Shown piece after piece: positions 1-64,000 of a DNA stretch of 64,000 bases; position 1 is the stretch's first letter; each line of letters starts with the position of its first letter. The DNA is from an uncultured Roseibium sp. (lineage in GTDB: Bacteria; Pseudomonadota; Alphaproteobacteria; Rhizobiales; Stappiaceae): NCBI RefSeq assembly GCF_947496995.1, contig NZ_CANMFD010000001.1, positions 864,692 to 928,691 of the forward strand, read 5' to 3'. Below the pieces are notes generated by a model, which saw nothing but the letters and a program-made list of their open reading frames with translations, ran no database searches and was not told the DNA's origin. The position numbers and the translations under genes are program-made.

Positions 1-100
1 TGACATCGTTGACGCTGATCGTGTTGACCTGCGGCATGGGCCGGATGCCGTCACCGGCCGGAGTTCCGGTGCTCATCGGGGCCGTATTGTTCTCGTCCAT
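1..100 (-). CDS. N-terminus of a protein cut by the window edge, possibly DUF2189-type
   Basis: Only the first 33 codons are present. An ATG at 100 follows a good ribosome binding site (GGGAGG about 11 bases upstream on the minus strand). The visible protein starts MDENNTAPMSTGTPAGDG and ends QVNTISVNDV. A short disordered lead followed by a 'hydrophobic-x-x-x-D-V' helix start resembles DUF2189-type integral membrane proteins of alphaproteobacteria, but too little is visible to be firm. Confidence 0.45.
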   Translation of the reverse strand, partial: MDENNTAPMSTGTPAGDGIRPMPQVNTISVNDV

Positions 101-123
101 CCGCCAGCTTCCTCCCAAAAGCG

Positions 124-144
124 GCCTGCCTCGCGCAGGCAGGC
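124..144 (-). terminator. Hairpin between the MscS-type gene and the gene at the left edge
   Basis: A 7-bp perfect stem (GCCTGCC with GGCAGGC, 7-base loop) lies about 70 bases downstream of the channel gene's stop on the minus strand. It is followed only by CTTTT, so it is a weak terminator at best. Confidence 0.3.
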
Positions 145-215
145 AATCTTAGCCGGGAAAATCAGGGCTGTTCAATGCGGAGAAGGACTTATACGAGCCT
201 AACCTGAGACGAGCG

Positions 216-2459
216 CTATCCTCCTGCCGGTTTAGGCGCACTAACCGATTCCGCCGCGGCCGCTGCGATCTGTTGCTTCTGCTCATTATCGAGCTTTGTG
301 TTGTCCGGCATATGCACGCGCACTTCCTTGCGCGCGAACTGGATGCCGTTTTCCTCGAATGCCTGCTGGACGCGCTTGTAGATTTCCTTGCGCATGCCGA
401 ACTGCTTGCCGGGCTTGGTGGTGAACTTGCCGCGCACAACGATGCCGACATCGTCGACATCGGCAACGCCCTGACCCTTGAAGGGCGCCAGGATGTCGTC
501 CTTGAACTCATCCATCTCCATGATCTCCTGGCCGATCTTCTTGAAGAGCTTGCGGACCTTTTCGACATCCGTATCGAACGGCACCGTGAACTTGAGCTTC
601 ATGATCACCCAGTCGCGGGAGAGGTTGGTGAGTTTGGGGATCTCGCCATAGGGCACGATGTGAACGGCGCCCCTTGTGCCGCGCAGTTGCAGCGAACGGA
701 TCGAGATTTTCTCGATGGAGCCCATGGTTCCGTCTGCATCGATGAATTCACCCAGGCGGAAGGCATCGTCCATCAGGAAGAAAATGCCTGAGACCACATC
801 GCGGACCAGGGTCTGCGCACCGAAACCGACCGCCAGGCCGATGACGCCGGCCCCGGCCAGAAGCGGGGTGATGTTGACGCCGAGCTGGCTGAGCGCCAGC
901 AGCACCGTGAGCGTCAGAATGGTGATCTGCGAGATCACGCGGATCAGCGGCAGGATCGTTGCAAGGCGGGACTTGCCGGCACCACCCATTTCCGCGTCGT
1001 CGTCCTCGTTCGCCACTGGCGGAGAATCCTTGGCGAGCTGATGGGCGACCCAGAGATTGATGATCTCCCAGGCAAGATACCCGGCTGCGAGGATCAGGAG
1101 CAGGATGACGGTGTGCCTGGCGACGGTTGTTTCACCGTCACCACCGATCGCCAGCAGGTTCAGGCCGTAGATGCGTCCGATTGCCAGGATCAGGAAGGCG
1201 ACGAGAGCGACGCGGGCGATCCGCACATAGCTGTGCCGGGACTGACGGTGGGCGGCTTCCGCCACCGGGCCTTCCCCCTGCTTCGGAGGGATGATGTGCG
1301 AGACGATACCGCGCGCCATCGTGTCGAGGAACGGCGCGAATACGACAAGGATGATGACCGCGAAGGAGCGGGTCGCTGTCAGGGTCTCGATGCCCATGCT
1401 TACGGAAAATTGCACCAGCAGCCAGTTGAAAACGATGAACGCCATGGAGAAGTAGGGCCAGAAACTGGCCATGCGTTCCAACCCGCTGGTCGGCTCCTTT
1501 TCGTCTCCCAGAATGATGTTGGTCAACCCGCGCCGGGCCTTCCACAGAACCGCGACGATCCAGGCGTTTACCGCGAAACTGACAAAAAACCGGAACGTTT
1601 CGCCGATGGTCTCACCCGCATCGCGAATGACAATGCCCAGGAAGAAGGAAATGCCGACAAAGGCGAACAGCATTGTGAAATTGCGGTAGAGCGATTTGGC
1701 GGTGTGATCGTCCGCCGTGACCAGACGCAGTTCTGGCCGGTGCGGGGCAAGCGCGAAGCGCAAGAGAGCCGCGATCAGCCGGGGCAGGAAGACAATCCAG
1801 AACACGGCCTGAAAGGCGACGGTTTTGACCTGCGGATCGACAAGGAAGATCCGGCCCACCACAAGGGCGACGACCGCGAAGACGATCAGGCCGCCAAGAT
1901 CGAGACCGGCCCGGGTCGAGACCATCTTGACGGTCTCGTAAAGACTTGTCGGAGAGTGGCTGCGCAGACTGGCCCGTCTGGAGGCAGCCAGCCGGTTCAC
2001 CAGGAACTCCGCGATAAAGCCCGCGGCAAGAAGAAGGGCAATTGCGCCGGCGAGAATATGAAAGGGTCCGGCGATCTTTCCGGCGAGAAGATCGCCGATG
2101 CCGGTAACAAGACCGGTCAAAAGCGCCGGCAGGTTGAGGAAATATCCCGCGATCGCCAGTCCCAGATTGTCCAGAGCCGTTTCAACCTGCTCGAAGATGC
2201 CGGGTCTGTTTTCAGCGGGCGTTGCCGTCTGGCCTTTCGCTTCCGCGCCCTGTTGCAGCAGGGTCATGAGATCCGTCAGCGCTTTCACCTGTTGCGGGTC
2301 GAGATCCGAAACAAGTTTCTCCATCGCTTCCTGCTGAAGCGGTGCGGGCAGAGTGGAGGTGCTGCTCTGGGCGGAGGCCGGAGCCGGCGGCAATATGACC
2401 TGGACGAGACACAGAAGGGCTATGCAGGCTGTTACTGTCGTCTTCCAAACACCGGTCAT
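216..2459 (-). CDS. Large MscS-family mechanosensitive channel
   Basis: The product (about 747 residues) is an inner-membrane mechanosensitive channel of the MscS superfamily, expected to release solutes on hypo-osmotic shock. The chosen ATG at 2459 follows AAGGGG with about nine bases of spacing and starts a clean signal peptide (hydrophobic core, then PAPASAQ). Upstream ATGs in frame lack a ribosome binding site. A periplasmic segment comes first, then many transmembrane helices, then the MscS pore and beta domain in the last third, recognisable from LAGAGVIGLAVGFGAQ and the following VVSGIFFLMDDAF. The extra N-terminal membrane helices put it with the large YbdG/YjeP-like members rather than minimal MscS. 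It stands alone, pointing away from the DUF805 gene. Confidence 0.9.
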   Translation of the reverse strand: MTGVWKTTVTACIALLCLVQVILPPAPASAQSSTSTLPAPLQQEAMEKLVSDLDPQQVKALTDLMTLLQQGAEAKGQTATPAENRPGIFEQVETALDNLGLAIAGYFLNLPALLTGLVTGIGDLLAGKIAGPFHILAGAIALLLAAGFIAEFLVNRLAASRRASLRSHSPTSLYETVKMVSTRAGLDLGGLIVFAVVALVVGRIFLVDPQVKTVAFQAVFWIVFLPRLIAALLRFALAPHRPELRLVTADDHTAKSLYRNFTMLFAFVGISFFLGIVIRDAGETIGETFRFFVSFAVNAWIVAVLWKARRGLTNIILGDEKEPTSGLERMASFWPYFSMAFIVFNWLLVQFSVSMGIETLTATRSFAVIILVVFAPFLDTMARGIVSHIIPPKQGEGPVAEAAHRQSRHSYVRIARVALVAFLILAIGRIYGLNLLAIGGDGETTVARHTVILLLILAAGYLAWEIINLWVAHQLAKDSPPVANEDDDAEMGGAGKSRLATILPLIRVISQITILTLTVLLALSQLGVNITPLLAGAGVIGLAVGFGAQTLVRDVVSGIFFLMDDAFRLGEFIDADGTMGSIEKISIRSLQLRGTRGAVHIVPYGEIPKLTNLSRDWVIMKLKFTVPFDTDVEKVRKLFKKIGQEIMEMDEFKDDILAPFKGQGVADVDDVGIVVRGKFTTKPGKQFGMRKEIYKRVQQAFEENGIQFARKEVRVHMPDNTKLDNEQKQQIAAAAAESVSAPKPAGG

Positions 2460-2701
2460 CAGCGCGTTCCCCTTCATCGCTGTTGAATCATATGCTGTCA
2501 GGTGTGACACGCCAACTGTGCAATTTTCCTTAAGTCAGCCGGCGTCGTTGTGGCGTCAAAGGCACGCTGCTCACGTCGATGGGCGGCTCGCTTCGCACAC
2601 CGGCACCCGAAATGCGCCGGTGGGAAATCATGACAGAGCTTGATCAACGTCGCTTATGCGTCTACGTCCAAGCCAGAACGATCTACAGCGAGCGGGATTG
2701 A

Positions 2702-3127
2702 ATGAGCACGCCCCAACGAAGCGCGAATATATCACCGGGCATATTCTGGGCCCTGCTGAGCCCGATCGGCCGCATGGGCAGGCTGCCCTACTGGATGTGC
2801 TTTGCCTTCATGTGGGTCGTCATCGGCATCGCCATCCGCCTGTGGTGGATGTCGCTCACCGAATTGCCGACGCCCGAGACGGTGACGGTCAACATCTTCG
2901 TGAGCTCCAATCCGCTGCTGCCGTTCCTGCTTCTGGTGCTCAACTGGTTCGAACTGGCGCTGGTCATCAAGCGGCTGCAGGATATCGGCCAGAGCGGGTT
3001 TCTCGCGTTGCTGATCTTCGTACCCGGCGTTAACCTGCTGGTCGTGCTCGTTCTGGGCTGCATTCCCGGCAAGGCGGAGGCGAACCGTCACGGTCCGTTG
3101 CCGAACAGCTACTGGCGCAGGAGCTGA
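2702..3127 (+). CDS. DUF805 small membrane protein
   Basis: This 141-residue protein has the layout of DUF805 (YhaH-type) inner-membrane proteins. A short polar N-terminus leads to SPIGRMGRLPYWM, followed by three or four transmembrane helices and the family signature VIKRLQDIGQSGFLALL before the last helix. The function of the family is unknown. The ribosome binding site is weak (GCGGGA). It lies just upstream of dapE on the same strand, but the spacing of more than 100 bases does not require cotranscription. Confidence 0.85.
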   Translation: MSTPQRSANISPGIFWALLSPIGRMGRLPYWMCFAFMWVVIGIAIRLWWMSLTELPTPETVTVNIFVSSNPLLPFLLLVLNWFELALVIKRLQDIGQSGFLALLIFVPGVNLLVVLVLGCIPGKAEANRHGPLPNSYWRRS

Positions 3128-3259
3128 CCGGGGCGACCGGCTATGCCATGAAACCCCGGCAAGCCGCACAGCGGGTCTGATTTCAGCGGTGAGTGCACCT
3201 GACGCACATCCGGCTGCAAACATCCCGATACCGAAAAACAAATGTGGAGTTCTCCAGCG

Positions 3260-4417
3260 ATGCCGTCTTCCGCCGTCACCATCGCCCGCGACCTGATCCG
3301 CTGCCCGTCCGTGACACCGGCCGAAGGCGGTGCGCTGTCCTACCTGCAGGAGCTGCTGGCAGGGGCGGGGTTCGCGGTCTCGCGTGTCACCTTCACGGAT
3401 GACGACACGCCGGACGTGGACAATCTTTTTGCCACCATCGGCACCGGAAAACCGCATTTCGTCTTTGCCGGTCACACCGACGTGGTTCCGGCCGGGACGG
3501 CGGGCGACTGGCGTCACGACCCGTTCGACGGCACGATTTCCGATGGCTTCCTTTTCGGCCGCGGCGCGGTGGACATGAAGGGCGGCATCGCCGCCTTTGC
3601 AGCCGCGGCACTGGACTACATCGGTGAGGCCGGAACGGATTTCGGTGGCACGATCTCCTTCCTGATCACCGGCGACGAGGAAGGCCCGGCGGTCAACGGC
3701 ACGGTGAAGCTGCTGCAATGGGCGAAGGAGCAGGGGCATGAATTCGACGCCTGCATCGTCGGCGAGCCGACCAACCCGGACAAGCTCGGCGACGCCATCA
3801 AGATCGGTCGGCGCGGATCACTCTCCGGCATGGTCTCGGTCACCGGTGTCCAGGGCCATGTCGCCTATCCGCATCTGGCGGATAACCCTATCCCCGGACT
3901 GGTGCGTCTGATCGCGGCGCTGGATGCCCTTGAACTCGATCAGGGCAACGAGCGCTTTCAGCCGTCCAATCTGGAGGTGGTGAACATCGAAGTCGGCAAT
4001 CCTGCCTTCAACGTCATTCCCGCCCGCGCCGAAGCCCGTTTCAACATCCGCTCCAACGACGCCTGGACGCTGGACAAGCTGAAGGCAAAAATCAGCGAGA
4101 CCCTGCAGGCCGTCGATCTCGGCAGCCTGCAGCTGGAGATCGCCTTCAGGCGTGATGCCAGCGAGTCCTTCCTGACGAAGGACGAGACCTTGATTGCCGC
4201 GCTCGGCAAGGCCGTCGAGGCGGAAACCGGCCGCGTTCCGGAGCTCTCCACCGGCGGGGGAACCTCCGACGCCCGCTTCATCAAGAACTATTGCCCCGTG
4301 GTGGAATTCGGCCTCGTGGGCCAGACGATGCACAAGGTCGATGAATGCGCCGCCGTCGAGGATCTTGACCGGCTGGCAGCGATCTATAAACGTTTTCTGA
4401 CGAGCTATTTCTCTTGA
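3260..4417 (+). CDS. dapE: Succinyl-diaminopimelate desuccinylase
   Basis: DapE hydrolyses N-succinyl-LL-2,6-diaminopimelate to LL-diaminopimelate and succinate in the lysine/meso-DAP pathway, which supplies peptidoglycan. It is a di-zinc M20 peptidase-fold enzyme. Metal and catalytic motifs are visible: GHTDVVPAG, RGAVDMKGG, GDEEGPAVNGT and the C-terminal QTMHKVDE. The 385-residue length is usual. I chose the ATG at 3260 because GGAG lies ten bases upstream and the protein then starts at the usual place before RDLIRCPSVTP. An ATG 18 bases earlier has no ribosome binding site. dapD, the preceding pathway enzyme, lies 1.6 kb away on the other strand. Confidence 0.96.
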   Translation: MPSSAVTIARDLIRCPSVTPAEGGALSYLQELLAGAGFAVSRVTFTDDDTPDVDNLFATIGTGKPHFVFAGHTDVVPAGTAGDWRHDPFDGTISDGFLFGRGAVDMKGGIAAFAAAALDYIGEAGTDFGGTISFLITGDEEGPAVNGTVKLLQWAKEQGHEFDACIVGEPTNPDKLGDAIKIGRRGSLSGMVSVTGVQGHVAYPHLADNPIPGLVRLIAALDALELDQGNERFQPSNLEVVNIEVGNPAFNVIPARAEARFNIRSNDAWTLDKLKAKISETLQAVDLGSLQLEIAFRRDASESFLTKDETLIAALGKAVEAETGRVPELSTGGGTSDARFIKNYCPVVEFGLVGQTMHKVDECAAVEDLDRLAAIYKRFLTSYFS

Positions 4418-4563
4418 GAGCCTTGCGCGCGGCGATGACCTCGGCCGCAACGCTTTCACACTTGGTATTCACCCACCTGCTTTCATATGATTTTGCATGG
4501 AAGCCGGGCCGGTCCGGAAATTGAATTCGGAAATTTGATCCTGTCAACGGGAGCGCGTCGACT

Positions 4564-5157
4564 TTGGTGAGTTTGAACGAAATTCGGGCCGCGCTTGACG
4601 GGTCCTGGCTGCTGTTGCGCAACCGGCCGGAAGGGATGGCCTATTTCGACCAGTCCATTCAGGGCTTCTGGCGGTCCTTCTCGGCGGTTTTCCTGCTGAT
4701 CCCGGCGTTCCTGCTCAGCGGTCTCGCCGAAAAGGAATTCTATTTTTCCGAAGAGATGTTCCAGCCGGAGACCTTTCCCGACGGGGCCTACTGGACGGCG
4801 CAGTTCATCGGTCTGGCGGTCGACTGGGTCACGCTGCCCATTCTGCTGGCCGTACTGGCGGTGCCGATCGGCATTTCAAAACGCTACGTGCCCTTCATCG
4901 TCGTGCGCAACTGGACCAGCCTGCTGGCGTCCGTGCCCTATCTGATCACCTATGTGCTCTTCCTGCTGCGGATCATCCCGCCGGGCGTTGCCGTGCTGCT
5001 GTCGTTTTCCAGCCTTCTCGCCGTCCTCTGGTACCGCTACCTTGTCGCCCGCATCGCCCTCCAGGCCACCATCAGTCTCGCCGTCGGCATAGTCGTACTC
5101 GACATCGTCCTGACCCTGGTGATCTCCCAGATCGTCGGAAATCTCTGGGGCGGTTAG
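4564..5157 (+). CDS. Conserved membrane protein of unknown function
   Basis: A 197-residue integral membrane protein with about five hydrophobic helices and no recognisable catalytic motif. The N-terminal stretch NEIRAALDGSWLLLRNRPEGM resembles hypothetical alphaproteobacterial membrane proteins that sit near dapE. The start is TTG at 4564 or GTG at 4567. GGGAG at 4549 gives better spacing to the TTG. The stop is followed immediately by the 244-bp repeat array. Confidence 0.7.
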   Translation: MVSLNEIRAALDGSWLLLRNRPEGMAYFDQSIQGFWRSFSAVFLLIPAFLLSGLAEKEFYFSEEMFQPETFPDGAYWTAQFIGLAVDWVTLPILLAVLAVPIGISKRYVPFIVVRNWTSLLASVPYLITYVLFLLRIIPPGVAVLLSFSSLLAVLWYRYLVARIALQATISLAVGIVVLDIVLTLVISQIVGNLWGG

Positions 5158-5169
5158 ACTTCTGTCCGG

Positions 5170-5975
5170 CGCCCGCAGCAGAGCAGCAAATCCGGCCTGG
5201 TCCCCTTCCCCCTTGTGGGGAAGGGGTAGGGAAGGGGGTAAACGGCGAAGCCGTAGTCGGCCGGTCCGTCCCGACCCCCACCCCTGACCCCTCCCCACAA
5301 GGAGGAGGGGGACTTCCAGCGCAAGGTGCTCGCCCGCGATATGCGGGAGGTCTCTGTTTCGCAGCGAGTTATGTGAAATGCTGGCGTGGCGGGTTGGCCA
5401 GGCTGCAGGTCGCCGCCCGCAGAAGAGCGGCAAACCCGGCCTGGTCCCCTTCCCCCTTGTGGGGAAGGGTTAGGGAAGGGGGTGAACGGCGAGGCCGTAA
5501 TCTGCGGACCCGTCCCGACCCCCACCCCGACCCTTCCCCACAAGGGGGAGGGGGACTTCCAGCGCAAGGCGCTCGCCCGCGATATGCGGGAGGTCTCTGT
5601 TTCGCAGCGAGTTATGCGAAATGCTGGCGTGGCGGGTTGGCCAGGATGCAGGTCGCCGCCCGCAGCAGAGCGGCAAACTCGGTCTGATCCCCTTCCCCCT
5701 TGTGGGGAAGGGTTAGGGAAGGGGGTAAACGGCGAAGCCGTAATCTGCCGGTCCCGTCCCGACCCCCACCCCTGACCCCTCCCCACAAGGGGGAGGGGGA
5801 CTTCCAGCGCAAGGCGCTCGCCCGCGATATGCGGGAGGTCTCTGTTTCGCAGCGCGTGTAGTGGATAGTTAGCGTGGCGGGTTGGCCAGGATGCAGGTCG
5901 CCGCCCGCAGCAGAGCGGCAAACCCGGTCTGATCCCCTTCCCCCTTGTGGGGAAGGGTTAGGGATGGGGGTATAC
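5170..5975. repeat. Tandem 244-bp repeat, about 3.3 copies
   Basis: The string CCCCTTCCCCCTTGTGGGG recurs at 5202, 5446, 5689 and 5934, giving periods of 244, 243 and 245 bp. Each unit holds this C-rich arm, a GC-rich middle with 'GGCGAAGCCGTA', the opposite arm (CCCTCCCCACAAGGGGGAGG), a hairpin-like GCTCGCCCGCGATATGCGGGAGG segment, and GGCGGGTTGGCCAGG. The copies are nearly identical. The array fills the gap between two convergent genes. Open frames through it exist on both strands but follow the repeat and are not credible genes. Confidence 0.95.
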
Positions 5976-6007
5976 GGCGCAGCCGTACCCGGAAGATCCG
6001 ATCCCGC

Positions 6008-6859
6008 TCAGTCGCGCAGCAGTTCGTTGATGCCGGTCTTGGAGCGGGTCTTTTCGTCGACGGTCTTCACGATGACCGCGCAATAGAGGTTCGGGGCCGG
6101 TTCGCCGTTGCCCATTTTGGTGGCGGTCGGCATGGAGCCGGCGACGACCACGGAATAGGGCGGCACTTCGCCATAGCTGACTTCGCCGGTCATGCGGTTG
6201 ACGATCCGCGTCGACTGGCCGATGAAGACGCCCATGCCGAGCACCGAGCCTTCGCGCACGATGCAGCCTTCCACGACTTCCGAGCGGGCGCCGATGAAGC
6301 AGTTGTCCTCGATGATGACCGGGCCGGCCTGCAGCGGTTCCAGAACACCGCCGATGCCGACGCCGCCGGACAGATGCACGTTCTTGCCGATCTGTGCGCA
6401 GGAGCCGACCGTCGCCCAGGTGTCGACCATCGTGCCCTCGTCCACATAGGCACCCAGGTTGACGAAGGACGGCATCAGCACGACGCCCTTGCCGATGAAG
6501 GCGGAGCGGCGCACGGTGCAGTTCGGCACGGCGCGGAAGCCGGCCTGCTCGAAATCGACACCGCGCCAGCCGTCGAACTTGGAGGGAACCTTGTCCCACC
6601 AGGTCGCATCGCCCGGGCCGCCCTTGATGACCTCCATCGGGTTGAGGCGGAATGACAGCAGCACGGCCTTCTTGGCCCATTGGTTGACGACCCAGTCGCC
6701 GTCCTTCTTTTCCGCAACGCGCAGCTTTCCGTGGTCCAGAAGGGACATGGCGGTGTCCACCGCGTCACGGATTTCCCCGGTGGTCGAGGTGCCGATGGAA
6801 TCGCGGTCTTCAAAGGCGGCGTCGATGATTTTGGACAGGGCGGCGAGATCGTGGGTCAT
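6008..6859 (-). CDS. dapD: 2,3,4,5-tetrahydropyridine-2,6-dicarboxylate N-succinyltransferase
   Basis: DapD transfers succinyl from succinyl-CoA to tetrahydrodipicolinate in lysine/DAP synthesis. At 283 residues it has the family length. The C-terminal half is a left-handed beta helix of hexapeptide repeats (for example around [18 protein letters not shown]). The N-terminal helical domain starts [16 protein letters not shown]. The ATG at 6859 follows GGAGA, and an upstream in-frame ATG would add an untypical extension. It converges with the gene ending at 5157 across the repeat array. Confidence 0.96.
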
Positions 6860-7048
6860 CAGAAAGAAGGTCTCCGGCGGTGTCGAATTAAGCGCGGACC
6901 TAAGCCGCCGCACCGCGCACTGTCAAGCGCTTCGCGCCTCCAGGATGTCCCGTTCGGCGGTTTGCCCCCGGCATCGCGGTTCCGGAAGGCGTCCTTTCCT
7001 CCCTGCCGCTTCACTCATCCGGGTCAGCACCCCACTCTTCTCTTCGCC

Positions 7049-7161
7049 GTCCCGGACTTGATCCGGGACCTTTCCCCATGCTTTGCCGCCCTCGACATGA
7101 TCCGGGGTCTTGGGCAGATCCGGAGCAGGTCCCGGATCAGGTCCGGGACGGCAAAGCATGG
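7049..7161. repeat. Palindromic intergenic repeat element
   Basis: Two palindromic units, GTCCCGGACTTGATCCGGGAC (7049-7069) and GTCCCGGATCAGGTCCGGGAC (7129-7149), are flanked by a 13-bp inverted repeat CCATGCTTTGCCG / CGGCAAAGCATGG (7076-7088 and 7149-7161). The whole can fold as one long cruciform or hairpin. Similar GTCCCGGAC palindromes are common in intergenic DNA of alphaproteobacteria. Confidence 0.8.
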
Positions 7162-7340
7162 AGCCCCTACTCGGATGCGGACCTCGCCGGACGTGAGCAT
7201 TCGCACCGCACGGAAGACGTCCCCGGAAACCGGGAAGGTTGAGCAAATCTAACCGGTGGGTTTCCTTTTCGCGGCATATTCAGCCGCACGGGACGGGCTA
7301 TGATGACGACAGTTCAACGCATTTCGGAAAGCCGCTCCCC

Positions 7341-8246
7341 TTGGAACTCTGGATCCCCATCACGATCGCCGCCGCGTTCTGCCAGAACCTGCGCACGGCC
7401 CTGCAGAAACATCTGAAGGGCAGGTTGGGCACAACAGGTGCGACCTTCATCCGCTTCGGCTACGGGGTTCCCTTCGCCGCGCTTTATGTCGCCTTTCTGC
7501 ATTTCGGTCTGGATCATCCCCTGCCGGACCCGACCGCCACGATGCTGGTCGCCGGGGCGCTCGGCGGTCTGGCGCAGATCCTGGCGACCTTCCTTCTGAT
7601 CCATCTGTTCTCCTTCCGCAATTTCGCGGTCGGCACGGCCTATTCCAAGACGGAGCCGATCCAGGCAGCCCTCTTCGGTTTCGTGGTGCTTGGTGAACAG
7701 GTTTCGCTGACGGCAGCGGTCTGCATCCTGATCGGCATTACCGGTGTCATCGTCATCACGCTCGCCCGCGTGCCGATGACGCTCAGCGCCGTCAGGTCGT
7801 CGCTGATCGGCCGGCCCGCCCTGATCGGGTTGGCGTCCGCCGCCCTCTTCGGCGCCTCGGCGGTGGCCTACCGCACCGCGTCCCTGTCCCTCGACGGCAC
7901 CACCGTCGCCATGCAGGCCGCCTTCGCGCTGATCTATGCGACATCGTTCCAGACCGTCGCCATGGCCGCCTGGATGGCCGTGCGCGAGCCGGACCAGCTG
8001 CGCGCCAGCCTCGCCGCCTGGCGCAGCGCGGTCTGGGTCGGCATCGCGGGCGTCGCCGGATCGGCCGGCTGGTTCACCGCCATGACCCTGCAAAACGTCG
8101 CCTACGTCCGCGCCCTTGCCCAGATCGAACTCGTCTTCACTTTCCTGGCCTCCTGGCTGTTCTTCAAGGAAGTGATCGCGAAGTCGGAAATCCTTGGCTG
8201 CGTCCTGATCGTGCTGGCGGTGATCGGGATTGTTCTGTTAGGGTGA
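7341..8246 (+). CDS. EamA/DMT-family permease
   Basis: A 301-residue inner-membrane protein with ten predicted helices in two EamA halves, typical of drug/metabolite-type exporters. The substrate cannot be read from sequence. The TTG at 7341 begins ELWIPITIAAAFCQNLR right at the first helix and has GGAAAG about nine bases upstream. Frames open further upstream give a hydrophilic lead with no ribosome binding site. It is a single gene, and the palindromic repeat lies in its upstream region. Confidence 0.85.
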   Translation: MELWIPITIAAAFCQNLRTALQKHLKGRLGTTGATFIRFGYGVPFAALYVAFLHFGLDHPLPDPTATMLVAGALGGLAQILATFLLIHLFSFRNFAVGTAYSKTEPIQAALFGFVVLGEQVSLTAAVCILIGITGVIVITLARVPMTLSAVRSSLIGRPALIGLASAALFGASAVAYRTASLSLDGTTVAMQAAFALIYATSFQTVAMAAWMAVREPDQLRASLAAWRSAVWVGIAGVAGSAGWFTAMTLQNVAYVRALAQIELVFTFLASWLFFKEVIAKSEILGCVLIVLAVIGIVLLG

Positions 8247-8544
8247 GGGGCATCGCAGCGTTCGGATGGACGTCATCCGCAACGACTGCTTTGCACCCTG
8301 ATCTCGGTCGTTAGTTCGTTTTCGTTTCCATCCTGAAAGCCGAAATTCATCGCAGACGCAGTGAATTCACTGGTTGGGCGGGAAACTGACATTTGTTGCG
8401 CCGTTCACCAATGTCAGCAACGTGCAGGAAGCGGTCGTGAGGATTTCACACCACATTGATGATAGAGGGCGAGCTTTGTCGGATTTCCGAGAGTTCGGAT
8501 CCGCAAGCCTAATCAGGTATATTTATAAGGGAGCTCCACATCGA
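8247..8544. other. Intergenic stretch with no gene seen
   Basis: I see no credible coding sequence or strong hairpin here. A short open frame on the plus strand (8374-8598) has no ribosome binding site and overlaps a better candidate on the other strand. This gap marks the left border of the 15-kb quinoprotein operon. Confidence 0.5.
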
Positions 8545-8787
8545 TCAAGAACGTGCCCAAAGAGTGTTCGTTCCGCCCAGTGCTCCTACCCAAGCTAACA
8601 TCTTGAAATTGCTTCCGAAGACTCGACCGTTCTGAAAAGGAAAATCGATTACCAAATCGATCTCCTCTTCGCCATCTCGCCCCTTTTCTCTATAGAATTG
8701 TACGTCTCCCGCCGCTGAAAAAAGAGCGGGCAAAACCGTGCGGGGCCGATCAACCGATGCGAGCACGCCCTCAAGACGAAAATTCAT
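8545..8787 (-). CDS. Small hypothetical protein (uncertain)
   Basis: An 80-residue frame starting MNFRLEGVLASVDRPRTVLP has normal amino-acid balance (for example EEEIDLVIDFPF and GSNFKMLAWVG), which suggests a real protein rather than noise. No good ribosome binding site precedes the ATG. If real, it diverges from the protease gene at 8905, and the AT-richer stretch 8788-8904 would hold both promoters. Function unknown. Confidence 0.35.
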   Translation of the reverse strand: MNFRLEGVLASVDRPRTVLPALFSAAGDVQFYREKGRDGEEEIDLVIDFPFQNGRVFGSNFKMLAWVGALGGTNTLWARS

Positions 8788-8904
8788 TGTTCAAATCTAC
8801 TTAAGATTGTGTTAAGGTATTTTATGAGGTGATGCGTGCAATAAGCGAATACCAGCGGTTCAGTTGATTTTTTGATTTTTCTAATTTTTTGGCTTGGGGG
8901 GGCT

Positions 8905-10122
8905 ATGGGCGTTTTTGGTCTCGATGCCACGGCCAGTCGGCGAAGCATATTCTCTGAAGCTTCCGGCGGCACCGTGCAAGTCGCGGGGGTAGAGGTGGTT
9001 CAGGCCATCCAGAACCTCGCACATGACGTTCGTTTGATCGCGCAGAAACGTACGGTTGTCCGGATCTACGTCAAGCCCAATGGCCTGTCGCGAAACGTGC
9101 GCGTCAGGGCCGAGATTGCGATCTCCTCGACGCGCGGCGGCCCGGAAAAATACATCGTCTCGCGCAACATCGTCTCGTTGCGATCCTCGGATCATCCCGA
9201 TCTGGAGGCTCAGCGCCGCGATGAGGATCAAAGCCTCAATATCGAGCTTCCCCTGCAGCAGGTCGGGGCGCTGCATGTCCGGGTCAAGCGGATCATCCCG
9301 GTTGCCATGGGCGACGACGTTCCGATCAGCAATCCCGACAACGCGATTGAGGTGAATTTCGAAGCCGCGCCGCCCTTGCGCATTCGGGTTGTGGGGCTGC
9401 GTTACACCGACAACCGGCTGAATCCGCCTGTAAGTTTTGCCCCCGACGCACTGCATTTCGATCTCCTGCGGTCCTACCTGACGCGCACATATCCGGTGCC
9501 CGAACTGGAATGGTCCCAGATCGTCGTGCCCATCGGCAGCAACGTCGAACCGCCTTTCAGCGACGGAACGCCCAACGACCCGTTGTGGCAGACCTTGGCC
9601 GCGCGAGTGCTTTTGCGGCTGCAGTTAATCCGGCAGGCGGATGTCAACGCCGGACGGGATCCGCGCACCCACTATTACGGGCTGATTGCCGACGACAGCG
9701 GCTTTTTCCGGGGACGCGCGACACAGGTGGCGGCGTCACCGGACCCGGCGACGGTGGCCATGGGGCCCGCGGGCCGTAGTGGGTTTTCCTGGGATGACGA
9801 TGGTTCTTATGCCGACTGGTATGGTGCGCATGAATTGGGCCACACGCTCGGGTGCCGCCATCCTGGTCACTGCAACCAGGACCGCGATCCGCTCTCGAGC
9901 TTTCCCTATGAGAACGGACGCATTTCGGATGCTGCCGAGGGCTGCGTCGGATTCGACACCGGCGATCCCGACCTCGGACTTCCAATGCGGGCTCTGCCGC
10001 ATCCGGACAACAGCGATTTCATGACCTATTGCGAAAACCAGTGGGTGTCGCGTCACACTTACGATGAGATCTTTGATCGACTGCATCTGGAAGACGCCCA
10101 GTTTGCACCGGCGAACGTGTAG
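8905..10122 (+). CDS. Metzincin-type zinc metalloprotease
   Basis: The 405-residue product carries the extended zinc motif HELGHTLGCRH (first His at residue 309) and a downstream MTYC that fits the metzincin Met-turn. It is therefore predicted to be a zinc endopeptidase. The first 250 residues look like beta-rich domains without a family I recognise. There is no signal peptide at the chosen ATG, which follows a run of eight G residues; a TTG farther upstream is less likely. Cysteines flank the zinc site (GCRHPGHC and EGC). It is the first gene of the quinoprotein operon, 17 bases before the next. By analogy with the protease used in quinohemoprotein amine dehydrogenase maturation, it may process one of the products. 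That is inference. Confidence 0.8.
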   Translation: MGVFGLDATASRRSIFSEASGGTVQVAGVEVVQAIQNLAHDVRLIAQKRTVVRIYVKPNGLSRNVRVRAEIAISSTRGGPEKYIVSRNIVSLRSSDHPDLEAQRRDEDQSLNIELPLQQVGALHVRVKRIIPVAMGDDVPISNPDNAIEVNFEAAPPLRIRVVGLRYTDNRLNPPVSFAPDALHFDLLRSYLTRTYPVPELEWSQIVVPIGSNVEPPFSDGTPNDPLWQTLAARVLLRLQLIRQADVNAGRDPRTHYYGLIADDSGFFRGRATQVAASPDPATVAMGPAGRSGFSWDDDGSYADWYGAHELGHTLGCRHPGHCNQDRDPLSSFPYENGRISDAAEGCVGFDTGDPDLGLPMRALPHPDNSDFMTYCENQWVSRHTYDEIFDRLHLEDAQFAPANV

Positions 10123-10139
10123 CGGCGGGAGGAAATGCG

Positions 10140-10733
10140 ATGAGCAAGACATGTATCCAGGCCGTCGGGATCTTCAACCGGGCGGACAATTCGGGTCAGT
10201 TTGTAGCGGTGCAACCTGCCAAGGAAAGCTACGTGCCGCAGCAACGTCCGGAAAGTGCCCTGAAAGTATCGGTCGAAACCGAAGACGGCCGGAGGCTGGC
10301 GGAGATCCCGGTGACACCGGATTTCGGCAGTTGTGACGACGTGGTGGATGAAGGCACCTTTCAGACCTTCTTTGAACTGCCCGAAGGCACCAAGGTGCTG
10401 CGCTTGATGCATGACGGTCAGGAACTTGCGGTCTTTTCCACATCGCCCCCGGGTGCCGCGGCCGAGTCGTTTGGCCTTGGGCTGCGCAGGGGACATTCTG
10501 TGCCTTTGACGCAGACCGGTTCGGCCGACCCGAACGCGACCTACACGCTGCAGGCGCGCGAAAAGGGAGGTTCGCTCTGGCAGACGCTGGACATCGGGCT
10601 TGACCGCCCGGACGCCGGACAAGTGGATCTCAACCAGTTTCCGCATGCCGATGCGATCGAGGTCAGGGTACTGAAGTCCACCGGCTTCGATACCGAGGAG
10701 GTCGACAGGACCGAAATCGATTTCAGCGAATGA
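10140..10733 (+). CDS. Unknown protein of the quinoprotein operon
   Basis: A 197-residue protein with a strong ribosome binding site (GGAGG, seven bases before the ATG). It seems mostly beta-strand: repeated alternating hydrophobic segments such as LKVSVETEDGRRLAEIPV and AIEVRVLKSTG. It has two cysteines and no signal peptide or membrane segment. I recognise no family. It lies between the protease and the LodA-type oxidase, so a structural or chaperone role for that oxidase is possible, but nothing in the sequence proves it. Confidence 0.8.
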   Translation: MSKTCIQAVGIFNRADNSGQFVAVQPAKESYVPQQRPESALKVSVETEDGRRLAEIPVTPDFGSCDDVVDEGTFQTFFELPEGTKVLRLMHDGQELAVFSTSPPGAAAESFGLGLRRGHSVPLTQTGSADPNATYTLQAREKGGSLWQTLDIGLDRPDAGQVDLNQFPHADAIEVRVLKSTGFDTEEVDRTEIDFSE

Positions 10734-10790
10734 CCCGGGCGTCGCCGCGCCCGGCGGCCTTTTGAACTGCCCCGGTATTGAGGAGGATAC

Positions 10791-12701
10791 ATGCGCGCCG
10801 AGGATATTCAGTCGCTTTCGATACATCCGTCCATTGGAATCGCCCGGATCGGCAACGCGCCTGATGCCTGGTTTCCCGCTGCGGAAGTGCGCGGTGGCGT
10901 GCCGGAAGACCCGGACGGTTTTCGCAACAGCGGCGGCATGATCAAGCGGCAGGTGCCGCGATTTCGGGTCTACGCAACGCTCAAATCCGGCGAAGTTCGT
11001 GAAGTCACGGCGGCTGACGGCACGCTGACATGGCGCGTCGAGGTCGCCAATCTCAAGGCCGGCTGGTACCAGTTTCTTTTCGCGATGGACCTGGATCCGT
11101 CCTATGTGGAAGAGCCGCAACAACGCAACGCAGCCCTGACCGGGGAAGCGCGCGAAGATCTTAGTATTCGGCCTGCCGCGCGCCAGATCTCGGGTCCGAA
11201 CGAGCAAGGGTCCCAGTATCACTTCGACGACGGAGCCTTTTTTGGCAGGACGGTTTACCTTGGCGAGCTGCGGACAGACGAGGCCGGGCGACTGCTGTTC
11301 CTTGGCGGCGCCGGTGTGTCCGAGCCGCGACTGCCCGGCGCACGGCCCACGACCTTTGCCAACAATGACGGCTGGCACGACGACACTTGTGACGGGCCGG
11401 TGCGCGCCAGTTTCGAAATCGACGGCCAGAGTTTTGAAGCGACGCCGGCGCATGTGGTGGTGGCGCCGCCGAATTACGGGCCGGGACTGTTTGGTGTTGT
11501 CACAATGGATGATGTGGTGCTCGATCTCTACGTCCGTCTGGGGTGGCTGGACAAACCGGCAAGCACCTCCTTTACCGAAGACGTCTGGCCCATCTTCGAC
11601 CGGATGAGCGCGCATCAGTGGGTCAACGACGGCATATTGCTGCTGGCCGGGCAGGGCACGCCGCTGGATGCGCGGGATCCCGGAGTTATCGACCGGCTGA
11701 TCGACACATCTTCACAGGCTGCAGCCTTTCGCGCGGCCGTGCTGGCGCTTTTCCGGCCGCCGCCGCCGCGGGATCAGGCGGCAGGATTGCCGCCCTTTTA
11801 CGGTGATACCTTTGGCGATGGCGTCGATGCGGCGCTCGAATATCTGCCGGTGACCCAAACGCAGTACGACCATCTCAATCGATGGGCGATGGGCAATTTC
11901 GCCTCGGATTGGACGGGTTTTCCGCAACTGCCGGTCTTCGACGCCCTGACACCGGAACAGCAGGTCGAGGAACTGGACCGAGCGGGTCTGCACGAGTGCC
12001 TTGGCGGTCCGTTTCACCCGGGCATCGAGATAACGTGGCCCTTCCGGCTGGCCACCATGTGGGAGGCACCCTATCGCCTGCGCACGCTGCCCGAAGGAGA
12101 ACCTGTCAGGCAAGACTACGGCCCGGTCCTGACCCGGCAGGAGGCGCTAGCCCCCAACGGACCGCATGGCGCTTCGGGGCCCGGGTCTCTGACACGTTGG
12201 CTTGGCGTGCCGTGGCAGACTGATGAGGCGTCCTGCAATTCGGCCGCCATCTACACGCCAAGCCTGTATCTTTCCGCGCCCAGTTTCTGGGGTGCACGGG
12301 TTCCGAACCAGGTCATGTCCGCCGAAGCCTTCGAGATTGCGACCTTGCCGGATCAGCCTGAACTGCAGCGGCAGCGTCACTTTTCAAATCGCCGCCTTTG
12401 GCTGCGCGACATCCAGGGGCGCGGCTACCTCGAACGCATCGACAACATGGTGTCGATGTGGTGGCGGCTGGGCATGGTCGAGGCCAAGTCGCCACCGCCA
12501 AGAAGCGGTCTGCCTGACCCCTGTTTCGTGGAAACCGGCCGCTGGCCGCGTTTCTCTCAGGGCGATTTCACACTGAAGCTGGCACGCGACTTGACGGCGC
12601 TTTACCAGGACGAACCCGCCGCGCCGACGGCCGGGCTCGTGCGTGCCGAGGAGGCCTCGCCCAAGCCCACCTTCAAACGCTTCGACCGCGGAGAGGTCTG
12701 A
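10791..12701 (+). CDS. LodA/GoxA-family CTQ-dependent amino-acid oxidase
   Basis: This 636-residue protein belongs to the LodA/GoxA family, whose characterised members oxidise lysine or glycine at an amine group, releasing H2O2, with a cysteine tryptophylquinone made from their own side chains. The N-terminal signature SLSIHPSIGIARIGNAP is clear. The C-terminal third holds GVPWQTDEASC and RRLWLRD. By comparison with LodA (quinone formed from Cys516 and Trp581), Cys482 and Trp537 are the likely pair. The ATG follows GAGGAGG. There is no signal peptide, as in other LodA proteins. The stop overlaps the LodB-type gene by one base, the usual lodA-lodB arrangement. The amine substrate cannot be told from sequence. 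Confidence 0.9.
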   Translation: MRAEDIQSLSIHPSIGIARIGNAPDAWFPAAEVRGGVPEDPDGFRNSGGMIKRQVPRFRVYATLKSGEVREVTAADGTLTWRVEVANLKAGWYQFLFAMDLDPSYVEEPQQRNAALTGEAREDLSIRPAARQISGPNEQGSQYHFDDGAFFGRTVYLGELRTDEAGRLLFLGGAGVSEPRLPGARPTTFANNDGWHDDTCDGPVRASFEIDGQSFEATPAHVVVAPPNYGPGLFGVVTMDDVVLDLYVRLGWLDKPASTSFTEDVWPIFDRMSAHQWVNDGILLLAGQGTPLDARDPGVIDRLIDTSSQAAAFRAAVLALFRPPPPRDQAAGLPPFYGDTFGDGVDAALEYLPVTQTQYDHLNRWAMGNFASDWTGFPQLPVFDALTPEQQVEELDRAGLHECLGGPFHPGIEITWPFRLATMWEAPYRLRTLPEGEPVRQDYGPVLTRQEALAPNGPHGASGPGSLTRWLGVPWQTDEASCNSAAIYTPSLYLSAPSFWGARVPNQVMSAEAFEIATLPDQPELQRQRHFSNRRLWLRDIQGRGYLERIDNMVSMWWRLGMVEAKSPPPRSGLPDPCFVETGRWPRFSQGDFTLKLARDLTALYQDEPAAPTAGLVRAEEASPKPTFKRFDRGEV

Positions 12702-13783
12702 TGACGCATCCGTGTTTCGATGCGGTTATCGCTGGAGGTGGACCAGCTGGTCTGGCCGCCGCGATTGCCTTGCTGGAGCGCAGGTTGAGCGTCTTCATCC
12801 TGAGGCCGCCGGCCGTGCACCCAACGCCGCGCGCCGAGATGCTGCCGCCGGCCGCAGAGCCGATTATCGCCCGGTTGGGCATTGCCGACGTCCTCGAGCA
12901 GGCAGTCGCGCTACACCCCGCGCTTGGCCTATGGCCGACGGCCCAACCGGAGGTTCTTGGCCATGCGTCCGCGCAGCAGCGCACCGCGATCAGCATTGAC
13001 CGGTACGCGCTGATCACGCTTATGGAGAGGCGTGTCAAAGAAAAGGGCGGGCATTTTCACCCGCACCGCTTGCGCGGCATTGCCGGCGCACCGGGAAACT
13101 GGCTCGTTGCGACTGGCGACGGGCAGGTAGTGCGCGCGCGCTTTGCGGTCGACGCGACGGGACGGCCCGCGCATCTGGCGCGGCGGCTAGGCGCACAGCT
13201 TTGTCTCGGCGCGACTCTTGTGGCGCGGACCTTCTTCCTGCCCGCAACCCCTTGGCCACAGCTTGTCATCGAAGCTACAGCCAACGGTTGGTGGTACGCC
13301 TTGCCGATGCAGCAGGGTGGCACGGCGGGGTTTGTCAGCGAAGCCGACACGCTGCCGGAAAAACCAGCCCTGCTGCCGATACCTGGAGGTTTCCCGCCTC
13401 GAGCTAAAACATGGGACGCACGGAACAGCCGTCTTTCACCCTGCGCCGGTCCCGGCTGGCTTGCCGCTGGGGATGCCGCGGCGGCCTTTGATCCCGTTGC
13501 GTCACAGGGCCTCTTCAATGCGCTTTCTGGAGGGTTCTTTGCCGGGAATGCGGCGGCGGACGCGCTTGCGGGTGAGCACCATGCGTTCATCGTCTATGCA
13601 GACCTCGTGGCGCGAACTGCAGTACGCACACATCGTGCCACGCCGCATCACTATGCGACAGCAAGGGGGCAATCCGGTTTCTGGCATCGGCGCAGAGCGC
13701 AGGCGTTTTCTGCGCAATCCGAGCGACCCACGCCCTCCCCCTTTTCCGAGCAAGGGTTAGTTTTCCAAGCGAACTTCAATTGA
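12701..13783 (+). CDS. LodB-type FAD-dependent maturation protein
   Basis: A 360-residue flavoprotein with an N-terminal dinucleotide-binding motif (AGGGPAGLAAAIALLE) and a second FAD motif GDAAAAFDPVASQGL near residue 250, as in flavin-dependent monooxygenases. LodB-type proteins are needed for quinone formation in the adjacent LodA, so it most probably hydroxylates or otherwise activates the precursor Trp of the upstream protein. It starts at the ATG of a TGATG junction with the oxidase stop, with GGAGAGG upstream, so translation is probably coupled. Confidence 0.85.
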   Translation: MTHPCFDAVIAGGGPAGLAAAIALLERRLSVFILRPPAVHPTPRAEMLPPAAEPIIARLGIADVLEQAVALHPALGLWPTAQPEVLGHASAQQRTAISIDRYALITLMERRVKEKGGHFHPHRLRGIAGAPGNWLVATGDGQVVRARFAVDATGRPAHLARRLGAQLCLGATLVARTFFLPATPWPQLVIEATANGWWYALPMQQGGTAGFVSEADTLPEKPALLPIPGGFPPRAKTWDARNSRLSPCAGPGWLAAGDAAAAFDPVASQGLFNALSGGFFAGNAAADALAGEHHAFIVYADLVARTAVRTHRATPHHYATARGQSGFWHRRRAQAFSAQSERPTPSPFSEQGLVFQANFN

Positions 13784-13798
13784 AAAAGGAGTTTTCAA

Positions 13799-15127
13799 AT
13801 GGCCAGAATCAGACATGGCAGCGTGGCCGAAGCGATGTTCGGCGTCATGCAAGCACGAGACGCGGCCGGATTGACCCCCGGCGGCCCGCAGCCGGACGCG
13901 GTCTTTGACCGTATGCTGCCGCCCGAAAACGACCAGCCGGATGAAGACAAACTCAGGATCCTGGCCGACAGCATGAACGAAGGCACTAATGCGTCAGGGG
14001 GCGATGCCGAAATCCCTGCCGGCGTGACTTTTCTGGGACAGTTCATCGACCACGACCTGACGCTCGATTTGGTGTCGAAACTGGGGGACGAAGCCGAAGC
14101 CGGCCTGCCAAACTTCCGCACACCGCGTCTCGACCTCGACTCGGTTTATCGTGATAATCCGGATCATTTTCCCTACGCCTACGACCGCAATTTCCATTTT
14201 ATTGTGGGCACCGCAGACAACCCGGGCGATCTGCCTCGAAACTCGGCCGGCGTGGCCCTGATCGGCGACCCGCGCAACGACGAAAACATGTTCGTGTCGC
14301 AGCTGCACGGGCTGTTTCTGCGTTTCCACAACTTCCTGCTGGATCAGGAGACCAGCGGCGGTACAGCATCGGAAGAGCAGTTCATCCAGGTGCGCGCCGC
14401 CGTGCGCGCCCTGTACCAGAGCGTCATCGTGTCAGAGTACCTCCCGGCCATCGTCGCCGACTCGGTGTTGCAGCCGATGGTCGACGGCTTCTGGCTGGGT
14501 GCCCTTCCCGGGCCGGTTGACTGGGCGACAATGCCCAACATGCCGTTCGAGTTTGCAGCGGCTGCGTTTCGATTCGGGCATTCCCAAGTGCGCTCGGGCT
14601 ATCGCGTGAACGGCAGCAAGAGCGCCGGCCTGTTCGACATCGGCGGGTTCAATCCGGTCGACACCGACAGCAATGTAGCCTGGAACCTGTTCTTCGACTT
14701 CGGCGACGGCGCATTCCAGAAAGCGCGTGATATCGACAGCAACGTGGCCCAGGCGCTTTTCGAGATGCCCGACCGTGTCGCCGGCAAGGACGGACCGTCC
14801 CTGCCATTCCGCAACCTTGTGCGGGGGCAACACACCTTCAAGCTGCCTTACGGCGAAGATGTCGCGGCCATATGGAATATGCCGTCCAAGACCCATACCA
14901 AGGTCAAGGCGGCCGGCCTGACCAAGTCGCCGCTCTGGTTCTACGTGCTGGCCGAGGCCGAGGACTTCGGCGGCAAGCTGGGTCCGGTAGGCGGTACGAT
15001 TGTCGCCGGAACGATCCTGAACCTTCTTTTGCGCGACAGCGGCTCGATCGCCCACACCGGCGGCCCTGAAGTGCCTGGCCGGATGAACCAGGTGGCTCGG
15101 GCCTCAGTTGCTGAGGTCGCGACTTGA
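13799..15127 (+). CDS. Animal-type haem peroxidase
   Basis: A 442-residue protein of the peroxidase-cyclooxygenase (animal haem peroxidase) superfamily. Family motifs are visible: FLGQFIDHDLTLD with the distal His at residue 85, RNDENMFVSQLHGLFLRFHN, and FRFGHSQVR with the proximal His at residue 261. It would use H2O2 to oxidise a substrate. There is no signal peptide. It follows the LodB-type gene by 15 bases with an AAGGAG site, so it is made together with an H2O2-producing oxidase. It may consume that peroxide or use it productively, for example in a crosslinking or halogenation step. Which one is not visible. Confidence 0.9.
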   Translation: MARIRHGSVAEAMFGVMQARDAAGLTPGGPQPDAVFDRMLPPENDQPDEDKLRILADSMNEGTNASGGDAEIPAGVTFLGQFIDHDLTLDLVSKLGDEAEAGLPNFRTPRLDLDSVYRDNPDHFPYAYDRNFHFIVGTADNPGDLPRNSAGVALIGDPRNDENMFVSQLHGLFLRFHNFLLDQETSGGTASEEQFIQVRAAVRALYQSVIVSEYLPAIVADSVLQPMVDGFWLGALPGPVDWATMPNMPFEFAAAAFRFGHSQVRSGYRVNGSKSAGLFDIGGFNPVDTDSNVAWNLFFDFGDGAFQKARDIDSNVAQALFEMPDRVAGKDGPSLPFRNLVRGQHTFKLPYGEDVAAIWNMPSKTHTKVKAAGLTKSPLWFYVLAEAEDFGGKLGPVGGTIVAGTILNLLLRDSGSIAHTGGPEVPGRMNQVARASVAEVAT

Positions 15128-15145
15128 TCAGGTCTGATCCCCGAA

Positions 15146-15173
15146 TGCACCCGGGACGGACGACCTGGGTGCA
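15146..15173 (+). promoter_or_regulatory. Hairpin inside the quinoprotein operon
   Basis: TGCACCCGGG and CCTGGGTGCA form a 10-bp stem (one G-U) around an 8-base loop, 19 bases after the peroxidase stop and 22 bases before the next ATG. There is no T-run, so it is more likely an mRNA processing or stability element than a terminator. Confidence 0.5.
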
Positions 15174-15194
15174 CACTCATGAATTGGTAGGCTC

Positions 15195-16835
15195 ATGACA
15201 GAAACATCTTTCGACAAGCGCAGCCTAGTCGAACAGATCGGGCATCCCCTGACCGCCGACGCTTCGGCTGGGTTGGCCCCGACCGGAGTGCCACCGGTGA
15301 TGCGTATGGTGGTCGGCCTCGACCCCGCTCCGGTTCTCCTGACACCGACCGACCTCGAAACGCTGGGCGATCCGTTCGCGCGCCTGATCCTACGCCGGGA
15401 CGAGCGCCCGATGACCGTGGATGCCCTGCTGGAGCGGTTTGACGTTCTGTCCTCCGAGGCGACGCTAGCTGACGCCGCCGTTCGCGACGAAAAGGTCTTT
15501 CTGCTTGGCGAGGGCGGGCAGATCCCGTTCACCCCTGCCACTGCGGCGTTGAACCGCGCGCTGCGTTTTGTCGTCGCGCGAACGGGTCCGAACGACCGGC
15601 TCATCCTGATGAGCGTCGATGACCGGCCCTCGACCGTCACCGGGCTATTGCAGGTGCTGTCGTGGGACCCTGGCAAGGGCGCCTACAATTTCTACCAGCG
15701 CCGCGACGGTGTCTGGTTCTATTCCGGGGACGGCACTCATGCGCTGGAGCCGCCGACCCGGGGGCGCGGGCCGTTCGACGGCCACGTCAACGGTTCTTTG
15801 GTCATGAAGGAACTGCGCGCACCCTGGCTGCACTGGAACAGCCAGTCGGTCCCGATCCCACCCGAGGCCTTCGCGCCGGGCCACCCGATCCTAGGTCACC
15901 GGCTGATGGCGCATCCGGACGGGGCGGAGGTTCTTGAGCTCGACATCATCCAGCCCGGTATCGACCGGTGGATTGAGGCACGGTTTGATCGTGCCATCCA
16001 AGGCGGCACCCTCAAGGCGGCCGACACCTTCCTGCGGCAAGTGGTGCAAACCACGACCGTGAACCTAGTGGCCTCGGACCGGGAATTCCGAGAGGTGGCT
16101 GCCGGGGTCCGCGTCAACGTTCCGCCCGAAATCCTGCTCAACATCGAGGCATGGACCCATCTGCTGGACCCGCTGACGATACGCGGGCGCGTCCAAGTCG
16201 ATGGCGGCCACCTGTTGCGGGCCATCGACGATCTGGGCATCGCGCTGGAAGACCCGGCTGCGGGCTTTCGCCAGCCCGGCGAGGCTTTCTTCGCGCTGGC
16301 CTGTCCGTCGCCCGCATTCGAGGACCTGAGCACCATCCTTGCGCTGATCGACCGGGGCGTCCTTAGCGCGGGACTGGTGCGCGCGATCCTTGCCGTGGAC
16401 TTCAGCAATCCGGTCCAGTCCTCGCGCCGCGCCGGATTTTTGCGGCACATGCCAAGGGCCGGGGCCCTTGGCACTGGGGCAGGGTCCTGCGAGGCCCAGA
16501 TCCTCGACGCGTTCGCCGCCGAGGCCGCCGCCCGCCCGTCGTCGGATGAGGCGCGGGTTCTGGATTGGCTTGCCACGGGTGACGACGCGGCTCAGCGCGC
16601 ACGGATCGGGGCAGAGATCGCCGCCTACTACGAAGCCGCCAAGCAACGCATGCAGACCGAACAGTGCGTACGCGACCTGATGCGGCTGATCGTTTCGCGC
16701 CGGCGCTATTTCCGGACGCTCGGCGTTTCCGAATTTGCGCTGACGCTGCCTGTCGACGCGCTGCCCCCGGACGCGGCGCCGGTTATGATGGCCCCGGACG
16801 CCACGATCTTTGAAGCACCTGATCTTGTTGGATAA
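15195..16835 (+). CDS. Unknown 546-residue protein of the quinoprotein operon
   Basis: No family is recognised. The protein is soluble, without signal peptide or membrane helix. The first 120 residues contain 'PVMRMVVGLDPAPVLLTPTDLE'-like mixed alpha/beta sequence. The middle holds an aromatic-rich part (KGAYNFYQRRDGVWFYSGDG). The C-terminal 120 residues are helical and Ala/Arg-rich, ending in a Pro-rich tail. Three cysteines are scattered (ALACP, GSCEA, EQCV). The ATG lacks a strong ribosome binding site but follows a GGTAGG stretch. It sits between the peroxidase and another unknown protein, within one co-directional run, so it probably serves the same system. Confidence 0.8.
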   Translation: MTETSFDKRSLVEQIGHPLTADASAGLAPTGVPPVMRMVVGLDPAPVLLTPTDLETLGDPFARLILRRDERPMTVDALLERFDVLSSEATLADAAVRDEKVFLLGEGGQIPFTPATAALNRALRFVVARTGPNDRLILMSVDDRPSTVTGLLQVLSWDPGKGAYNFYQRRDGVWFYSGDGTHALEPPTRGRGPFDGHVNGSLVMKELRAPWLHWNSQSVPIPPEAFAPGHPILGHRLMAHPDGAEVLELDIIQPGIDRWIEARFDRAIQGGTLKAADTFLRQVVQTTTVNLVASDREFREVAAGVRVNVPPEILLNIEAWTHLLDPLTIRGRVQVDGGHLLRAIDDLGIALEDPAAGFRQPGEAFFALACPSPAFEDLSTILALIDRGVLSAGLVRAILAVDFSNPVQSSRRAGFLRHMPRAGALGTGAGSCEAQILDAFAAEAAARPSSDEARVLDWLATGDDAAQRARIGAEIAAYYEAAKQRMQTEQCVRDLMRLIVSRRRYFRTLGVSEFALTLPVDALPPDAAPVMMAPDATIFEAPDLVG

Positions 16836-16854
16836 CTGATTGGAGGACATACCG

Positions 16855-17958
16855 ATGGCATTCACGTTTACCGCCACTGGCGACCTGACCGAAATGAACA
16901 CCGGCGCCGCTGCGGATTGGCATGCTGAGGTCAGCGGATACTTCAACGCATCGCGCAATCCGCCACCGTTTTCCTTTGCTGGGTCCCGCAACCAGTTCTT
17001 CAACCCGGCGGACGGAGTCGAGGCCGATGCCGTCGAAAAGGACATCGGCTGGACGGCGTTTCCCCGACCGCTGACCATTTCCTCGGCCACCGATGAGGAA
17101 CGCTGGTTCCTGGCCGAGGAAAGCCGCTTCGAACAGGTCGAGTACTGCGAATGGAGCACCACCCGCGATGCCAGCGGCAAGGTGATCAAGATCTCGTTCA
17201 CCTGCGAGGACCGCAATTACTTTCGCGCACTGTTCCGGCACCAGCCCGATGTCGTTCTGTCCCTGTACCGCGAGCACGTGTCGCCGGATGTCCAGATGTC
17301 CGACCTGGTGGACGGGTTGGGCAACTACGTGCCGGCGAACCGCTGGAACGCCAACAGTTCGGACGGCGCCATGCACATGATCGGGCAGCCCAACACGATC
17401 GGCGCAGCAGTCGAGCTTGTGGCCGGGGCCTGCGTGGTGCGCAGCAATCCAGACGGCACACTGAAGACCGGCGCGCGGGAGCTGATCCTGTGCGGACGCT
17501 ACGGCGATGCCGAAAGGCACAGCGATCCGACCATCGGCGCAGAGGTCAACGAACTGGCGCGCGCCGGACACGTCATCGCGATGGCAAACCCGCCGCAACT
17601 GGCCTTCGAGTCGATTTCCTTCTCCGGCTGGGACGTGCCGGACGGCGTCGCGCCCGAGCACTGCTGGACCCACACGCGCGGTGCAGACGGTCGGGCCGTG
17701 CGCGGCGTTCTGGAAGCCCCCGAAGGCGCCTCGTTCGTCGTGGGCGACATCCGGATTAACGGCAAGGTTATTCGTTTTGGCGGGCAGGTGGCCGACGGCA
17801 TCCGGATCAAGGTCACCGGACTCGCGCACAGGCTTGGACAGGCGACAATCGAGGCTGAAACCGGCTGCCTTGGCGATCCGGTATTTGGTGCCGCAGGTGG
17901 CGCCACCCCAACGCCGACGCCCGCAGCCGGTCAAGTGAACCGTTTTCGCAGGATTTGA
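16855..17958 (+). CDS. Unknown 367-residue protein of the quinoprotein operon
   Basis: The ATG at 16855 follows TGGAGG at eight bases, so the five upstream residues in frame are left out. The protein is soluble, Trp- and Cys-containing (YCEW, TCED, LCGR, EHCWTH, GCLG), and appears mixed alpha/beta. A segment SDPTIGAEVNELARAGHVI followed by ANPPQLAF looks like a conserved core, but I cannot name a family. The C-terminus is a low-complexity TPTPTPAAG linker ending in basic residues. It is cotranscribed with its neighbours (19 bases after the previous stop). Confidence 0.8.
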   Translation: MAFTFTATGDLTEMNTGAAADWHAEVSGYFNASRNPPPFSFAGSRNQFFNPADGVEADAVEKDIGWTAFPRPLTISSATDEERWFLAEESRFEQVEYCEWSTTRDASGKVIKISFTCEDRNYFRALFRHQPDVVLSLYREHVSPDVQMSDLVDGLGNYVPANRWNANSSDGAMHMIGQPNTIGAAVELVAGACVVRSNPDGTLKTGARELILCGRYGDAERHSDPTIGAEVNELARAGHVIAMANPPQLAFESISFSGWDVPDGVAPEHCWTHTRGADGRAVRGVLEAPEGASFVVGDIRINGKVIRFGGQVADGIRIKVTGLAHRLGQATIEAETGCLGDPVFGAAGGATPTPTPAAGQVNRFRRI

Positions 17959-18022
17959 CCGCGAATCGTGCCGGTTGGTTCGACCAGCATTCCAGACACC
18001 AGACCGACCCTCGGGGGCACAC

Positions 18023-19540
18023 ATGCTGACATCCATCGCCATCTATCCGCCACTGGCTTTTGCCCGCGTCGGGTCTTCCGATACCCCCTGCGCGGCCTAT
18101 TCCTGGCGTTCGGCCAAGTTGTCGCCAGACCAACCCGCATCGACGACCCTTCAGCCCGAAGATACGCTGTCACTAGCGGCGGACGGAATCGTGAAGTCAT
18201 ATGTGCCCAACGAAATTGTGCTAAAGGACCCCGAAGGTGCTTTCCGCCCGGTCTGCCCGTTCTTCGAGCTTTGGGGCACATGGGAGGAGAACGGAACCGA
18301 GGTCGAAGGCGCACTTACGCCGGATATCCTGTCGCGCTTCGGACTGTCGCTGAGCGACGTGACGTGGAGCGTGGATGTCGGCAACCTGAAGCCCTATCAC
18401 GTCACGCAGCGTGATGGTGACCGGATCAACGCAAGGCGCACGATTGCCGGGGAGGACACCGCACGGCACGAGATCTTCGGCAAATCGCCCGAGGTGGCCC
18501 AGCCGCTGGTCAGGCATCCCGACGGAATCCCGATGGGCGCGGTGCAACTGTCAAAGCCCGATGACGCCTTTCCTGAGCTGCGGTTGCGTTTCTATGCGCC
18601 AAAGGGGGTCATCTATGGACCGCCGGACATCGACACACGTATCGACGTCGCGCTCGCGTCCAATCCCGACCAGGAAGGTGCGATCCTGCCCTGGCGTGAT
18701 TTGGTCGTGCCACCTGACCGTCACAGGGTGAACCCCAACTCCTCGTGGGCAACCCATGATCTGGACGCTACCGATGTGCCGCCACTGGGACCCGGCGACG
18801 GGCGGTTGAATCCGGGCGGGCTAGTCGCTTCGATCCTGAGCCGGGTGATCGGTCTGGTGGACGATGTGGGCGACGGGCTGATCTCGTGCCAGATCGGTGA
18901 CCTGGCAGCCCATGCCCGCATCGCCGTCGGCCCGCCGGATTTCGCACCTATGAACCGGCCGGTCGTGTCGCTTCAGGACGGGTTGAGCGACCGCGAAATC
19001 CGTGCCTCGGCCCGCGACGGAACGATTTCCGACGACGAATTGGAAGCAATCGTTGCCGATATTTTCGAGCGCGCGCTCGAAACTTCGGACCTGATGAACA
19101 AGGACGCGCAGAACTACCGTGCGCGTCTTACCAATCTCAATGAATACACCGGTCCGACAGGCGGCAACCTGGATCTCCCCAACCCGTCTCCGGCCTTCGA
19201 AGCCAGCCCGCACCGGACGCTGTGGCCCACGATCGATGAACAACTTTCGGCCAGTCCGGCCTACCCGGTGACACCTCAAAACGTGGACGCCATGCCGGTG
19301 ACAATGGTGGGGCAACGCAAGCACCGCCGCTACAACGCCATTGAATACTTTCGCGACAGGCTGCGAGAAGAGCCAGACCTGATCGAAAAATGGATCCGTA
19401 TCCCGCGCCCGCCGGAGCGGTTCTACGACCGGCGGATGCCTGCCCTAATGCGCGGTTCGGACCGGAACGCAATGCATCTGACCCGGCGGCAGTACGAGTT
19501 GATCCAGCTTTGGGCGAAGCGGCAGGGAGACAGCGCATGA
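18023..19540 (+). CDS. LodA-like protein lacking the CTQ-bearing C-terminal part
   Basis: The N-terminus SIAIYPPLAFARVGSS matches the LodA family start seen at 10791, and the protein follows LodA order through a domain ending PALMRGSDRN...LTRRQYELIQLWAK. The complete LodA copy has the corresponding LPVTQTQYDHLNRWAMGN near residue 370 and then continues for about 265 residues. Here the protein stops after 505 residues, a few codons past this motif, and contains no PWQ-x-D-x3-C. It is therefore a LodA N-terminal module without the quinone site. The ATG at 18023 follows GGGGG; 16 upstream in-frame codons are not needed. The stop overlaps the radical SAM gene (ATGA). It is probably a partner of the protein at 20844 rather than a decayed gene, because the frame is intact and tightly coupled. 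Confidence 0.85.
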   Translation: MLTSIAIYPPLAFARVGSSDTPCAAYSWRSAKLSPDQPASTTLQPEDTLSLAADGIVKSYVPNEIVLKDPEGAFRPVCPFFELWGTWEENGTEVEGALTPDILSRFGLSLSDVTWSVDVGNLKPYHVTQRDGDRINARRTIAGEDTARHEIFGKSPEVAQPLVRHPDGIPMGAVQLSKPDDAFPELRLRFYAPKGVIYGPPDIDTRIDVALASNPDQEGAILPWRDLVVPPDRHRVNPNSSWATHDLDATDVPPLGPGDGRLNPGGLVASILSRVIGLVDDVGDGLISCQIGDLAAHARIAVGPPDFAPMNRPVVSLQDGLSDREIRASARDGTISDDELEAIVADIFERALETSDLMNKDAQNYRARLTNLNEYTGPTGGNLDLPNPSPAFEASPHRTLWPTIDEQLSASPAYPVTPQNVDAMPVTMVGQRKHRRYNAIEYFRDRLREEPDLIEKWIRIPRPPERFYDRRMPALMRGSDRNAMHLTRRQYELIQLWAKRQGDSA

Positions 19541-20847
19541 CCGACCTTCATCCCTTCCGCAGCCCGCATGGCGCGCATGTGCTGCTGGTCGATGGCAGCC
19601 GTATCTACGACGTCGACGAGGATAGCTATGCGGAGGCGGCTGTCGGTAAGGTTCCTGCCGGGCTGCGCGATGCTGTCAGGACTCAATATGTCGACGAGAC
19701 GGCCTACCGTCCCGGCGGGCTACGCGCGCTGTCACTGAACGTCGCGCAGGGCTGCAACATGAGCTGTAGCTATTGCTATGCGGACGAAGGTCGGTTTGGT
19801 GCGCATGCTCGCCTGATGTCGGTCGATATGGGGCGCATGGCGGCCGAGCGTTTTCTCAACCAGGTGCCTCCCGGCCAAGATGCGGTCCTCGGTTACATGG
19901 GCGGCGAGCCGTTGCTCAACGCACGGGTGCTGCACGAGGTCACCCGTTTTGCGGCGGACCTTGCGGCGCGGCGGAATATCTCGTTGCGCTTCTCGGTGAC
20001 CACGAACGGTACACTACTTCGGGACGAGGACATCACCCTGCTCGGGGACTTTCCCTTCAGTGTTGCGATCAGCCTTGACGGCGGACGCGCCACAAACGAC
20101 GCACAGCGCCGTCTGCGAAATGGTCAAAGTGCCTATGACCGGACCGTCGAGGGCATCCGCAAGCTGACCTCTGCCAAGCGGCGTCCGCGCCATGTCTCCC
20201 TTCGGGCGACCGTGACGCCGCGCTCGGGCGAGTTGCCTATGATGCTGGAGGACATGTTCGCGCTGGGCGTGGACGAGGCGGGCTTTGCCCCTGTACTCGC
20301 CTCGCCAGATCCGAAAGACATGTTCGACGCTGCGGATTTCGACCGTTTCCTGACCGGCATGATCGCCTGCGGAGAACGCGCGGTCGGCGCGCTTTCAGAC
20401 CGGCAGCGCTTCCCGTTTTCAAACTTCGAAACCGCGCTGGGGGAAATCCACCGCGGCAGCCACCGCCCCTATCCCTGCGGCGCTGCGGCCGGCTACGCGA
20501 GCGTTAGCGCAGAGGGCGGGCTGTTCGGCTGTCATCGCGCCATCGACGACCCTGCCTTCGCCATCGGTTCGATCGAGGACGGCGCCGACCGCGAGGCGCA
20601 GCGCGATTTCCTGGAACGTCGACACGTACTACAGCAAGAGCCGTGCCGGACCTGCTGGGCACGCTTTCTATGCGGCGGCGGCTGCCACCAGGAGGTGCTG
20701 GCGCGGGGCCGGGTCGGATGTGACTATATCCGCGGTTGGCTGGAATTCTGCCTCTCGGCCTATGCCGACCTGTCCAGCCGCATTCCCGATTATTTCGATG
20801 AGCCCGAGACCTTTTTCAAGGACCAGAGCGTGGAGCCTTTCCAGTGA
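19537..20847 (+). CDS. Radical SAM/SPASM maturase
   Basis: The 436-residue protein has the radical SAM cluster motif CNMSCSYC (Cys73, 77, 80). Its C-terminal SPASM-type region contains PCGAAAGYAS, GCHRAIDD and the cysteine group CRTCWARFLCGGGCHQE, which would bind two extra iron-sulfur clusters. Such enzymes install thioether or carbon crosslinks in peptides and proteins. The closest family picture I have is QhpD/PeaB, which crosslinks the small subunit of quinohemoprotein amine dehydrogenase. The ATG at 19537 overlaps the stop of the truncated LodA gene by four bases, and its own stop overlaps the next GTG by four bases. Target: most likely the neighbouring protein at 20844 (inference). Confidence 0.88.
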   Translation: MTDLHPFRSPHGAHVLLVDGSRIYDVDEDSYAEAAVGKVPAGLRDAVRTQYVDETAYRPGGLRALSLNVAQGCNMSCSYCYADEGRFGAHARLMSVDMGRMAAERFLNQVPPGQDAVLGYMGGEPLLNARVLHEVTRFAADLAARRNISLRFSVTTNGTLLRDEDITLLGDFPFSVAISLDGGRATNDAQRRLRNGQSAYDRTVEGIRKLTSAKRRPRHVSLRATVTPRSGELPMMLEDMFALGVDEAGFAPVLASPDPKDMFDAADFDRFLTGMIACGERAVGALSDRQRFPFSNFETALGEIHRGSHRPYPCGAAAGYASVSAEGGLFGCHRAIDDPAFAIGSIEDGADREAQRDFLERRHVLQQEPCRTCWARFLCGGGCHQEVLARGRVGCDYIRGWLEFCLSAYADLSSRIPDYFDEPETFFKDQSVEPFQ

Positions 20848-22880
20848 GCGAAAACCTGACAAACCGAAAGATCCTGCCCCGCAACCTGACCGCCCGAGCC
20901 GACAAATGGGTGCGGGGAAATCCGGTCACCGTCCGCCCCGAAAGCGGCGTGGACAATTGCTACCCCGGGCTCGAATTCGACCAGCGCAACCTAGACAAGC
21001 GGTTCTTTCCCGGGCTGGAGTTCGAATTTCACGGCATCTTTCCACCCCTGCAGATCTCGATTCCTCCGCTTCTGCGGAGCGTCAGCAATGAGAAGGCCGG
21101 GCGCGACCTGCCAATCGAACAGGCCGATGTCGGCCAGTCCTTTGACAAAACTATCTACCTGTGGGCGGTCTGGGGAACCTTCGGCACCATGACCGGTCCG
21201 CAGCGGCGGGTAGAGCGGTTTTCCGGTCTGGATGGAACCGGCGGCCTGTCCGCTTGGCGCGTGGTGCATGACCTGGAACCCGGCCCCATCGCCCTGCTGC
21301 TGGCCCGGCGCGCTGCGGAGGGTGGCATTGACCTCGATGCGGCATCCACACTGGAGGCTGAGACCGCCTTGCAGAGCGGGCAAGACCTGGTGCGGCGTGA
21401 GAACGACAGGCTCGTGTTTGCCGTCCTTTCCGGCGAGCGGGCCGAATACTTGGTGGACGGCGTCATCAACCCGGACCTCTATGAAGTGGGTGATCTGTCC
21501 CGCAGTCTCTGTGCGCCTTGGCAATACGACTTCACTGACTGCGGCTGTTTCTACTGGGCCTCGAACAAGCCCGACCTCGTCGCGCTCAACGCCGAGGGAC
21601 CGCAGCTTTACAACTTTCAGCGCGCTGTGCGCGGGCCGGGGCAGGAACGTCCCGTCGCGGAGGTGCTGGATGACCGGACCGGGCTGCTAACCTTTGCGAT
21701 ACGCGACTTTAATCCGGGCGGCTGGTCGACCCGCGAGCCGGAATTTCCCGGTCACGTGATGAACTACCAGGCCCTGCTCAACGATTGGGAAGTTCTCAAC
21801 CCTGTCTTCGACCACGCCGAAAGCCCCAGATTCACGCCGGAACCTGCAACGAAACTGCCGCCGGCGGATGTCCTTCCCAGAGCTGAAGTGTTGCGCCGTC
21901 TTCGCTACCTTGCGACGGTTGAGCACGGACTGATGGTTGAGTACCTCTATGCGCATTACTCGGTTGACGCCCCGAGGACGATCCCCGGCACGGATCTCGT
22001 TCCGGCGCGCAACTTCGACATTGCCCGGTCGGTCCTCAGCGTTGCTATAGATGAAATGCGCCACTTCCGCTGGGTCAACGAGATCCTCCGCGAACTTGGC
22101 CATTCTATGGAACTTGGCCGTGTCGGCATGTTCGAGGATCTTGACGGCGATGCACGCTTCATCTCGCATGATTTCGCCCTGAAGCCCCTGAGCGCGCCGC
22201 AACTCGACTGGTTCATCGACGTCGAACGCCCTTCAGACCAGGTCGATCCCGACAAGGCGGGTGACACCATCGACGGTCTTTATACGCGGCTTTTGCTATC
22301 GATTCGGCAAGGCACGGATTTCAGCGAGGACGAGCGGGCAAGGCTCTTGCACCTGATCAAGTTGATCATCGACGAAGGGTTTGACCATTTCACCCGGTTC
22401 TCAAACGTAAGGGTCGCCCTCGCCGGCATTCCGGCCGGGTCGTGGTTGAGGGCTGCCATGCCGGAAAATCCGCGGCCGCTTGCGGATGGGCACCCCGCCA
22501 AGGTGGCCGAGATCGTCGCTGACCGCGCCTATTCGACCGTGTTGTCCGCCCTTGGGATCGTGTTCTCCATGTCCAATTCCCATGCCGGCGATTTCCTGCA
22601 GGCGGCCCGCTATGCCATGTATGCCCTCGATGATGCCGCACATGAGGTCATCACGCTGGGTGGCGCGCCCCTGTTCACCTTGCCGGAGACCGGAGACTTG
22701 CTGGCCGGGCCTAGCTTCGCGACGGCAAGCGGGACACCCGAGGACAGGTTGCGGACCTCGCTGGTCGCGCCGATGGAAACGGTTCTTGACGACTTGCGCA
22801 GCAGCGGCAGCGGCGCGGTGGCGGATTCCATGCAGAAACACTATGCGCGGATGATCGAAGAAATGGCGCGGCTGATGTGA
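20844..22880 (+). CDS. Composite protein: LodA-like CTQ motif region plus ferritin-like domain
   Basis: A 678-residue protein with two parts. Residues about 210-310 contain GDLSRSLCAPWQYDFTDCGCFYW, which lines up with GSLTRWLGVPWQTDEASC of the complete LodA copy upstream: Trp226-Gln matches PWQ, and Cys233 matches the quinone-forming Cys. A further FPGHVMNYQALLNDW may match the LodA segment VPNQVMSAEAF. Residues about 350-530 form a ferritin-like (VioB-type) four-helix domain with likely metal ligands Glu360/Glu366, E404-x2-H407 and E511-x3-H515. The N-terminal 200 residues (with FPGLEFEFH) are unassigned. It starts with GTG in a GTGA overlap with the radical SAM gene and overlaps the next gene by one base. 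It could be a metal-assisted quinoprotein or a substrate of the maturase. The activity is unknown. Confidence 0.82.
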   Translation: MSENLTNRKILPRNLTARADKWVRGNPVTVRPESGVDNCYPGLEFDQRNLDKRFFPGLEFEFHGIFPPLQISIPPLLRSVSNEKAGRDLPIEQADVGQSFDKTIYLWAVWGTFGTMTGPQRRVERFSGLDGTGGLSAWRVVHDLEPGPIALLLARRAAEGGIDLDAASTLEAETALQSGQDLVRRENDRLVFAVLSGERAEYLVDGVINPDLYEVGDLSRSLCAPWQYDFTDCGCFYWASNKPDLVALNAEGPQLYNFQRAVRGPGQERPVAEVLDDRTGLLTFAIRDFNPGGWSTREPEFPGHVMNYQALLNDWEVLNPVFDHAESPRFTPEPATKLPPADVLPRAEVLRRLRYLATVEHGLMVEYLYAHYSVDAPRTIPGTDLVPARNFDIARSVLSVAIDEMRHFRWVNEILRELGHSMELGRVGMFEDLDGDARFISHDFALKPLSAPQLDWFIDVERPSDQVDPDKAGDTIDGLYTRLLLSIRQGTDFSEDERARLLHLIKLIIDEGFDHFTRFSNVRVALAGIPAGSWLRAAMPENPRPLADGHPAKVAEIVADRAYSTVLSALGIVFSMSNSHAGDFLQAARYAMYALDDAAHEVITLGGAPLFTLPETGDLLAGPSFATASGTPEDRLRTSLVAPMETVLDDLRSSGSGAVADSMQKHYARMIEEMARLM

Positions 22881-23797
22881 TGCCTGTACCGATGACCGTC
22901 GAGGGGGCCGGCCTTGGGGCCGTCGCGGCAGCGGCAAGCCTTTCGCGTGCGGGGCACCCGGTGGTGGCCCCGGACCTTTCAGAGGCGGTCGCGGGCGGCC
23001 CTACCCTCGTTCTGAACGAAAAGACGCTGTGGATGATCGGCAACCTCTTCGGGCCTGAACTCTTATCTGGCATCGTGGCCGATGGGATCGCGATCAGGCA
23101 CCGCAGACTGCGCTGGCACAGCGATCGGTTCGAGAACCTTCCCGAAAAGAGCCTGTCGGTCGACGCGGCCCGGCTGGCCAGCCGACTTGGCAGGACGATT
23201 CCCGCGGCTGGGGACGGTCCGTGTCTGACCGTTCGCGCGCGGGGACGGCGGGCCAACCCGGGCATCGCGGCCCGCCCGCTTGCGGCCTACGTCTGGGATC
23301 TACCCGTTTCGTCGGACGGCCACCTCGACTGGTGCGCGACGATGACCGTTGGTCAGGGCTGGGCCGCTCTGGCGCCTGCGCCGTTGGGTGGCATCAACCT
23401 TCAGGTCTACCTGACCTGCGGGGCAGAGCCGGAGGCGCGCACAAACGGTGCAGAAGTACTGGACTACCTTGGTCTCGATGCCGGGCTGATGCTTGGAAAT
23501 CCGCCCCGACGCCTCGATGCCTCCGCTCGCCTGGGGACACTGTGGCAGAAAGCAGGTTGTTCGGTTGGGGATGAAGCGCTGGCGTTGGACCCGTTGGTCG
23601 GGGACGGCGTCGGACACACGATCCGCGCCGCCCTTTGGGTCTCTTCGCTTTTGGTTGCCGGGGATCTGTCAGATCACATGCGGCGTGAAGTCTATCGCCG
23701 CCGCATGATGGACGTCTTTCGCCAACACCAGGAGATCTGCGCGCGATATTATAGGCATTTGGATCAGAGCATCGCTGTGTCGACTGAAACGGGCTGA
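22880..23797 (+). CDS. Flavoprotein-like protein, last gene of the quinoprotein operon
   Basis: A 305-residue protein shaped like a reduced LodB. The start EGAGLGAVAAAASLSRAG is a Rossmann-type glycine motif in slightly altered form, and VGDEALALDPLVGDGVGHTI near residue 240 resembles the second FAD motif of flavin monooxygenases. It probably acts on the neighbouring composite protein as LodB acts on LodA. It begins at the ATG of a TGATG junction; a GTG one codon earlier is also possible. FAD binding is likely but not certain because the first motif lacks the usual third glycine spacing. Confidence 0.75.
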   Translation: MPVPMTVEGAGLGAVAAAASLSRAGHPVVAPDLSEAVAGGPTLVLNEKTLWMIGNLFGPELLSGIVADGIAIRHRRLRWHSDRFENLPEKSLSVDAARLASRLGRTIPAAGDGPCLTVRARGRRANPGIAARPLAAYVWDLPVSSDGHLDWCATMTVGQGWAALAPAPLGGINLQVYLTCGAEPEARTNGAEVLDYLGLDAGLMLGNPPRRLDASARLGTLWQKAGCSVGDEALALDPLVGDGVGHTIRAALWVSSLLVAGDLSDHMRREVYRRRMMDVFRQHQEICARYYRHLDQSIAVSTETG

Positions 23798-24026
23798 CGT
23801 GCCAGGTAATGCACCGGGGATTGCTGTGGTCTGTATGAGAAACAAGCTATCCCATTATATCGGAAGCAAATTGTCCCGGGGGCGCTGGGCCGTTTTTTAA
23901 ACTTCGGCCCCGTTTCCAGTCTGTCCAGCGAGACCTTGAAATGCGCCGTTCTCAGATCCGCAGGAAAGGCTATGCGATCCGGATCAGATGTAATCCCCCA
24001 TTTTCATGGGGGCAAGGTCGTAGAAT

Positions 24027-24146
24027 TTACGCGGCCATTCTCAGCTTCTGGGCAGGCGTCATTCCGCCGTTGCCCGTGTTGGGGCGCCCGTTATTGTATG
24101 ACCAGAGACACTCGGTGGCAATCTGCTGTACCTCCTCGAGAATGTA
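24027..24146 (-). pseudogene. IS3-type transposase C-terminal remnant
   Basis: On the minus strand the frame ending at 24027 reads LEEVQQIATECLWSYNNGRPN followed by GGMTPAQKLRMAA, the characteristic end of an IS3-family integrase-type transposase (YNN-x-RPN ... LAMAA). Only about 40 residues are left. The noncoding DNA after the stop, up to TGTAATCCCCCATTTT at 23989, looks like the element's terminal region. Confidence 0.75.
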
Positions 24147-24287
24147 AATTTCGAGGAGGTCGCCGTCGGTATCACCCCTTTCATCGAAACCTATAACACC
24201 CGTCGCCTGCACTCTGCCCTGGGGGATCTCAGCCGCGCCCAGTTCGAAGACTGCCACTCCGGAGCCTTAGTCAAAACCGCCGCCTGA
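24120..24287 (+). pseudogene. Second IS3-type transposase C-terminal remnant, opposite strand
   Basis: The plus-strand frame ending at 24287 reads PFIETYNTRRLHSALGDL, then SRAQFEDCHS. This is the conserved C-terminal end of another IS3-family transposase (YN-x-RRLHSALG). It abuts and slightly overlaps the minus-strand remnant, so two elements were broken and joined back to back. There is no start and no catalytic DDE part. Confidence 0.78.
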
Positions 24288-24580
24288 TCCTGTCCACCCG
24301 CAGGGGCGCACTTCAGGCGAACGGCAGGTTTGTCCGCACGCTGCTGGGTGCGAGCTCCCTGGATGAAAGGGCCACTTCTCCCGCACGGCAGCTCGCGTCG
24401 AAGGAGAAGATTGGGCTAAAACCTGCCATTACCCGCGTAGATTCCAAAGGTCGGCTATGGGCCGAAAGCAATATCTAGGCAGCATTGATTTGAGTCTGCT
24501 TAAGGGTCTTGGTTCCCGAAACCTGCCAGTTCGCTCCCGGCCCCGAACCGGTCATCCGCTCAAATCACAGCGAACGACCT
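24288..24580. other. Intergenic stretch after IS remnants, no gene seen
   Basis: Nothing recognisable beyond probable transposon debris. No hairpin or open frame with a ribosome binding site was found. Confidence 0.5.
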
Positions 24581-24590
24581 TCTCACACCC

Positions 24591-24826
24591 TCACCCCACC
24601 GCAGAAATACTATGCAGATGCACATCGTGTCCCGAATGTTTCTTCAGGATGTCCGTGGCGCGTTGTTCGTGTGCCGGGTTCCAGGTGCGCACCCACAGCA
24701 AAAGGCCGCCGTATTCGAGCTGTTCCTGCAGATGCTGCGCGGAGTGGTTGCCGACGAGTTTGGCCAGGATGCCGCCGATGACACCGCCCGCGCCGCCGGC
24801 AAGGGCCGCGCCGCTGATGATCTTGG
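24591..24826 (-). pseudogene. Truncated duplicate of the stress-type membrane protein gene at 26582
   Basis: From 24581 to about 24826 the DNA matches 26572-26813 with only a few single-base differences, including the stop codon and roughly the last 75 codons (DILKKHSGHDVH, GGVIGGILAKLVGNH). The match ends inside the Gly/Ala-rich membrane segment, and no start or N-terminal half exists upstream on this strand. It is a 3' fragment left by a segmental duplication. Confidence 0.85.
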
Positions 24827-24928
24827 CCTGTAGCTTCCGCCCGGGTGCGGCTCAATCCGCTGTCTGCGGTCAGTTCCGGGCCGCACCCTCCGGTCGCCTG
24901 CTTCGAGCCAACGGGAAATGGCGGCACT

Positions 24929-25846
24929 TCAGCCGGGCGCGATGAAGCGTTCCAGTTTGCCCAGAGTTTGCTGTCCAAGTTCCACTGCTCCGAAGCCTTT
25001 CGCATCCTGAAACTCGGCCGCCGTGGTGAAGACCATCCCCAGGGTAACCTTGGTCGCCCCGTCCTGCTCCTCGAACGAGGCCCAGGCGTCGGCGTGCTTG
25101 GGTCCGTTCTCGCCCCATAGCAGCGTGTAGCCGATCCTCTCGCCGGGCCGGACTTCATTATAGAGATGGTGGTTCGGGAAGACCGTGCCGTCAGGGGCGA
25201 TCATATCGAATACCCATTCGCCTCCCGCACGCAGGTCAATCCTTTGAGTGCGACAGGAAAAGCCATCCGGTCCCCACCATTGCGGCAGCGTTTCAGGGTT
25301 CATCCACGCGCCCCACACCACGGACCGCGGTGCCCGGATCACCCGTTGCAGCACCATGGTCCGTTCTGCGACACCCGCGAGGTTGTCCAGACCGGCGCCG
25401 AAGCCCTCCCGGTAGCCTGCCGCCATGTCCTCGGCCAGTGACGAAAGCTGCACCGTCAGGACCAGCCGGCTGCGCTCCTGCGTTCCAGAGATTTCCGCCG
25501 TCACCAGCGCAGCCGATTGCGTCACGCCTTCGGATGAGATCACTTCGTAGTTGACGCTGAGCAGCTCCGGCTGCAACTCCAGCCAGCCGCATTCACTTCG
25601 CACGTCCGGGAAGCCTTCCACCTTGCAGAGCGAGATCTCTCGGCCACCCACCCTGGTATCGGCCTCCAGAAACTCAACGGTCACCGCGGGCGAGGGCGCA
25701 GCCCACACCGCCCGCGCCGCCGGGTCCGTCCAGGCATTCCAGAGCACCTGGGTCGGCGCGGCCACCTCCCGCCGGAAGGTGAGTGTCGCGAAACGGTTCC
25801 CGCCTGCATCCGCGGAAGCGTCGTTTGAAGCGCTGTGCTGTGTCAT
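24929..25846 (-). CDS. Tandem SRPBCC (AHSA1-type) domain protein
   Basis: A 305-residue protein with two START-like/AHSA1 folds in a row. Residues 20-150 (FRREVAAPTQVLWNAWTDP) and 165-305 (LQRVIRAPRSVVWGAWMNPETLPQWWGP) repeat the same pattern. Such domains bind hydrophobic ligands. The family is usually paired with an ArsR-type repressor, as here: its ATG overlaps the stop of the regulator by four bases. The ligand is unknown. Two domains in one chain are less common than single-domain relatives. Confidence 0.88.
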   Translation of the reverse strand: MTQHSASNDASADAGGNRFATLTFRREVAAPTQVLWNAWTDPAARAVWAAPSPAVTVEFLEADTRVGGREISLCKVEGFPDVRSECGWLELQPELLSVNYEVISSEGVTQSAALVTAEISGTQERSRLVLTVQLSSLAEDMAAGYREGFGAGLDNLAGVAERTMVLQRVIRAPRSVVWGAWMNPETLPQWWGPDGFSCRTQRIDLRAGGEWVFDMIAPDGTVFPNHHLYNEVRPGERIGYTLLWGENGPKHADAWASFEEQDGATKVTLGMVFTTAAEFQDAKGFGAVELGQQTLGKLERFIAPG

Positions 25847-26184
25847 TCTTCGCTGTCCTTCATCACATCCATCACAAATGCGTCCAGCCGGTCGAGCCGT
25901 GCCTCCCAGATGGCCCTGTGTTCATCGAGCCATGAGCGCACCGGGTCCAGAGCCTCGGGCACGATGGCGCACGTCCGGATCCGCCCATCTTTGGAAGTGG
26001 TTATCAATCCTGCTTCCTCCAGTACGGAAAGGTGGCGCATCACCGTGGGGAGTCGCAGTCCAGTGGGTTCCGCCAGCTCCGTCACCCGCGCAGGAGTTTC
26101 GGCAAGCCGGGTCAGGATCGACCGGCGTGTCGGGTCAGCCAGGGCATGGAAAAGGAGCGAAAGATCCGGATCATACTTAGTCAT
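25843..26184 (-). CDS. ArsR-family transcriptional regulator
   Basis: A 113-residue winged-helix repressor-type protein: ALADPTRRSILTRLAETPARVTELA followed by LPTVMRHLSVLEEAGLI is the standard ArsR recognition region. No metal-binding cysteines are visible, which fits the SRPBCC-linked subgroup. The ATG at 26184 (MTKYDPDLS) gives the normal length; an in-frame upstream ATG would add 24 odd residues. It is the first gene of a two-gene operon and presumably represses it. Confidence 0.9.
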   Translation of the reverse strand: MTKYDPDLSLLFHALADPTRRSILTRLAETPARVTELAEPTGLRLPTVMRHLSVLEEAGLITTSKDGRIRTCAIVPEALDPVRSWLDEHRAIWEARLDRLDAFVMDVMKDSEE

Positions 26185-26571
26185 GTGACTAACTATTACA
26201 GATGCCGATAAAGATGCAAGAGAAAACTTTGCCGATCGGCTAAGTTTTTCCGTCAAGCTGTGTCGAATTCCTGGAGCAGACGACTTCGCTATCCGGACTT
26301 TTCTGACCGGAGCGCCCTAATTCACTCTGCATATTTCAAACAGCTGTTGCAGACGGCTGCGAAATTTGGTGGCAGGGGGTTGAGCCTTAGGGGCGGGGGA
26401 GTGGGCGAAGCAGGATTCGGTTTCTGGTTCGAATAATGTTCAATCCGGCAGGACAAGATTTATGGCGTCGAGTTCGGGGAACCGAAGCGGCGGTCGATCA
26501 CGATGGGACCCAAGCGAGCCGTGTCACCTGGCATGGTCACAGCTTCGCCGCTTGGCTCAGACTCTCCCTGA
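26185..26571. other. Promoter region of the ArsR/SRPBCC pair, otherwise empty
   Basis: No gene seen. The AT-richer part next to 26184 should hold the promoter and operator of the ArsR operon. A sequence ACTAACTATTACA lies directly upstream of the start. The right end of the gap is the border of the duplicated block. Confidence 0.45.
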
Positions 26572-26813
26572 TCTCACACCCTCACCCCACCGCAGAAATA
26601 CTATGCAGATGCACGTCGTGTCCCGAATGTTTCTTCAGGATGTCCGCGGCGCGTTGTTCGTGTGCCGGGTTCCAGGTGCGCACCCACAGCAAAAGGCCGC
26701 CGTGTTCGAGCTGTTCCTGCAGATGCTGGGCGGAGTGGTTGCCGACGAGTTTGGCCAGGATACCGCCGATGACACCGCCCGCGCCGCCGGCAAGGGCTGC
26801 GCCGATGATGGTG
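26572..26813. repeat. Source copy of the 0.24-kb duplication
   Basis: Direct repeat partner of 24581-24826, about 98% identical by eye and in the same orientation. It covers the 3' third of the gene at 26582 plus ten bases beyond its stop. Confidence 0.85.
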
Positions 26814-27148
26814 GCGGCCATGGTGCCGCCGGAGGCGAGGATCACTCCGGCTGCTGCGCTGGCGGCGACATAAAGCGGCACGCCGATAAGCGCGCCTTCC
26901 GCGTCACCGGTCGTTTCCGTGGAGACATAGGAGCAGCGGGCGGCCTTGGGGTCGTCCTCGAGGTCGGTAACTTTCCTGTAGGCGTGGCCGAGCTTTTCCT
27001 CCACCGCATGTTCGCCCGCCAGCAGGCTGAGTTCGGCGCGGTTGAAGCCGGAGACCAGCAGCTCGTCGATGGCTGCCTGCAAGGCTTCGGCGGTGTCGAA
27101 ATAGCCGACCGCTTCGCGGATGTTGTAGGTCGATTGCGTTGAGGTCAT
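26582..27148 (-). CDS. Glycine-zipper-containing stress-type protein
   Basis: A 188-residue protein. The N-terminal half (AVGYFDTAEALQAAIDELLVSGFNRAELSLL) has the alpha/beta pattern found in DUF1269/YflT-type general stress proteins. The middle is a Gly/Ala-rich double membrane segment (GGAGGVIGGILAKL). The C-terminal part (GGLLLWVRTW ... AADILKKHSGHDVHLH) resembles the second domain of these proteins. Function unknown. It starts at ATG 27148 with a weak GGAA site. A 3' fragment of this gene is duplicated at 24.6 kb. Confidence 0.8.
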   Translation of the reverse strand: MTSTQSTYNIREAVGYFDTAEALQAAIDELLVSGFNRAELSLLAGEHAVEEKLGHAYRKVTDLEDDPKAARCSYVSTETTGDAEGALIGVPLYVAASAAAGVILASGGTMAATIIGAALAGGAGGVIGGILAKLVGNHSAQHLQEQLEHGGLLLWVRTWNPAHEQRAADILKKHSGHDVHLHSISAVG

Positions 27149-27310
27149 TGTCGTTCCGTCTCTCGATGCCTGGTGTTGAACCGGTCAAACGGCCGTTCTG
27201 TCTTGTCCGTCGGACTCGGTGCAAGGCGGAGAAAGGTCGTTCGTTTCCGCAAGGATCAGAGCACCCGGCAGGCAAACTTTCATTGACGCGCATCAAACGC
27301 CCTGCGCGGC

Positions 27311-27694
27311 TCAAAGCTTCCGGAACTGCGGCGCGCCGTCGCCGATCTCGTAATAGCCGGCCTTGTCCTTGACGAAGATATGCTTGCCGGTGGTCAGACC
27401 GTCCGCCGTGTCCAGGCAGCCGGCCGCGATGGCGATGTTGTCCTCGCCGTCCATCCGGTAGAACAGGCTGGAGCCACAGGCCTTGCAGAACCCCCGCTCG
27501 GCGAAATCGGAGGAGCGGTACCACGCCAGGCCCTCGTCGCAGGTAAAGCGGAGCGTGCCGGCGGGCGCGACGGTGCTGGCCCAAAGGTGTCCGCTCGTGC
27601 GCCGGCACTGGCTGCAATGGCAGACCGTCACCGTGTCCCGGACCGCATTCACCTCGAAGGCGACACTGCCGCACTCGCATCTTCCTGTAATCAT
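27311..27694 (-). CDS. GFA/CENP-V family zinc protein
   Basis: A 127-residue single-domain protein of the glutathione-dependent formaldehyde-activating enzyme (GFA) family. Zinc-binding cysteines are visible as CECGSV, CHCSQCRR and CKACGSS. The length is typical. Most members have no proven activity, so no substrate is claimed. It is a stand-alone gene, 46 bases from the end of the LacI regulator gene on the same strand. Confidence 0.9.
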   Translation of the reverse strand: MITGRCECGSVAFEVNAVRDTVTVCHCSQCRRTSGHLWASTVAPAGTLRFTCDEGLAWYRSSDFAERGFCKACGSSLFYRMDGEDNIAIAAGCLDTADGLTTGKHIFVKDKAGYYEIGDGAPQFRKL

Positions 27695-27740
27695 GGTCGC
27701 TTTCCATCCGTCTTCATATGGGAGGCCACAGTCAAGACCT

Positions 27741-28739
27741 TCAGAAGCCTGTTATGATTTCAGGCCGGAATTCGGTTCTCTTGCCGTCACTGCCTGACCT
27801 GTCACGGTCGGAGGTCAGCACGATGTCGGCGGCGGCTTTGCCGATTTCCCGTCGGGGCGTGCGGGACGTGGCTATCTTGACCGGCAGGCTTTCGACGAGA
27901 TCGAGCCCGTTAAATCCGGCGAGAACGAGTTTCCCCGGCACGTCGATGCCGGCGGCGATACAGTGAAACGCGCCTCCGACTGCCAGATCGTCATTCGAAT
28001 AGTAGATGCAATCCAGCTCGGGATGGTCCTGCAGGATTTGCGCCGTGAGGTCGCGGCCCGCCTTGACGGAGGAAACGCCGTTGCCTGTCTGCGCGGCCAC
28101 AAGCGCGAGGCCCTTCGCCGATAGTGCGGCTTCAAACCCCGTGAACCGTTTTCGGGCACGCGTGTCCTTGTCGAGATCGCTGCCGACAAAACCGAACCGG
28201 CGGCGCCCCTTGGCGATCATGGCATCGGCCATTGCCTCACCGGCAGCCTTCTGGGACAGCCCGACACAGGCATCGACCGGTGTGCCGTCAACATCCATGA
28301 TCTGGACCACGGGGATATCGGCGTTTTCCAGCAGCCGCAGCGTGTCGTGCGGCTGATCGAGCCCGGTGATGATCAGACCGGCGGGGTTCCAGGAGAGCAT
28401 GTTGCGGATGATCTCGTATTCCCTGTCCGGATCGTACTCGGTGACACCGAACACCGGCTGCATGCCGCTGCCTTCCAGGCCTTCGGCAATTCCCGAAAGC
28501 ACTTCGGCGAAGACGATGTTCATGAGGCTTGGAACAACGACGCCGATCAGGTCGGAGCGCTGGCTGGCCAGCGACATCGCCAGGTGATTGCCGACGTATC
28601 CGAGTTCTTTCGCCGCCCGGCCGACTTTTTCCAGGCTCGATCTGGACACGTCACCGGCCCCCCGCAGGGCGCGCGATGCGGTCATCTTGCTGACCCCCGC
28701 CGCAGCGGCGACGTCACTCAGGGTTTTTCTTTTTTTCAT
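27741..28739 (-). CDS. LacI-family regulator of the acid-sugar operon
   Basis: A 332-residue repressor-type protein. The N-terminal helix-turn-helix TLSDVAAAAGVSKMTASRALRG and hinge are followed by a periplasmic-binding-protein-like sensor domain (SDLIGVVVPSLMN). It belongs to the GntR-like branch of LacI regulators. It starts at ATG 28739 (MKKRKT). It is transcribed away from the TRAP/otn operon, and a LacI-type operator lies in the shared upstream region, so it most likely represses that operon until a sugar acid binds. Confidence 0.9.
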   Translation of the reverse strand: MKKRKTLSDVAAAAGVSKMTASRALRGAGDVSRSSLEKVGRAAKELGYVGNHLAMSLASQRSDLIGVVVPSLMNIVFAEVLSGIAEGLEGSGMQPVFGVTEYDPDREYEIIRNMLSWNPAGLIITGLDQPHDTLRLLENADIPVVQIMDVDGTPVDACVGLSQKAAGEAMADAMIAKGRRRFGFVGSDLDKDTRARKRFTGFEAALSAKGLALVAAQTGNGVSSVKAGRDLTAQILQDHPELDCIYYSNDDLAVGGAFHCIAAGIDVPGKLVLAGFNGLDLVESLPVKIATSRTPRREIGKAAADIVLTSDRDRSGSDGKRTEFRPEIITGF

Positions 28740-28865
28740 GGCCTTGGCATCAATCGGGCAATGGTCCGGGCGCTGAACGCATCTGTCATTCCAAATGAAG
28801 TAAGCCCTCTGGCCATTGAAAGCAAACCTCATGAGCATTGACAGAAGCCGGATTATCATGGCACT

Positions 28866-28887
28866 GGTACCGATACCGGTACCGATA
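28866..28887. promoter_or_regulatory. Likely LacI-family operator
   Basis: GGTACCGATA occurs twice in direct orientation (28866-28875 and 28878-28887), and the junction forms the palindrome TACCGGTA (28874-28881). Overlapping GGTACC palindromes of this type are common LacI-family targets. It lies between the divergent regulator and TRAP genes, about 100 bases before the TRAP start. Confidence 0.65.
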
Positions 28888-28983
28888 TCATCTACCGGAC
28901 CACCGAAGAGCGACTGAAGGCACGATGCTTTCGTCACGCAACTTTGACGGTGACTGTGAAAGTGGTCGCCGATGGGAGGAAAA

Positions 28984-30018
28984 ATGAAGTCATACAAGTT
29001 CAAGTCCGCTATTTTTTGCGGCGTCGTAGCTGCCGGTGCGTTGATCGGCGGCACGGCAATCGCACAGGAATACCAGTGGACGTTCCAGACCTCGGCCCAG
29101 GCCGGCGACAACTTCTTCCCCATCGAGGAAGAATGGGCCGAACGGGTTGGCGTCATGTCGGGCGGCCGCATCGAAATCACGGTCGTTCCGGTGGGAACGG
29201 TCGTTGCGCACAACGAAACCCTCGAGGCTGTGGGGTCCGGTATCCTGCAGGGTCACATAACGGACCCGTCCTACTTCTCCGGCAAGGATCCGGCTTTTGC
29301 CATGCTGGGCAACCTGGTGGGCGCGTGGTCCGCGCCGCAGCAGATGTTCAACTACATGAACTACGGCGGCGGCCATGAACTGTTCAACGAATTGGTGAAC
29401 CCCTACGGACTGGAGTTCCTCGGTGCGTCCGCGACCGGCGTTGAGGCTTTCTTGTCCACGAAGCCGATCAACGGCGTTGCGGATCTCAAGGGCATCAAGA
29501 TGCGCGCGCCGGAAGGCATGGTTCAGGAAGTGTTCGCAGCTGCGGGCGCAGCGCCTGTGAACCTGCCTGGTTCCGAGGTCTACACGGCTTTGGAAAAAGG
29601 CGTCATCGACGCGGCCGACTACACCGTCTTTTCGACGAACCATGCGCAGGGCATGCACGAGTTCGCCAACTACCCTCTCTATCCCGGCTTCCATTCCATG
29701 CCGGTGATCGATGTGTCGATGAACAAGGCGATCTACGATGACCTTCCGGAAGACCTGAAGGCGATCCTCGAAGTCTCCGTCCGTGATTTCGCCCAGGATA
29801 TGGTTGCACGGCTCGAGGCAGCGAACGCCATTGCGGTCGTCGAAGCCACTGCTGATCCGAACATCACGATCATCAACTGGTCCGACGAAGAGCGTGCAAA
29901 GTTCCGTGCGATTGCCCAGACACAATGGGCCAATTGGGCAGAGCGCTCCGAAATGGCGGGCAAGGCCTACAAGAGCGTCACGGACTACCTGACCTCCACC
30001 GGTCTGCTCGCCAAGTAA
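28984..30018 (+). CDS. TRAP transporter substrate-binding protein (DctP-type)
   Basis: A 344-residue periplasmic binding protein with a signal peptide (KFKSAIFCGVVAAGALIGG ... AIAQE), then the DctP fold with FLSTKPINGVADLKGIKMR and the following APEGM typical of this family. It should bind an organic acid; with the downstream genes, threonate or erythronate is the best guess. The start follows GGGAGGA. It is the first gene of the operon and is separated from the permease gene by a hairpin, usual where the binding protein is needed in excess. Confidence 0.92.
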   Translation: MKSYKFKSAIFCGVVAAGALIGGTAIAQEYQWTFQTSAQAGDNFFPIEEEWAERVGVMSGGRIEITVVPVGTVVAHNETLEAVGSGILQGHITDPSYFSGKDPAFAMLGNLVGAWSAPQQMFNYMNYGGGHELFNELVNPYGLEFLGASATGVEAFLSTKPINGVADLKGIKMRAPEGMVQEVFAAAGAAPVNLPGSEVYTALEKGVIDAADYTVFSTNHAQGMHEFANYPLYPGFHSMPVIDVSMNKAIYDDLPEDLKAILEVSVRDFAQDMVARLEAANAIAVVEATADPNITIINWSDEERAKFRAIAQTQWANWAERSEMAGKAYKSVTDYLTSTGLLAK

Positions 30019-30040
30019 CTCAGGCACGCACTTGATTTGG

Positions 30041-30068
30041 GAAGGGGCTGTTCCAGCCCCTTCTTTCT
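30041..30068 (+). terminator. Intra-operon hairpin after the binding-protein gene
   Basis: GAAGGGGCTG / CAGCCCCTTC form a perfect 10-bp stem with loop TTC, followed by TTTCTC. It is well placed to act as a partial terminator or 3' stabiliser between dctP-type and dctQM-type genes. Confidence 0.75.
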
Positions 30069-30104
30069 CATTAAAGATCACGTCCAGCGGCTTGGGAGGG
30101 CGAC

Positions 30105-32120
30105 ATGTCACAAGAGAACACGGCGATGACCGCGGATGAGATCGAGACTCAGCTCGACGCTCTCAAACGCGCTCACGAGGAAGACAGTGCCGGCGCTCAG
30201 ACCGCGCTTGACCGCAAGATCATTTCCTTCGGTGGTGCGTTCAGTTTCCTGTTCGCGATTGCCACCATCGTGTCGATTTACGAAATCGTCATGCGCTATT
30301 TTTTCAATGCGCCGACAATATGGGCGCATGAAACCGTGATCGCGCTGATTGCCGTCTGTTACCTGTACGGCGGAATGCAGTGTTTGGCAGCTGACAAGCA
30401 CATTCGCATCGGTCTGATCTATTTCGGTACCAGCGGCGGAACGCGTCGTCTTTTGGACTTCGTCAACGCGCTGCTTGCGCTTTTCTTTGCGCTGGCCATT
30501 GCCTACGCGGCCTACACAATGGTCGAAAAGTCGTGGTGGACGCCGCAAGGCGACCTGCGGCTTGAACGGTCGGGGTCGGCGTGGAACCCGATCACACCGG
30601 CACTGGTCAAGTTGGGACTGTTCATCACGGCAGGCGTTCTCGCCATTCAGTCCCTTGGGCATCTGTGGGTTGCCTATAAAGGCACGGGCTATCGTCAGGC
30701 GGCATCCGAAGCTCCGGGCAAACTTGCGGTGCTGGGCATCGCGGCCGTTTTCTGCCTCCTTGCCATCGGGGGATATTTCCTGTTCACCGAGGGCCGTTCG
30801 CTCGGTATCGAGACGGGGTCCCTCCTGCTGGTGGGCAGCATCATGGTGCTGATCCTCACGGGTATTCCCCTGGCGTTCGTGACAGGCCTGATCGCCATCC
30901 TCTTTACAATGGCCTGGTTCGGCACCTCGGGCGTACCGCTCGTCTCCAGCCGCATCTATTCCTTCGTGAACGAATACGTCCTGGTGGCGATCCCGATGTT
31001 CGTTCTGATGGCGTCTTTGCTGGACAGGTCGGGCATGGCCCGGGATCTTTATGACGCGATGCGACTTGTGGCGGGTCGGCTCAAGGGGGGTGTTGCCATC
31101 CAGACCCTCGTCGCAGCCGTATTCCTGGCTTCCATTTCGGGGATCATCGGCGGAGAGATCGTTCTGCTGGGCCTGATCGCCCTGCCACAGATGCTGCGGC
31201 TGGGCTACAATCGCGCCCTGGCCATCGGCACTGTCTGTGCCGGAGGTTCTCTCGGCACGATGATCCCGCCTTCGATCGTCCTCATCGTCTATGGACTGAC
31301 GGCCAGTGTGTCGATCGGCGATCTCTTTCTCGCGACGGTCGTGCCGGGCGTGATGCTTGCCGCGTTCTACATTGTCTACATCTACACACGCTGCACTCTG
31401 GACCCCACGATAGCTCCTGGTATTCCCGAAGAAGAGCTGTCCATGCCGATGAGCGAAAAGCTCCGGAAAATGAAGGGGATCATTCTGCCCGTCCTCGTGG
31501 CGTTCACCGTGCTGGGTTCCATTTACGGCGGCGTCGCATCGGTGACGGAAGCCGCCGCGATGGGTGTTGTTGGCGTCTTCGCTTCGGCATGGATTCGCAG
31601 GGAAGTCTCATGGGAGTTGATCACCAGCAGCCTCAAGCAGACGCTTGAAACCTGCGGCATGATCATCTGGATCGGCCTTGGTGCAGCGGCCCTTGTGGGG
31701 GTTTACAACCTGATGGGCGGCAATCGTTTCATCGAAAGCACGATCCTCGACAGCGGCGCGTCCCCCATGGTCATCGTTCTGATCATGATGGGCATCCTCA
31801 TCGTGCTCGGCCTGTTCATGGACTGGATCGGCATCGCGCTGCTGACCATGCCGATCTTTGTGCCGATCATCATAAAACTGGGCATGGACCCTGTCTGGTT
31901 CGGCATCCTGTTCGCGATGAACATGCAGGTCAGCTACCTGTCGCCCCCCTTCGGACCCGCGGCGTTCTATCTGAAATCGGTGGCGCCCAAGGATATGTCC
32001 CTGTCGGAAATTTTCCGCGCATTGTTACCGTTTATCGCGATCCAGCTGGTCGCCCTGATGCTTGTTCTGTTCTTCCCGGACCTGGCACTCTGGCTTCCGG
32101 CCTGGGTGAAAGGAGGCTGA
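30105..32120 (+). CDS. Fused TRAP permease (DctQ-DctM)
   Basis: A 671-residue inner-membrane protein. The first 190 residues form the four-helix small subunit (DctQ: FFNAPTIWAHETVI). After a linker helix pair, the large DctM subunit follows, with GIPLAFVTGLIAIL, SGIIGGEIVLLGLIALPQML and the C-terminal SYLSPPFGPAAFYLKS. It imports the ligand of the adjacent binding protein with a sodium gradient. One chain replaces the usual two. The start at 30105 follows GGGAGGG. Confidence 0.93.
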   Translation: MSQENTAMTADEIETQLDALKRAHEEDSAGAQTALDRKIISFGGAFSFLFAIATIVSIYEIVMRYFFNAPTIWAHETVIALIAVCYLYGGMQCLAADKHIRIGLIYFGTSGGTRRLLDFVNALLALFFALAIAYAAYTMVEKSWWTPQGDLRLERSGSAWNPITPALVKLGLFITAGVLAIQSLGHLWVAYKGTGYRQAASEAPGKLAVLGIAAVFCLLAIGGYFLFTEGRSLGIETGSLLLVGSIMVLILTGIPLAFVTGLIAILFTMAWFGTSGVPLVSSRIYSFVNEYVLVAIPMFVLMASLLDRSGMARDLYDAMRLVAGRLKGGVAIQTLVAAVFLASISGIIGGEIVLLGLIALPQMLRLGYNRALAIGTVCAGGSLGTMIPPSIVLIVYGLTASVSIGDLFLATVVPGVMLAAFYIVYIYTRCTLDPTIAPGIPEEELSMPMSEKLRKMKGIILPVLVAFTVLGSIYGGVASVTEAAAMGVVGVFASAWIRREVSWELITSSLKQTLETCGMIIWIGLGAAALVGVYNLMGGNRFIESTILDSGASPMVIVLIMMGILIVLGLFMDWIGIALLTMPIFVPIIIKLGMDPVWFGILFAMNMQVSYLSPPFGPAAFYLKSVAPKDMSLSEIFRALLPFIAIQLVALMLVLFFPDLALWLPAWVKGG

Positions 32121-32121
32121 G

Positions 32122-33036
32122 ATGACTGACCATACAAAGCTGACCCGGAACGTTGCCGCAATAGGCCTCGGCTCCATGGGCTACGGGATCGCAATGTCCG
32201 CCCTGCGCGGCGGACACGCGGTCTGGGGCGTGGACATCAATCAGGAACAGATGCAGCGGTTTGCAGGCGAGGGCGGACAGACAGGCGCTCTGCAGGAGGT
32301 TGCGGACAGTCTGGATACTGTGATTGTCACCGTCCTCAATGCGGCCCAGGCAGAGACGGTCCTGTTCGGTGCGGACGGCATCGTGCCCCACCTGAAAGCC
32401 GGCGCCGCCCTCCTGTGCTGCGCCACCGTGCCGCCTGCCTTCGCCAGGGACATGGCCGCCCGCTGCGCCGGCCACGGCGTGCATTATCTCGATGCGCCCA
32501 TTTCAGGCGGCTCGACAAAGGCGGCGCAAGGCGAGCTGACGATCATGGCCGCCGGCGCACCCGAGGCCTTTGCAGCCCTGCGCCCTGTTCTGGACAGCAT
32601 CGCGGAAACCGTCTTCGAACTGGGCGATGAAGCCGGCGCGGGCAGCGCCATGAAGGCGGTCAATCAGCTGCTGGCGGGCGTTCATATCGCCACCATGGCG
32701 GAGGCCCTGACCTTCGGTATGACCCAGGGCGTTGCCCCGGACAAATTCGTCGAGGTCATCAGCAAATGCGCCGGGACAAGCTGGATGCTTGAAAACCGCG
32801 CGCCGCATATCGTGGCCGGAGACTATACTCCGCACAGCCAGGTCAACATCTGGCCCAAGGACCTTGGCATTGTCATGGACATCGCAAGGTCGGCAAGTTT
32901 CAGTGCCCCGATTACGGCGGCAGCGCTGCAGCAGTTTCTGGCGGCCGCCGGGATGGGCTTGGGCAGCGAGGACGATGCTGCCGTGGCCAAGGTCTATGCG
33001 CGTAATGCAGGGCTCACCCTGCCGGGAGAAGCATGA
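32122..33036 (+). CDS. ltnD: Threonate/erythronate-type 3-hydroxyacid dehydrogenase
   Basis: A 304-residue NAD-dependent beta-hydroxyacid dehydrogenase. Visible are the Rossmann motif GLGSMGYGIAMS, the substrate motif DAPISGGSTKAAQGEL and the catalytic Lys in GSAMKAVNQLL. In the context of otnK, otnC and otnI it should oxidise L-threonate (LtnD) or a stereoisomer such as D-erythronate to the 2-oxo acid. The exact isomer cannot be told by eye. The ATG lies one base after the permease stop, with AAGGAGG upstream, and its stop overlaps the next gene. Confidence 0.85.
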   Translation: MTDHTKLTRNVAAIGLGSMGYGIAMSALRGGHAVWGVDINQEQMQRFAGEGGQTGALQEVADSLDTVIVTVLNAAQAETVLFGADGIVPHLKAGAALLCCATVPPAFARDMAARCAGHGVHYLDAPISGGSTKAAQGELTIMAAGAPEAFAALRPVLDSIAETVFELGDEAGAGSAMKAVNQLLAGVHIATMAEALTFGMTQGVAPDKFVEVISKCAGTSWMLENRAPHIVAGDYTPHSQVNIWPKDLGIVMDIARSASFSAPITAAALQQFLAAAGMGLGSEDDAAVAKVYARNAGLTLPGEA

Positions 33037-34274
33037 TGCTGCTGGGATGTATCGGCGACGATTTCACGGGGTCCAGCGATCTGGCCAACACACTGGCGAA
33101 GGGGGGCATGCGCACGGTGCAATATACCGGCGTGCCCGACGTTCCGGCAGGGGATGATGTCGAGGCCGGTGTGGTCGCTCTCAAATCCCGCTCCATCGCT
33201 CCGGCCGACGCCGTGGCCCAGTCGCTGCAGGCTCTGGAATGGCTGAAGGCACAGGGATGCGAGCAATTCTTTTTCAAATACTGCTCGACCTTCGATTCCA
33301 CGCCCGAGGGCAATATCGGCCCGGTGGCGGATGCGCTGGCCGAGGCGCTTGATGCTCACAAGGTGATCGTCTGCCCGGCGTTTCCCGGCACGGGCCGGTC
33401 CGTCTATCAGGGCTACCTTTTCGTGAAGGACCGGTTGCTGAACGAGTCGGGCATGCAGAACCATCCATTGACCCCCATGACGGACCCCGACCTGCGCCGC
33501 TGGCTCGCCCCGCAGACGCGCTATACGGTGGGTCATATCCCGACTGAAACGGTGTTTGCCGGCGCGGAAGCGATTTCCCGGTCCCTGGAGGAGGAGCATC
33601 GCGCGGGCCACCGCCATATCGTCGTGGACGCCATTCGCGATGAAGATCTGATCGAGATCGGCCGGGCGGCCAAGGGACTGCCGCTGGTCACCGGCGGCTC
33701 CGGTGTTGCCTTGGGACTGCCCGCCAATTTCGGCGCCGTGGCATCCGAAGCGCCCTGGACCGGGCAGTCCGGAAAATCTGTCGCCCTCTCCGGCTCGTGC
33801 TCTGTGGCCACAAGAGGCCAGGTCGCGCATCACGCCGCCCGGCATCCGGCGCGCGAGATCGTTGCGGCAGATGTCATCGAGGGGCGCCTGACGCCCGAAG
33901 AGATCGCCACATGGCTTGTCGAGACCGATGGCCTGCCACTGGCCTTCAGTTCAGCCGATCCGGAGGCTGTGGCCAGGGTTCAGGCGACATACGGACGGGA
34001 GCGGTCTTCTGAGGCGCTGGAAAGCTTTTTCGCCAGGGTGGCAGCGCTGGCTGTTGCCGGTGGCGCGACCCGCGTCATTTCGGCCGGTGGCGAAACATCG
34101 GGAGCGGTCGTGGAAGGGCTGGGCCTGACGACGCTGGAGATCGGGCCGGAAATCGATCCCGGCGTCCCGGCCCTGCGGGCACGGCGCAACCTCGTGGTGG
34201 CATTGAAGTCCGGAAACTTCGGGACAGAAGATTTCTTTGAAAAAGCCGACAGGGCGCTGGCAGGCACGTCATGA
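33033..34274 (+). CDS. otnK: 3-oxo-tetronate kinase
   Basis: A 413-residue member of the DUF1537 kinase family, which phosphorylates 3-oxo-tetronate at C4 with ATP. N-terminal substrate motif CIGDDFTGSSDLANTL and C-terminal nucleotide motifs (TGGSGVALGLP, SAGGETSGAVVEGLG) are visible. Start ATGATG overlaps the previous stop (ATGA), and the 3' end overlaps otnC in the same way. Confidence 0.92.
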   Translation: MMLLGCIGDDFTGSSDLANTLAKGGMRTVQYTGVPDVPAGDDVEAGVVALKSRSIAPADAVAQSLQALEWLKAQGCEQFFFKYCSTFDSTPEGNIGPVADALAEALDAHKVIVCPAFPGTGRSVYQGYLFVKDRLLNESGMQNHPLTPMTDPDLRRWLAPQTRYTVGHIPTETVFAGAEAISRSLEEEHRAGHRHIVVDAIRDEDLIEIGRAAKGLPLVTGGSGVALGLPANFGAVASEAPWTGQSGKSVALSGSCSVATRGQVAHHAARHPAREIVAADVIEGRLTPEEIATWLVETDGLPLAFSSADPEAVARVQATYGRERSSEALESFFARVAALAVAGGATRVISAGGETSGAVVEGLGLTTLEIGPEIDPGVPALRARRNLVVALKSGNFGTEDFFEKADRALAGTS

Positions 34275-34915
34275 CGGAAGCCGGGCTGCGCGAACAGATA
34301 TGCGTTCTGGCGAAGTCGCTTTTCGACCGGGGCCTGACCCATGGCAGCACGGGAAACATTTCCGCGCGCACCAGGGACGGCGGTTTGCTGGTCTCTCCGA
34401 CCGGAAGCTCCTTCGGACGGCTGGACCCGGGTCGCCTCAGCCGGTTCGACAGCAAGGGTATCCTGATCGACGGCGACAAGCCGACCAAGGAGATGCCCCT
34501 GCACAGCGCGTTCTATGAGACCCGCTCGACAGCCGGTGCCGTTGTTCACCTCCATTCCTGCCACTCTGTCGCCCTGTCGCTGATGCCGGATGTCGATGAG
34601 GATAACTTCCTTCCGCCGTTGACGCCTTACGGGATCATGAAGCTCGGCAAGGTGAAACTGCTGCCCTTCTTCCTGCCGGGCGATCCTGCAATGGGCGATG
34701 CGGTGCGCGGTCTCGCCGGAAAACGCTCTGCCGTTATGCTGGCGAACCACGGTCCGGTGGTCGCCGGCAAGGATGTCGAAGCGGCCTGCAATGCCATCGA
34801 GGAGCTCGAGGACACGGCCCGGCTGACGATGCTGACAAGAGGCCAGCATCCGCGCTGGCTGTCCGATGATCAGGTCAGGGCTCTTGTCACCCAATTCAAC
34901 ATCGAGTGGGACTGA
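34271..34915 (+). CDS. otnC: 3-oxo-tetronate 4-phosphate decarboxylase
   Basis: A 214-residue class II aldolase-fold protein. Motifs GSTGNISAR, HLHSCHSVALS (metal-binding His pair) and ANHGPVVAGKD are clear. In this pathway the family decarboxylates 3-oxo-tetronate 4-phosphate to dihydroxyacetone phosphate. It overlaps otnK by four bases. Confidence 0.92.
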   Translation: MTEAGLREQICVLAKSLFDRGLTHGSTGNISARTRDGGLLVSPTGSSFGRLDPGRLSRFDSKGILIDGDKPTKEMPLHSAFYETRSTAGAVVHLHSCHSVALSLMPDVDEDNFLPPLTPYGIMKLGKVKLLPFFLPGDPAMGDAVRGLAGKRSAVMLANHGPVVAGKDVEAACNAIEELEDTARLTMLTRGQHPRWLSDDQVRALVTQFNIEWD

Positions 34916-34922
34916 GCAGTCG

Positions 34923-35681
34923 ATGCAGTTTTCCGCAAATCTTGGGTTCCTCTGGAACGAGCTCCCGCTGCCCGAGGCGATCGTTGCGGCCAGGGATGCC
35001 GGCTTCGACGCCGTTGAATGCCATTGGCCCTATGATGTTCCGGCAGATGAAGTCAGGGCTGCCCTGAAACAGACAGGTCTGCGCATGCTGGGCCTCAACA
35101 CACGGCGCGGCGACATATCGAACGGAGACAACGGTCTTTGCGCCATCCCCGGACGGGAAACCGAGGCCCGCGCCGCGATTGACGAAGCCATCGCCTATGC
35201 CCGTGCCATCGACACGCCGAACATTCACGTCATGGCCGGATTTGCGGAAGGTGAAGAGGCGCACTCGACCTTTGTGGAAAATCTGCGCTATGCCTGTGAC
35301 AAGGCCGCCGCAGGCAACATCACCATCCTGATCGAGCCGCTGAACCCTTATGACGCGCCGGGCTATTTTCTGTCGGATACGCGGCAGGCCGGCGAAATCA
35401 TCGCCGAGGTGGCAAAAGCCAATCTCAAGCTGATGTTCGATTGTTATCATGTCGGCAGAACCGAAGGGGACGTGCTCGGCAGGCTGAGAGAATGCCTGCC
35501 GCTGACCGGCCATATACAATTCGCCTCCGTTCCGGACCGCGGCGCCCCGGATCATGGCGAGGTCGATTACAAGACGGTGTTCGCGGAGATCGCAGCCCTG
35601 GGCTGGAGCGCGCCCCTGGGCGCTGAATACAAGCCGGTAGAGAAGACGGAAGCGACCCTGGGCTGGCTGGCTTCGGCCTGA
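34923..35681 (+). CDS. otnI: 2-oxo-tetronate isomerase
   Basis: A 252-residue TIM-barrel protein of the hydroxypyruvate isomerase-like family. Conserved parts are FDAVECHWPYD, LIEPLNPYDAPGYFL, MFDCYHVGR and GAEYKP. It interconverts 2-oxo- and 3-oxo-tetronate to feed OtnK. The ATG at 34923 is seven bases after the otnC stop. A longer frame overlapping otnC exists but would add a non-homologous lead. Confidence 0.92.
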   Translation: MQFSANLGFLWNELPLPEAIVAARDAGFDAVECHWPYDVPADEVRAALKQTGLRMLGLNTRRGDISNGDNGLCAIPGRETEARAAIDEAIAYARAIDTPNIHVMAGFAEGEEAHSTFVENLRYACDKAAAGNITILIEPLNPYDAPGYFLSDTRQAGEIIAEVAKANLKLMFDCYHVGRTEGDVLGRLRECLPLTGHIQFASVPDRGAPDHGEVDYKTVFAEIAALGWSAPLGAEYKPVEKTEATLGWLASA

Positions 35682-35703
35682 TTGCCGCCAAAGTATCCAC
35701 GCA

Positions 35704-36567
35704 TCAAACCGTCGTCAGCAGCCAGTCCCGGAACGCGGCCACCGGGCGGGTGAGCGTGCGTGTCGGAGAGCGGACGAACCAGTAGCCGGTGTCCAGTTCG
35801 ACGCGGGGCCAGTCCGGCATGACGAGGTGACCGGCATCAAGTTCCTGGGAGACAAAGCGCCGGTCGATGACGATGGCGCCCATGCCGGCGATGGCCGCCT
35901 GGATGGCCAGATCGCGGCTTTGCAGAACCATGCCGGATGTCGTGTCGCCATGGTCCAGACCGGCTTTTTCCTGCCAGACGTTCCAGTCGTTGCGCCGCGA
36001 AGCGCTGTGAAGCAGTCGGAAATCGTTCAGGATGGAAGGATCTTCAGGGTCCTTGCCGTTCAGGAGGCCTGGTGCGACGGCGACGGCAAGGTGTTCCTGC
36101 CACAGGAGCCGGCTTTCCACGCCCGGCCAGTTGCCGGTGCCGAGGCGGATGACGCAATCGTAGTTTTCCCGGTCGAGGTCGATCATGCGCGTGGACGCCG
36201 ACAGCAGCAGTTCCACATCCGGCTGGATGGTCTGGAACTGCGGCAGGCGCGGGATCAGCCAGCGGGTGGCGAAGGTCGATACCGTGCTGATCCTGAGTTC
36301 CGTCCGCCCGCGCCGTTTGAAACTGTCGACGGCCTCTTCTATCCGGTCGAAGGCATCGCCCATGCTCAGCGCCAGCCGTTGGCCTTCCTCCGTCAGGCTC
36401 AGGCCGCGGCCGTCGCGGTTGACCAGCGTCGCGCCCAGCTCGCTCTCCAGCTTGCGCATCAGATGGGACAGGGCCGAAGGCGAGACGCCCAGTTTTTCAG
36501 CCGCCAGCGCCGCCCGGCCGTGGCGGGCGAGCAGGGAAAAGGCATGAAGTGCGCGCAGGGATGCCAT
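35704..36567 (-). CDS. LysR-family transcriptional regulator
   Basis: A 287-residue regulator. The N-terminal winged helix (AEKLGVSPSALSHLMRKLESELG) and LysR effector domain show the GcvA-like branch (NWPGVESRLLWQE). It converges on otnI with 22 bases between stops, so it is not part of that operon. The target is unknown; the next upstream gene (36644) is on the same strand. Confidence 0.92.
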   Translation of the reverse strand: MASLRALHAFSLLARHGRAALAAEKLGVSPSALSHLMRKLESELGATLVNRDGRGLSLTEEGQRLALSMGDAFDRIEEAVDSFKRRGRTELRISTVSTFATRWLIPRLPQFQTIQPDVELLLSASTRMIDLDRENYDCVIRLGTGNWPGVESRLLWQEHLAVAVAPGLLNGKDPEDPSILNDFRLLHSASRRNDWNVWQEKAGLDHGDTTSGMVLQSRDLAIQAAIAGMGAIVIDRRFVSQELDAGHLVMPDWPRVELDTGYWFVRSPTRTLTRPVAAFRDWLLTTV

Positions 36568-36643
36568 GGAGCAAGTTCCGGACTATTGAATTTTATTCAA
36601 TAATGGATCGTGCGGTACATGTCGAGTTGGAGGTCCGGCTGAG

Positions 36644-37387
36644 CTATCCGAGGGCGCCGAGAACCGCCTTGAGAAAGCCGGTCAGGTCGTCGGTGACGAA
36701 ATCGACATGGGGGTAAGGCTCGTCTTCCACGTCCCAGGTTTCCCTGAACACCTCGCCCGCACTCTGCGGTACGATCAGCGTCGTGCACATGCCGAGCTGA
36801 TGCGGTACGATCAGGTTCTTCGAAAGATCTTCGAACATGGCCGAGCGCGCGGAGGAAATACCGGTCCTGGCCAGAAACCTGTCGTAGGTCTCCCGGTTGG
36901 GCTTGGGGATCAGGTCGGCTTCGACAATGCCGAAGATATCCTCGAAATGATCGGAGATGCCAAGGGCTGCGGCGGTGCGTTCCGCGTGCGGCCGATCGCC
37001 GTTGGTGAAGATGAACTTCCGGCCCGGCAGGGCCTCGATGGCATCCCCCAGCTCCGGGTTCGGCGCCAGGCCCGAATAGTCGATGTCATGCACGAAGCGC
37101 AGATATTCGTCCGGATCGATCTCGTGCCGCTTCATCAGTCCGCTCAGCGTTGTGCCGAACTCGTGATACAGCGCCTTTTGATGCGTCATCGCTTCTTCGC
37201 GCGGCAGGTGCAAGGTCTTCTCGACATAGCGCGCAATCTGTTCGTCGATTTGCGAAAACAGGTCGGCGTCATGCGGATAGAGCGTGTTGTCCAGGTCAAA
37301 GACCCAGGCTTCGATGCCCTTGAAGACACGAAGGTCGCGCCTGTGCGCTTGCGGGCCCTCGTGGGGCAGGGGGCGTTTTCCGGTCAC
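36644..37387 (-). CDS. HAD-family pyrimidine 5'-nucleotidase-like phosphatase
   Basis: A 247-residue haloacid dehalogenase fold hydrolase. Motif I is [11 protein letters not shown], motif [14 protein letters not shown], motif III Lys in [10 protein letters not shown] and motif [17 protein letters not shown]. The SDT1/YjjG-like pattern suggests a pyrimidine nucleotide or pyridoxal-phosphate-type phosphatase. GTG start in a GTGA overlap with the argB stop, an arrangement common in alphaproteobacteria. Confidence 0.9.
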
Positions 37388-38271
37388 GGGCGTATCAGGG
37401 TTCCCGCACCGCCATCGGTGAAGAGTTCCAGAAGAACCGCATGCGACACCTTGCCGTTGAGGATGACGACCCCTTCGACGCCCTGGTCCAGCGCCTCGAT
37501 GCAGGTCTCGACCTTGGGGATCATGCCGCCGGAAATCGTGCCGTCGGCCATCAGCTCGCGGGCCCGTGCCACGGTGAGCTGCTTGATGAGATTGCCGTCC
37601 TTGTCCAGAACGCCGGGGACGTCGGTCAGGAACAGGAGGCGCGTGGCGTTGAGCGCTCCGGCGATTGCCCCGGCGCAGGTATCGGCGTTGATATTGTAGG
37701 TCTCGCCGTCACTCCCCGGCGCGACGGGGGCCACCACCGGAATGATGTCTTCCTTCAGAACCAGCCTGAGGACTGTCGGGTCGACGCTTTCCGGTTCGCC
37801 GACAAAGCCGAGATCGACGACGCTCTCGATATTGCTGTCCGGATCGACGATCCGGCGCTGCAGCTTGCGCGCGGTGACCAGGTTGCCGTCCTTGCCGCAC
37901 AGGCCGACCGCCCGGCCGCCCTCGGCGTTGATCATCTGGACGATTTCCTTGTTGATCGATCCGGCAAGCACCATCTCGACAACTTCGACGGTGGCCTTGT
38001 CGGTGACCCGGAGGCCACCCTTGAATTCGCTGACGATATTGAGTCGCTGCAGCATCTTGCCGATCTGCGGCCCGCCACCATGCACCACCACGGGATTGAC
38101 GCCGGACTGACGCAACAGCGTGATGTCCCGGGCGAAGGCCTGACCGAGTTCAAGATCGCCCATTGCGTGGCCGCCGTATTTCACCACGACGGTCTTGTTG
38201 TCGTAGCGCTGCATGTAGGGCAGGGCATGGGCGATGATTTGGGCGCGGCTGGTCATTTCAGGCGTGATCAT
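37384..38271 (-). CDS. argB: Acetylglutamate kinase
   Basis: ArgB phosphorylates N-acetyl-L-glutamate in arginine synthesis. At 295 residues it has the amino-acid kinase fold with [21 protein letters not shown] and the C-terminal [11 protein letters not shown]. The ATG at 38271 has no strong ribosome binding site; ATG 38256 (MTSRAQ) is an alternative. It lies between engB and the HAD gene, as in relatives. Confidence 0.95.
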
Positions 38272-38368
38272 GGACTTGAGATACTCTGCGTGGCTGAGAA
38301 ACGTCTCGCGAAAGAGACCTGCTATAGCCGGTTTGACGGGTCTTCACAATCGGCAGCCGGGAAGTGCC

Positions 38369-39016
38369 TTACTGGTTCGCCAGCAGGTAGAGTTCGGCGC
38401 GAAGCTCGTCGACACCCTTGTTCTTCTCCGAGGAGGTGGCGATGATTTCCGGATGGGCGGCAATCCGTTTGGCCAGAAGCGCCCTTGTTTCCGTAATCAG
38501 TCGCGCCAACTGGGGCGGCTTGATCTTGTCGGCCTTGGTCAGCACCACCTGGTAGACGACGGCCGCCTTGTCGAGCAGCGCCATTGTCTCCAGATCGTTC
38601 GCCTTGATCCCGTGCCGGCTGTCGATCAGCAGGATGACCCGGCGCAGGTTCGGCCGTCCGCGCAGATAGGAAAACACCAGCCGCGTCCAGGCGTCGACCA
38701 GATCCTTCGGCGCCTGCGCATAGCCGTAGCCGGGCATGTCGACGATGGTCAGCGGCGTATCGGGCGCGACGAAGAAGTTGAGCATCTGCGTGCGGCCGGG
38801 CGTCGAGGATGTCCGCGCCAGTCCCTTGCGCCCGGTCAGCGCATTGATCAGGCTGGACTTGCCGACATTGGAGCGGCCCGCAAAGGCGATCTCGGTATCC
38901 GCCGCTTCCGGCAGATTGGCCATGTCGGTGACGCTGGTCAGGAACTCCCAGGGACGGGCGAACAAGAGCCGGCCTGCTTCCAGGTCTTCCGGCGTATAGG
39001 TTTGATCTTCACTCAT
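38369..39016 (-). CDS. engB: Ribosome biogenesis GTP-binding protein YsxC/EngB
   Basis: A 215-residue GTPase of the EngB family needed for large-subunit assembly. GTP motifs: G1 [17 protein letters not shown]3 DMPGYG, G4 TKAD and G5 SSEKNKG. The length is normal. In many relatives it directly follows yidC. Here about 2.9 kb of other genes separate them. Confidence 0.95.
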
Positions 39017-39095
39017 ATGCGCGTTTTAGCCTGCCGGACTGACGCCGTCGAGCGTGCATTCCGGTGCAGCGGTTAAATTCCGGCCGAGGTATGGC

Positions 39096-40058
39096 CTATA
39101 GGCCGGACAGCTGTTTTTCGAACGCATAGGTGGGGGCGATGAAGTCTGCGTTGCTCTTGATGATCGCGCAGGCGAAAAGAGTTCTGACAGCGCGCCCGTT
39201 GCCGTCTGTAAAGGCATGCGCGCGAAGGTGGGCGCCCAGCAGGTAACAGGCAATATTGCCCCAATTGTTGTGCTGATTTTGAACCGTGGGCACGAAGATG
39301 TAGTGGCGTTGTCCCGGAGTCTCATAGCGGTGCCTTTGCTGCTCGGCCGCTGGAGGCAGGGGCATCATTTCCCGGATCTTGCGCGATTGCCGCGCGGCAT
39401 AAGCCTGCAGATAGGTTCCGCCACCGACGCCGCAGTAGTTCTGTCCCATCGGTGTGTTGCGAAGGGCGTCGGCATTTGCGGGGATGGACCCCACGACGGC
39501 CCTGTGGATGTGTTCGATCGTCTCCACATGCCGCAAGTCCATATTGCGGTTCAGGACGGTGGTGATCGCTCTTTGGACAGCCGTCACGTCCGCCCGGTTG
39601 GCGGTTCTGCCGAAGCTGTTGGAGGAGGTGCAGACCCATTTGGAGGCCTTGATCAGGTCGGTGTCCGTCTGGCGGGCACCGTATTGGTCGGGTGGTATCT
39701 GATGGCCAGGGGTATTCCGCAATGTCACGAAGACATTGGAGTAGGCTTCCAGCAGCAGCATGTCGAGATAGCGCGTGGATGCGAGAACGCGCTGGCGCTC
39801 CATGTCGAGACGCCCGGACAACTGGTTCCTGTAGTACTGCTCATTGCTTCGCGCGGTAACGATTTTCGTCAGGTCGTTGGTGAAGGTTCTCTTGTTTTCG
39901 GCCGCCCAAAGCGTCGCAACGGTCAGCTCCGCACAGTCCCGGTCGGTGTCCTGCACCAGCCGTTGAAAGGCCGGAAGCGCCCTGGCCATGTCCAGATAAC
40001 TCCTGGGGGTCAGGGTAATCATGTCCTTGCGGCGCTGGAACAAGTTAAATCCGGTCAT
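39096..40058 (-). CDS. Fic-domain AMP-transferase-like protein
   Basis: A 320-residue protein with the complete Fic motif HAFTDGNGRAVR near its C-terminus, so AMPylation (or another nucleotide transfer) onto a target protein is expected. The N-terminal 200 residues are helical and not recognised, but carry TSSNSFGR-like sequence. The ATG at 40058 follows GAGG. There is no antitoxin-like small gene beside it, so an inhibitory helix, if present, must be in the same chain. It lies in the block that separates yidC from engB, and the target is unknown. Confidence 0.82.
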   Translation of the reverse strand: MTGFNLFQRRKDMITLTPRSYLDMARALPAFQRLVQDTDRDCAELTVATLWAAENKRTFTNDLTKIVTARSNEQYYRNQLSGRLDMERQRVLASTRYLDMLLLEAYSNVFVTLRNTPGHQIPPDQYGARQTDTDLIKASKWVCTSSNSFGRTANRADVTAVQRAITTVLNRNMDLRHVETIEHIHRAVVGSIPANADALRNTPMGQNYCGVGGGTYLQAYAARQSRKIREMMPLPPAAEQQRHRYETPGQRHYIFVPTVQNQHNNWGNIACYLLGAHLRAHAFTDGNGRAVRTLFACAIIKSNADFIAPTYAFEKQLSGL

Positions 40059-40275
40059 GCCATACCTCGAGTGCGTTGATTGCACAAATTTTGGGGGCCG
40101 TACCTCGAAGTAGCGGCCCCGCGAATGAACTTTCTTCACTGGCAGATTTACGGAAGAGTGCAGGCAAGCGCCTGTGACGGGCGGCACTGGCGACAACACC
40201 GCGTTGGCAGCGCCCGGGGGGCAGGGTTGTTTCAAGGTCGGGGGAAACCGCCGGACCCGGGCGGCCCGGCGGCGC

Positions 40276-40932
40276 TCAGGAAATTTCAGTCTCGGCGGTT
40301 GCCTGTTCCAGAATGGCGAAATCCGCCCCCCTGATCGCGCCGAGATGGCGGGTGATCTTTTCCACGGGCCAGTTCCACCAGGCAATTTCCAGGAGACGCT
40401 CGATGGTGTCTTCATCGAAGCGAAGCCGCATCACCCGGCCCGGATTGCCGACGACGACTGCATAGGGCGGAACGTCGGAGGCGACCACCGTATGGGCGCC
40501 GATGATCGCGCCGGAACAGATGGTGACGCCCGGCATCACCGTGGCGCCGGTCCCGAACCAGACATCGTGCTCCACGATGGTGTCGCCGCGCAGGTGATCG
40601 GAAATCGTCGCCGGGTCGAACCCTTCGCGCCATTCATCGGCGAATATATTGAACGGAAAGGTCGAGAACCCGGTCATGGCGTGGTTCGCACCGTTCATGA
40701 TGAAGGTCGTGTCCTGCGCCAGCGCGCAGAACCTGCCGATCTTCAGCCGGTCGCCGACGAAGTCGAAGTGATAGCGCACATTGCGCTCTTCGAACGCGGT
40801 GGCATGGTCCGGATCGTTGTAATAGGTGAAGTCGCCGACCTCGATGGTCGGGCGGGTGATGACGTTCTTCAGGAAAACGGTGTGCGGTTCGCCGTTGAAC
40901 GGATGAAGGATGTCGGGAGACGGGCCGTGCAT
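40276..40932 (-). CDS. Vat/CatB-type hexapeptide acetyltransferase
   Basis: A 218-residue left-handed beta-helix acetyltransferase: VGDFTYYNDPDH, KIGRFCALAQDTTFIMNGANHA and HDVWFGTGATVMPGVTICSGAIIG match the streptogramin/chloramphenicol acyltransferase group. Chromosomal members of this group often do not confer resistance, so the substrate is left open. Stand-alone gene. Confidence 0.9.
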   Translation of the reverse strand: MHGPSPDILHPFNGEPHTVFLKNVITRPTIEVGDFTYYNDPDHATAFEERNVRYHFDFVGDRLKIGRFCALAQDTTFIMNGANHAMTGFSTFPFNIFADEWREGFDPATISDHLRGDTIVEHDVWFGTGATVMPGVTICSGAIIGAHTVVASDVPPYAVVVGNPGRVMRLRFDEDTIERLLEIAWWNWPVEKITRHLGAIRGADFAILEQATAETEIS

Positions 40933-41160
40933 GGGACCTCCTCAAAAAGCAAGAAACAAGGGAAGACGGAAAACGCGTTTCATACGCGGTCGACCTGCCG
41001 GTGAGCGGCTTCGCCTTGCGGATCAGGTCTTGCTTTATCGGTTCATCGGTCCGGGAACTCCTGAGGACAGTCACGAAAAAGCGCCGCTTCAATCGGCGCT
41101 GACAGGACAAAATCCATACATTTACCCGTGCGCCGGGTCAAGATGCGAAGAGCTTCAGAT

Positions 41161-41823
41161 CTATTCGCGCCGGCAGCCTTCCAGCCAGACATCGCCATTG
41201 CCTTTCGGCGTGCAATTGCCCGATACCAACCTTTCGATGCGGGCAATGCGCTCTTCAAGCTGCGCATCTTCCTGCCGCAGATCGTAAGTTCCCGGCGCGA
41301 TCAGGACAGCCACGAGCGACAGGAACTCCCTGTCGGTCAATTCGGCGGGCGGCCGCAGGTAAATTGTCTGGCTCGCCACGAAGAAACCTTTCATCCAGCC
41401 ATCCGGTCCCCGGCCCATTTCAAGCGTATCCAGCCACAGGGCCATGATCTGGTCTTTGGTGAGTTTCCGTTCCAGCCCGATGGCGTAGCCGGTCTGACGG
41501 ATCTTGCCGATGCCCGGTTTGAACTTCCGGAAGGCAACGCGTTTCGCCAGGGACTGCGTGACAGTCGTGATGCCGGCCCCCGGCGTTGTGACATCCAGTC
41601 CAGCGTGTTGAAGAAAGGCCGGGTCCTGAACCATGAGGAGGGTCTCCAGCCGCTTTTCTCCGAGATCCTTCCCGCTGCGGCCCTCTGCCATCAGCGCGTC
41701 GGCGCGCAGGGCCAGCCTATCCGCGTCTGAAAGGGCGTCGAAATAGCCGGAAACGCCATAGATCAGGCCCGCGGCAGCAAGCAGCAGAAACACGGCACCT
41801 AGGAATTTGAAAAGTCGACGCAT
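41161..41823 (-). CDS. GT51-like protein with altered active site
   Basis: A 220-residue protein with one N-terminal membrane helix, then a short peptidoglycan glycosyltransferase-like domain. Motif 1 reads MVQDPAFLQHAGLD where active enzymes have EDxxFxxHxGxD, so the catalytic Glu is Gln66. Motif 2 is GAGITTVTQSLAKR and motif 3 ERKLTKDQIMALWLDTLEMG. There is no transpeptidase domain. It is therefore probably not a working transglycosylase, or uses another residue. The ATG at 41823 has GGAG at eight bases. Confidence 0.8.
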   Translation of the reverse strand: MRRLFKFLGAVFLLLAAAGLIYGVSGYFDALSDADRLALRADALMAEGRSGKDLGEKRLETLLMVQDPAFLQHAGLDVTTPGAGITTVTQSLAKRVAFRKFKPGIGKIRQTGYAIGLERKLTKDQIMALWLDTLEMGRGPDGWMKGFFVASQTIYLRPPAELTDREFLSLVAVLIAPGTYDLRQEDAQLEERIARIERLVSGNCTPKGNGDVWLEGCRRE

Positions 41824-41909
41824 GATGGCTCCACGGGAAGGGGTCGCCAAGATGATGCGCGAAAAGCGGCAATGTCATGATGGCCCGCAGCGGGCGTTCG
41901 GCTTCTATC

Positions 41910-41942
41910 AAAAAAAGGCCCCGCCTTGCGGCGGGACCTTTG
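41910..41942 (-). terminator. Rho-independent terminator of the rpmH-rnpA-yidC operon
   Basis: On the minus strand AAAGGTCCCGCC-GCAA-GGCGGGGCCTTT is followed by a run of T. It is a strong 12-bp stem with one mismatch, 27 bases after the yidC stop. Confidence 0.93.
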
Positions 41943-41968
41943 TATCGGACAGGTTTTTATCGGCTGCC

Positions 41969-43807
41969 TCAGCTCTTGTCTTCGGCTGCCGGTTTCTTTC
42001 GCTTGAACATGCGGGACAGGTTGTCCCACAGCTCCACCTTGACGCCCTGACGGCGCATGATGACGTATTGCTGGGTCACCGAAAGGCTGTTGTTCCAGGC
42101 CCAGTAGATCACCAGACCGGCCGGGAACGAGGCCAGCATGAAGGTGAAGACCACCGGCATCCAGGTGAAGATCATCTGCTGGGTCGGGTCCGGCGGCGCC
42201 GGGTTCATCTTCATCTGGATGAACATGGTGATGCCCATGATCAGCGGCCACACGCCCAGCATCAGCATCTGCGGCGGATCCCAGGGGATCAGGCCGAACA
42301 GGTTGAAGATGCTCGTCGGATCCGGCGCGGAGAGATCCTGGATCCATCCGAAGAACGGCGCATGGCGCATTTCGATGGTGACGAACAGCACCTTGTAGAG
42401 CGCGAAGAACACCGGAATCTGGATCACGATCGGCAGACAGCCGGCCAGCGGATTGATCTTCTCTTTCTTGTAGAGCTCCATCAACGCCTGTTGCTGCTTC
42501 TGCTTGTCGTCCCCGTATTTCTCGCGGATCTCCGTCATCTGCGGCTGCACAAGCTTCATCTTGCTCATGGAGACGTAGGACTTGTTGGCAAGCGGGAAGA
42601 AGATCAGCTTGACGAGCACCGTGACCAGAAGGATCGCGACCCCGAAGTTGCCGGTCAGGTGGAAGAACCAGTCGATGGCGAAGAACATCGGCTTGGTAAG
42701 GAAGTAGAACCAGCCCCAGTCGATCAGCAGCTCGAAGCGCTTGATGTTGAGGGCTTCCTCGTATCCGTCCAGAAGCTTGGTTTCCTTGGCGCCTGCGAAC
42801 AGGTAGGAACTCGTTTCTGCGGTTCCGCTCGCCGGCACCGAAACGGCATTGCCGAGATAATCCGCCTGGTAATTGCCGGTCTTGGCCGAATAACTGAAGC
42901 CCGGCTGAAATTCCTGGCCCGGGAACGGGATAAGCGTTGACGCCCAGTACTTGTCGGTCATGCCGAGCCAGCCCTGGTCAACCTTGGGAGGACGGATCGT
43001 GCCTTCCTCTTCAAGATCGGAATAATCGACCTCCTCGAGCCCTTCCTCGCCGAAGACCCCGAGCAGGCCTTCATGCAGGATCCAGATGCCGGTGGTCTCG
43101 GGAATGTTGCGCCGGGCGATGAGGCCGTAAGGGTAAAGCGTGAGCGCATCGGCCGTGGTGTTCTCGACCGACTGTTCGACGGTGAACATGTAGTTGTCGT
43201 CGACCGAATAGACGCGCTTAAAGACAACGCCCGCGCCGTTGTCCCATGTCAGCGTCAGGGGAGTTGCCGGGGTAAGCGTCGCCTGTCCCTCGATGGACCA
43301 CTCCGTATCGGGACCGGGAAGGGAAATACCGGCTTCGGGATCCGCCACCCAGCCGTAGTCGGCGTAATAGGGGTTGGGGCTGCCCGAGGGAGAGAACAGC
43401 ACGATGGTCGGGCTGCTCTTGTTGACGGTCTCGTGGTATTCCTTCAGCCGAAGATCGTCGAGACGGCCGCCGGTCAGATTGACCGAGCCTTCCAGGTGCG
43501 GGGTATCGATGGTGATCCGCTTGCTGGCCGAAAGGGCCTGCTCCCGGCTTGCAAAGGCTGCCTGACCGGCTGCTGCAGGTGCGGGGGCCGAAGCGTCCGT
43601 GCCGGGCGTTGCAGTTGGCCGCGGCGCGTTCGGGTTGCCGCTGTCAGTCAGTGTCTGGCCGCTTGCCGCGGCATCCTGCTGCGCCTGAAGTTCAGCCTGC
43701 GCCTGCTGGCGCTCCAGTTTCGGCCCGGCGATGAAATACTGCCATCCAAGCAGTACGATCAGGGACAGGACGATTGCAAGAATCGTGTTTCGGTTTTCAG
43801 AAATCAA
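41969..43807 (-). CDS. yidC: Membrane protein insertase YidC
   Basis: A 612-residue inner-membrane insertase/chaperone. The N-terminal helix ([17 protein letters not shown]) precedes a linker, the large periplasmic beta domain (residues about 90-370) and the conserved five-helix core ([18 protein letters not shown] ... [17 protein letters not shown]). The C-terminus is basic. The start is TTG at 43807, as no ATG or GTG is near and the next conserved residues follow at once. It is seven bases after rnpA and ends in a strong terminator. Confidence 0.96.
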
Positions 43808-43813
43808 CTGGAG

Positions 43814-44215
43814 TTACCCCTGTTTCCTGCGCAAGTTTGTTTGATTCTGCCGGTTCGTCCGGCGCGGCTTTTCCCGTCCGCGCGGCGTGGCAGGGTCAAG
43901 CACCTGGCTCAGGCCAGACTTAAGGTCTGCGACGAGTTTTTGAAAGGGAAGAGTGCGCGCGCTGTCCCGTGCGATCAGGACAAAATCCGCGTTTTGCGGT
44001 TTATCCCCCGGTCCGAGTTCGGCAACGGCGGCCCTGAGGCGGCGTTTTATGCGGCTGCGCACGACGGAATTGCCGGTCTTCTTGGTGACCGTATAGCCCA
44101 CGCGCGCTTCGCCGTCCGCATCCCGTTTCAGCCCCTGAACGACAAAAGCGCGCCGACCCAGTCGGCCGCCTTTGGCGACCGCCAGGAATTCGGAGCGCTT
44201 TTTCAAAGTGTCCAT
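43814..44215 (-). CDS. rnpA: Ribonuclease P protein component
   Basis: RnpA, the protein subunit of RNase P that trims tRNA 5' ends. The family signature NSVVRSRIKRRLRA is present. I use ATG 44215 (MDTLKKRSEFLAVAKGG), which gives 133 residues. A TTG at 44269 would extend it by 18 residues. It lies 60 bases after rpmH in the usual order rpmH-rnpA-yidC. Confidence 0.93.
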   Translation of the reverse strand: MDTLKKRSEFLAVAKGGRLGRRAFVVQGLKRDADGEARVGYTVTKKTGNSVVRSRIKRRLRAAVAELGPGDKPQNADFVLIARDSARTLPFQKLVADLKSGLSQVLDPATPRGREKPRRTNRQNQTNLRRKQG

Positions 44216-44275
44216 GAGCAGCAGCTGGTTGTTGGCAGACGCCGCCAACCCGGCGCGCTGCGGGCTCAACGCCGG

Positions 44276-44410
44276 TTAGGCGCTCAGGCTGTTACGGCCT
44301 TTGGCACGGCGACGAGCAAGCACCTGACGACCGTTCTTGGTTGCCATACGTGCGCGAAATCCGTGGCGACGCTTGCGGACAAGACGGCTCGGTTGATACG
44401 TACGCTTCAT
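44276..44410 (-). CDS. rpmH: Ribosomal protein bL34
   Basis: A 44-residue basic protein beginning [18 protein letters not shown] and ending GRNSLSA, the standard bL34. It is the first gene of the rpmH-rnpA-yidC operon, and its promoter is visible about 130 bases upstream. Confidence 0.97.
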
Positions 44411-44538
44411 TGTTCTTCCCCACGCGGATTAATGCGCGGCCCTTGTTCATCTTAATTCTTTGGAGGAAGCACTCGAAGCGCCTGAAGCGCGGGGCTCTTG
44501 TCAGCCTTGGGTCCGAATGCATGTCCCGGTCGAGCGCG

Positions 44539-44567
44539 CTTATAAGGGCCATGACGCTGCAAGTCAA
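44539..44567 (-). promoter_or_regulatory. Sigma-70-type promoter for rpmH
   Basis: On the minus strand TTGACT (44567-44562) and TATAAG (44544-44539) are separated by exactly 17 bases. It points at rpmH with a leader of about 120 bases. Confidence 0.75.
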
Positions 44568-44829
44568 CTTTGCGGGCGAAGAATCTCTTAATTCCTGTGC
44601 GCCCGGGAAACCCATGCCCAATCAGGTCGGCGATTGGCGGTGGACCGCTTCGCAGGTGACCGTGCTGTGCAACGGCGGCAGGCGGATCACGCGTGAGTGA
44701 ACTTGAGCCGGCCAAACGTCACTTATCGGTGAAGCATGGTTCTTTTTACCGGAATTAAGATACATCTGCCAATACTCACATATCCCGAACAGGTAAAAAC
44801 GGGCGAATGAAAAAACAACGGGACCCTAT

Positions 44830-45639
44830 ATGTCGGGTGACAAGGCCAACACAGTGACAGCACCGAAGCAAACAGAGGCGATCGCCGGCGAAACGCCCAA
44901 GCGCTCGGTGTCCGCCCGGATCCGCACATGGCTGCCACTGATTGTCCTGGTGGGCCTGATGGGGCTCGCTTTTGCGCTCGGGCTGCACGAACAGCTTACG
45001 CTGTCGAATCTCATTATGCGCCGACAGGAACTGGCCGGCTATGTGGAGGCCAATATCGCGCTGGCCCTCCTGGTCTACGCGGCAGCCTATGCCGTGGCCG
45101 TTGCGCTTTCCTTTCCCGGTGCGTCCCTGCTGACCATCGCCGGCGGGTTCCTGTTCGGCTGGGTTCTCGGCGGTTTCGCAACGGTTCTCAGCGCGACCCT
45201 TGGTGCCTGCGCAGTCTTTCTGGTCGCCCGAACCTCCTTTGGGGACATCCTGACCCGGCGCGCCGGACCGTTCCTGTCCCGTCTCGCGGACGGGTTTCGC
45301 AACGATGCCTTCAACTATCTGCTGTTCCTGCGGTTGACGCCGGTCTTTCCCTTCTGGCTGGTGAACATCGCCCCGGCCATGTTTGCAATGCCGTTGCCGT
45401 CCTATGCGCTGGCGACCTTTGCCGGCATCATTCCGGGAACCTTTGCCTTCGCCTTCATCGGTTCCGGTCTGGACAGTGTCATCGCGGCCCAGGAGGCGGC
45501 CGACCCCGGCTGTGCCGCGGCCGGGACCTGCCGGATCGAATTGTCCGCCCTGGTCACGCCCCAGCTTCTGGCCGCTTTTTTCGCGCTCGGCATCGTCAGC
45601 CTCATTCCCGTCATTCTGAAGAAGCTGCGGTCCCGCTGA
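44830..45639 (+). CDS. TVP38/TMEM64 (DedA-like) membrane protein
   Basis: A 269-residue inner-membrane protein of the TVP38/SNARE-associated family: FPGASLLTIAGGFLFG and LRLTPVFPFWLVNIAPAMF are the conserved half-helix regions. Some family members move lipids between membrane leaflets. It is followed 34 bases later by a flavin disulfide reductase, a pairing seen in many proteobacteria. Confidence 0.9.
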   Translation: MSGDKANTVTAPKQTEAIAGETPKRSVSARIRTWLPLIVLVGLMGLAFALGLHEQLTLSNLIMRRQELAGYVEANIALALLVYAAAYAVAVALSFPGASLLTIAGGFLFGWVLGGFATVLSATLGACAVFLVARTSFGDILTRRAGPFLSRLADGFRNDAFNYLLFLRLTPVFPFWLVNIAPAMFAMPLPSYALATFAGIIPGTFAFAFIGSGLDSVIAAQEAADPGCAAAGTCRIELSALVTPQLLAAFFALGIVSLIPVILKKLRSR

Positions 45640-45673
45640 TTCTCTCTTTCCCGTTCATCGATTGGAGTCCCTG

Positions 45674-47104
45674 ATGGCAAGCCTGCTGACCCCAGATATT
45701 TGTGTGATCGGTGCCGGTTCCGCGGGACTGTCCGTGGCTGCGGCCGCCGCCGCCTTTGGCGTTGAGGTGGTGTTGATCGAAAAGGCTCTCATGGGCGGGG
45801 ATTGCCTGAATTACGGCTGCGTTCCCTCAAAAGCCCTGCTTGCCGCTGCCAAGGCGGCAGCGGCGGAAGAGAAAAACACAAGGTTCGGAATATCCTCCGC
45901 AGGCCGGACGATCGATTTCGCGAAGGCCAACGATCACGTCCGTCAGGTCATTGCCGCCATCGAGCCGCACGATTCGCAGGAACGCTTCGAGGGGCTCGGC
46001 GTCACCGTGTTGCGCGAAACGGCGACATTCACGGCGCCGGGTGTGCTGATTGCCGGAGAGCACGAGATCAGGGCACGCCGCTTCGTGATCGCAACCGGCT
46101 CCTCGCCCATGGTGCCGCCGATCCCGGGACTGGACGAGGTTTCCTGGCTCACCAATGAAACCCTGTTCGACCTTCGCGAGGTGCCCGAGCATCTGGCGAT
46201 CGTCGGCGGCGGCCCGATCGGCCTCGAAATGGCCCAGGCGCATCGCCGTCTCGGCGCCAGGGTGACGGTCTTCGAAGCGCAGAAAGCCTTGGCGAAGGAT
46301 GACCCGGAGTTGGCCGCGCTTGTTCTGGATGCGCTGAAAGCCGAAGGCGTCGAGCTCCTGGAAAATACCGGTGTCGAGAAGGTCGGAAAAACCGATGGGG
46401 GCATTCTCGTCACCGCAAAGGCGAAAGACGGGAAAACGGTTGAGGTCTTCGCCAGTCACCTGCTGGTCGCGGCCGGACGTGCGCCGAATGTAACCGGTCT
46501 GGGGCTGGAGGCGGCCGGTGTCGCATTCGAGCGGAAAGGTATCAAGGTCGACAAGGGCCTGCGCACCTCGAACCGGAAGATCTATGCCATCGGCGATGTC
46601 GCCGGGGGGATGCAGTTCACCCATGTCGCCGGCCACCAGGCCGGACTGGTCATCCGCTCCATCCTGTTCCGCCTTCCGGTGACGATGAACGAGGATATCG
46701 TGCCCTGGGTCACCTATACATCTCCGGAACTCGGCCACATCGGTCTTTCCGAAGCGGCTGCCCGGGAGAAATACGGCGACAAGGCCAGGGTGCTTGCCGC
46801 GGAATATTCAGGCAACGACCGGGCGCAGGCCGAGGGCGAGACGACGGGCAGGCTGAAGCTGATTGCCGGACCGGGGGGCAGGCTGCTGGGCGCCGATATC
46901 GTCGGCGCGCATGCGGGCGAGATCGTCAACCTTCTGTCGCTGGCTTTGTCGAAAAAGATGACCATGAAAGACCTTGCGGGATTTATCGCTCCCTATCCGA
47001 CACTTGGAGAACTGGTGCGCCGCGCCGCAATTTCTTACTATGCGGAAGCGCCCAAAAATGTTTGGGTGCGCCGTGCAATCGCATTTCTGCGCAAATTCGG
47101 ATGA
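45674..47104 (+). CDS. Pyridine nucleotide-disulfide oxidoreductase (mercuric reductase-like)
   Basis: A 476-residue flavoprotein with FAD motif GAGSAGLSVAAAAAAFG, redox-active disulfide GGDCLNYGCVPSK, NAD(P) motif GGGPIGLEMAQAH and a C-terminal dimer domain. It resembles MerA-like and lipoamide dehydrogenase-like enzymes. No N-terminal metal-binding domain and no C-terminal Cys pair are seen, so mercury reduction is unlikely. It is probably cotranscribed with the TVP38 gene (GGAG at eight bases). Confidence 0.9.
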   Translation: MASLLTPDICVIGAGSAGLSVAAAAAAFGVEVVLIEKALMGGDCLNYGCVPSKALLAAAKAAAAEEKNTRFGISSAGRTIDFAKANDHVRQVIAAIEPHDSQERFEGLGVTVLRETATFTAPGVLIAGEHEIRARRFVIATGSSPMVPPIPGLDEVSWLTNETLFDLREVPEHLAIVGGGPIGLEMAQAHRRLGARVTVFEAQKALAKDDPELAALVLDALKAEGVELLENTGVEKVGKTDGGILVTAKAKDGKTVEVFASHLLVAAGRAPNVTGLGLEAAGVAFERKGIKVDKGLRTSNRKIYAIGDVAGGMQFTHVAGHQAGLVIRSILFRLPVTMNEDIVPWVTYTSPELGHIGLSEAAAREKYGDKARVLAAEYSGNDRAQAEGETTGRLKLIAGPGGRLLGADIVGAHAGEIVNLLSLALSKKMTMKDLAGFIAPYPTLGELVRRAAISYYAEAPKNVWVRRAIAFLRKFG

Positions 47105-47169
47105 TCGGTTGCACGTTGGGCCGCGTATGAAGACATGATCTGGCTTCGGGAACCTTGGGACGTAGCGAC

Positions 47170-48642
47170 ATGAAGCATGAGGGCGCGCCGCATGGGTCGG
47201 TTGTCCCGCCGGAGGGTGAGGCAGGGTCTCAGCAGACGGGCGACAGCTTCGGCCATTACAGGCTCGGCGGTCTCTCCGGCAAGCTGCTGCTCCTGACCGT
47301 CGTCTTCGTGATGGTGGCCGAAATCTGCATCTACGTGCCGTCGATCGCCAATTTCCGTAACACCTGGCTGATGGAACGGCTCACCACGGCAGGCGTCGCA
47401 GCCTCGGTGCTCGCGGAAACCAACACGATTGCCCCCAGGCTCCAGGAAGAGTTGCTGCGCACCACCGGGGCCCTCGCCATTTCGCTTGATCAGGGCAGCC
47501 GCCGCAGTCTGATCGCCATGAGCAACGTCCCGGACGAGGTCGATTTTGTCATCGACATGGCCAATGTCACCCCCTGGACGTCGGTGCAGAACAGCTTTGC
47601 CATTCTCACGTATGGCGGCAGCGGCGTGATGCGGGTCATCGGCGCCGGACAGATGGGCCATACGGAGCGGGTGGACGTGGTTCTTCCGGTCGCCCTGCTG
47701 CAAAAGGACATGCTGGCGTTCTCGGGCCGCATTCTGGCCCTGTCGCTGGTGATTTCGATCATCACCGCCAGCCTGGTTTACATCGCCCTCAGAGCTCTGT
47801 TCATCCGCCCGCTGCGCCGGTTGACCCGCTCCATGGAACGTTTTGCCGAAAGTCCGGAGGACGCCTCGCGGATCATGCCCGTCTCCGGCCGCCGGGACGA
47901 GCTGGGAGATGCGGAAATCCGCCTCGCCGGCATGGAGGAAGCTCTCTCCAGGGCCCTGCACCAGAAGCAGCGGCTGGCCGACCTGGGACTTGCCGTTTCC
48001 AAGATCAATCACGACCTGCGCAATCTTCTCGCTTCCGCGCAGCTCTTTCTGGAGCGCCTGGAGCATGTGCCGGATCCGACCGTCAGCCGGCTCGCCCCCA
48101 AGATCCTGGCAACGCTCGACCGGGCCGTCAGCTACACCCAGGCTGTCATGTCCTACGGCAAGGCTCAGGAAAGAGCCCCCCAGCGCCGTCTCCTGACCCT
48201 GCGCCGGGTGGGGGACGATGTCGCCGACGTTCTGGGGCTGGTGGACCATGAACTGGTGAGCTTCGACAACAAGGTTCCGGAGGGGATCGAAATCGACGCC
48301 GACCCGGAACAGATTTTCAGGATCCTTCTGAACCTCTGCCGCAACGCGCTTCAGGCTCTGGAAGCGGAAAAGGATGCGACGCTGGTCAGGCGGATCACCC
48401 TCGAAGCCGAGCGCACCGGCTCCTGCGTGTCCATCGCCGTGATCGATACCGGGCCGGGGATTCCCGAAAACACCCGCAAGGCCCTCTTCAAGGCCTTCCA
48501 CAGCGGATCCAAGCACGGTGGCGTCGGCCTGGGGCTTGCCATCGTTGCGGAGCTGTTGAAGGCCCACGGCGGCTGCATCCGCCTCGACGATACCGGTCCG
48601 GGCACCTGCTTCCGTCTTGAGGTGCCGGACCGGAGCACCTGA
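47170..48642 (+). CDS. Membrane sensor histidine kinase
   Basis: A 490-residue kinase. A first membrane helix lies near residue 30-55, followed by a periplasmic sensor of about 140 residues and a second helix (ALSLVISIITASLVYIALRAL). Then come HAMP (PLRRLTRSMERFAE), the phospho-acceptor region with LAVSKINHDLRNLLASAQ, and an ATPase domain with NLCRNALQA and DTGPGIP. No response regulator lies beside it, so its partner is elsewhere. The start ATG 47170 follows GGGA. Confidence 0.92.
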   Translation: MKHEGAPHGSVVPPEGEAGSQQTGDSFGHYRLGGLSGKLLLLTVVFVMVAEICIYVPSIANFRNTWLMERLTTAGVAASVLAETNTIAPRLQEELLRTTGALAISLDQGSRRSLIAMSNVPDEVDFVIDMANVTPWTSVQNSFAILTYGGSGVMRVIGAGQMGHTERVDVVLPVALLQKDMLAFSGRILALSLVISIITASLVYIALRALFIRPLRRLTRSMERFAESPEDASRIMPVSGRRDELGDAEIRLAGMEEALSRALHQKQRLADLGLAVSKINHDLRNLLASAQLFLERLEHVPDPTVSRLAPKILATLDRAVSYTQAVMSYGKAQERAPQRRLLTLRRVGDDVADVLGLVDHELVSFDNKVPEGIEIDADPEQIFRILLNLCRNALQALEAEKDATLVRRITLEAERTGSCVSIAVIDTGPGIPENTRKALFKAFHSGSKHGGVGLGLAIVAELLKAHGGCIRLDDTGPGTCFRLEVPDRST

Positions 48643-49001
48643 CGGCAAGCCGCGCGCGGACTTGATACAGAACGCAATTCCGGCGGCCGTTTTCCGGGGC
48701 GATGGACGCGGGGTCGTACCCGACTCCTCAAAGGCGGATCAAAGAGGGACCGGGTCCGGCAAGTTGAAGCGGAAAAACCGCTGAATTCAAACATCCACAT
48801 GTCGGTAGCGGCGGAACCTGCGGGATTCCGGCAACCTGCGAACCTTTGTGACCGTTCCATGAAAAAAAGTTCGAAAAGTCGCTTGCATTCCCTCCCGGTC
48901 CGAAGTACGTAAGCGCCCTGTCCGGGGCACGTCCCCGCAGTGCCAAGACCGGTCATCCCGGGGTCTTTCAGGACCCGATGACAAGATCTTCGCCTCTATA
49001 T
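48643..49001. other. Region upstream of tRNA-Arg, no gene seen
   Basis: It contains a possible tRNA promoter, TTGCAT (48883-48888) and TACGTA (48906-48911) at 17-base spacing. The -10 part is poor. Otherwise only fragments of open frames on the minus strand without a ribosome binding site. Confidence 0.4.
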
Positions 49002-50594
49002 GCACCGGTAGCTCAGCTGGATAGAGCACCAGACTACGAATCTGGGGGTCAGGGGTTCGAATCCTCTCCGGTGCGCCATCTCTTTTTTACCACTGCAAAT
49101 TCCGCCTAAAGCCTTGAAAGGCAAGGCAATTTCTGGTGTTCGAAAACCCGTATCACGGCAGTATGCTAAACGGTCGTCAAAAGCCAATTTTAGCACCGTG
49201 TGACGGTACTCCATATTCCCTTTTTCCCATATTTTCCAAGGGCTTGATAAAAACTGCATAGAGTGTTCGAAAACTTCGTCATAGTCTCTAAGAGGCTTGC
49301 CGCAATTTTCGATTTTTTCTCGCAAAGCCGCACGTTCAATTTCAAGATTTCCAATCTTCCGTTCGATAGCTTTGATGGCCCCTGCGCTGTCTAATTCAAC
49401 CAGCGTATCCACGAACTTCTCGATTTTACGATCAATTTGAGAAACCTTTGCCTTCATTGACTGGCCTTGCTGCTTTGAAGATTCAGCGCGCTGCTGCCAC
49501 AGGTCACGAAAGATCGCAGAAGCTAGGTCAAAAAGGTCTTGGGACGGCTGTAGAGACATCAGGAGTGTTTCAAAATCGTTTTCCACCACTTCCCTGCGAA
49601 CGGACTTACCAGCCGCCTCACAGCCTTTGTGGCGGCATAGATAGTATGGATAGTGGGTGGACTTACCCTTCGACCAATTGGCCGTCAGGGGATTGCCGCA
49701 ACATCCGCACAAAACGAATCCTCGAAGCGGGAAGTCTGCATTGATATCTTTTCGTGCCGGTAGGTAGGTGTTCTCATTCAAACGTTTTTGGATGGCATCA
49801 AACGTTTCAAAACGAATAAGGCCTTCATGCTTTGCGGGACGCAAAGAGACATCCCAACGCGGTACTTCTAAGTAGCCTGCATAAAGCGGTTGCGTGAGCA
49901 GATCATTGACGCGCTGGTTCGTTATTTCACCGTTCGAGTTCTTAGGGAATTGCGGCTGCGCCTCCAAGAATCGTTTGACCTCAGCTTGGCTTGCAAAACG
50001 TCCACACGCAAAGCCCTCAAGTGCCTCTGTCAGGATTGATGCTGCGGGCTCGTCTGGATGCAGCAATTTTCCTTGCCCCGAGACGCGTTCGAAGCGAAAA
50101 CCAACCGGAGCTCTAAATGGCCAGCACCCATTCGTTGCTCTTGCACGCATACGGTTGAGGGTCTGCTCGCCATTCTTTTGGCGTTGATGTTGCGAAACGC
50201 TTGCGAGAAGGTTTTCGACAAGCTGGCTATCACTATCTTCCCCGAATTCGATTGATGGAGATTCCAGAATTCCACCAGCTTTGTTAATTGCTGCTCTCAA
50301 TTCCAAATGTGCGTCCAGACCACGCGCAAGACGGCTGATGTCGTCGATGATGACGATATGCGGATCGCGACGATGTTGGCGAAGATAGGCAAGCATGGCC
50401 TGCATTCCTGGGCGATTTATCAAGCCACCGGAAGCATCGTCCTTAAATACCTGCTCAACATCATATTGACGAATAGAAGCAAATTCTCGGCAACGCGTCT
50501 CTTGCGACCCAAGGCCTGTTCCCTGGGTAGCTTGTTTGGCGTGTGATACACGGCAATAAATAACCGCTTTCTTTGCTTTCTGCTTCGTCTTCAT
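48996..50594 (-). CDS. Large serine recombinase (integrase)
   Basis: A 532-residue large serine recombinase. The N-terminal resolvase domain (AVIYCRVSHAKQA; ISRLARGLDAHLELR) is followed by the recombinase domain (LYAGYLEV) and a zinc ribbon (LCGCCGNPLTANW ... LCRHKGC). Then comes a coiled coil (residues about 380-440) and a C-terminal tail. The last 25 residues (RGFEPLTPRFVVWCSIQLSY) are the antisense reading of the tRNA-Arg gene, so the gene now ends beyond the tRNA. AGGGA precedes the ATG. It probably drives integration and excision of the island at this tRNA. Confidence 0.9.
   Translation of the reverse strand: MKTKQKAKKAVIYCRVSHAKQATQGTGLGSQETRCREFASIRQYDVEQVFKDDASGGLINRPGMQAMLAYLRQHRRDPHIVIIDDISRLARGLDAHLELRAAINKAGGILESPSIEFGEDSDSQLVENLLASVSQHQRQKNGEQTLNRMRARATNGCWPFRAPVGFRFERVSGQGKLLHPDEPAASILTEALEGFACGRFASQAEVKRFLEAQPQFPKNSNGEITNQRVNDLLTQPLYAGYLEVPRWDVSLRPAKHEGLIRFETFDAIQKRLNENTYLPARKDINADFPLRGFVLCGCCGNPLTANWSKGKSTHYPYYLCRHKGCEAAGKSVRREVVENDFETLLMSLQPSQDLFDLASAIFRDLWQQRAESSKQQGQSMKAKVSQIDRKIEKFVDTLVELDSAGAIKAIERKIGNLEIERAALREKIENCGKPLRDYDEVFEHSMQFLSSPWKIWEKGNMEYRHTVLKLAFDDRLAYCRDTGFRTPEIALPFKALGGICSGKKEMAHRRGFEPLTPRFVVWCSIQLSYRCI
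49002..49078 (+). tRNA. tRNA-Arg(ACG)
   Basis: A complete cloverleaf: acceptor GCACCGG/CCGGTGC, D-arm GCTCAGCTGGATAGAGC, anticodon stem CCAGA/TCTGG around CTACGAA (anticodon ACG), T-arm with GGTTCGAATCC, discriminator G and encoded CCA. It is the left border of the low-GC island. Confidence 0.97.
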
Positions 50595-50636
50595 AGAATC
50601 CCTTTCGCACCCTCAAGAATATCTTGAAAAGGTTCT

Positions 50637-50864
50637 TTAATCTTCGGTTTTGCTAATATCATCGATTCTAGCATAACCTGCTGTCTTACCAAGCATATTC
50701 TTATTTTTTTCGTCCTGAATCATTTGAATTGAATGTCTTCCCCAAGCCGCGTCTGCAAATGGCTCCATAAGGCTTGTAACCATGTGGACAGTTTCATTGA
50801 TTTTCTCCTCGGAGAGCCCTTTCTCCCTCATTTTTTGTATTTGTTCCCTCAAGTCCGGGGTCAT
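50637..50864 (-). CDS. Small unknown protein upstream of the recombinase
   Basis: A 75-residue charged, helical protein (LREQIQKMREKGLSEEKINE) with a clear GGAG eight bases before its ATG. No family recognised. Position directly upstream of the integrase, on the same strand, suggests an excisionase-like or regulatory role, but no helix-turn-helix is obvious. Confidence 0.6.
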   Translation of the reverse strand: MTPDLREQIQKMREKGLSEEKINETVHMVTSLMEPFADAAWGRHSIQMIQDEKNKNMLGKTAGYARIDDISKTED

Positions 50865-51012
50865 TGGACAGACTCCACCTGTCTCAGCAACGCAGTGCGT
50901 GCTGACCAGCTACTTCAATTTTTCAATTGAGACGTGCCCCCAAAGACGTTTTGCGTCTCGGCTCAGGTTGCCTTTATTATGCAAAACACAACCATAAGTA
51001 TAGTGTACCTCG

Positions 51013-51046
51013 AAATTGATCAGGAGTGCAAATTCCTGATCAATTT
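51013..51046. terminator. 13-bp perfect inverted repeat after the ATPase operon
   Basis: AAATTGATCAGGA (51013-51025) and TCCTGATCAATTT (51034-51046) with an 8-base loop. It lies 60 bases after the last gene of the minus-strand operon (ends 51106) and in front of the small gene at 50864. No long T-run, so terminator, operator or protein site are all possible. Confidence 0.6.
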
Positions 51047-51105
51047 CAATTGGTTACTATTGCAGGGCAGCATCAAGGCTCACTGCGAAGCACGCATCAA
51101 GGTCG

Positions 51106-51441
51106 TCACGGGGTTTCCTCGTGGTTTTGCGACTGTCCGCGTGCCGTCCTTCGCGTTCGGGCGCGTTCTTTCAGACTATCGATGTCTCGGCTGTCTGATT
51201 GGGACCGTGCCTGCCTTTGCTCCAGCTCCCATGACTGCATCCGTTCAATGGCTTGAGGAACGAGGGTGTGCAGTTTCAGCAGATCATTGCGGTTGAAGTT
51301 GTTCGTCCGCTTGTAGTCTTCGCCCTCTTTGTAGATCTTGCTGACATGAGCATTCAGCCAGGGACCTTTCTCGCTTTCCTGTTCAAAAAGGGAGATTTCC
51401 GCAGGGAACTCCTGAAACTTCGCTATCGGTCTGTTGGTCAT
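51106..51441 (-). CDS. Small unknown protein of the island operon
   Basis: A 111-residue protein. The segment KIYKEGEDYKRTNNFNRNDLLKLHTLV resembles small proteins found on plasmids and integrative elements that have 'YKD-G-x-W-x-x-T-x-SF-x-x-x-DL'. The C-terminal third is basic and Gln/Arg-rich. It follows the previous gene by three bases. Confidence 0.6.
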   Translation of the reverse strand: MTNRPIAKFQEFPAEISLFEQESEKGPWLNAHVSKIYKEGEDYKRTNNFNRNDLLKLHTLVPQAIERMQSWELEQRQARSQSDSRDIDSLKERARTRRTARGQSQNHEETP

Positions 51442-51444
51442 GGA

Positions 51445-51978
51445 TCAATCCTCCTCGCCTGTGTCATCGGAAAGATCGAGCAGCAAGACCCGATAGCTCT
51501 GAGCGGGGTCTTCAGGATGGCTGGCTTCATTGGCGAGGGTATCGTCCTCGTAGACCTTGATCATCCAGATGATGGGGAAGGACTTATCCTTGCTCCGGTG
51601 TTCGAAGGCACCGCGATCACGGAGCGGGAATTCCTCAAAGTCCGCGAACTGGCGAACCTTTTTCTTGATCGCCGCCTTTGTCGTGCCGGGAAGTTCCTCT
51701 ATATCATCGCCTAAGATCCATCGACCTTTGATTTCGTCATCGTCGGTTGACTGGTTCTGACGGAAACGGTCATTCAGGGCTGCGATCTGGCCGGATACAT
51801 CCCCTGTTTGATCGTTTCCACTTTCCGATCCTGCCTCATCGCTGGAGGCGATATTACTGAGTTCGTCTATCAGATCGTCAGGCAAAGTCGGCGTGTCCGT
51901 TCCGCCCGTGAAGCGGGCTTCGATAGCGCTCAACGACGCATCCAGATCGTCAAACAGTCTCTTCATCATGTCGTCCAT
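51445..51978 (-). CDS. DUF3768-like protein with acidic N-terminus
   Basis: A 177-residue protein. The first 85 residues are acidic and probably disordered. The rest (GRWILGDDIEELPGTTKAAI ... VRQFADFEEF ... HPEDPAQSYRVLLLDL) follows the DUF3768 pattern known from alphaproteobacterial plasmids. Function unknown. Fourth gene of the five-gene operon. Confidence 0.6.
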   Translation of the reverse strand: MDDMMKRLFDDLDASLSAIEARFTGGTDTPTLPDDLIDELSNIASSDEAGSESGNDQTGDVSGQIAALNDRFRQNQSTDDDEIKGRWILGDDIEELPGTTKAAIKKKVRQFADFEEFPLRDRGAFEHRSKDKSFPIIWMIKVYEDDTLANEASHPEDPAQSYRVLLLDLSDDTGEED

Positions 51979-51990
51979 GATTATCTCTCC

Positions 51991-52578
51991 TTACCAAATG
52001 TCGAATGAAGCTTCGGGAAGATCGCCGAGCGTGGAAACGCGTTTCGCGCCCTTGTCCGCTTTGGCTTTCATGATTTTTGCCCATCTCTCAGAGGACTTTT
52101 TCTTAGCCTCATCAGACCTGCTAACGTCCAGCAACTGATCGACCCGTTCGGAGCCGAGTGTTTTAATCTGTTCATCGCGCACGCTGTACCAGACCTCGAC
52201 GCGGGTTGCGCCGCAGTGCTCGAACAGCCCGTCTACATAGGCGCGGACTGCTTCCATCGTGTCGGCGATGGAGTCCGTTGTGCCGAACTGATTGATTTTT
52301 TCAGGATCGAAAAACTCACCCATCGATTCAACGAGGGCGGTGTGGCGGCCCCAATCAAAGCAGAGCTTCGCACCCGCGATGGGTTCATCAGCCTTGAATA
52401 CGACCAGATAGTAGAACTCGATAAGTTCCATGCGGAGCATCACGTCGATGCGTTCAAGATACCAATCGCAATCCTTGCCATGATCAGCGGCGATCTCGAA
52501 AAATCGCCGCGCCACACCTTGCAGCAGTTGATTTCTTGTTAGGTTCCATACTCGCGCTTTTGTTTGCACCATTGTCAT
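51991..52578 (-). CDS. Unknown protein of the island operon
   Basis: A 195-residue protein with a strong AGGAG site. The N-terminal half has normal alpha/beta composition (MELIEFYYLVVFKADEPIAGA). The C-terminal third is Lys-rich and helical (SDEAKKKSSERWAKIMKAKA). I recognise no family. Gaps of 12-17 bases on both sides place it firmly in the operon. Confidence 0.6.
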   Translation of the reverse strand: MTMVQTKARVWNLTRNQLLQGVARRFFEIAADHGKDCDWYLERIDVMLRMELIEFYYLVVFKADEPIAGAKLCFDWGRHTALVESMGEFFDPEKINQFGTTDSIADTMEAVRAYVDGLFEHCGATRVEVWYSVRDEQIKTLGSERVDQLLDVSRSDEAKKKSSERWAKIMKAKADKGAKRVSTLGDLPEASFDIW

Positions 52579-52595
52579 GGGGCTTCTCCTTTCAG

Positions 52596-53594
52596 TTAGA
52601 TTTTCACCGGAGGGATATGCGGCTGCGGCAGTTCCTCATTTGCAGGATGAAGCGCGCCGTTGCCGTAGTTATGAAAGCCTTCCTGCCCGATGAGCGGATT
52701 GGCTTCCTCTTGAACCGACTTCGCCTGGTTCACAAAGTTGGTGTTCCGTGATTGCGCGGCCAGCTTTTCACCGGCAGCCACTAGCTGCGGATACGTGGCT
52801 CCGTTTGAGGCATCAACAATCGAAGCTGCTGCGTGCTTCCAATCAACGCTGAGGAAATCAAAGCCCGCATCACGAGCGCAGTTCATTGCTGCCTGTTTTG
52901 CGAGGTCGTTGACCAATTCGGCAAAGAAGGCGACCGATTTTTCAGGAAACTTGTTCACCAATTGCCCGGCCTGACGAACGGACAGCTTGGGAAACATACC
53001 GGCAATCACCCTTTGTAGGTCGACACCTCTTGGGTCAAGCGTGCATAGCGCTGCCCGTCCCTCACGCACCAGTGGTGAATGAAGCGCTGAGATGTTGTTG
53101 ACGATCAAAATAAGCGCAGGAGGGCGCTTAAACCTGATTGTTCGCCTTGTTCCCGTATCGGATTCGACAAGCAACTCTCTGGGGTTATTCGCAAACTGCA
53201 TGAGCCAACCGGACGAGGCGTTGTTATTCACTGTTCCGGTAAAGCGCTCATCGACGCGAAGGCCGCCCATTTCGGCATCGTCCAGCAGGACGACAGGCTG
53301 AAACGGGCTCGGGTCGTTGGCGGCTTCTATGATTTTTCGTTCAAGTGCTTTGGTGCCTTGGCCCTCCCATTGCGACACCATGTCTTTGCCGTGGATTTCG
53401 TATAGGGGCGCACAGATATGGTTACAAAGATGCCGGATTGTGGACGTCTTGCCGGAGCCGGCTGGCCCTTGCATGATTAATATCGCAGGTCCATTGATGT
53501 TTGGGTTCTCAGCTATCGATCTGAACAGCGATAGATGTGCCAAAACATTATAGGCAACTGTCGGCGGAATGTAGCGACCAGTTTGAAGTCTCAT
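52596..53594 (-). CDS. AAA ATPase
   Basis: A 332-residue AAA ATPase with Walker A GPAGSGKTST, Walker B VVLLDDAE, sensor 1 ILIVNN and an arginine-bearing segment (RRTIRFKRPP). The shape is that of small remodelling ATPases, similar in outline to Rubisco activase-type AAA proteins. It is translated 13 bases after the TraG-like ATPase, and the two presumably work together on DNA or a protein complex of the element. Confidence 0.85.
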   Translation of the reverse strand: MRLQTGRYIPPTVAYNVLAHLSLFRSIAENPNINGPAILIMQGPAGSGKTSTIRHLCNHICAPLYEIHGKDMVSQWEGQGTKALERKIIEAANDPSPFQPVVLLDDAEMGGLRVDERFTGTVNNNASSGWLMQFANNPRELLVESDTGTRRTIRFKRPPALILIVNNISALHSPLVREGRAALCTLDPRGVDLQRVIAGMFPKLSVRQAGQLVNKFPEKSVAFFAELVNDLAKQAAMNCARDAGFDFLSVDWKHAAASIVDASNGATYPQLVAAGEKLAAQSRNTNFVNQAKSVQEEANPLIGQEGFHNYGNGALHPANEELPQPHIPPVKI

Positions 53595-53607
53595 TCTATT
53601 TCTCCTT

Positions 53608-55410
53608 TCAGGTTTCAGGGGGGCGGCTTGCCGCTACCGAACGGGCAAGCGCTTCGAGCTTGGCCGTACCGGTGAGCGGAAGAGGAATTTCAGTGATAGG
53701 TTCAGGGCGTTCAGCACGCCGCGCCGTGAAGTCTTTCCAGACCTTTCGAAACCAAGCGCGGGCACGTGTTTCACGATGGTCGCGGCTGGGGTCGATCATC
53801 CAGACCGGTAAAACTTTGTAGCTGAGGGCTGTTTTCACCATCATGGAGCGCTTGCCATTGCGAAGAACAATGGCATTGTTCCGCCCCGCCTCCAGAAACC
53901 GCCGAACCTGATCCGGGGTGATGACGGGGATTTCTTTGCTGCTAACCGTCCAAAGAAATGGGATTCTCCATTTCTTCCGTTTGACGGTCTTCTGCCCAAA
54001 GACGTGGTTGGCGATGTACTCGTAAGTTTCATGGTCATTCGTCGCCATGAAAACCACGTGTTGTGCGTTCCCAATCATGGATTTGTAGTCTTTCGGGAAG
54101 GCTTTCCGCAGGCCTGGCAAGTCCTGACCTACGGCTGTCAGAGAGACGCCTTGGCCAGCCATGAGAGGAAAGGCTTCGCCCACGCCCTGCAACGCGTCTT
54201 CACCAAGTGCCTGAATCTCTTCAATCACAAACCGCGTCTTGGTTTTCAGGTCACCGGGAATCCATTCCATGACCGCGAGCGACAAAGAAATGATGCCGCC
54301 CACCCAGGGCCTAAGGGTCGTGCGCATTTCCCCGACAGTGACAGGCAGGGAAATTATGAGATTTTTGTCGGGATCTTTGAGGTCGCAAAGATTGACATCA
54401 TTGGATCGGGAAACCGATTTGACCTGTTCGTGGTCCCAAAACGCTGTCTTACTTCGGATCGTCGCAAGGACATTTTCACGTGTACGTTCGTCCATTGCGA
54501 TCATTTGCGCAGCAAAAGACGACACGTAGCCGTCATAGGCATCGCAAGCCAGCATCGCCTCCCAGAGCATAGCCATGGCAAGCACAGGGTCGCCTTCAGC
54601 ATCCTCAATGAAGCCGACCAAGATCAGACGGCGGGCATCCAGCATGCTTGAGTTTTCGATAGTGATTTTCGCGAAAAGGATAATTCGTGCCCATCCCTCG
54701 CGCCCCATATCGCGAAAGAAAGGTTTCTCGTTGCTGCTAGGCGGGAAAGAGAGGGTTGCGATGCGGTCGCACAATATCGTTGTCCGGTCTTGGCCGAGCC
54801 GTGCGTTGATCAGATCGATTTGGGCGATGAAATTGATGGATTGAGATGGGCCGTCCAGTAATCCCAACGGGTCTAATGCACAGAGCGTGTGTCCGCGCCG
54901 TTCAAGTGGGATGAGGACTTGATTTGTATGGTTGGCCGTCGGGTCAACGATCAGTGCGCATGCGTCTTGCGGCATATGGGCAAGTTCAGTTTGAACCTGC
55001 AACGATTTCCCCGACCGCGAAGACGCGATATAGAGCTTATGCCGTTCCGATTTCTCGCCGATTAGGCTGTAATGGGGAATGCCAAGCGGCAAGCGTACGC
55101 GCCCAATCAGGCTGTTGCCTTCCTCGTATCGCAAGGCGAGTTGAGTTAATGCTCCGGATTTTCCAGCGCTGGCTTTGCCTTGTTTGAAATTCTCTTCTTG
55201 CCATTCCTGAAAACGTATCCAGAGACGCAGGTATGGCCATCTCCAAGGCAGACGCGGCCACTTCTTGTCCCATCGTGGATCGAATGCGCCAAAAATTCGC
55301 AGTGTAGTGAAAACCACCGTGCGCAGGGCAATATTTGCGGTTCCACCAATTACAATGGTTTCGGCAACGGGGATGCCGATTTCGATGACTTGCTGGACGA
55401 TCTGAGCCAT
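53608..55410 (-). CDS. TraG/VirD4-like coupling ATPase
   Basis: A 600-residue protein with a short N-terminal hydrophobic stretch, Walker A IASSRSGKSLQVQTEL and Walker B FVIEEIQALGEDAL, plus SVSRSNDVNLCDLKDPDKN and AQHVVFMATNDHETYEYIA, which fit the type IV coupling protein family. The ATG at 55410 (MAQIVQQVIEIG) follows AAGGACGG; frames upstream of it have no ribosome binding site. First gene of the five-gene operon. No relaxase or secretion genes are visible in the window. Confidence 0.85.
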   Translation of the reverse strand: MAQIVQQVIEIGIPVAETIVIGGTANIALRTVVFTTLRIFGAFDPRWDKKWPRLPWRWPYLRLWIRFQEWQEENFKQGKASAGKSGALTQLALRYEEGNSLIGRVRLPLGIPHYSLIGEKSERHKLYIASSRSGKSLQVQTELAHMPQDACALIVDPTANHTNQVLIPLERRGHTLCALDPLGLLDGPSQSINFIAQIDLINARLGQDRTTILCDRIATLSFPPSSNEKPFFRDMGREGWARIILFAKITIENSSMLDARRLILVGFIEDAEGDPVLAMAMLWEAMLACDAYDGYVSSFAAQMIAMDERTRENVLATIRSKTAFWDHEQVKSVSRSNDVNLCDLKDPDKNLIISLPVTVGEMRTTLRPWVGGIISLSLAVMEWIPGDLKTKTRFVIEEIQALGEDALQGVGEAFPLMAGQGVSLTAVGQDLPGLRKAFPKDYKSMIGNAQHVVFMATNDHETYEYIANHVFGQKTVKRKKWRIPFLWTVSSKEIPVITPDQVRRFLEAGRNNAIVLRNGKRSMMVKTALSYKVLPVWMIDPSRDHRETRARAWFRKVWKDFTARRAERPEPITEIPLPLTGTAKLEALARSVAASRPPET

Positions 55411-55611
55411 ATCAGCCGTCCTTGCTTTCGAGAGCAAGGGATTTGAGATCCGTTTGCACACACGTCTCCCGTTTACCGCCGCGCCAAAGCAGACGGTTCC
55501 CTTAAAGAGAAGATTGGATATTTTGTATGAGCAGATGCTCATCCAAGCGAACAGGGTCAGTCTACAATGTTTGCGGCAAAGCAAATACTGTGTTCACTTA
55601 TTGTTCTATAT

Positions 55612-55983
55612 TTAGTTTGGTTCTGGCCAATTGTTGATGATATGTGGCGCGTGTACATTATAGGCTTCAACTACGAGCCTTAAAACTTCCGGCTCCAGCG
55701 ACTCGACGGCTATCTCATGGAGATCAAAACCAAGCTTGTCGCGATGTGTGAAGTCCACTAAATATCCATATCTAAATATTTCTTCGAGATAGGCAGGAAG
55801 ACGTCCGTAGGCGGCTAGCATAGTCGCGCTCATTCCACTACTTGTATGAATTTCATTGACCGACTGCGGGTTATTCCCAATAATTTCAACAGCTTCCTGA
55901 AAATTACTATCTAATATCGCCTTTACCAAACTCGATTTACGCACAAAACCCTTTTCTGTTTTTGTTTTTCTAGCATTTTTCAT
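55612..55983 (-). CDS. Small ankyrin-like protein
   Basis: A 123-residue protein. Two repeats of ankyrin-like helix pairs are suggested by SLVKAILDSNFQEAVEIIGNN and GMSATMLAAYGRLPAYLEEI. Low GC and a weak ribosome binding site. It follows the next gene upstream by eight bases, so the two form a pair. It could be an immunity or binding partner of that protein. Confidence 0.55.
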   Translation of the reverse strand: MKNARKTKTEKGFVRKSSLVKAILDSNFQEAVEIIGNNPQSVNEIHTSSGMSATMLAAYGRLPAYLEEIFRYGYLVDFTHRDKLGFDLHEIAVESLEPEVLRLVVEAYNVHAPHIINNWPEPN

Positions 55984-55990
55984 TTTAGCA

Positions 55991-57136
55991 CTACTTTTTC
56001 AATTTCTCAAAGTTTTCGCAAAGCAACTTTTCTTCTTTTGAAGCTTCCACGAAAAATAACCAACCAAACAATAGGTCTAGAACGAAGTCGTTCGTTTTCC
56101 TCGGCAGCCCTATATATGTTTCATCTATCTTCTTATAATAATTTCGGTCTCTAACTGGGCCTATATTTGATTTTATGTATTTGAAGTAACTATTAAAAGA
56201 AGTGCCCGCCAATCGATCAAATGATCGGATGCAGATGCAATATTCTTCATCGAGGGACAACTTTGCGCCAACACTTCCAAGTGCTGCATGAAAGCTTATT
56301 CTTTTTAGATCAATCGCTATGGAACCGTCGGTATTCCTATCTTGTATCGGCAAAAATGCGTCGTGTGCCGCTCCCGAACGCTTCCAGTGTGGGTTCTTAA
56401 GAGCATCCCGAGTTTGTTCAGCGGATAGGAAATAGGCTTGTTGATGTCCCGCGATATTTCGTTTCTTAGAAAAATGCAGGAGACCAAAATGCTCCATCTC
56501 ATGTTCTTTTCTTGAGATCTCCTCGAAGGAAGCATTATCTTTCCCGGATTTCTTGTATTGGGCATTTACCCAGACTGCTTTGCCCTTTTGAATTTCAATT
56601 ATTTCGCTTGGAGAACACAAACTCCACTGGGTATATTTCTCCTCGACCGGTATTTTGTAAAGACTGACAGTGGTTGGCAGCAAATCACTTGGGTCTAACA
56701 CGTCGAAGGATGCATCCAAGTCTTCTACGTACGGTTTGAATAATGCAAATCTATGCTCTTCTGCCCAGCTCTCTACGATCTTCGGTTTAATTGTCCATAA
56801 GAATAGATGAATAATTTGTAGTGTATAAGGCGAGGATCTTAGAATTCTTTTTTCTAGAACCTCATCAACACGGCTTGTGTCTAAAAATTTCTTATAGGTT
56901 ATTGGCGTCGGGAATACTTTTGGAAATGGAACCTTGTCTTGATTTGGCAAGCGGATATCAACCTTTTCCGCAAGAGATGCGACTTCATCATTGACATGTA
57001 TTGCAAACCGTTCCTCGCTTCGGCCAAATTTTATGAATTCAGCTCGAAAGCTCTTCCATAAACGCGTGATAAAATAGGCACTGTATTGCCGTCGAACTAC
57101 CACTTTGGTTGGCTGAAATTTAATAACAGAACTCAT
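55991..57136 (-). CDS. Unknown 381-residue island protein
   Basis: Low-GC gene with AT-rich codons. The protein is soluble, with no recognised domain. Aromatic- and Lys-rich segments such as PVEEKYTQWSLCSPSEIIEI and KEHEMEHFGLLHFSKKRN stand out. Pairing with a small ankyrin-like protein and location in an island with defence genes make a toxin/defence role possible, without direct evidence. Confidence 0.65.
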   Translation of the reverse strand: MSSVIKFQPTKVVVRRQYSAYFITRLWKSFRAEFIKFGRSEERFAIHVNDEVASLAEKVDIRLPNQDKVPFPKVFPTPITYKKFLDTSRVDEVLEKRILRSSPYTLQIIHLFLWTIKPKIVESWAEEHRFALFKPYVEDLDASFDVLDPSDLLPTTVSLYKIPVEEKYTQWSLCSPSEIIEIQKGKAVWVNAQYKKSGKDNASFEEISRKEHEMEHFGLLHFSKKRNIAGHQQAYFLSAEQTRDALKNPHWKRSGAAHDAFLPIQDRNTDGSIAIDLKRISFHAALGSVGAKLSLDEEYCICIRSFDRLAGTSFNSYFKYIKSNIGPVRDRNYYKKIDETYIGLPRKTNDFVLDLLFGWLFFVEASKEEKLLCENFEKLKK

Positions 57137-57219
57137 TGCATAATAAACTCGGGTTTCCAGTAAAAAGTTAGCAATCGATCAAATACACAACCGAAAATGG
57201 ATTAGTCAAATCCGCCTCA

Positions 57220-57323
57220 ATTGTGACAACACATGCATTAGCTGCTAGCCTGGTTTGGCCGTACCCATGTGTTGCGCAATAAAGAAAAAGGCAGCTCTCT
57301 GGTGGGAGCTGCCTTTAGTTTTT
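57220..57323 (+). ncRNA. Candidate small RNA with intrinsic terminator
   Basis: A long stem (57220-57235 with 57266-57280, one bulged base) encloses about 30 bases. Six bases later an 11-bp perfect hairpin (AAAGGCAGCTC / GAGCTGCCTTT, 57287-57316) is followed by AGTTTTT. This is a classic stem-loop plus rho-independent terminator, in a gap between two divergent genes where no coding gene would need one. Confidence 0.55.
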
Positions 57324-57327
57324 CGTG

Positions 57328-57363
57328 TATATTGTGCGGAGGGGATTACCAACGCACAATATA
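57328..57363. promoter_or_regulatory. 11-bp inverted repeat beside an AT-rich tract
   Basis: TATATTGTGCG and CGCACAATATA are separated by 14 bases. The next 110 bases are strongly AT-rich (GTAATATATGATTAAAAATA) and include TATAAT (57446-57451), about 65 bases before the next gene. It may be an operator for that promoter or part of a replication or transfer site. Confidence 0.45.
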
Positions 57364-57516
57364 ATCATATACGTGAATATGTAATATATGATTAAAAATA
57401 GGTAAAATACAATCTATTATTTACATAATATTAAATTGATCTGCATATAATACTATGAATACACACCGAATGCACCCGTTTTGAAAGAGGTTGCGGGGAA
57501 GTGTGGGGATTTAAAG

Positions 57517-58512
57517 ATGCGTTTTTATGGAGAGCAAACCGGTCTAAAGAACCGATTTCGAGCAGTCGATACATTGGGTGACTTTGCAGAAGCCGCGAAG
57601 GCCATCTCTGCGCCTGGCGCGCAACAATCCGACAAGCAGTTCGCAATTGAACAAGCCGCAAAAATCGTCAAAGAGCATGACGACATTCAGCATGGTTTGA
57701 AAAGCGGCTCTATCGAAAGTGTGCATCTAACGACCGCTGCAGCTTCCAAAGAGGCGCAAGGATCAGCACAGGAGAATTCCGAACGTAAGGCCAAAGAGCA
57801 ATATGAAGATGCTATGTTCTTGGCACTTCTCAACAGCGGCGATCTCGACGCCTACGTTGCCGAAAACATTTTTGGCGGCATGAGCGATGCCGAAGTTACT
57901 GATGTCATATCAATGATAGAGGCTGAGACAGGCCGGAAATTCGAAGAATATGCAGAAAATTTCCTCGGTGACGATATGCCAGAGCGAGTGCCCGGCGAGA
58001 GCGATGCCGATTATCATCGCCGTGTTCTGATCGCGGTTACGGATGAGGTTTTAAACGATGATCTTACGATCAAGGCCGGATATGAGAATGATCCGCTAGC
58101 TAGGTTCGTGAACAACCACGAAGTCACGCAACACGCTCGTGAAAAAACACGAGAGGCTGACCAAATAGCGTTGCGAGAGGGAGCCGATGCCGGAATCGCG
58201 CATATAAAAGATGAAGTGGAAGGGAACTACGCCGTTGCCCGAGTGGTTAGCGATGAATCCGAGGTGTCTGAAGTTTCGGACTTTGGCGGAGGAACGCAAG
58301 ACAACCATAGCGATGCAAGTTTCAATGACGCATCCAGCGTAGAAAAGAGCAGCTCCTTTTTCTCTGGGTTTCCGGGATCTGACGGGGCGCTAGAAACGGC
58401 CAAAGCGGATTTTGAAACTCAATTCCCTAAAGCTGCCGCGCCGAAAACTGCTGAGCTTGCCAGCACAGCCGAGCATACTGTTAAAGTTGAAATAGGAAGG
58501 GACCTAACTTAA
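57517..58512 (+). CDS. Unknown acidic, Ala-rich island protein
   Basis: A 331-residue soluble protein. ATG 57517 follows GGGGA at eight bases. It is helical and acidic (EGNYAVARVVSDESEVSEVSDF), with Ser/Ala-rich linkers in the C-terminal part. No known domain. Its 3' end overlaps by four bases the convergent gene at 58509. Confidence 0.65.
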   Translation: MRFYGEQTGLKNRFRAVDTLGDFAEAAKAISAPGAQQSDKQFAIEQAAKIVKEHDDIQHGLKSGSIESVHLTTAAASKEAQGSAQENSERKAKEQYEDAMFLALLNSGDLDAYVAENIFGGMSDAEVTDVISMIEAETGRKFEEYAENFLGDDMPERVPGESDADYHRRVLIAVTDEVLNDDLTIKAGYENDPLARFVNNHEVTQHAREKTREADQIALREGADAGIAHIKDEVEGNYAVARVVSDESEVSEVSDFGGGTQDNHSDASFNDASSVEKSSSFFSGFPGSDGALETAKADFETQFPKAAAPKTAELASTAEHTVKVEIGRDLT

Positions 58513-59039
58513 CCACCTGGCTGACTTGACTGGAACGCGTCGATGTCCGCATTGGCAAGTTCAAGCGCAATTCTGGCCTGTTTAACAACGTCCGGTACGA
58601 TTTCCGAAGCCGTTTGAAGATCGAACAAACCGTTAGACCCGGGTGGCGAATAGATATGATCCCCAACGTGATAAGTTAAACCTGATCCACGAGCATCATT
58701 CGTTCGCGGAAAGATTCCTATATCTATTCCGTGTTTGGCAAAGCTCTCTTTGAATTGATTTTCAACCCATTGCAGCAGATCTTCTGGCTGTTCATGGTTT
58801 TGGATGTCCATTCCAACGTGCAGGAGTATCGCAACGCCATGCTCCTTTGCGTAAGCTGTGGCCGCACGGTCGGCAGCTCTTAGCTCAGCGATCTCAGCGG
58901 TTCTAGAAGTCTCTACTGTATTAGCGACTGATGTAACCTCCTGCGCGTTCGCTGCTACTGGAGTAAATAAGGCGGCAGCGGTCATCGCCGCGCCAGCGAC
59001 GGCTCCGAATAATCTGCTTGTTTGTTTGGCTTGTGCCAT
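58509..59039 (-). CDS. Secreted protein of unknown function
   Basis: A 176-residue protein with a clear signal peptide (LFGAVAGAAMTAAALFTPVAANAQ). The mature part contains a VAILLHVGMD and VENQFKESFAKHGIDIGIF pattern similar to small putative periplasmic or TPM-like domains, but I cannot assign a family. The ATG at 59039 follows GAGGACACAA. In-frame codons upstream of it give a Lys-rich lead and are left out. Confidence 0.7.
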   Translation of the reverse strand: MAQAKQTSRLFGAVAGAAMTAAALFTPVAANAQEVTSVANTVETSRTAEIAELRAADRAATAYAKEHGVAILLHVGMDIQNHEQPEDLLQWVENQFKESFAKHGIDIGIFPRTNDARGSGLTYHVGDHIYSPPGSNGLFDLQTASEIVPDVVKQARIALELANADIDAFQSSQPGG

Positions 59040-59197
59040 TTGTGTCCTCGCATTTGCGCCAGACACACCCTCAACATTCTTTTTTTCTTTATTAGTTGTC
59101 AGAACACTAAAGCAATTATAAATAAAATGCAAATTTTTAGCAACATTGTTACTGAGGCATATTGAATTTTCTTCTTTATGTTTCTTTGTTGTTGGCG

Positions 59198-59223
59198 TAG
59201 TCAAAACTGATGGATTTTGACTA
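59198..59223. other. 9-bp inverted repeat upstream of the resolvase
   Basis: TAGTCAAAA / TTTTGACTA around an 8-base spacer, 150 bases before the resolvase start. It may be a resolvase binding (res) or autoregulatory site. Confidence 0.45.
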
Positions 59224-59371
59224 TGTTATGTTTATGTAAATTTTGGAAAAGAAGAGCTTTCAGAAAAACCCTGATTTCGTGGTTTTCTGACTGCCATTGC
59301 CGAGTTCGGAGCCTTCCCCATGACGGACATGCAAAAACGATCGGTTTTGCTAGTCCCGAAAGGAAATTGCC

Positions 59372-59989
59372 ATGAAACACTGGCACCCAACGTCATTGCT
59401 AAATGCGCAAAGTGGCAAGTTAATCGGCTATGCTCGCGTTTCAACCTGCGAGCAGAAGTTGGACATTCAGCTTAACGCACTGAAACAGGCGGGCTGTAAA
59501 AGCGTATTTCAGGATCACGGCCTTTCGGGAGCGTTAGTCGAGAGGCCCGGTCTCGACAAAGCGCTGCACGCACTAGCGGCAGGGGATACCCTGGTCGTTT
59601 ATAAGCTGGATCGATTGGGGCGTTCGGTATTGCACCTTGCCGATCTCATCACACGGCTTGATGCGAACGGAATTCAGTTTTGTTCTTTGACGGAAGGGAT
59701 CGATACGACAACGCCCGGAGGAAAGCTTGTTTTTCATGTTTTCGCCGCCGTGGCCGAGTTCTCCCGCAATCTGATCCGCGAAAACACCTGTGCTGGCTTA
59801 AGGGCGGCACGCGAGCGGGGAGCACAAATTGGAAGGCCGAGATGTCTGACGGATGAGCAGGTCGTAGAGGCACAATCCTATATGCGAGACAGAGGTAAAT
59901 CGCCGATTGAAGTAGCGGAGCGTTTTGGAGTGTCAGCAAGTACCTTGCGGCGCAGCATACGCCGTGTCGAAGCTAGTGATGTGGAATAG
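59372..59989 (+). CDS. Small serine resolvase/invertase
   Basis: A 205-residue serine recombinase. The catalytic domain holds IGYARVSTCEQKLDIQLNAL, the active-site Ser in RVST and YKLDRLGRSVLHLADL, and ends in a C-terminal helix-turn-helix (SPIEVAERFGVSASTLRRSI). The length is that of Tn3-type resolvases and invertases. The ATG follows AAGGA. It belongs to the island, separate from the large integrase. Confidence 0.9.
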   Translation: MKHWHPTSLLNAQSGKLIGYARVSTCEQKLDIQLNALKQAGCKSVFQDHGLSGALVERPGLDKALHALAAGDTLVVYKLDRLGRSVLHLADLITRLDANGIQFCSLTEGIDTTTPGGKLVFHVFAAVAEFSRNLIRENTCAGLRAARERGAQIGRPRCLTDEQVVEAQSYMRDRGKSPIEVAERFGVSASTLRRSIRRVEASDVE

Positions 59990-60046
59990 CGTGCACTTAT
60001 TCTAAATGGCCCGTTTTCTCGGGGATTTCGGTTATCTCTCAGTCGC

Positions 60047-60474
60047 AAGATGTGTGGGGTAGTACCCCACATCTTGGCAAGGAGGCCCGCTGCGCGCCTC
60101 CTGTGCAACCTCCCGGCCTTGGCTCTTCCAGGGCATTGAACCCGTTTCAGAGCCATCCAACCCGTATCGCCGGATTGAGCCACTCGCGGAAGACTTCGCT
60201 CTCCCTGCCCCCATCGACTTGGGTGGCGTTCCTGCCCCCAAGACCCCTGACAATTCCATTGAGGCCATGTCATGGAGACGATTTCATCGAGAGCAAAGGG
60301 CGTTCCTGCCCTTATGCAATCCTGACCAGGAAGGGAGCTGTCGCGCTGCCCTTCCTTGGAACCTTCCTATCGACCAATGAGCCTTCGTGCCCTTTGGAAA
60401 CCTGACCAACCTTTCGCAAATTGGATGCGCGTCAGCGTATCGACGCTGAACCCGATCAAAGGGCTATCGCGCCC
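60047..60474. repeat. Run of at least seven hairpins, several with a similar loop
   Basis: Hairpins: 60047-60075 (imperfect, about 13 bp), 60081-60101 (GGAGGC/GCCTCC), 60218-60242 (CTTGGG/CCCAAG), 60296-60313 (AAGGGC/GCCCTT), 60328-60356 (AGGAAGGG/CCCTTCCT), 60432-60449 (TCAGCGT/ACGCTGA) and 60461-60474 (GGGC/GCCC). The stems differ in sequence while 'GGCGTTCCTGCC' recurs at the loop of two and CCTGAC follows three units. No gene is visible here, so it is either a structured RNA or a series of protein-binding repeats. Confidence 0.55.
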
Positions 60475-60800
60475 CTCGAAACCACTCCCCAGGCTTGTAG
60501 ATATGCCTCTCCATCGACACCTAACCATGCAATATTGATGTCGGCAGTTGTCCCCCGTCAAAGAACGGTGCTAGCTCAATCGCGCAGGCTAACTGAGGTG
60601 CACAAGCCTTGTTTGTGAGTGGGTTTTGCTAAATCCCTTCACTAAGGTATTGGAATATGGCAACAATAGAGGGTGATCTCATTCTTGTGCAACTTTGTGT
60701 CCGGAAGATTGGGCGGAACCACTGATTTTTCGGAGCAGTAAGATACGAAGGACCGCAAAAAGAAACTTTACAACGATCTGCAGAACTTGAAGGTCAAAAA
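60475..60800. other. Upstream region of the Argonaute operon
   Basis: No gene seen. It must contain the operon promoter. A possible ribosome binding site GAAGGT lies seven bases before the TTG start at 60801. Confidence 0.45.
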
Positions 60801-62249
60801 TTGAAACATATAGAAATACTAAATTCTTTTCGGAAAGAAATTTCAGAGCTCGTTGTAGAAGTGGAATCTTCAGTTGCAATGGGTCATCTTGACATAAATA
60901 AAATATGTGAAGATGTATTTTGCGGTATTTTCAAAGAGCTATTCGATCTTGACCATCTTCGAAACCTAAATGCTGAAGAAAAACAAAATTTTCCTGGCAT
61001 TGATCTGGCCGACGATCAAGCGCGAGTGGCTATACAGATAACCTCGGATAAGACACTCGATAAAATCAAAGAAACTTTAAAAGCCGTCAAAGAACATAAG
61101 TTATATGAGAAATTCGACCGATTTATTATATACATCATTACACGCAGACAGGAATCATATTCCCAGGATGCAGTAGAAAAACTTTGTAGTGGGATCTTTT
61201 CTTTTAACACACGTGAAGATGTTTTAGATCAAAGAGATATCTCCACGAGAGCGGCAAATTCCAATCCGAAGAAGTTGAAGGCGGCGCTAGAACATTTGCT
61301 CAGCTATCGCAGAGGAATAAGTGTGGGGCTAGCAGATGAAGATTTTGATCCACCGATGGAACCTGCCGAGAAGTTAGGAACAAACTTAGTCGAAATATTT
61401 TTTTCGGGCCGTCTTTACATTGCAGAGGTTGTTACGGATGCAATTACCAATAAGAACGGTAAGACAATAAGAAATCACCGGAAGGGTATTAGGGACTTTG
61501 CATTCGATTTACAAAGAACACTTCCATCGGATTTCGAGGCTCTTGGCGGGCGATTAATTACTTTCCATGATCTGGAAGAGCGTAATAATCCCTTCAGAGA
61601 TATAATTGAAGAAGGCACCGTTGAAACGTTTTCGCCTGCTGATTTCTACAAAATAGACAGCGACCACGAGCGGGTCTTTAAATCATTACTTCGTTTTACG
61701 ATGCAGCAAAAGTTATATCGACACCGTGTGCTATGGCAACATTTCGAGCATAAATTCATATTCCTTCCCTTGCGCGATGGTGATGATAAACGGACTGAAT
61801 CTTGGACAGGCCAAAGAACATCTTCTCGCATGGTTTTTGAGCGAAAATACAACAGAAACAACCCTGAGAAAGTGCTTTCAACTCGCCATTTCGCGTTTAG
61901 TGCGGAGTTTTTGTCAGTAGATGAAAATTGGTACGTAGTACTGACGCCTGACTGGTTGTTTAGTTATGGCGACGATTACCGCAGATCCCATTTCGGCGAA
62001 AAGTTGCTGAGCGGTCTAAAGCGTATGGAAAAGAACCGATCTGTTTATGATCAAGTCAGGTTCCTTGCATCATGGCTTGAGGAAATTGATCGCGAAGACC
62101 TTTTTTCTACGGAAGAAAGTTCTGCCTCAAAACTTAGCTTTGGCGAACTTCTCGTCGTTGAAGGTGGGCGGCATCTAAATGAGTCACTCTGGGCACCGCT
62201 TAGCTCACCTGACGACGATCATATCCAGGAAAGGTTTGGTGAAGTTTGA
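60801..62249 (+). CDS. SMEK-domain protein with APAZ-like C-terminal region
   Basis: A 482-residue protein. Residues 1-150 match the SMEK-type domain (SFRKEISELVVEVESS; NFPGIDLADDQARVAIQITS; KIKETLKAVKEH). Its D68...Q79-x-T81 layout is like a PD-(D/E)xK nuclease core, so a nuclease role is a guess. Residues about 195-440 (HFAFSAEFLSVDENWYVVL, SYGDDYRRSHFGEKLLSGLKRMEKN) resemble the APAZ domain that binds short Argonautes. The start is TTG with GAAGGT. The stop overlaps the Argonaute start by four bases, so the two proteins should form one complex. Confidence 0.78.
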   Translation: MKHIEILNSFRKEISELVVEVESSVAMGHLDINKICEDVFCGIFKELFDLDHLRNLNAEEKQNFPGIDLADDQARVAIQITSDKTLDKIKETLKAVKEHKLYEKFDRFIIYIITRRQESYSQDAVEKLCSGIFSFNTREDVLDQRDISTRAANSNPKKLKAALEHLLSYRRGISVGLADEDFDPPMEPAEKLGTNLVEIFFSGRLYIAEVVTDAITNKNGKTIRNHRKGIRDFAFDLQRTLPSDFEALGGRLITFHDLEERNNPFRDIIEEGTVETFSPADFYKIDSDHERVFKSLLRFTMQQKLYRHRVLWQHFEHKFIFLPLRDGDDKRTESWTGQRTSSRMVFERKYNRNNPEKVLSTRHFAFSAEFLSVDENWYVVLTPDWLFSYGDDYRRSHFGEKLLSGLKRMEKNRSVYDQVRFLASWLEEIDREDLFSTEESSASKLSFGELLVVEGGRHLNESLWAPLSSPDDDHIQERFGEV

Positions 62250-63664
62250 AGCTTGATTTTCTAAATGAGCCGAGGCTTATTTTTGCGAATGGAAATCATA
62301 TCTGTCCTCGTCGCGGCATTACTGCATATGGCGTGTTTGATCAAACGCAAGAATCGCGGCGTTCGGAAATCCATATAGGCGGAATCGGTACAGCCGAAGG
62401 TATTGAAACACTTGGGCGGTGGCTTGAGAGATGCAAAGAAGGCATTGCAGCGCCCGCTGATGCGCGGCAACAAAACTTACGTTTGGATTTTTGCGGCTTC
62501 AATAAATCTCACGGCTTTCATGCTGAAATGCACTTTGGAAGTGACCTTGGCAGGTCTATAAAAAACTCAGACATCGGGCGAGTCGTAAATATCACGTCTC
62601 GAACCGAGAGAATCGACGCCGCTCTTGAATTGTACTATGAAGAGATCAAGTTCCTCGCTCAAAATCGACATGTAGACGTAATCGTCTGCGTATTACCCGA
62701 AAACTTATATGATGCTATTTCCTCAGAAGAAAATCCTGGCCAGGATACTCTTGAAGACGATTTGCCATCGGAGGAGCTGAATTTCCGCAGAGCTTTAAAG
62801 GCGAAAGCAATGCCTTTGGGTAAGCCCTTGCAGCTCGTGCGCCAGGTTAGTTTAGATGGAACTAAAGTACGTGAGCAGCAAGACGACGCCACGAAAGCTT
62901 GGAATTTTTGCACAGCACTATACTACAAATCCGGTCCGACAATTCCCTGGAAACTGGAGAACGAACAGTCTCGTGGAACATCATGCGCAATTGGCATCGC
63001 ATTTTATCGAAGTCGAGATCGCGCGACGCTTCGAACCAGTCTTGCGCAAATTTTCGATGAATTAGGAAATGGATTGATCTTACGAGGCACCCCGGTGCAG
63101 CTCGATAAAGATGACCGCATACCACGTCTATCAGCCGAGCAAGCTCATAATCTTTTCTCCGCAGCCTTGAAGGAATATCGTATTGCTATGCGGAACTTTC
63201 CGGCGCGTGTAGTCGTTCATAAATCATCGAATTTCACGCCTGAAGAGATTGCTGGAATAGAAGATGCCGCACAAGAACTAAGAATTGATGCTGTCGATTT
63301 TGTAACAATAATGGATTCTAGATTTCGACTGTTTAGAGATGGTCAATATCCACCATTTAGAGGGACATTGGCTCGTGTCGAAAGTGATCGACATCTCCTC
63401 TATAGTAGAGGCTCGGTTTGGTATTATCAAACTTATCCGGGCCTCTATGTGCCTCAGCCAATTGAATTGCGGATTGTAAAATCAGAAGAATCTCCAAGGC
63501 TTATTGCGAATGAGATACTTGGCCTGACCAAAATGAATTGGAATAATACTCAGTTCGATGGGAAATACCCAGTGACATTGGGTTGCGCAAGAAAGGTCGG
63601 TGAGGTGATGAAATACCTGAGTGAGACTGATACACCTCAAGTTCGCTATGGCTACTACATGTGA
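62246..63664 (+). CDS. Short prokaryotic Argonaute (MID-PIWI)
   Basis: A 472-residue short pAgo. Visible are the N-terminal ANGNHICPRRGITAYGVFD, the MID part VDVIVCVLPENLYDAI, and the PIWI part with KAWNFCTALYYKSG, VVVHKSSNFTPEEIAG and C-terminal RYGYYM. It lacks N and PAZ domains. Short pAgos do not cut their target themselves and act as guide-directed sensors. TTG start in a TTGA overlap with the partner gene. It should use a small nucleic-acid guide to recognise invading DNA or RNA and activate the partner. Confidence 0.9.
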   Translation: MKLDFLNEPRLIFANGNHICPRRGITAYGVFDQTQESRRSEIHIGGIGTAEGIETLGRWLERCKEGIAAPADARQQNLRLDFCGFNKSHGFHAEMHFGSDLGRSIKNSDIGRVVNITSRTERIDAALELYYEEIKFLAQNRHVDVIVCVLPENLYDAISSEENPGQDTLEDDLPSEELNFRRALKAKAMPLGKPLQLVRQVSLDGTKVREQQDDATKAWNFCTALYYKSGPTIPWKLENEQSRGTSCAIGIAFYRSRDRATLRTSLAQIFDELGNGLILRGTPVQLDKDDRIPRLSAEQAHNLFSAALKEYRIAMRNFPARVVVHKSSNFTPEEIAGIEDAAQELRIDAVDFVTIMDSRFRLFRDGQYPPFRGTLARVESDRHLLYSRGSVWYYQTYPGLYVPQPIELRIVKSEESPRLIANEILGLTKMNWNNTQFDGKYPVTLGCARKVGEVMKYLSETDTPQVRYGYYM

Positions 63665-63700
63665 AACCGAGTCATATCCAACGCGCAACTCAGTGTTGAA

Positions 63701-64000
63701 TTACTCTTTAAAAAGATGGCCGAGGCCTTTGCCAACAAGCGCAGCAATTTCACTTGGTCGGTAGGAGGCGGCTAGCAGCTTGTTGTCGTCATCACTCAAT
63801 GCATTTTCATACCCATCCCATTTTTGCGTTTCAGCCATTGTTTTTAGGGCATCAAGGCCATCAATCAAACGCTGGTCGCGCTGATCTTTGTCTGCTTCAG
63901 CCGTCGGAAGCCACTCAGCGTAACTCGGGCGAAGTGCTCGAACGATATCAATTGTTGCTCCCCCAAAACCGCCTGCAAGATAAAGCGGTTGACGATGTTT
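63701..64000 (-). CDS. C-terminal part of a probable SLOG-domain protein
   Basis: The frame is open to the window edge and ends at TAA 63703-63701, giving 99 residues. The piece begins RQPLYLAGGFGGATIDIVRAL, the Rossmann-like glycine turn of SLOG-type nucleotide-sensing domains. It ends in a helical tail (SYRPSEIAALVGKGLGHLF). Such proteins occur in nucleotide-signalling and defence systems. The N-terminal domain lies outside. Confidence 0.65.
   Translation of the reverse strand, partial: KHRQPLYLAGGFGGATIDIVRALRPSYAEWLPTAEADKDQRDQRLIDGLDALKTMAETQKWDGYENALSDDDNKLLAASYRPSEIAALVGKGLGHLFKE

Follow-up and report, generated by a model that had tools for sequence, protein, structure and literature searches.

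The window, a stretch of 64,000 nucleotides from an uncultured Roseibium sp., carries four genes between positions 18023 and 23797, each of which overlaps the next by four bases. These genes, and the features assigned to them, are as follows.

18023..19540, + strand: N chain, LodA-type N-terminal part; 505 amino acids; stops before the HPGxE/PGxE segment
19537..20847, + strand: QhpD-like radical SAM/SPASM maturase; 436 amino acids; four-base overlap with the N-chain gene
20844..22880, + strand: C chain, LodA-type cofactor domain plus ferritin-like domain; 678 amino acids; GTG start; four-base overlap with the radical SAM gene
20958..20981, + strand: C39-Y-P-G-L-E44-F-D46, in which C39 and either E44 or D46 would form the first thioether staple; alignment of 86 rows
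21510..21530, + strand: C223...D229, proposed second staple; alignment of 86 rows
21540..21557, + strand: C233 and W238, proposed CTQ precursor pair; alignment of 86 rows
21546..21575, + strand: C235...D244, proposed third staple; alignment of 86 rows
21876..22877, + strand: ferritin-like domain of the C chain, about residues 345-678; PF12902, Foldseek and conserved ligands
22877..23797, + strand: LodB/GoxB/QhpG-type flavoprotein, proposed Trp hydroxylase; 306 amino acids; four-base overlap with the C-chain gene

A previous sequence-only reading of this DNA had described the first three genes, their four-base overlaps and the early end of the 505-residue protein, all of which we find as described; the stop of the N chain lies just past HLTRRQYELIQLWA. 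The flavoprotein gene was missing from its list. Residues 216-233 of the C chain read GDLSRSLCAPWQYDFTDC.

That a LodA-type protein is split here over two genes, with the radical SAM gene between them, had likewise been proposed, and is corroborated by the gene positions and by profile-profile comparison. The Pfam scan detected the LodA domains only below threshold, LodA_N in the N chain (E=0.18) and LodA_C at residues 212-244 of the C chain (E=0.017), and hence no single chain with both domains above the cut-off; when P0001 and P0003 (the window C chain) were searched by sequence against the PDB, no significant match was returned. When family profiles were compared with hhalign, whose E-values all refer to a single pairwise comparison and not to a database search, LodA-N (13 rows) matched the N family (80 rows) with E=4e-20 over 376 columns, a score reached by none of 60 column shuffles, and LodA-C (12 rows) matched the C family (86 rows) with E=5.8e-8 (0/100 shuffles). 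By this measure both window chains appear to be homologous to parts of LodA and would together span one LodA-type protein. At locus L084 both LodA parts are present in one frame, as a natural N+C fusion followed by the radical SAM and flavoprotein genes, and the only PDB matches of its AlphaFold model at E<=0.001 are GoxA/LodA chains (31/31), with low TM-scores of 0.23-0.29. Residues 221-313 of the window C chain are modelled below pLDDT 50; since most of the corresponding cofactor region of the fused L084 protein also falls below this value, the AlphaFold models do not show the N part ordering the cofactor region. The further claim that the two proteins constitute one enzyme stands in so far as they jointly cover one LodA-type protein and exist as a natural single chain in L084; their pairing in the window we infer.

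The residues of the cofactor domain were counted over 86 C-chain rows, the window included and locus L028, in which the cofactor gene is broken over frames, left out. The patterns used to search for loci select for C39, E44, C233, C235 and W238, while C223, D229, D244 and D46 lie outside them. E44, D46, C223, D229, C233 and C235 are present in 86/86 rows, and W238 and D244 in 85/86, the one miss being L078, which is cut by a contig end. C39 is found in 83/86 rows, with Ser in L024 and L072 and Ala in L082; L131 also has Ser at this position, and the first staple is consequently not universal. In the alignment, the PGxE segment of the C chain matches HPGIE of LodA and PGWEVD of QhpC, D229 falls on the conserved active-site Asp position (D678 of GoxA, D33 of QhpC), C233 aligns with LodA C482, and W238 aligns with LodA W500, the only conserved Trp downstream of the CTQ Cys in the aligned LodA rows. 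The cofactor residues thus lie in the ferritin-fused chain, as had been suggested; the earlier choice of Trp226 as the quinone Trp is rejected by the alignment, in which W226 belongs to the PWQxD motif and matches LodA W475. The CTQ pair is most likely Cys233-Trp238, with Asp229 as the base. The Asp, the CTQ Cys and the CTQ Trp each occur in 12/12 scorable LodA rows, while none of these 12 has a Cys at the positions of C39, C223 or C235 (three have one a single position beyond the C39 equivalent). This partition of conserved residues separates the family linked to the radical SAM enzyme from its LodA relatives, and the Cys/acid pattern of the C chain points to thioether staples of the QhpC kind.

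As residues, three Cys-acid pairs plus the CTQ Cys and Trp are present in the C chain in QhpC order. We take C7-E16 and C27-D33 to be pairs of QhpC; C235...D244 is comparable to C41-D49 of this protein, and the spacing C-x5-D-x3-C is equal in P0003 and QhpC. The motif LC.P...D...C.{1,6}W.{5}D, which was picked and widened after the sequences had been seen (a gap of 1-4 missed QhpC, and the gap was therefore extended to 1-6), is matched by P0003 and QhpC; when the letters of one QhpC were shuffled 1,000,000 times, a single shuffle contained it. PF08992, the QhpC family, is absent from the Pfam matches in the window up to E=1, and 274 genomes of another class, when searched for further QhpC, yielded one, already known. 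Direct hhalign comparison of six QhpC rows with the full split-C profile gave E=0.087 (42/200 shuffles as high) and with its core E=0.11 (73/200); with 11 distinct rows these values were E=0.024 (4/100) and E=0.0022 (1/100), and with the Cys residues masked 40/100 shuffles scored as high as the match to the core. The direct match being weak, the link to QhpC runs via LodA-C (E=5.9e-5) and the pooled LodA-C/split-C profile (E=1e-6), and it persists under Cys masking (1.5e-5 and 9.7e-6, respectively), none of 100 shuffles being as high in any of these four comparisons. The control profiles (N, LodA-N, radical SAM, flavoprotein, ferritin) gave E-values of 0.18-0.52, and reversed QhpC 0.42 and 0.79. 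The formation of tryptophylquinones is judged convergent in a 2021 paper (PMC7876137); the pooled-profile match argues for a common ancestry of LodA and QhpC. The QhpC-like Cys/acid pattern, the flavoprotein and the apparent homology of QhpC to the LodA cofactor domain are evidence that goes beyond the sequence-only reading.

The best model for the radical SAM protein of the window is TIGR03906 (QhpD), with E=2.4e-74 and 250.7 bits, below the 453-bit cut-off, followed by the PapB family (E=1.3e-63). Among the window protein and 25 of 76 located relatives, all 26 have TIGR03906 matches with E-values of at most 1e-20 (the lowest being 5.6e-109); seven QhpD proteins from qhp-bearing genomes score 721-779 bits. 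The CxxxCxxC motif (C73, C77, C80) and a seven-Cys SPASM region (C314, C332, C370, C373, C379, C383, C395) are invariant in the 26 rows. In a tree the seven QhpD rows form one supported clade, which may lie either beside or within the split-family maturases; the long-branched outgroup row L118 falls among the split maturases and QhpD rows. The flavoprotein of the window is divergent and short. It matches the family models of QhpG (9.4e-10) and LodB (7.3e-6), and no Pfam model. When it was scanned together with 23 of 68 located flavoproteins, 24/24 matched QhpG (best 1e-92) and 21/24 LodB; in single-sequence comparison with two LodB and one QhpG references, LodB was nearer in 16 and QhpG in 4 of the 20 scored out of 24 given.

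The product of this cluster is, in our view, likely to be an oxidase of the LodA fold that consists of two chains and bears CTQ. The QhpD-like enzyme would join Cys sulfur to acidic side-chain carbon at C223-D229, C235-D244 and C39-E44 or C39-D46; Trp238 would be hydroxylated by the flavoprotein, and its linkage to Cys233 would give CTQ. Docking of the stapled C chain and the N chain would then complete a LodA-type active site, with Asp229 as its base, at which a primary amine or amino acid may be oxidized with O2 to yield H2O2, while the ferritin-like di-iron domain might handle O2, peroxide or iron at the site of use or production.

An unlikely variant retains the LodA-like two-chain CTQ enzyme and assigns a different chemistry to the radical SAM protein, namely a Cys233-Trp238 or Cys-Tyr237 link or another bond, with the extra Cys residues binding metal. 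The CxC beside the CTQ Cys could indeed be a ligand, and the radical SAM protein also has weaker matches to sactipeptide and cyclophane maturase models. Furthermore, the genome of the window encodes three LodA_C proteins without a second strong QhpD-like radical SAM enzyme, which suggests that LodA can do without one. Against this variant stand the identity of the C-x5-D-x3-C spacing to that of QhpC and the fact that QhpD and PapB, the families that the radical SAM protein matches best, each form Cys-Asp/Glu thioethers (PMC11002830).

The fusion of a ferritin-like domain to the 678-residue protein, already recognized from the sequence, is substantiated by a PF12902 match in the Pfam scan (E=4.3e-12; 46.8 bits against a cut-off of 22.3), by a Foldseek match to the ferritin-like protein CC_0557 (3hl1; E=3.9e-5) and by an AlphaFold model of high pLDDT. 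Its probable di-iron ligands are E360, E404xxH407, E461 and H515; in 42 rows E404, H407 and H515 are invariant, and E360 and E461 are conserved in at least 90%. With this domain, its ligands and a weak match to VioB (TIGR04492; E=4.1e-5, 21.6 bits, far short of the 1250-bit cut-off) in hand, one might regard the LodA-like parts as a dead scaffold and the ferritin-like domain as the active centre, as might hold for VioB-like proteins. We hold this to be quite improbable, given that the CTQ Cys, the CTQ Trp and the catalytic Asp are kept in 85-86 of 86 rows (only the Asp lies outside the search patterns), that the maturases are retained, and that several loci encode the ferritin domain in a gene of its own.

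The 86 C-chain loci that were fetched come from about nine phyla. They include an N chain in 84 cases, a ferritin domain in 82, the radical SAM enzyme in 79 and the flavoprotein in 75; the three-gene set is accordingly conserved elsewhere. Six of the seven loci without a radical SAM gene end at or near a contig end; at L081 none was found in 2.9 kb beyond the C gene, and at L053 no flavoprotein match was found in 16.7 kb. Gene order and fusions vary, C+FER, FER+N and N+C fusions all being found. Among 385 genomes of the window's class, the cofactor-domain alignment retrieved the window's own copy only. Of 19 plasmid records 14 were covered; in H13 (L134), a plasmid record, a ferritin-like protein occurs but the gene set does not. 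In L135 the N part is spread over two frames. A frameshift or insertion that disrupted an ordinary LodA gene, as the colinearity of both parts with the complete upstream LodA copy might suggest, is ruled out by the recurrence of the split, with separate complete genes, in dozens of genomes, and its probability is negligible.

If the proposed two-chain oxidase is real, it represents a new build of protein-derived quinone enzyme, in which a large oxidase scaffold bears radical SAM staples, the cofactor and scaffold chains are separate products, and a di-iron domain is joined on. Cys-Asp thioether enzymes would thereby gain further protein substrates, proteins annotated as hypothetical or ferritin-like in the plasmid records covered would gain a probable function, and convergence versus common origin of CTQ would become testable. 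The split family may even be the surviving bridge between the two CTQ classes, a proposal that we regard as evenly poised. A QhpD-like radical SAM enzyme would have stapled the ancestral CTQ domain, and a QhpG/LodB-like flavoprotein would have completed it. LodA/GoxA would then have lost the staples and the radical SAM enzyme, QhpC would have been reduced to the bare stapled core, carried on a haem dehydrogenase, and in the split family the LodA scaffold and the staples would both have been retained and the di-iron domain added.

With LodA/GoxA (PF17990, PF18417) the split family shares the profile relationship, the resemblance of the fused L084 model, the cofactor loop PW-x2-D-x3-C with its Trp and Pro, and a LodB-type flavoprotein partner encoded nearby, in the window as in 75/86 loci. 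It differs in that its LodA parts are on two chains (L084 excepted), in its three extra conserved Cys residues, radical SAM maturase and ferritin-like domain, and in a stretch from PGxE to PWQxD that is about 120 residues longer than in the LodA of the window. The QhpC system (PF08992, TIGR03906, NF049967) has in common with it the Cys/Asp pattern, the CTQ Cys followed by Trp, W-x5-D and a closing W..L..V segment, a radical SAM gene that immediately precedes the substrate gene and overlaps it by four bases (L128), and a flavin monooxygenase. QhpC itself, however, is described as a protein of ~80 residues with a 28-residue leader, partnered by a dihaem alpha subunit (PMC7876137), whereas the corresponding domain of the split family sits on a LodA scaffold. 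Dihaem alpha/beta subunits were absent from the Pfam matches of ten window proteins scanned, and in passing no QhpE-like leader protease came to notice. The VioB/PF12902 proteins (3hl1) share the ferritin-like domain, and the VioB match of the window is weak and confined to that stretch. The PapB/freyrasin ranthipeptide maturases (NF047865) resemble the split-family maturase as its second-best family and in their Cys-Asp/Glu thioether chemistry, but their substrates are short Cys-rich peptides, whereas that of the split family would be a large protein.

The split LodA set of the window comprises four plus-strand genes, each neighbouring pair of which shares four bases, and a complete LodA/GoxA-type copy with its partner gene is situated upstream of it.

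10791-12701, + strand: complete LodA/GoxA-type copy (GoxA model)
12701-13783, + strand: LodB/GoxB-type partner of the complete copy
18023-19540, + strand: N chain (LodA-type N-terminal part), 505 aa
19537-20847, + strand: radical SAM/SPASM enzyme (rSAM), 436 aa
20844-22880, + strand: C chain (cofactor part, fused to a PF12902 ferritin-like domain), 678 aa, GTG start
22877-23797, + strand: flavoprotein, 306 aa

The complete copy matches the GoxA model with E=1.9e-113 and 380 bits, below the 750-bit cut-off, and Pfam recognizes both LodA parts in the split chains below threshold only. Profile-profile comparison (pairwise E-values) connects LodA-N with the N family at E=4e-20 over 376 columns (0/60 column shuffles as high), and LodA-C with the C family at E=5.8e-8 (0/100 shuffles as high). 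At locus L084 (Aquimarina sp.), a single frame encodes both N and C, with the rSAM and flavoprotein genes after it; the AlphaFold model of this fused chain (mean pLDDT 76, pTM 0.59) has 31 PDB matches with E<=0.001, and all 31 are GoxA or LodA. The best of them reaches 6.5e-11, but TM-scores are low, at 0.23-0.29. The C chain is present in a single copy in the window's genome, contig 4 of which (about 423054-425451) carries two more, mutually adjoining LodA_C-type proteins.

A tblastn search of plasmids returned 19 records, 14 of which were fetched; N, C and rSAM matches are found in 13 of these, the exception being record H13 (L134), and at L135 the N part is spread over two frames. A genome-contig scan yielded 185 relatives; its 79 retained loci, together with the first seven plasmid loci, form a set of 86 C-chain loci that does not include the window. 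Scored anywhere in the locus and on either strand, N is present in 84 loci, the ferritin-like domain in 82, the rSAM gene in 79 and the flavoprotein in 75; the N and flavoprotein models respond to genuine LodA and LodB as well (e.g., in L027). The co-occurrence of N, rSAM and C in other genomes, which the sequence-only reading had named as one check of its proposal, is borne out by these data, and the split arrangement is not a local accident. It is rare, occurring in 1/385 genomes of the window's class, the window's own; judged by record titles, the loci are spread over about nine phyla (Cyanobacteriota, Actinomycetota, Planctomycetota, Pseudomonadota, Acidobacteriota, Nitrospirota, Binataceae, Myxococcota, Bacteroidota). 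Six of the seven loci without rSAM are cut off at a contig end or close to one. The seventh, L081 (FER+N and C), has none in a further 2.9 kb; L079, on another contig of the same assembly, bears the full set, and the L081 copy may be matured in trans. In L024, the rSAM gene lies on the opposite strand, approximately 4.5 kb off.

Gene orders (counted on the same strand within 6.5 kb, for the window plus the 86 loci; FER, ferritin-like domain; +, fusion)
N-rSAM-C+FER-flavoprotein: 31 loci, window included
N-C+FER-rSAM-flavoprotein: 21 loci
FER-N-C-rSAM-flavoprotein: 8 loci
N-rSAM-C+FER: 7 loci
FER+N-C-rSAM-flavoprotein: 3 loci
FER-(N+C)-rSAM-flavoprotein: single case, L084
Rarer orders: two kinds with 2 loci each; 13 single cases, L084 among them

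The varying fusions among N, C and the ferritin domain suggest that these three work jointly. L002 has an N chain with its own ferritin-like domain (6040-7671; PF12902, 1.5e-39) and a second one on its C chain. The ferritin-LodA association has a fungal precedent, since PMC4417212 describes PF12902 genes near fungal lodA genes.

Near the split set, window positions 8872-13783 hold a putative peptidase, a 197-aa protein and the complete LodA with its LodB-type partner; HELGHTLGCRH in the peptidase is presumably a metzincin-type motif. L027 and L040 likewise have homologs of the peptidase, the 197-aa protein and LodA close to the split set, and L006 has one of the peptidase. An animal-haem-peroxidase-type gene follows (13799-15127; PF03098, 2.9e-17), with relatives near the split set in 4/86 loci (L007, L051, L057, L063); these peroxidase genes would fit a putative H2O2-producing oxidase. 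Two proteins without Pfam match lie just upstream of the set, at 15195-16835 (homolog in L006) and 16840-17958 (homologs in L002, L006, L007). A 248-base direct repeat, 96% identical, occupies 24581-24828 and 26572-26819 (1991 bases apart), and its second copy runs into the 3' end of a minus-strand ORF (26582-27148).

The LodA-family alignment (13 rows, cofactor part present in 12) has PW-x2-D-x3-C, a Trp and a Pro in common. P474, W475, D478, C482, W500 and P505 of the window LodA correspond to P225, W226, D229, C233, W238 and P243 of the C family (numbering of the window's C chain). Since C233 and W238 align with C482 and W500, they should be the precursor pair of the quinone cofactor CTQ; Trp226, previously proposed as the modified residue, aligns with W475 instead. 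Among 86 C-domain rows (window plus 85 loci, L028 being left out because its gene is broken), C223, D229, C233, C235, E44 and D46 are invariant, W238 and D244 occur in 85 each (L078 is cut by a contig end), C39 in 83 and W315 in 84, the scan patterns favouring C39, E44, C233, C235 and W238 but not C223, D229, D244, D46 or W315. The tblastn-found plasmid loci (L002-L008, L129-L133), which involved no pattern selection, have the C223-D244 motif in 12/12 and C39 in 11/12. The 12 LodA rows have Cys at the positions of C39, C223 and C235 in 0/12 and Asp at D46 in 0/12 and at D244 in 1/12; in three of them a Cys stands one residue further on than C39. L024, L072, L131 and L082 carry Ser or Ala instead of Cys39; in L024 and L072 this residue is followed by His, as in the HPG of GoxA, a possible sign that the first staple, a proposed Cys-acid thioether, has been lost.

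In NCBIfam, QhpD (TIGR03906), the rSAM maturase of quinohemoprotein amine dehydrogenase, is the model closest to the window rSAM and PapB the second closest, with both scores under the cut-offs. The 26 rSAMs scanned (window plus 25 of 76 located) each reach 1e-20 or better against TIGR03906, and all of them share CxxxCxxC and seven SPASM cysteines. Cys-Asp/Glu thioethers are products of QhpD and PapB, according to PMC11002830. In a 41-row rSAM tree with very long outgroup branches, QhpD forms a single supported clade that falls among the split maturases, either beside or within them, and both stand apart from 7/8 other rSAM enzymes, the joining branch being weak (85/53). The flavoprotein is a member of the LodB/GoxB/QhpG class. 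Among 24 scanned (window plus 23 of 68 located), profiles of QhpG match 24, LodB 21 and GoxB 20, while single-sequence scores (20 scored) are higher for one of two LodB references in 16 cases and for QhpG in 4. LodB and GoxB add one oxygen and QhpG two; the flavoprotein here may do either.

We propose that the rSAM enzyme would staple the cofactor loops of the C chain, the flavoprotein would hydroxylate W238, CTQ would be closed by linking W238 with C233, and the mature C chain would dock on the N chain. The same order of steps, QhpD then QhpG acting on QhpC, the CTQ subunit, is shown in PMC7876137, which also describes an Asp conserved in all tryptophylquinone enzymes, although GoxA D678 mutants still form CTQ. 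The C chain modelled alone has a confident ferritin part matching 3hl1 and pLDDT <50 at 1-43 and 221-313; the region of the fused L084 model matching this low-pLDDT part is mostly <50 too, and the models thus speak neither for nor against the site geometry.

In the literature searched, which left out most subscription papers and all preprints, titles and abstracts describe no split LodA, no LodA with an rSAM maturase and no LodA-QhpC homology; for tryptophylquinone enzymes, PMC7876137 concludes convergent evolution. A QhpC profile (13 loci, 11 distinct rows, including the divergent Novosphingobium row) matches LodA-C at E=5.9e-5 (0/100 shuffles), the split-C core at 0.0022 (1/100), the full split-C domain at 0.024 (4/100) and a pooled LodA-C plus split-C profile at 1e-6 (0/100). 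Five other profiles and the reversed QhpC gave E-values of 0.18-0.79, and an earlier six-row QhpC profile matched split-C no better than shuffles. With Cys masked, the LodA-C (1.5e-5) and pooled (9.7e-6) matches survive and that to split-C is gone; the predicted LodA-QhpC relation is thus independent of the cysteines, while the apparent particular closeness between the split family and QhpC depends on them. In the divergent QhpC (L124:6001-6339; 45% identity; from Novosphingobium sp. RL4), the CTQ Cys and Trp are retained along with the Cys/Asp pairs, and its record also bears a split set (L135).

QhpC (PDB 1jju; numbering from alignment) has C7, PGWE16VD, C27, D33, C37, C41, W43 and D49; the window's C chain has C39, PGLE44FD46, C223, D229, C233, C235, W238 and D244. 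The motif LC.P...D...C.{1,6}W.{5}D, picked after the fact and with its gap widened once a first form failed on QhpC, occurs in 1/1,000,000 letter shuffles of one QhpC. The C-x5-D-x3-C and W-x5-D spacings are identical in both proteins, whereas PGxE is separated from the rest by about 180 residues in the C chain and by 11 in QhpC. In the annotated qhp operon at L128, qhpC comes immediately after the rSAM gene and overlaps it by four bases; in the window, the rSAM gene likewise stands before that of the C chain.
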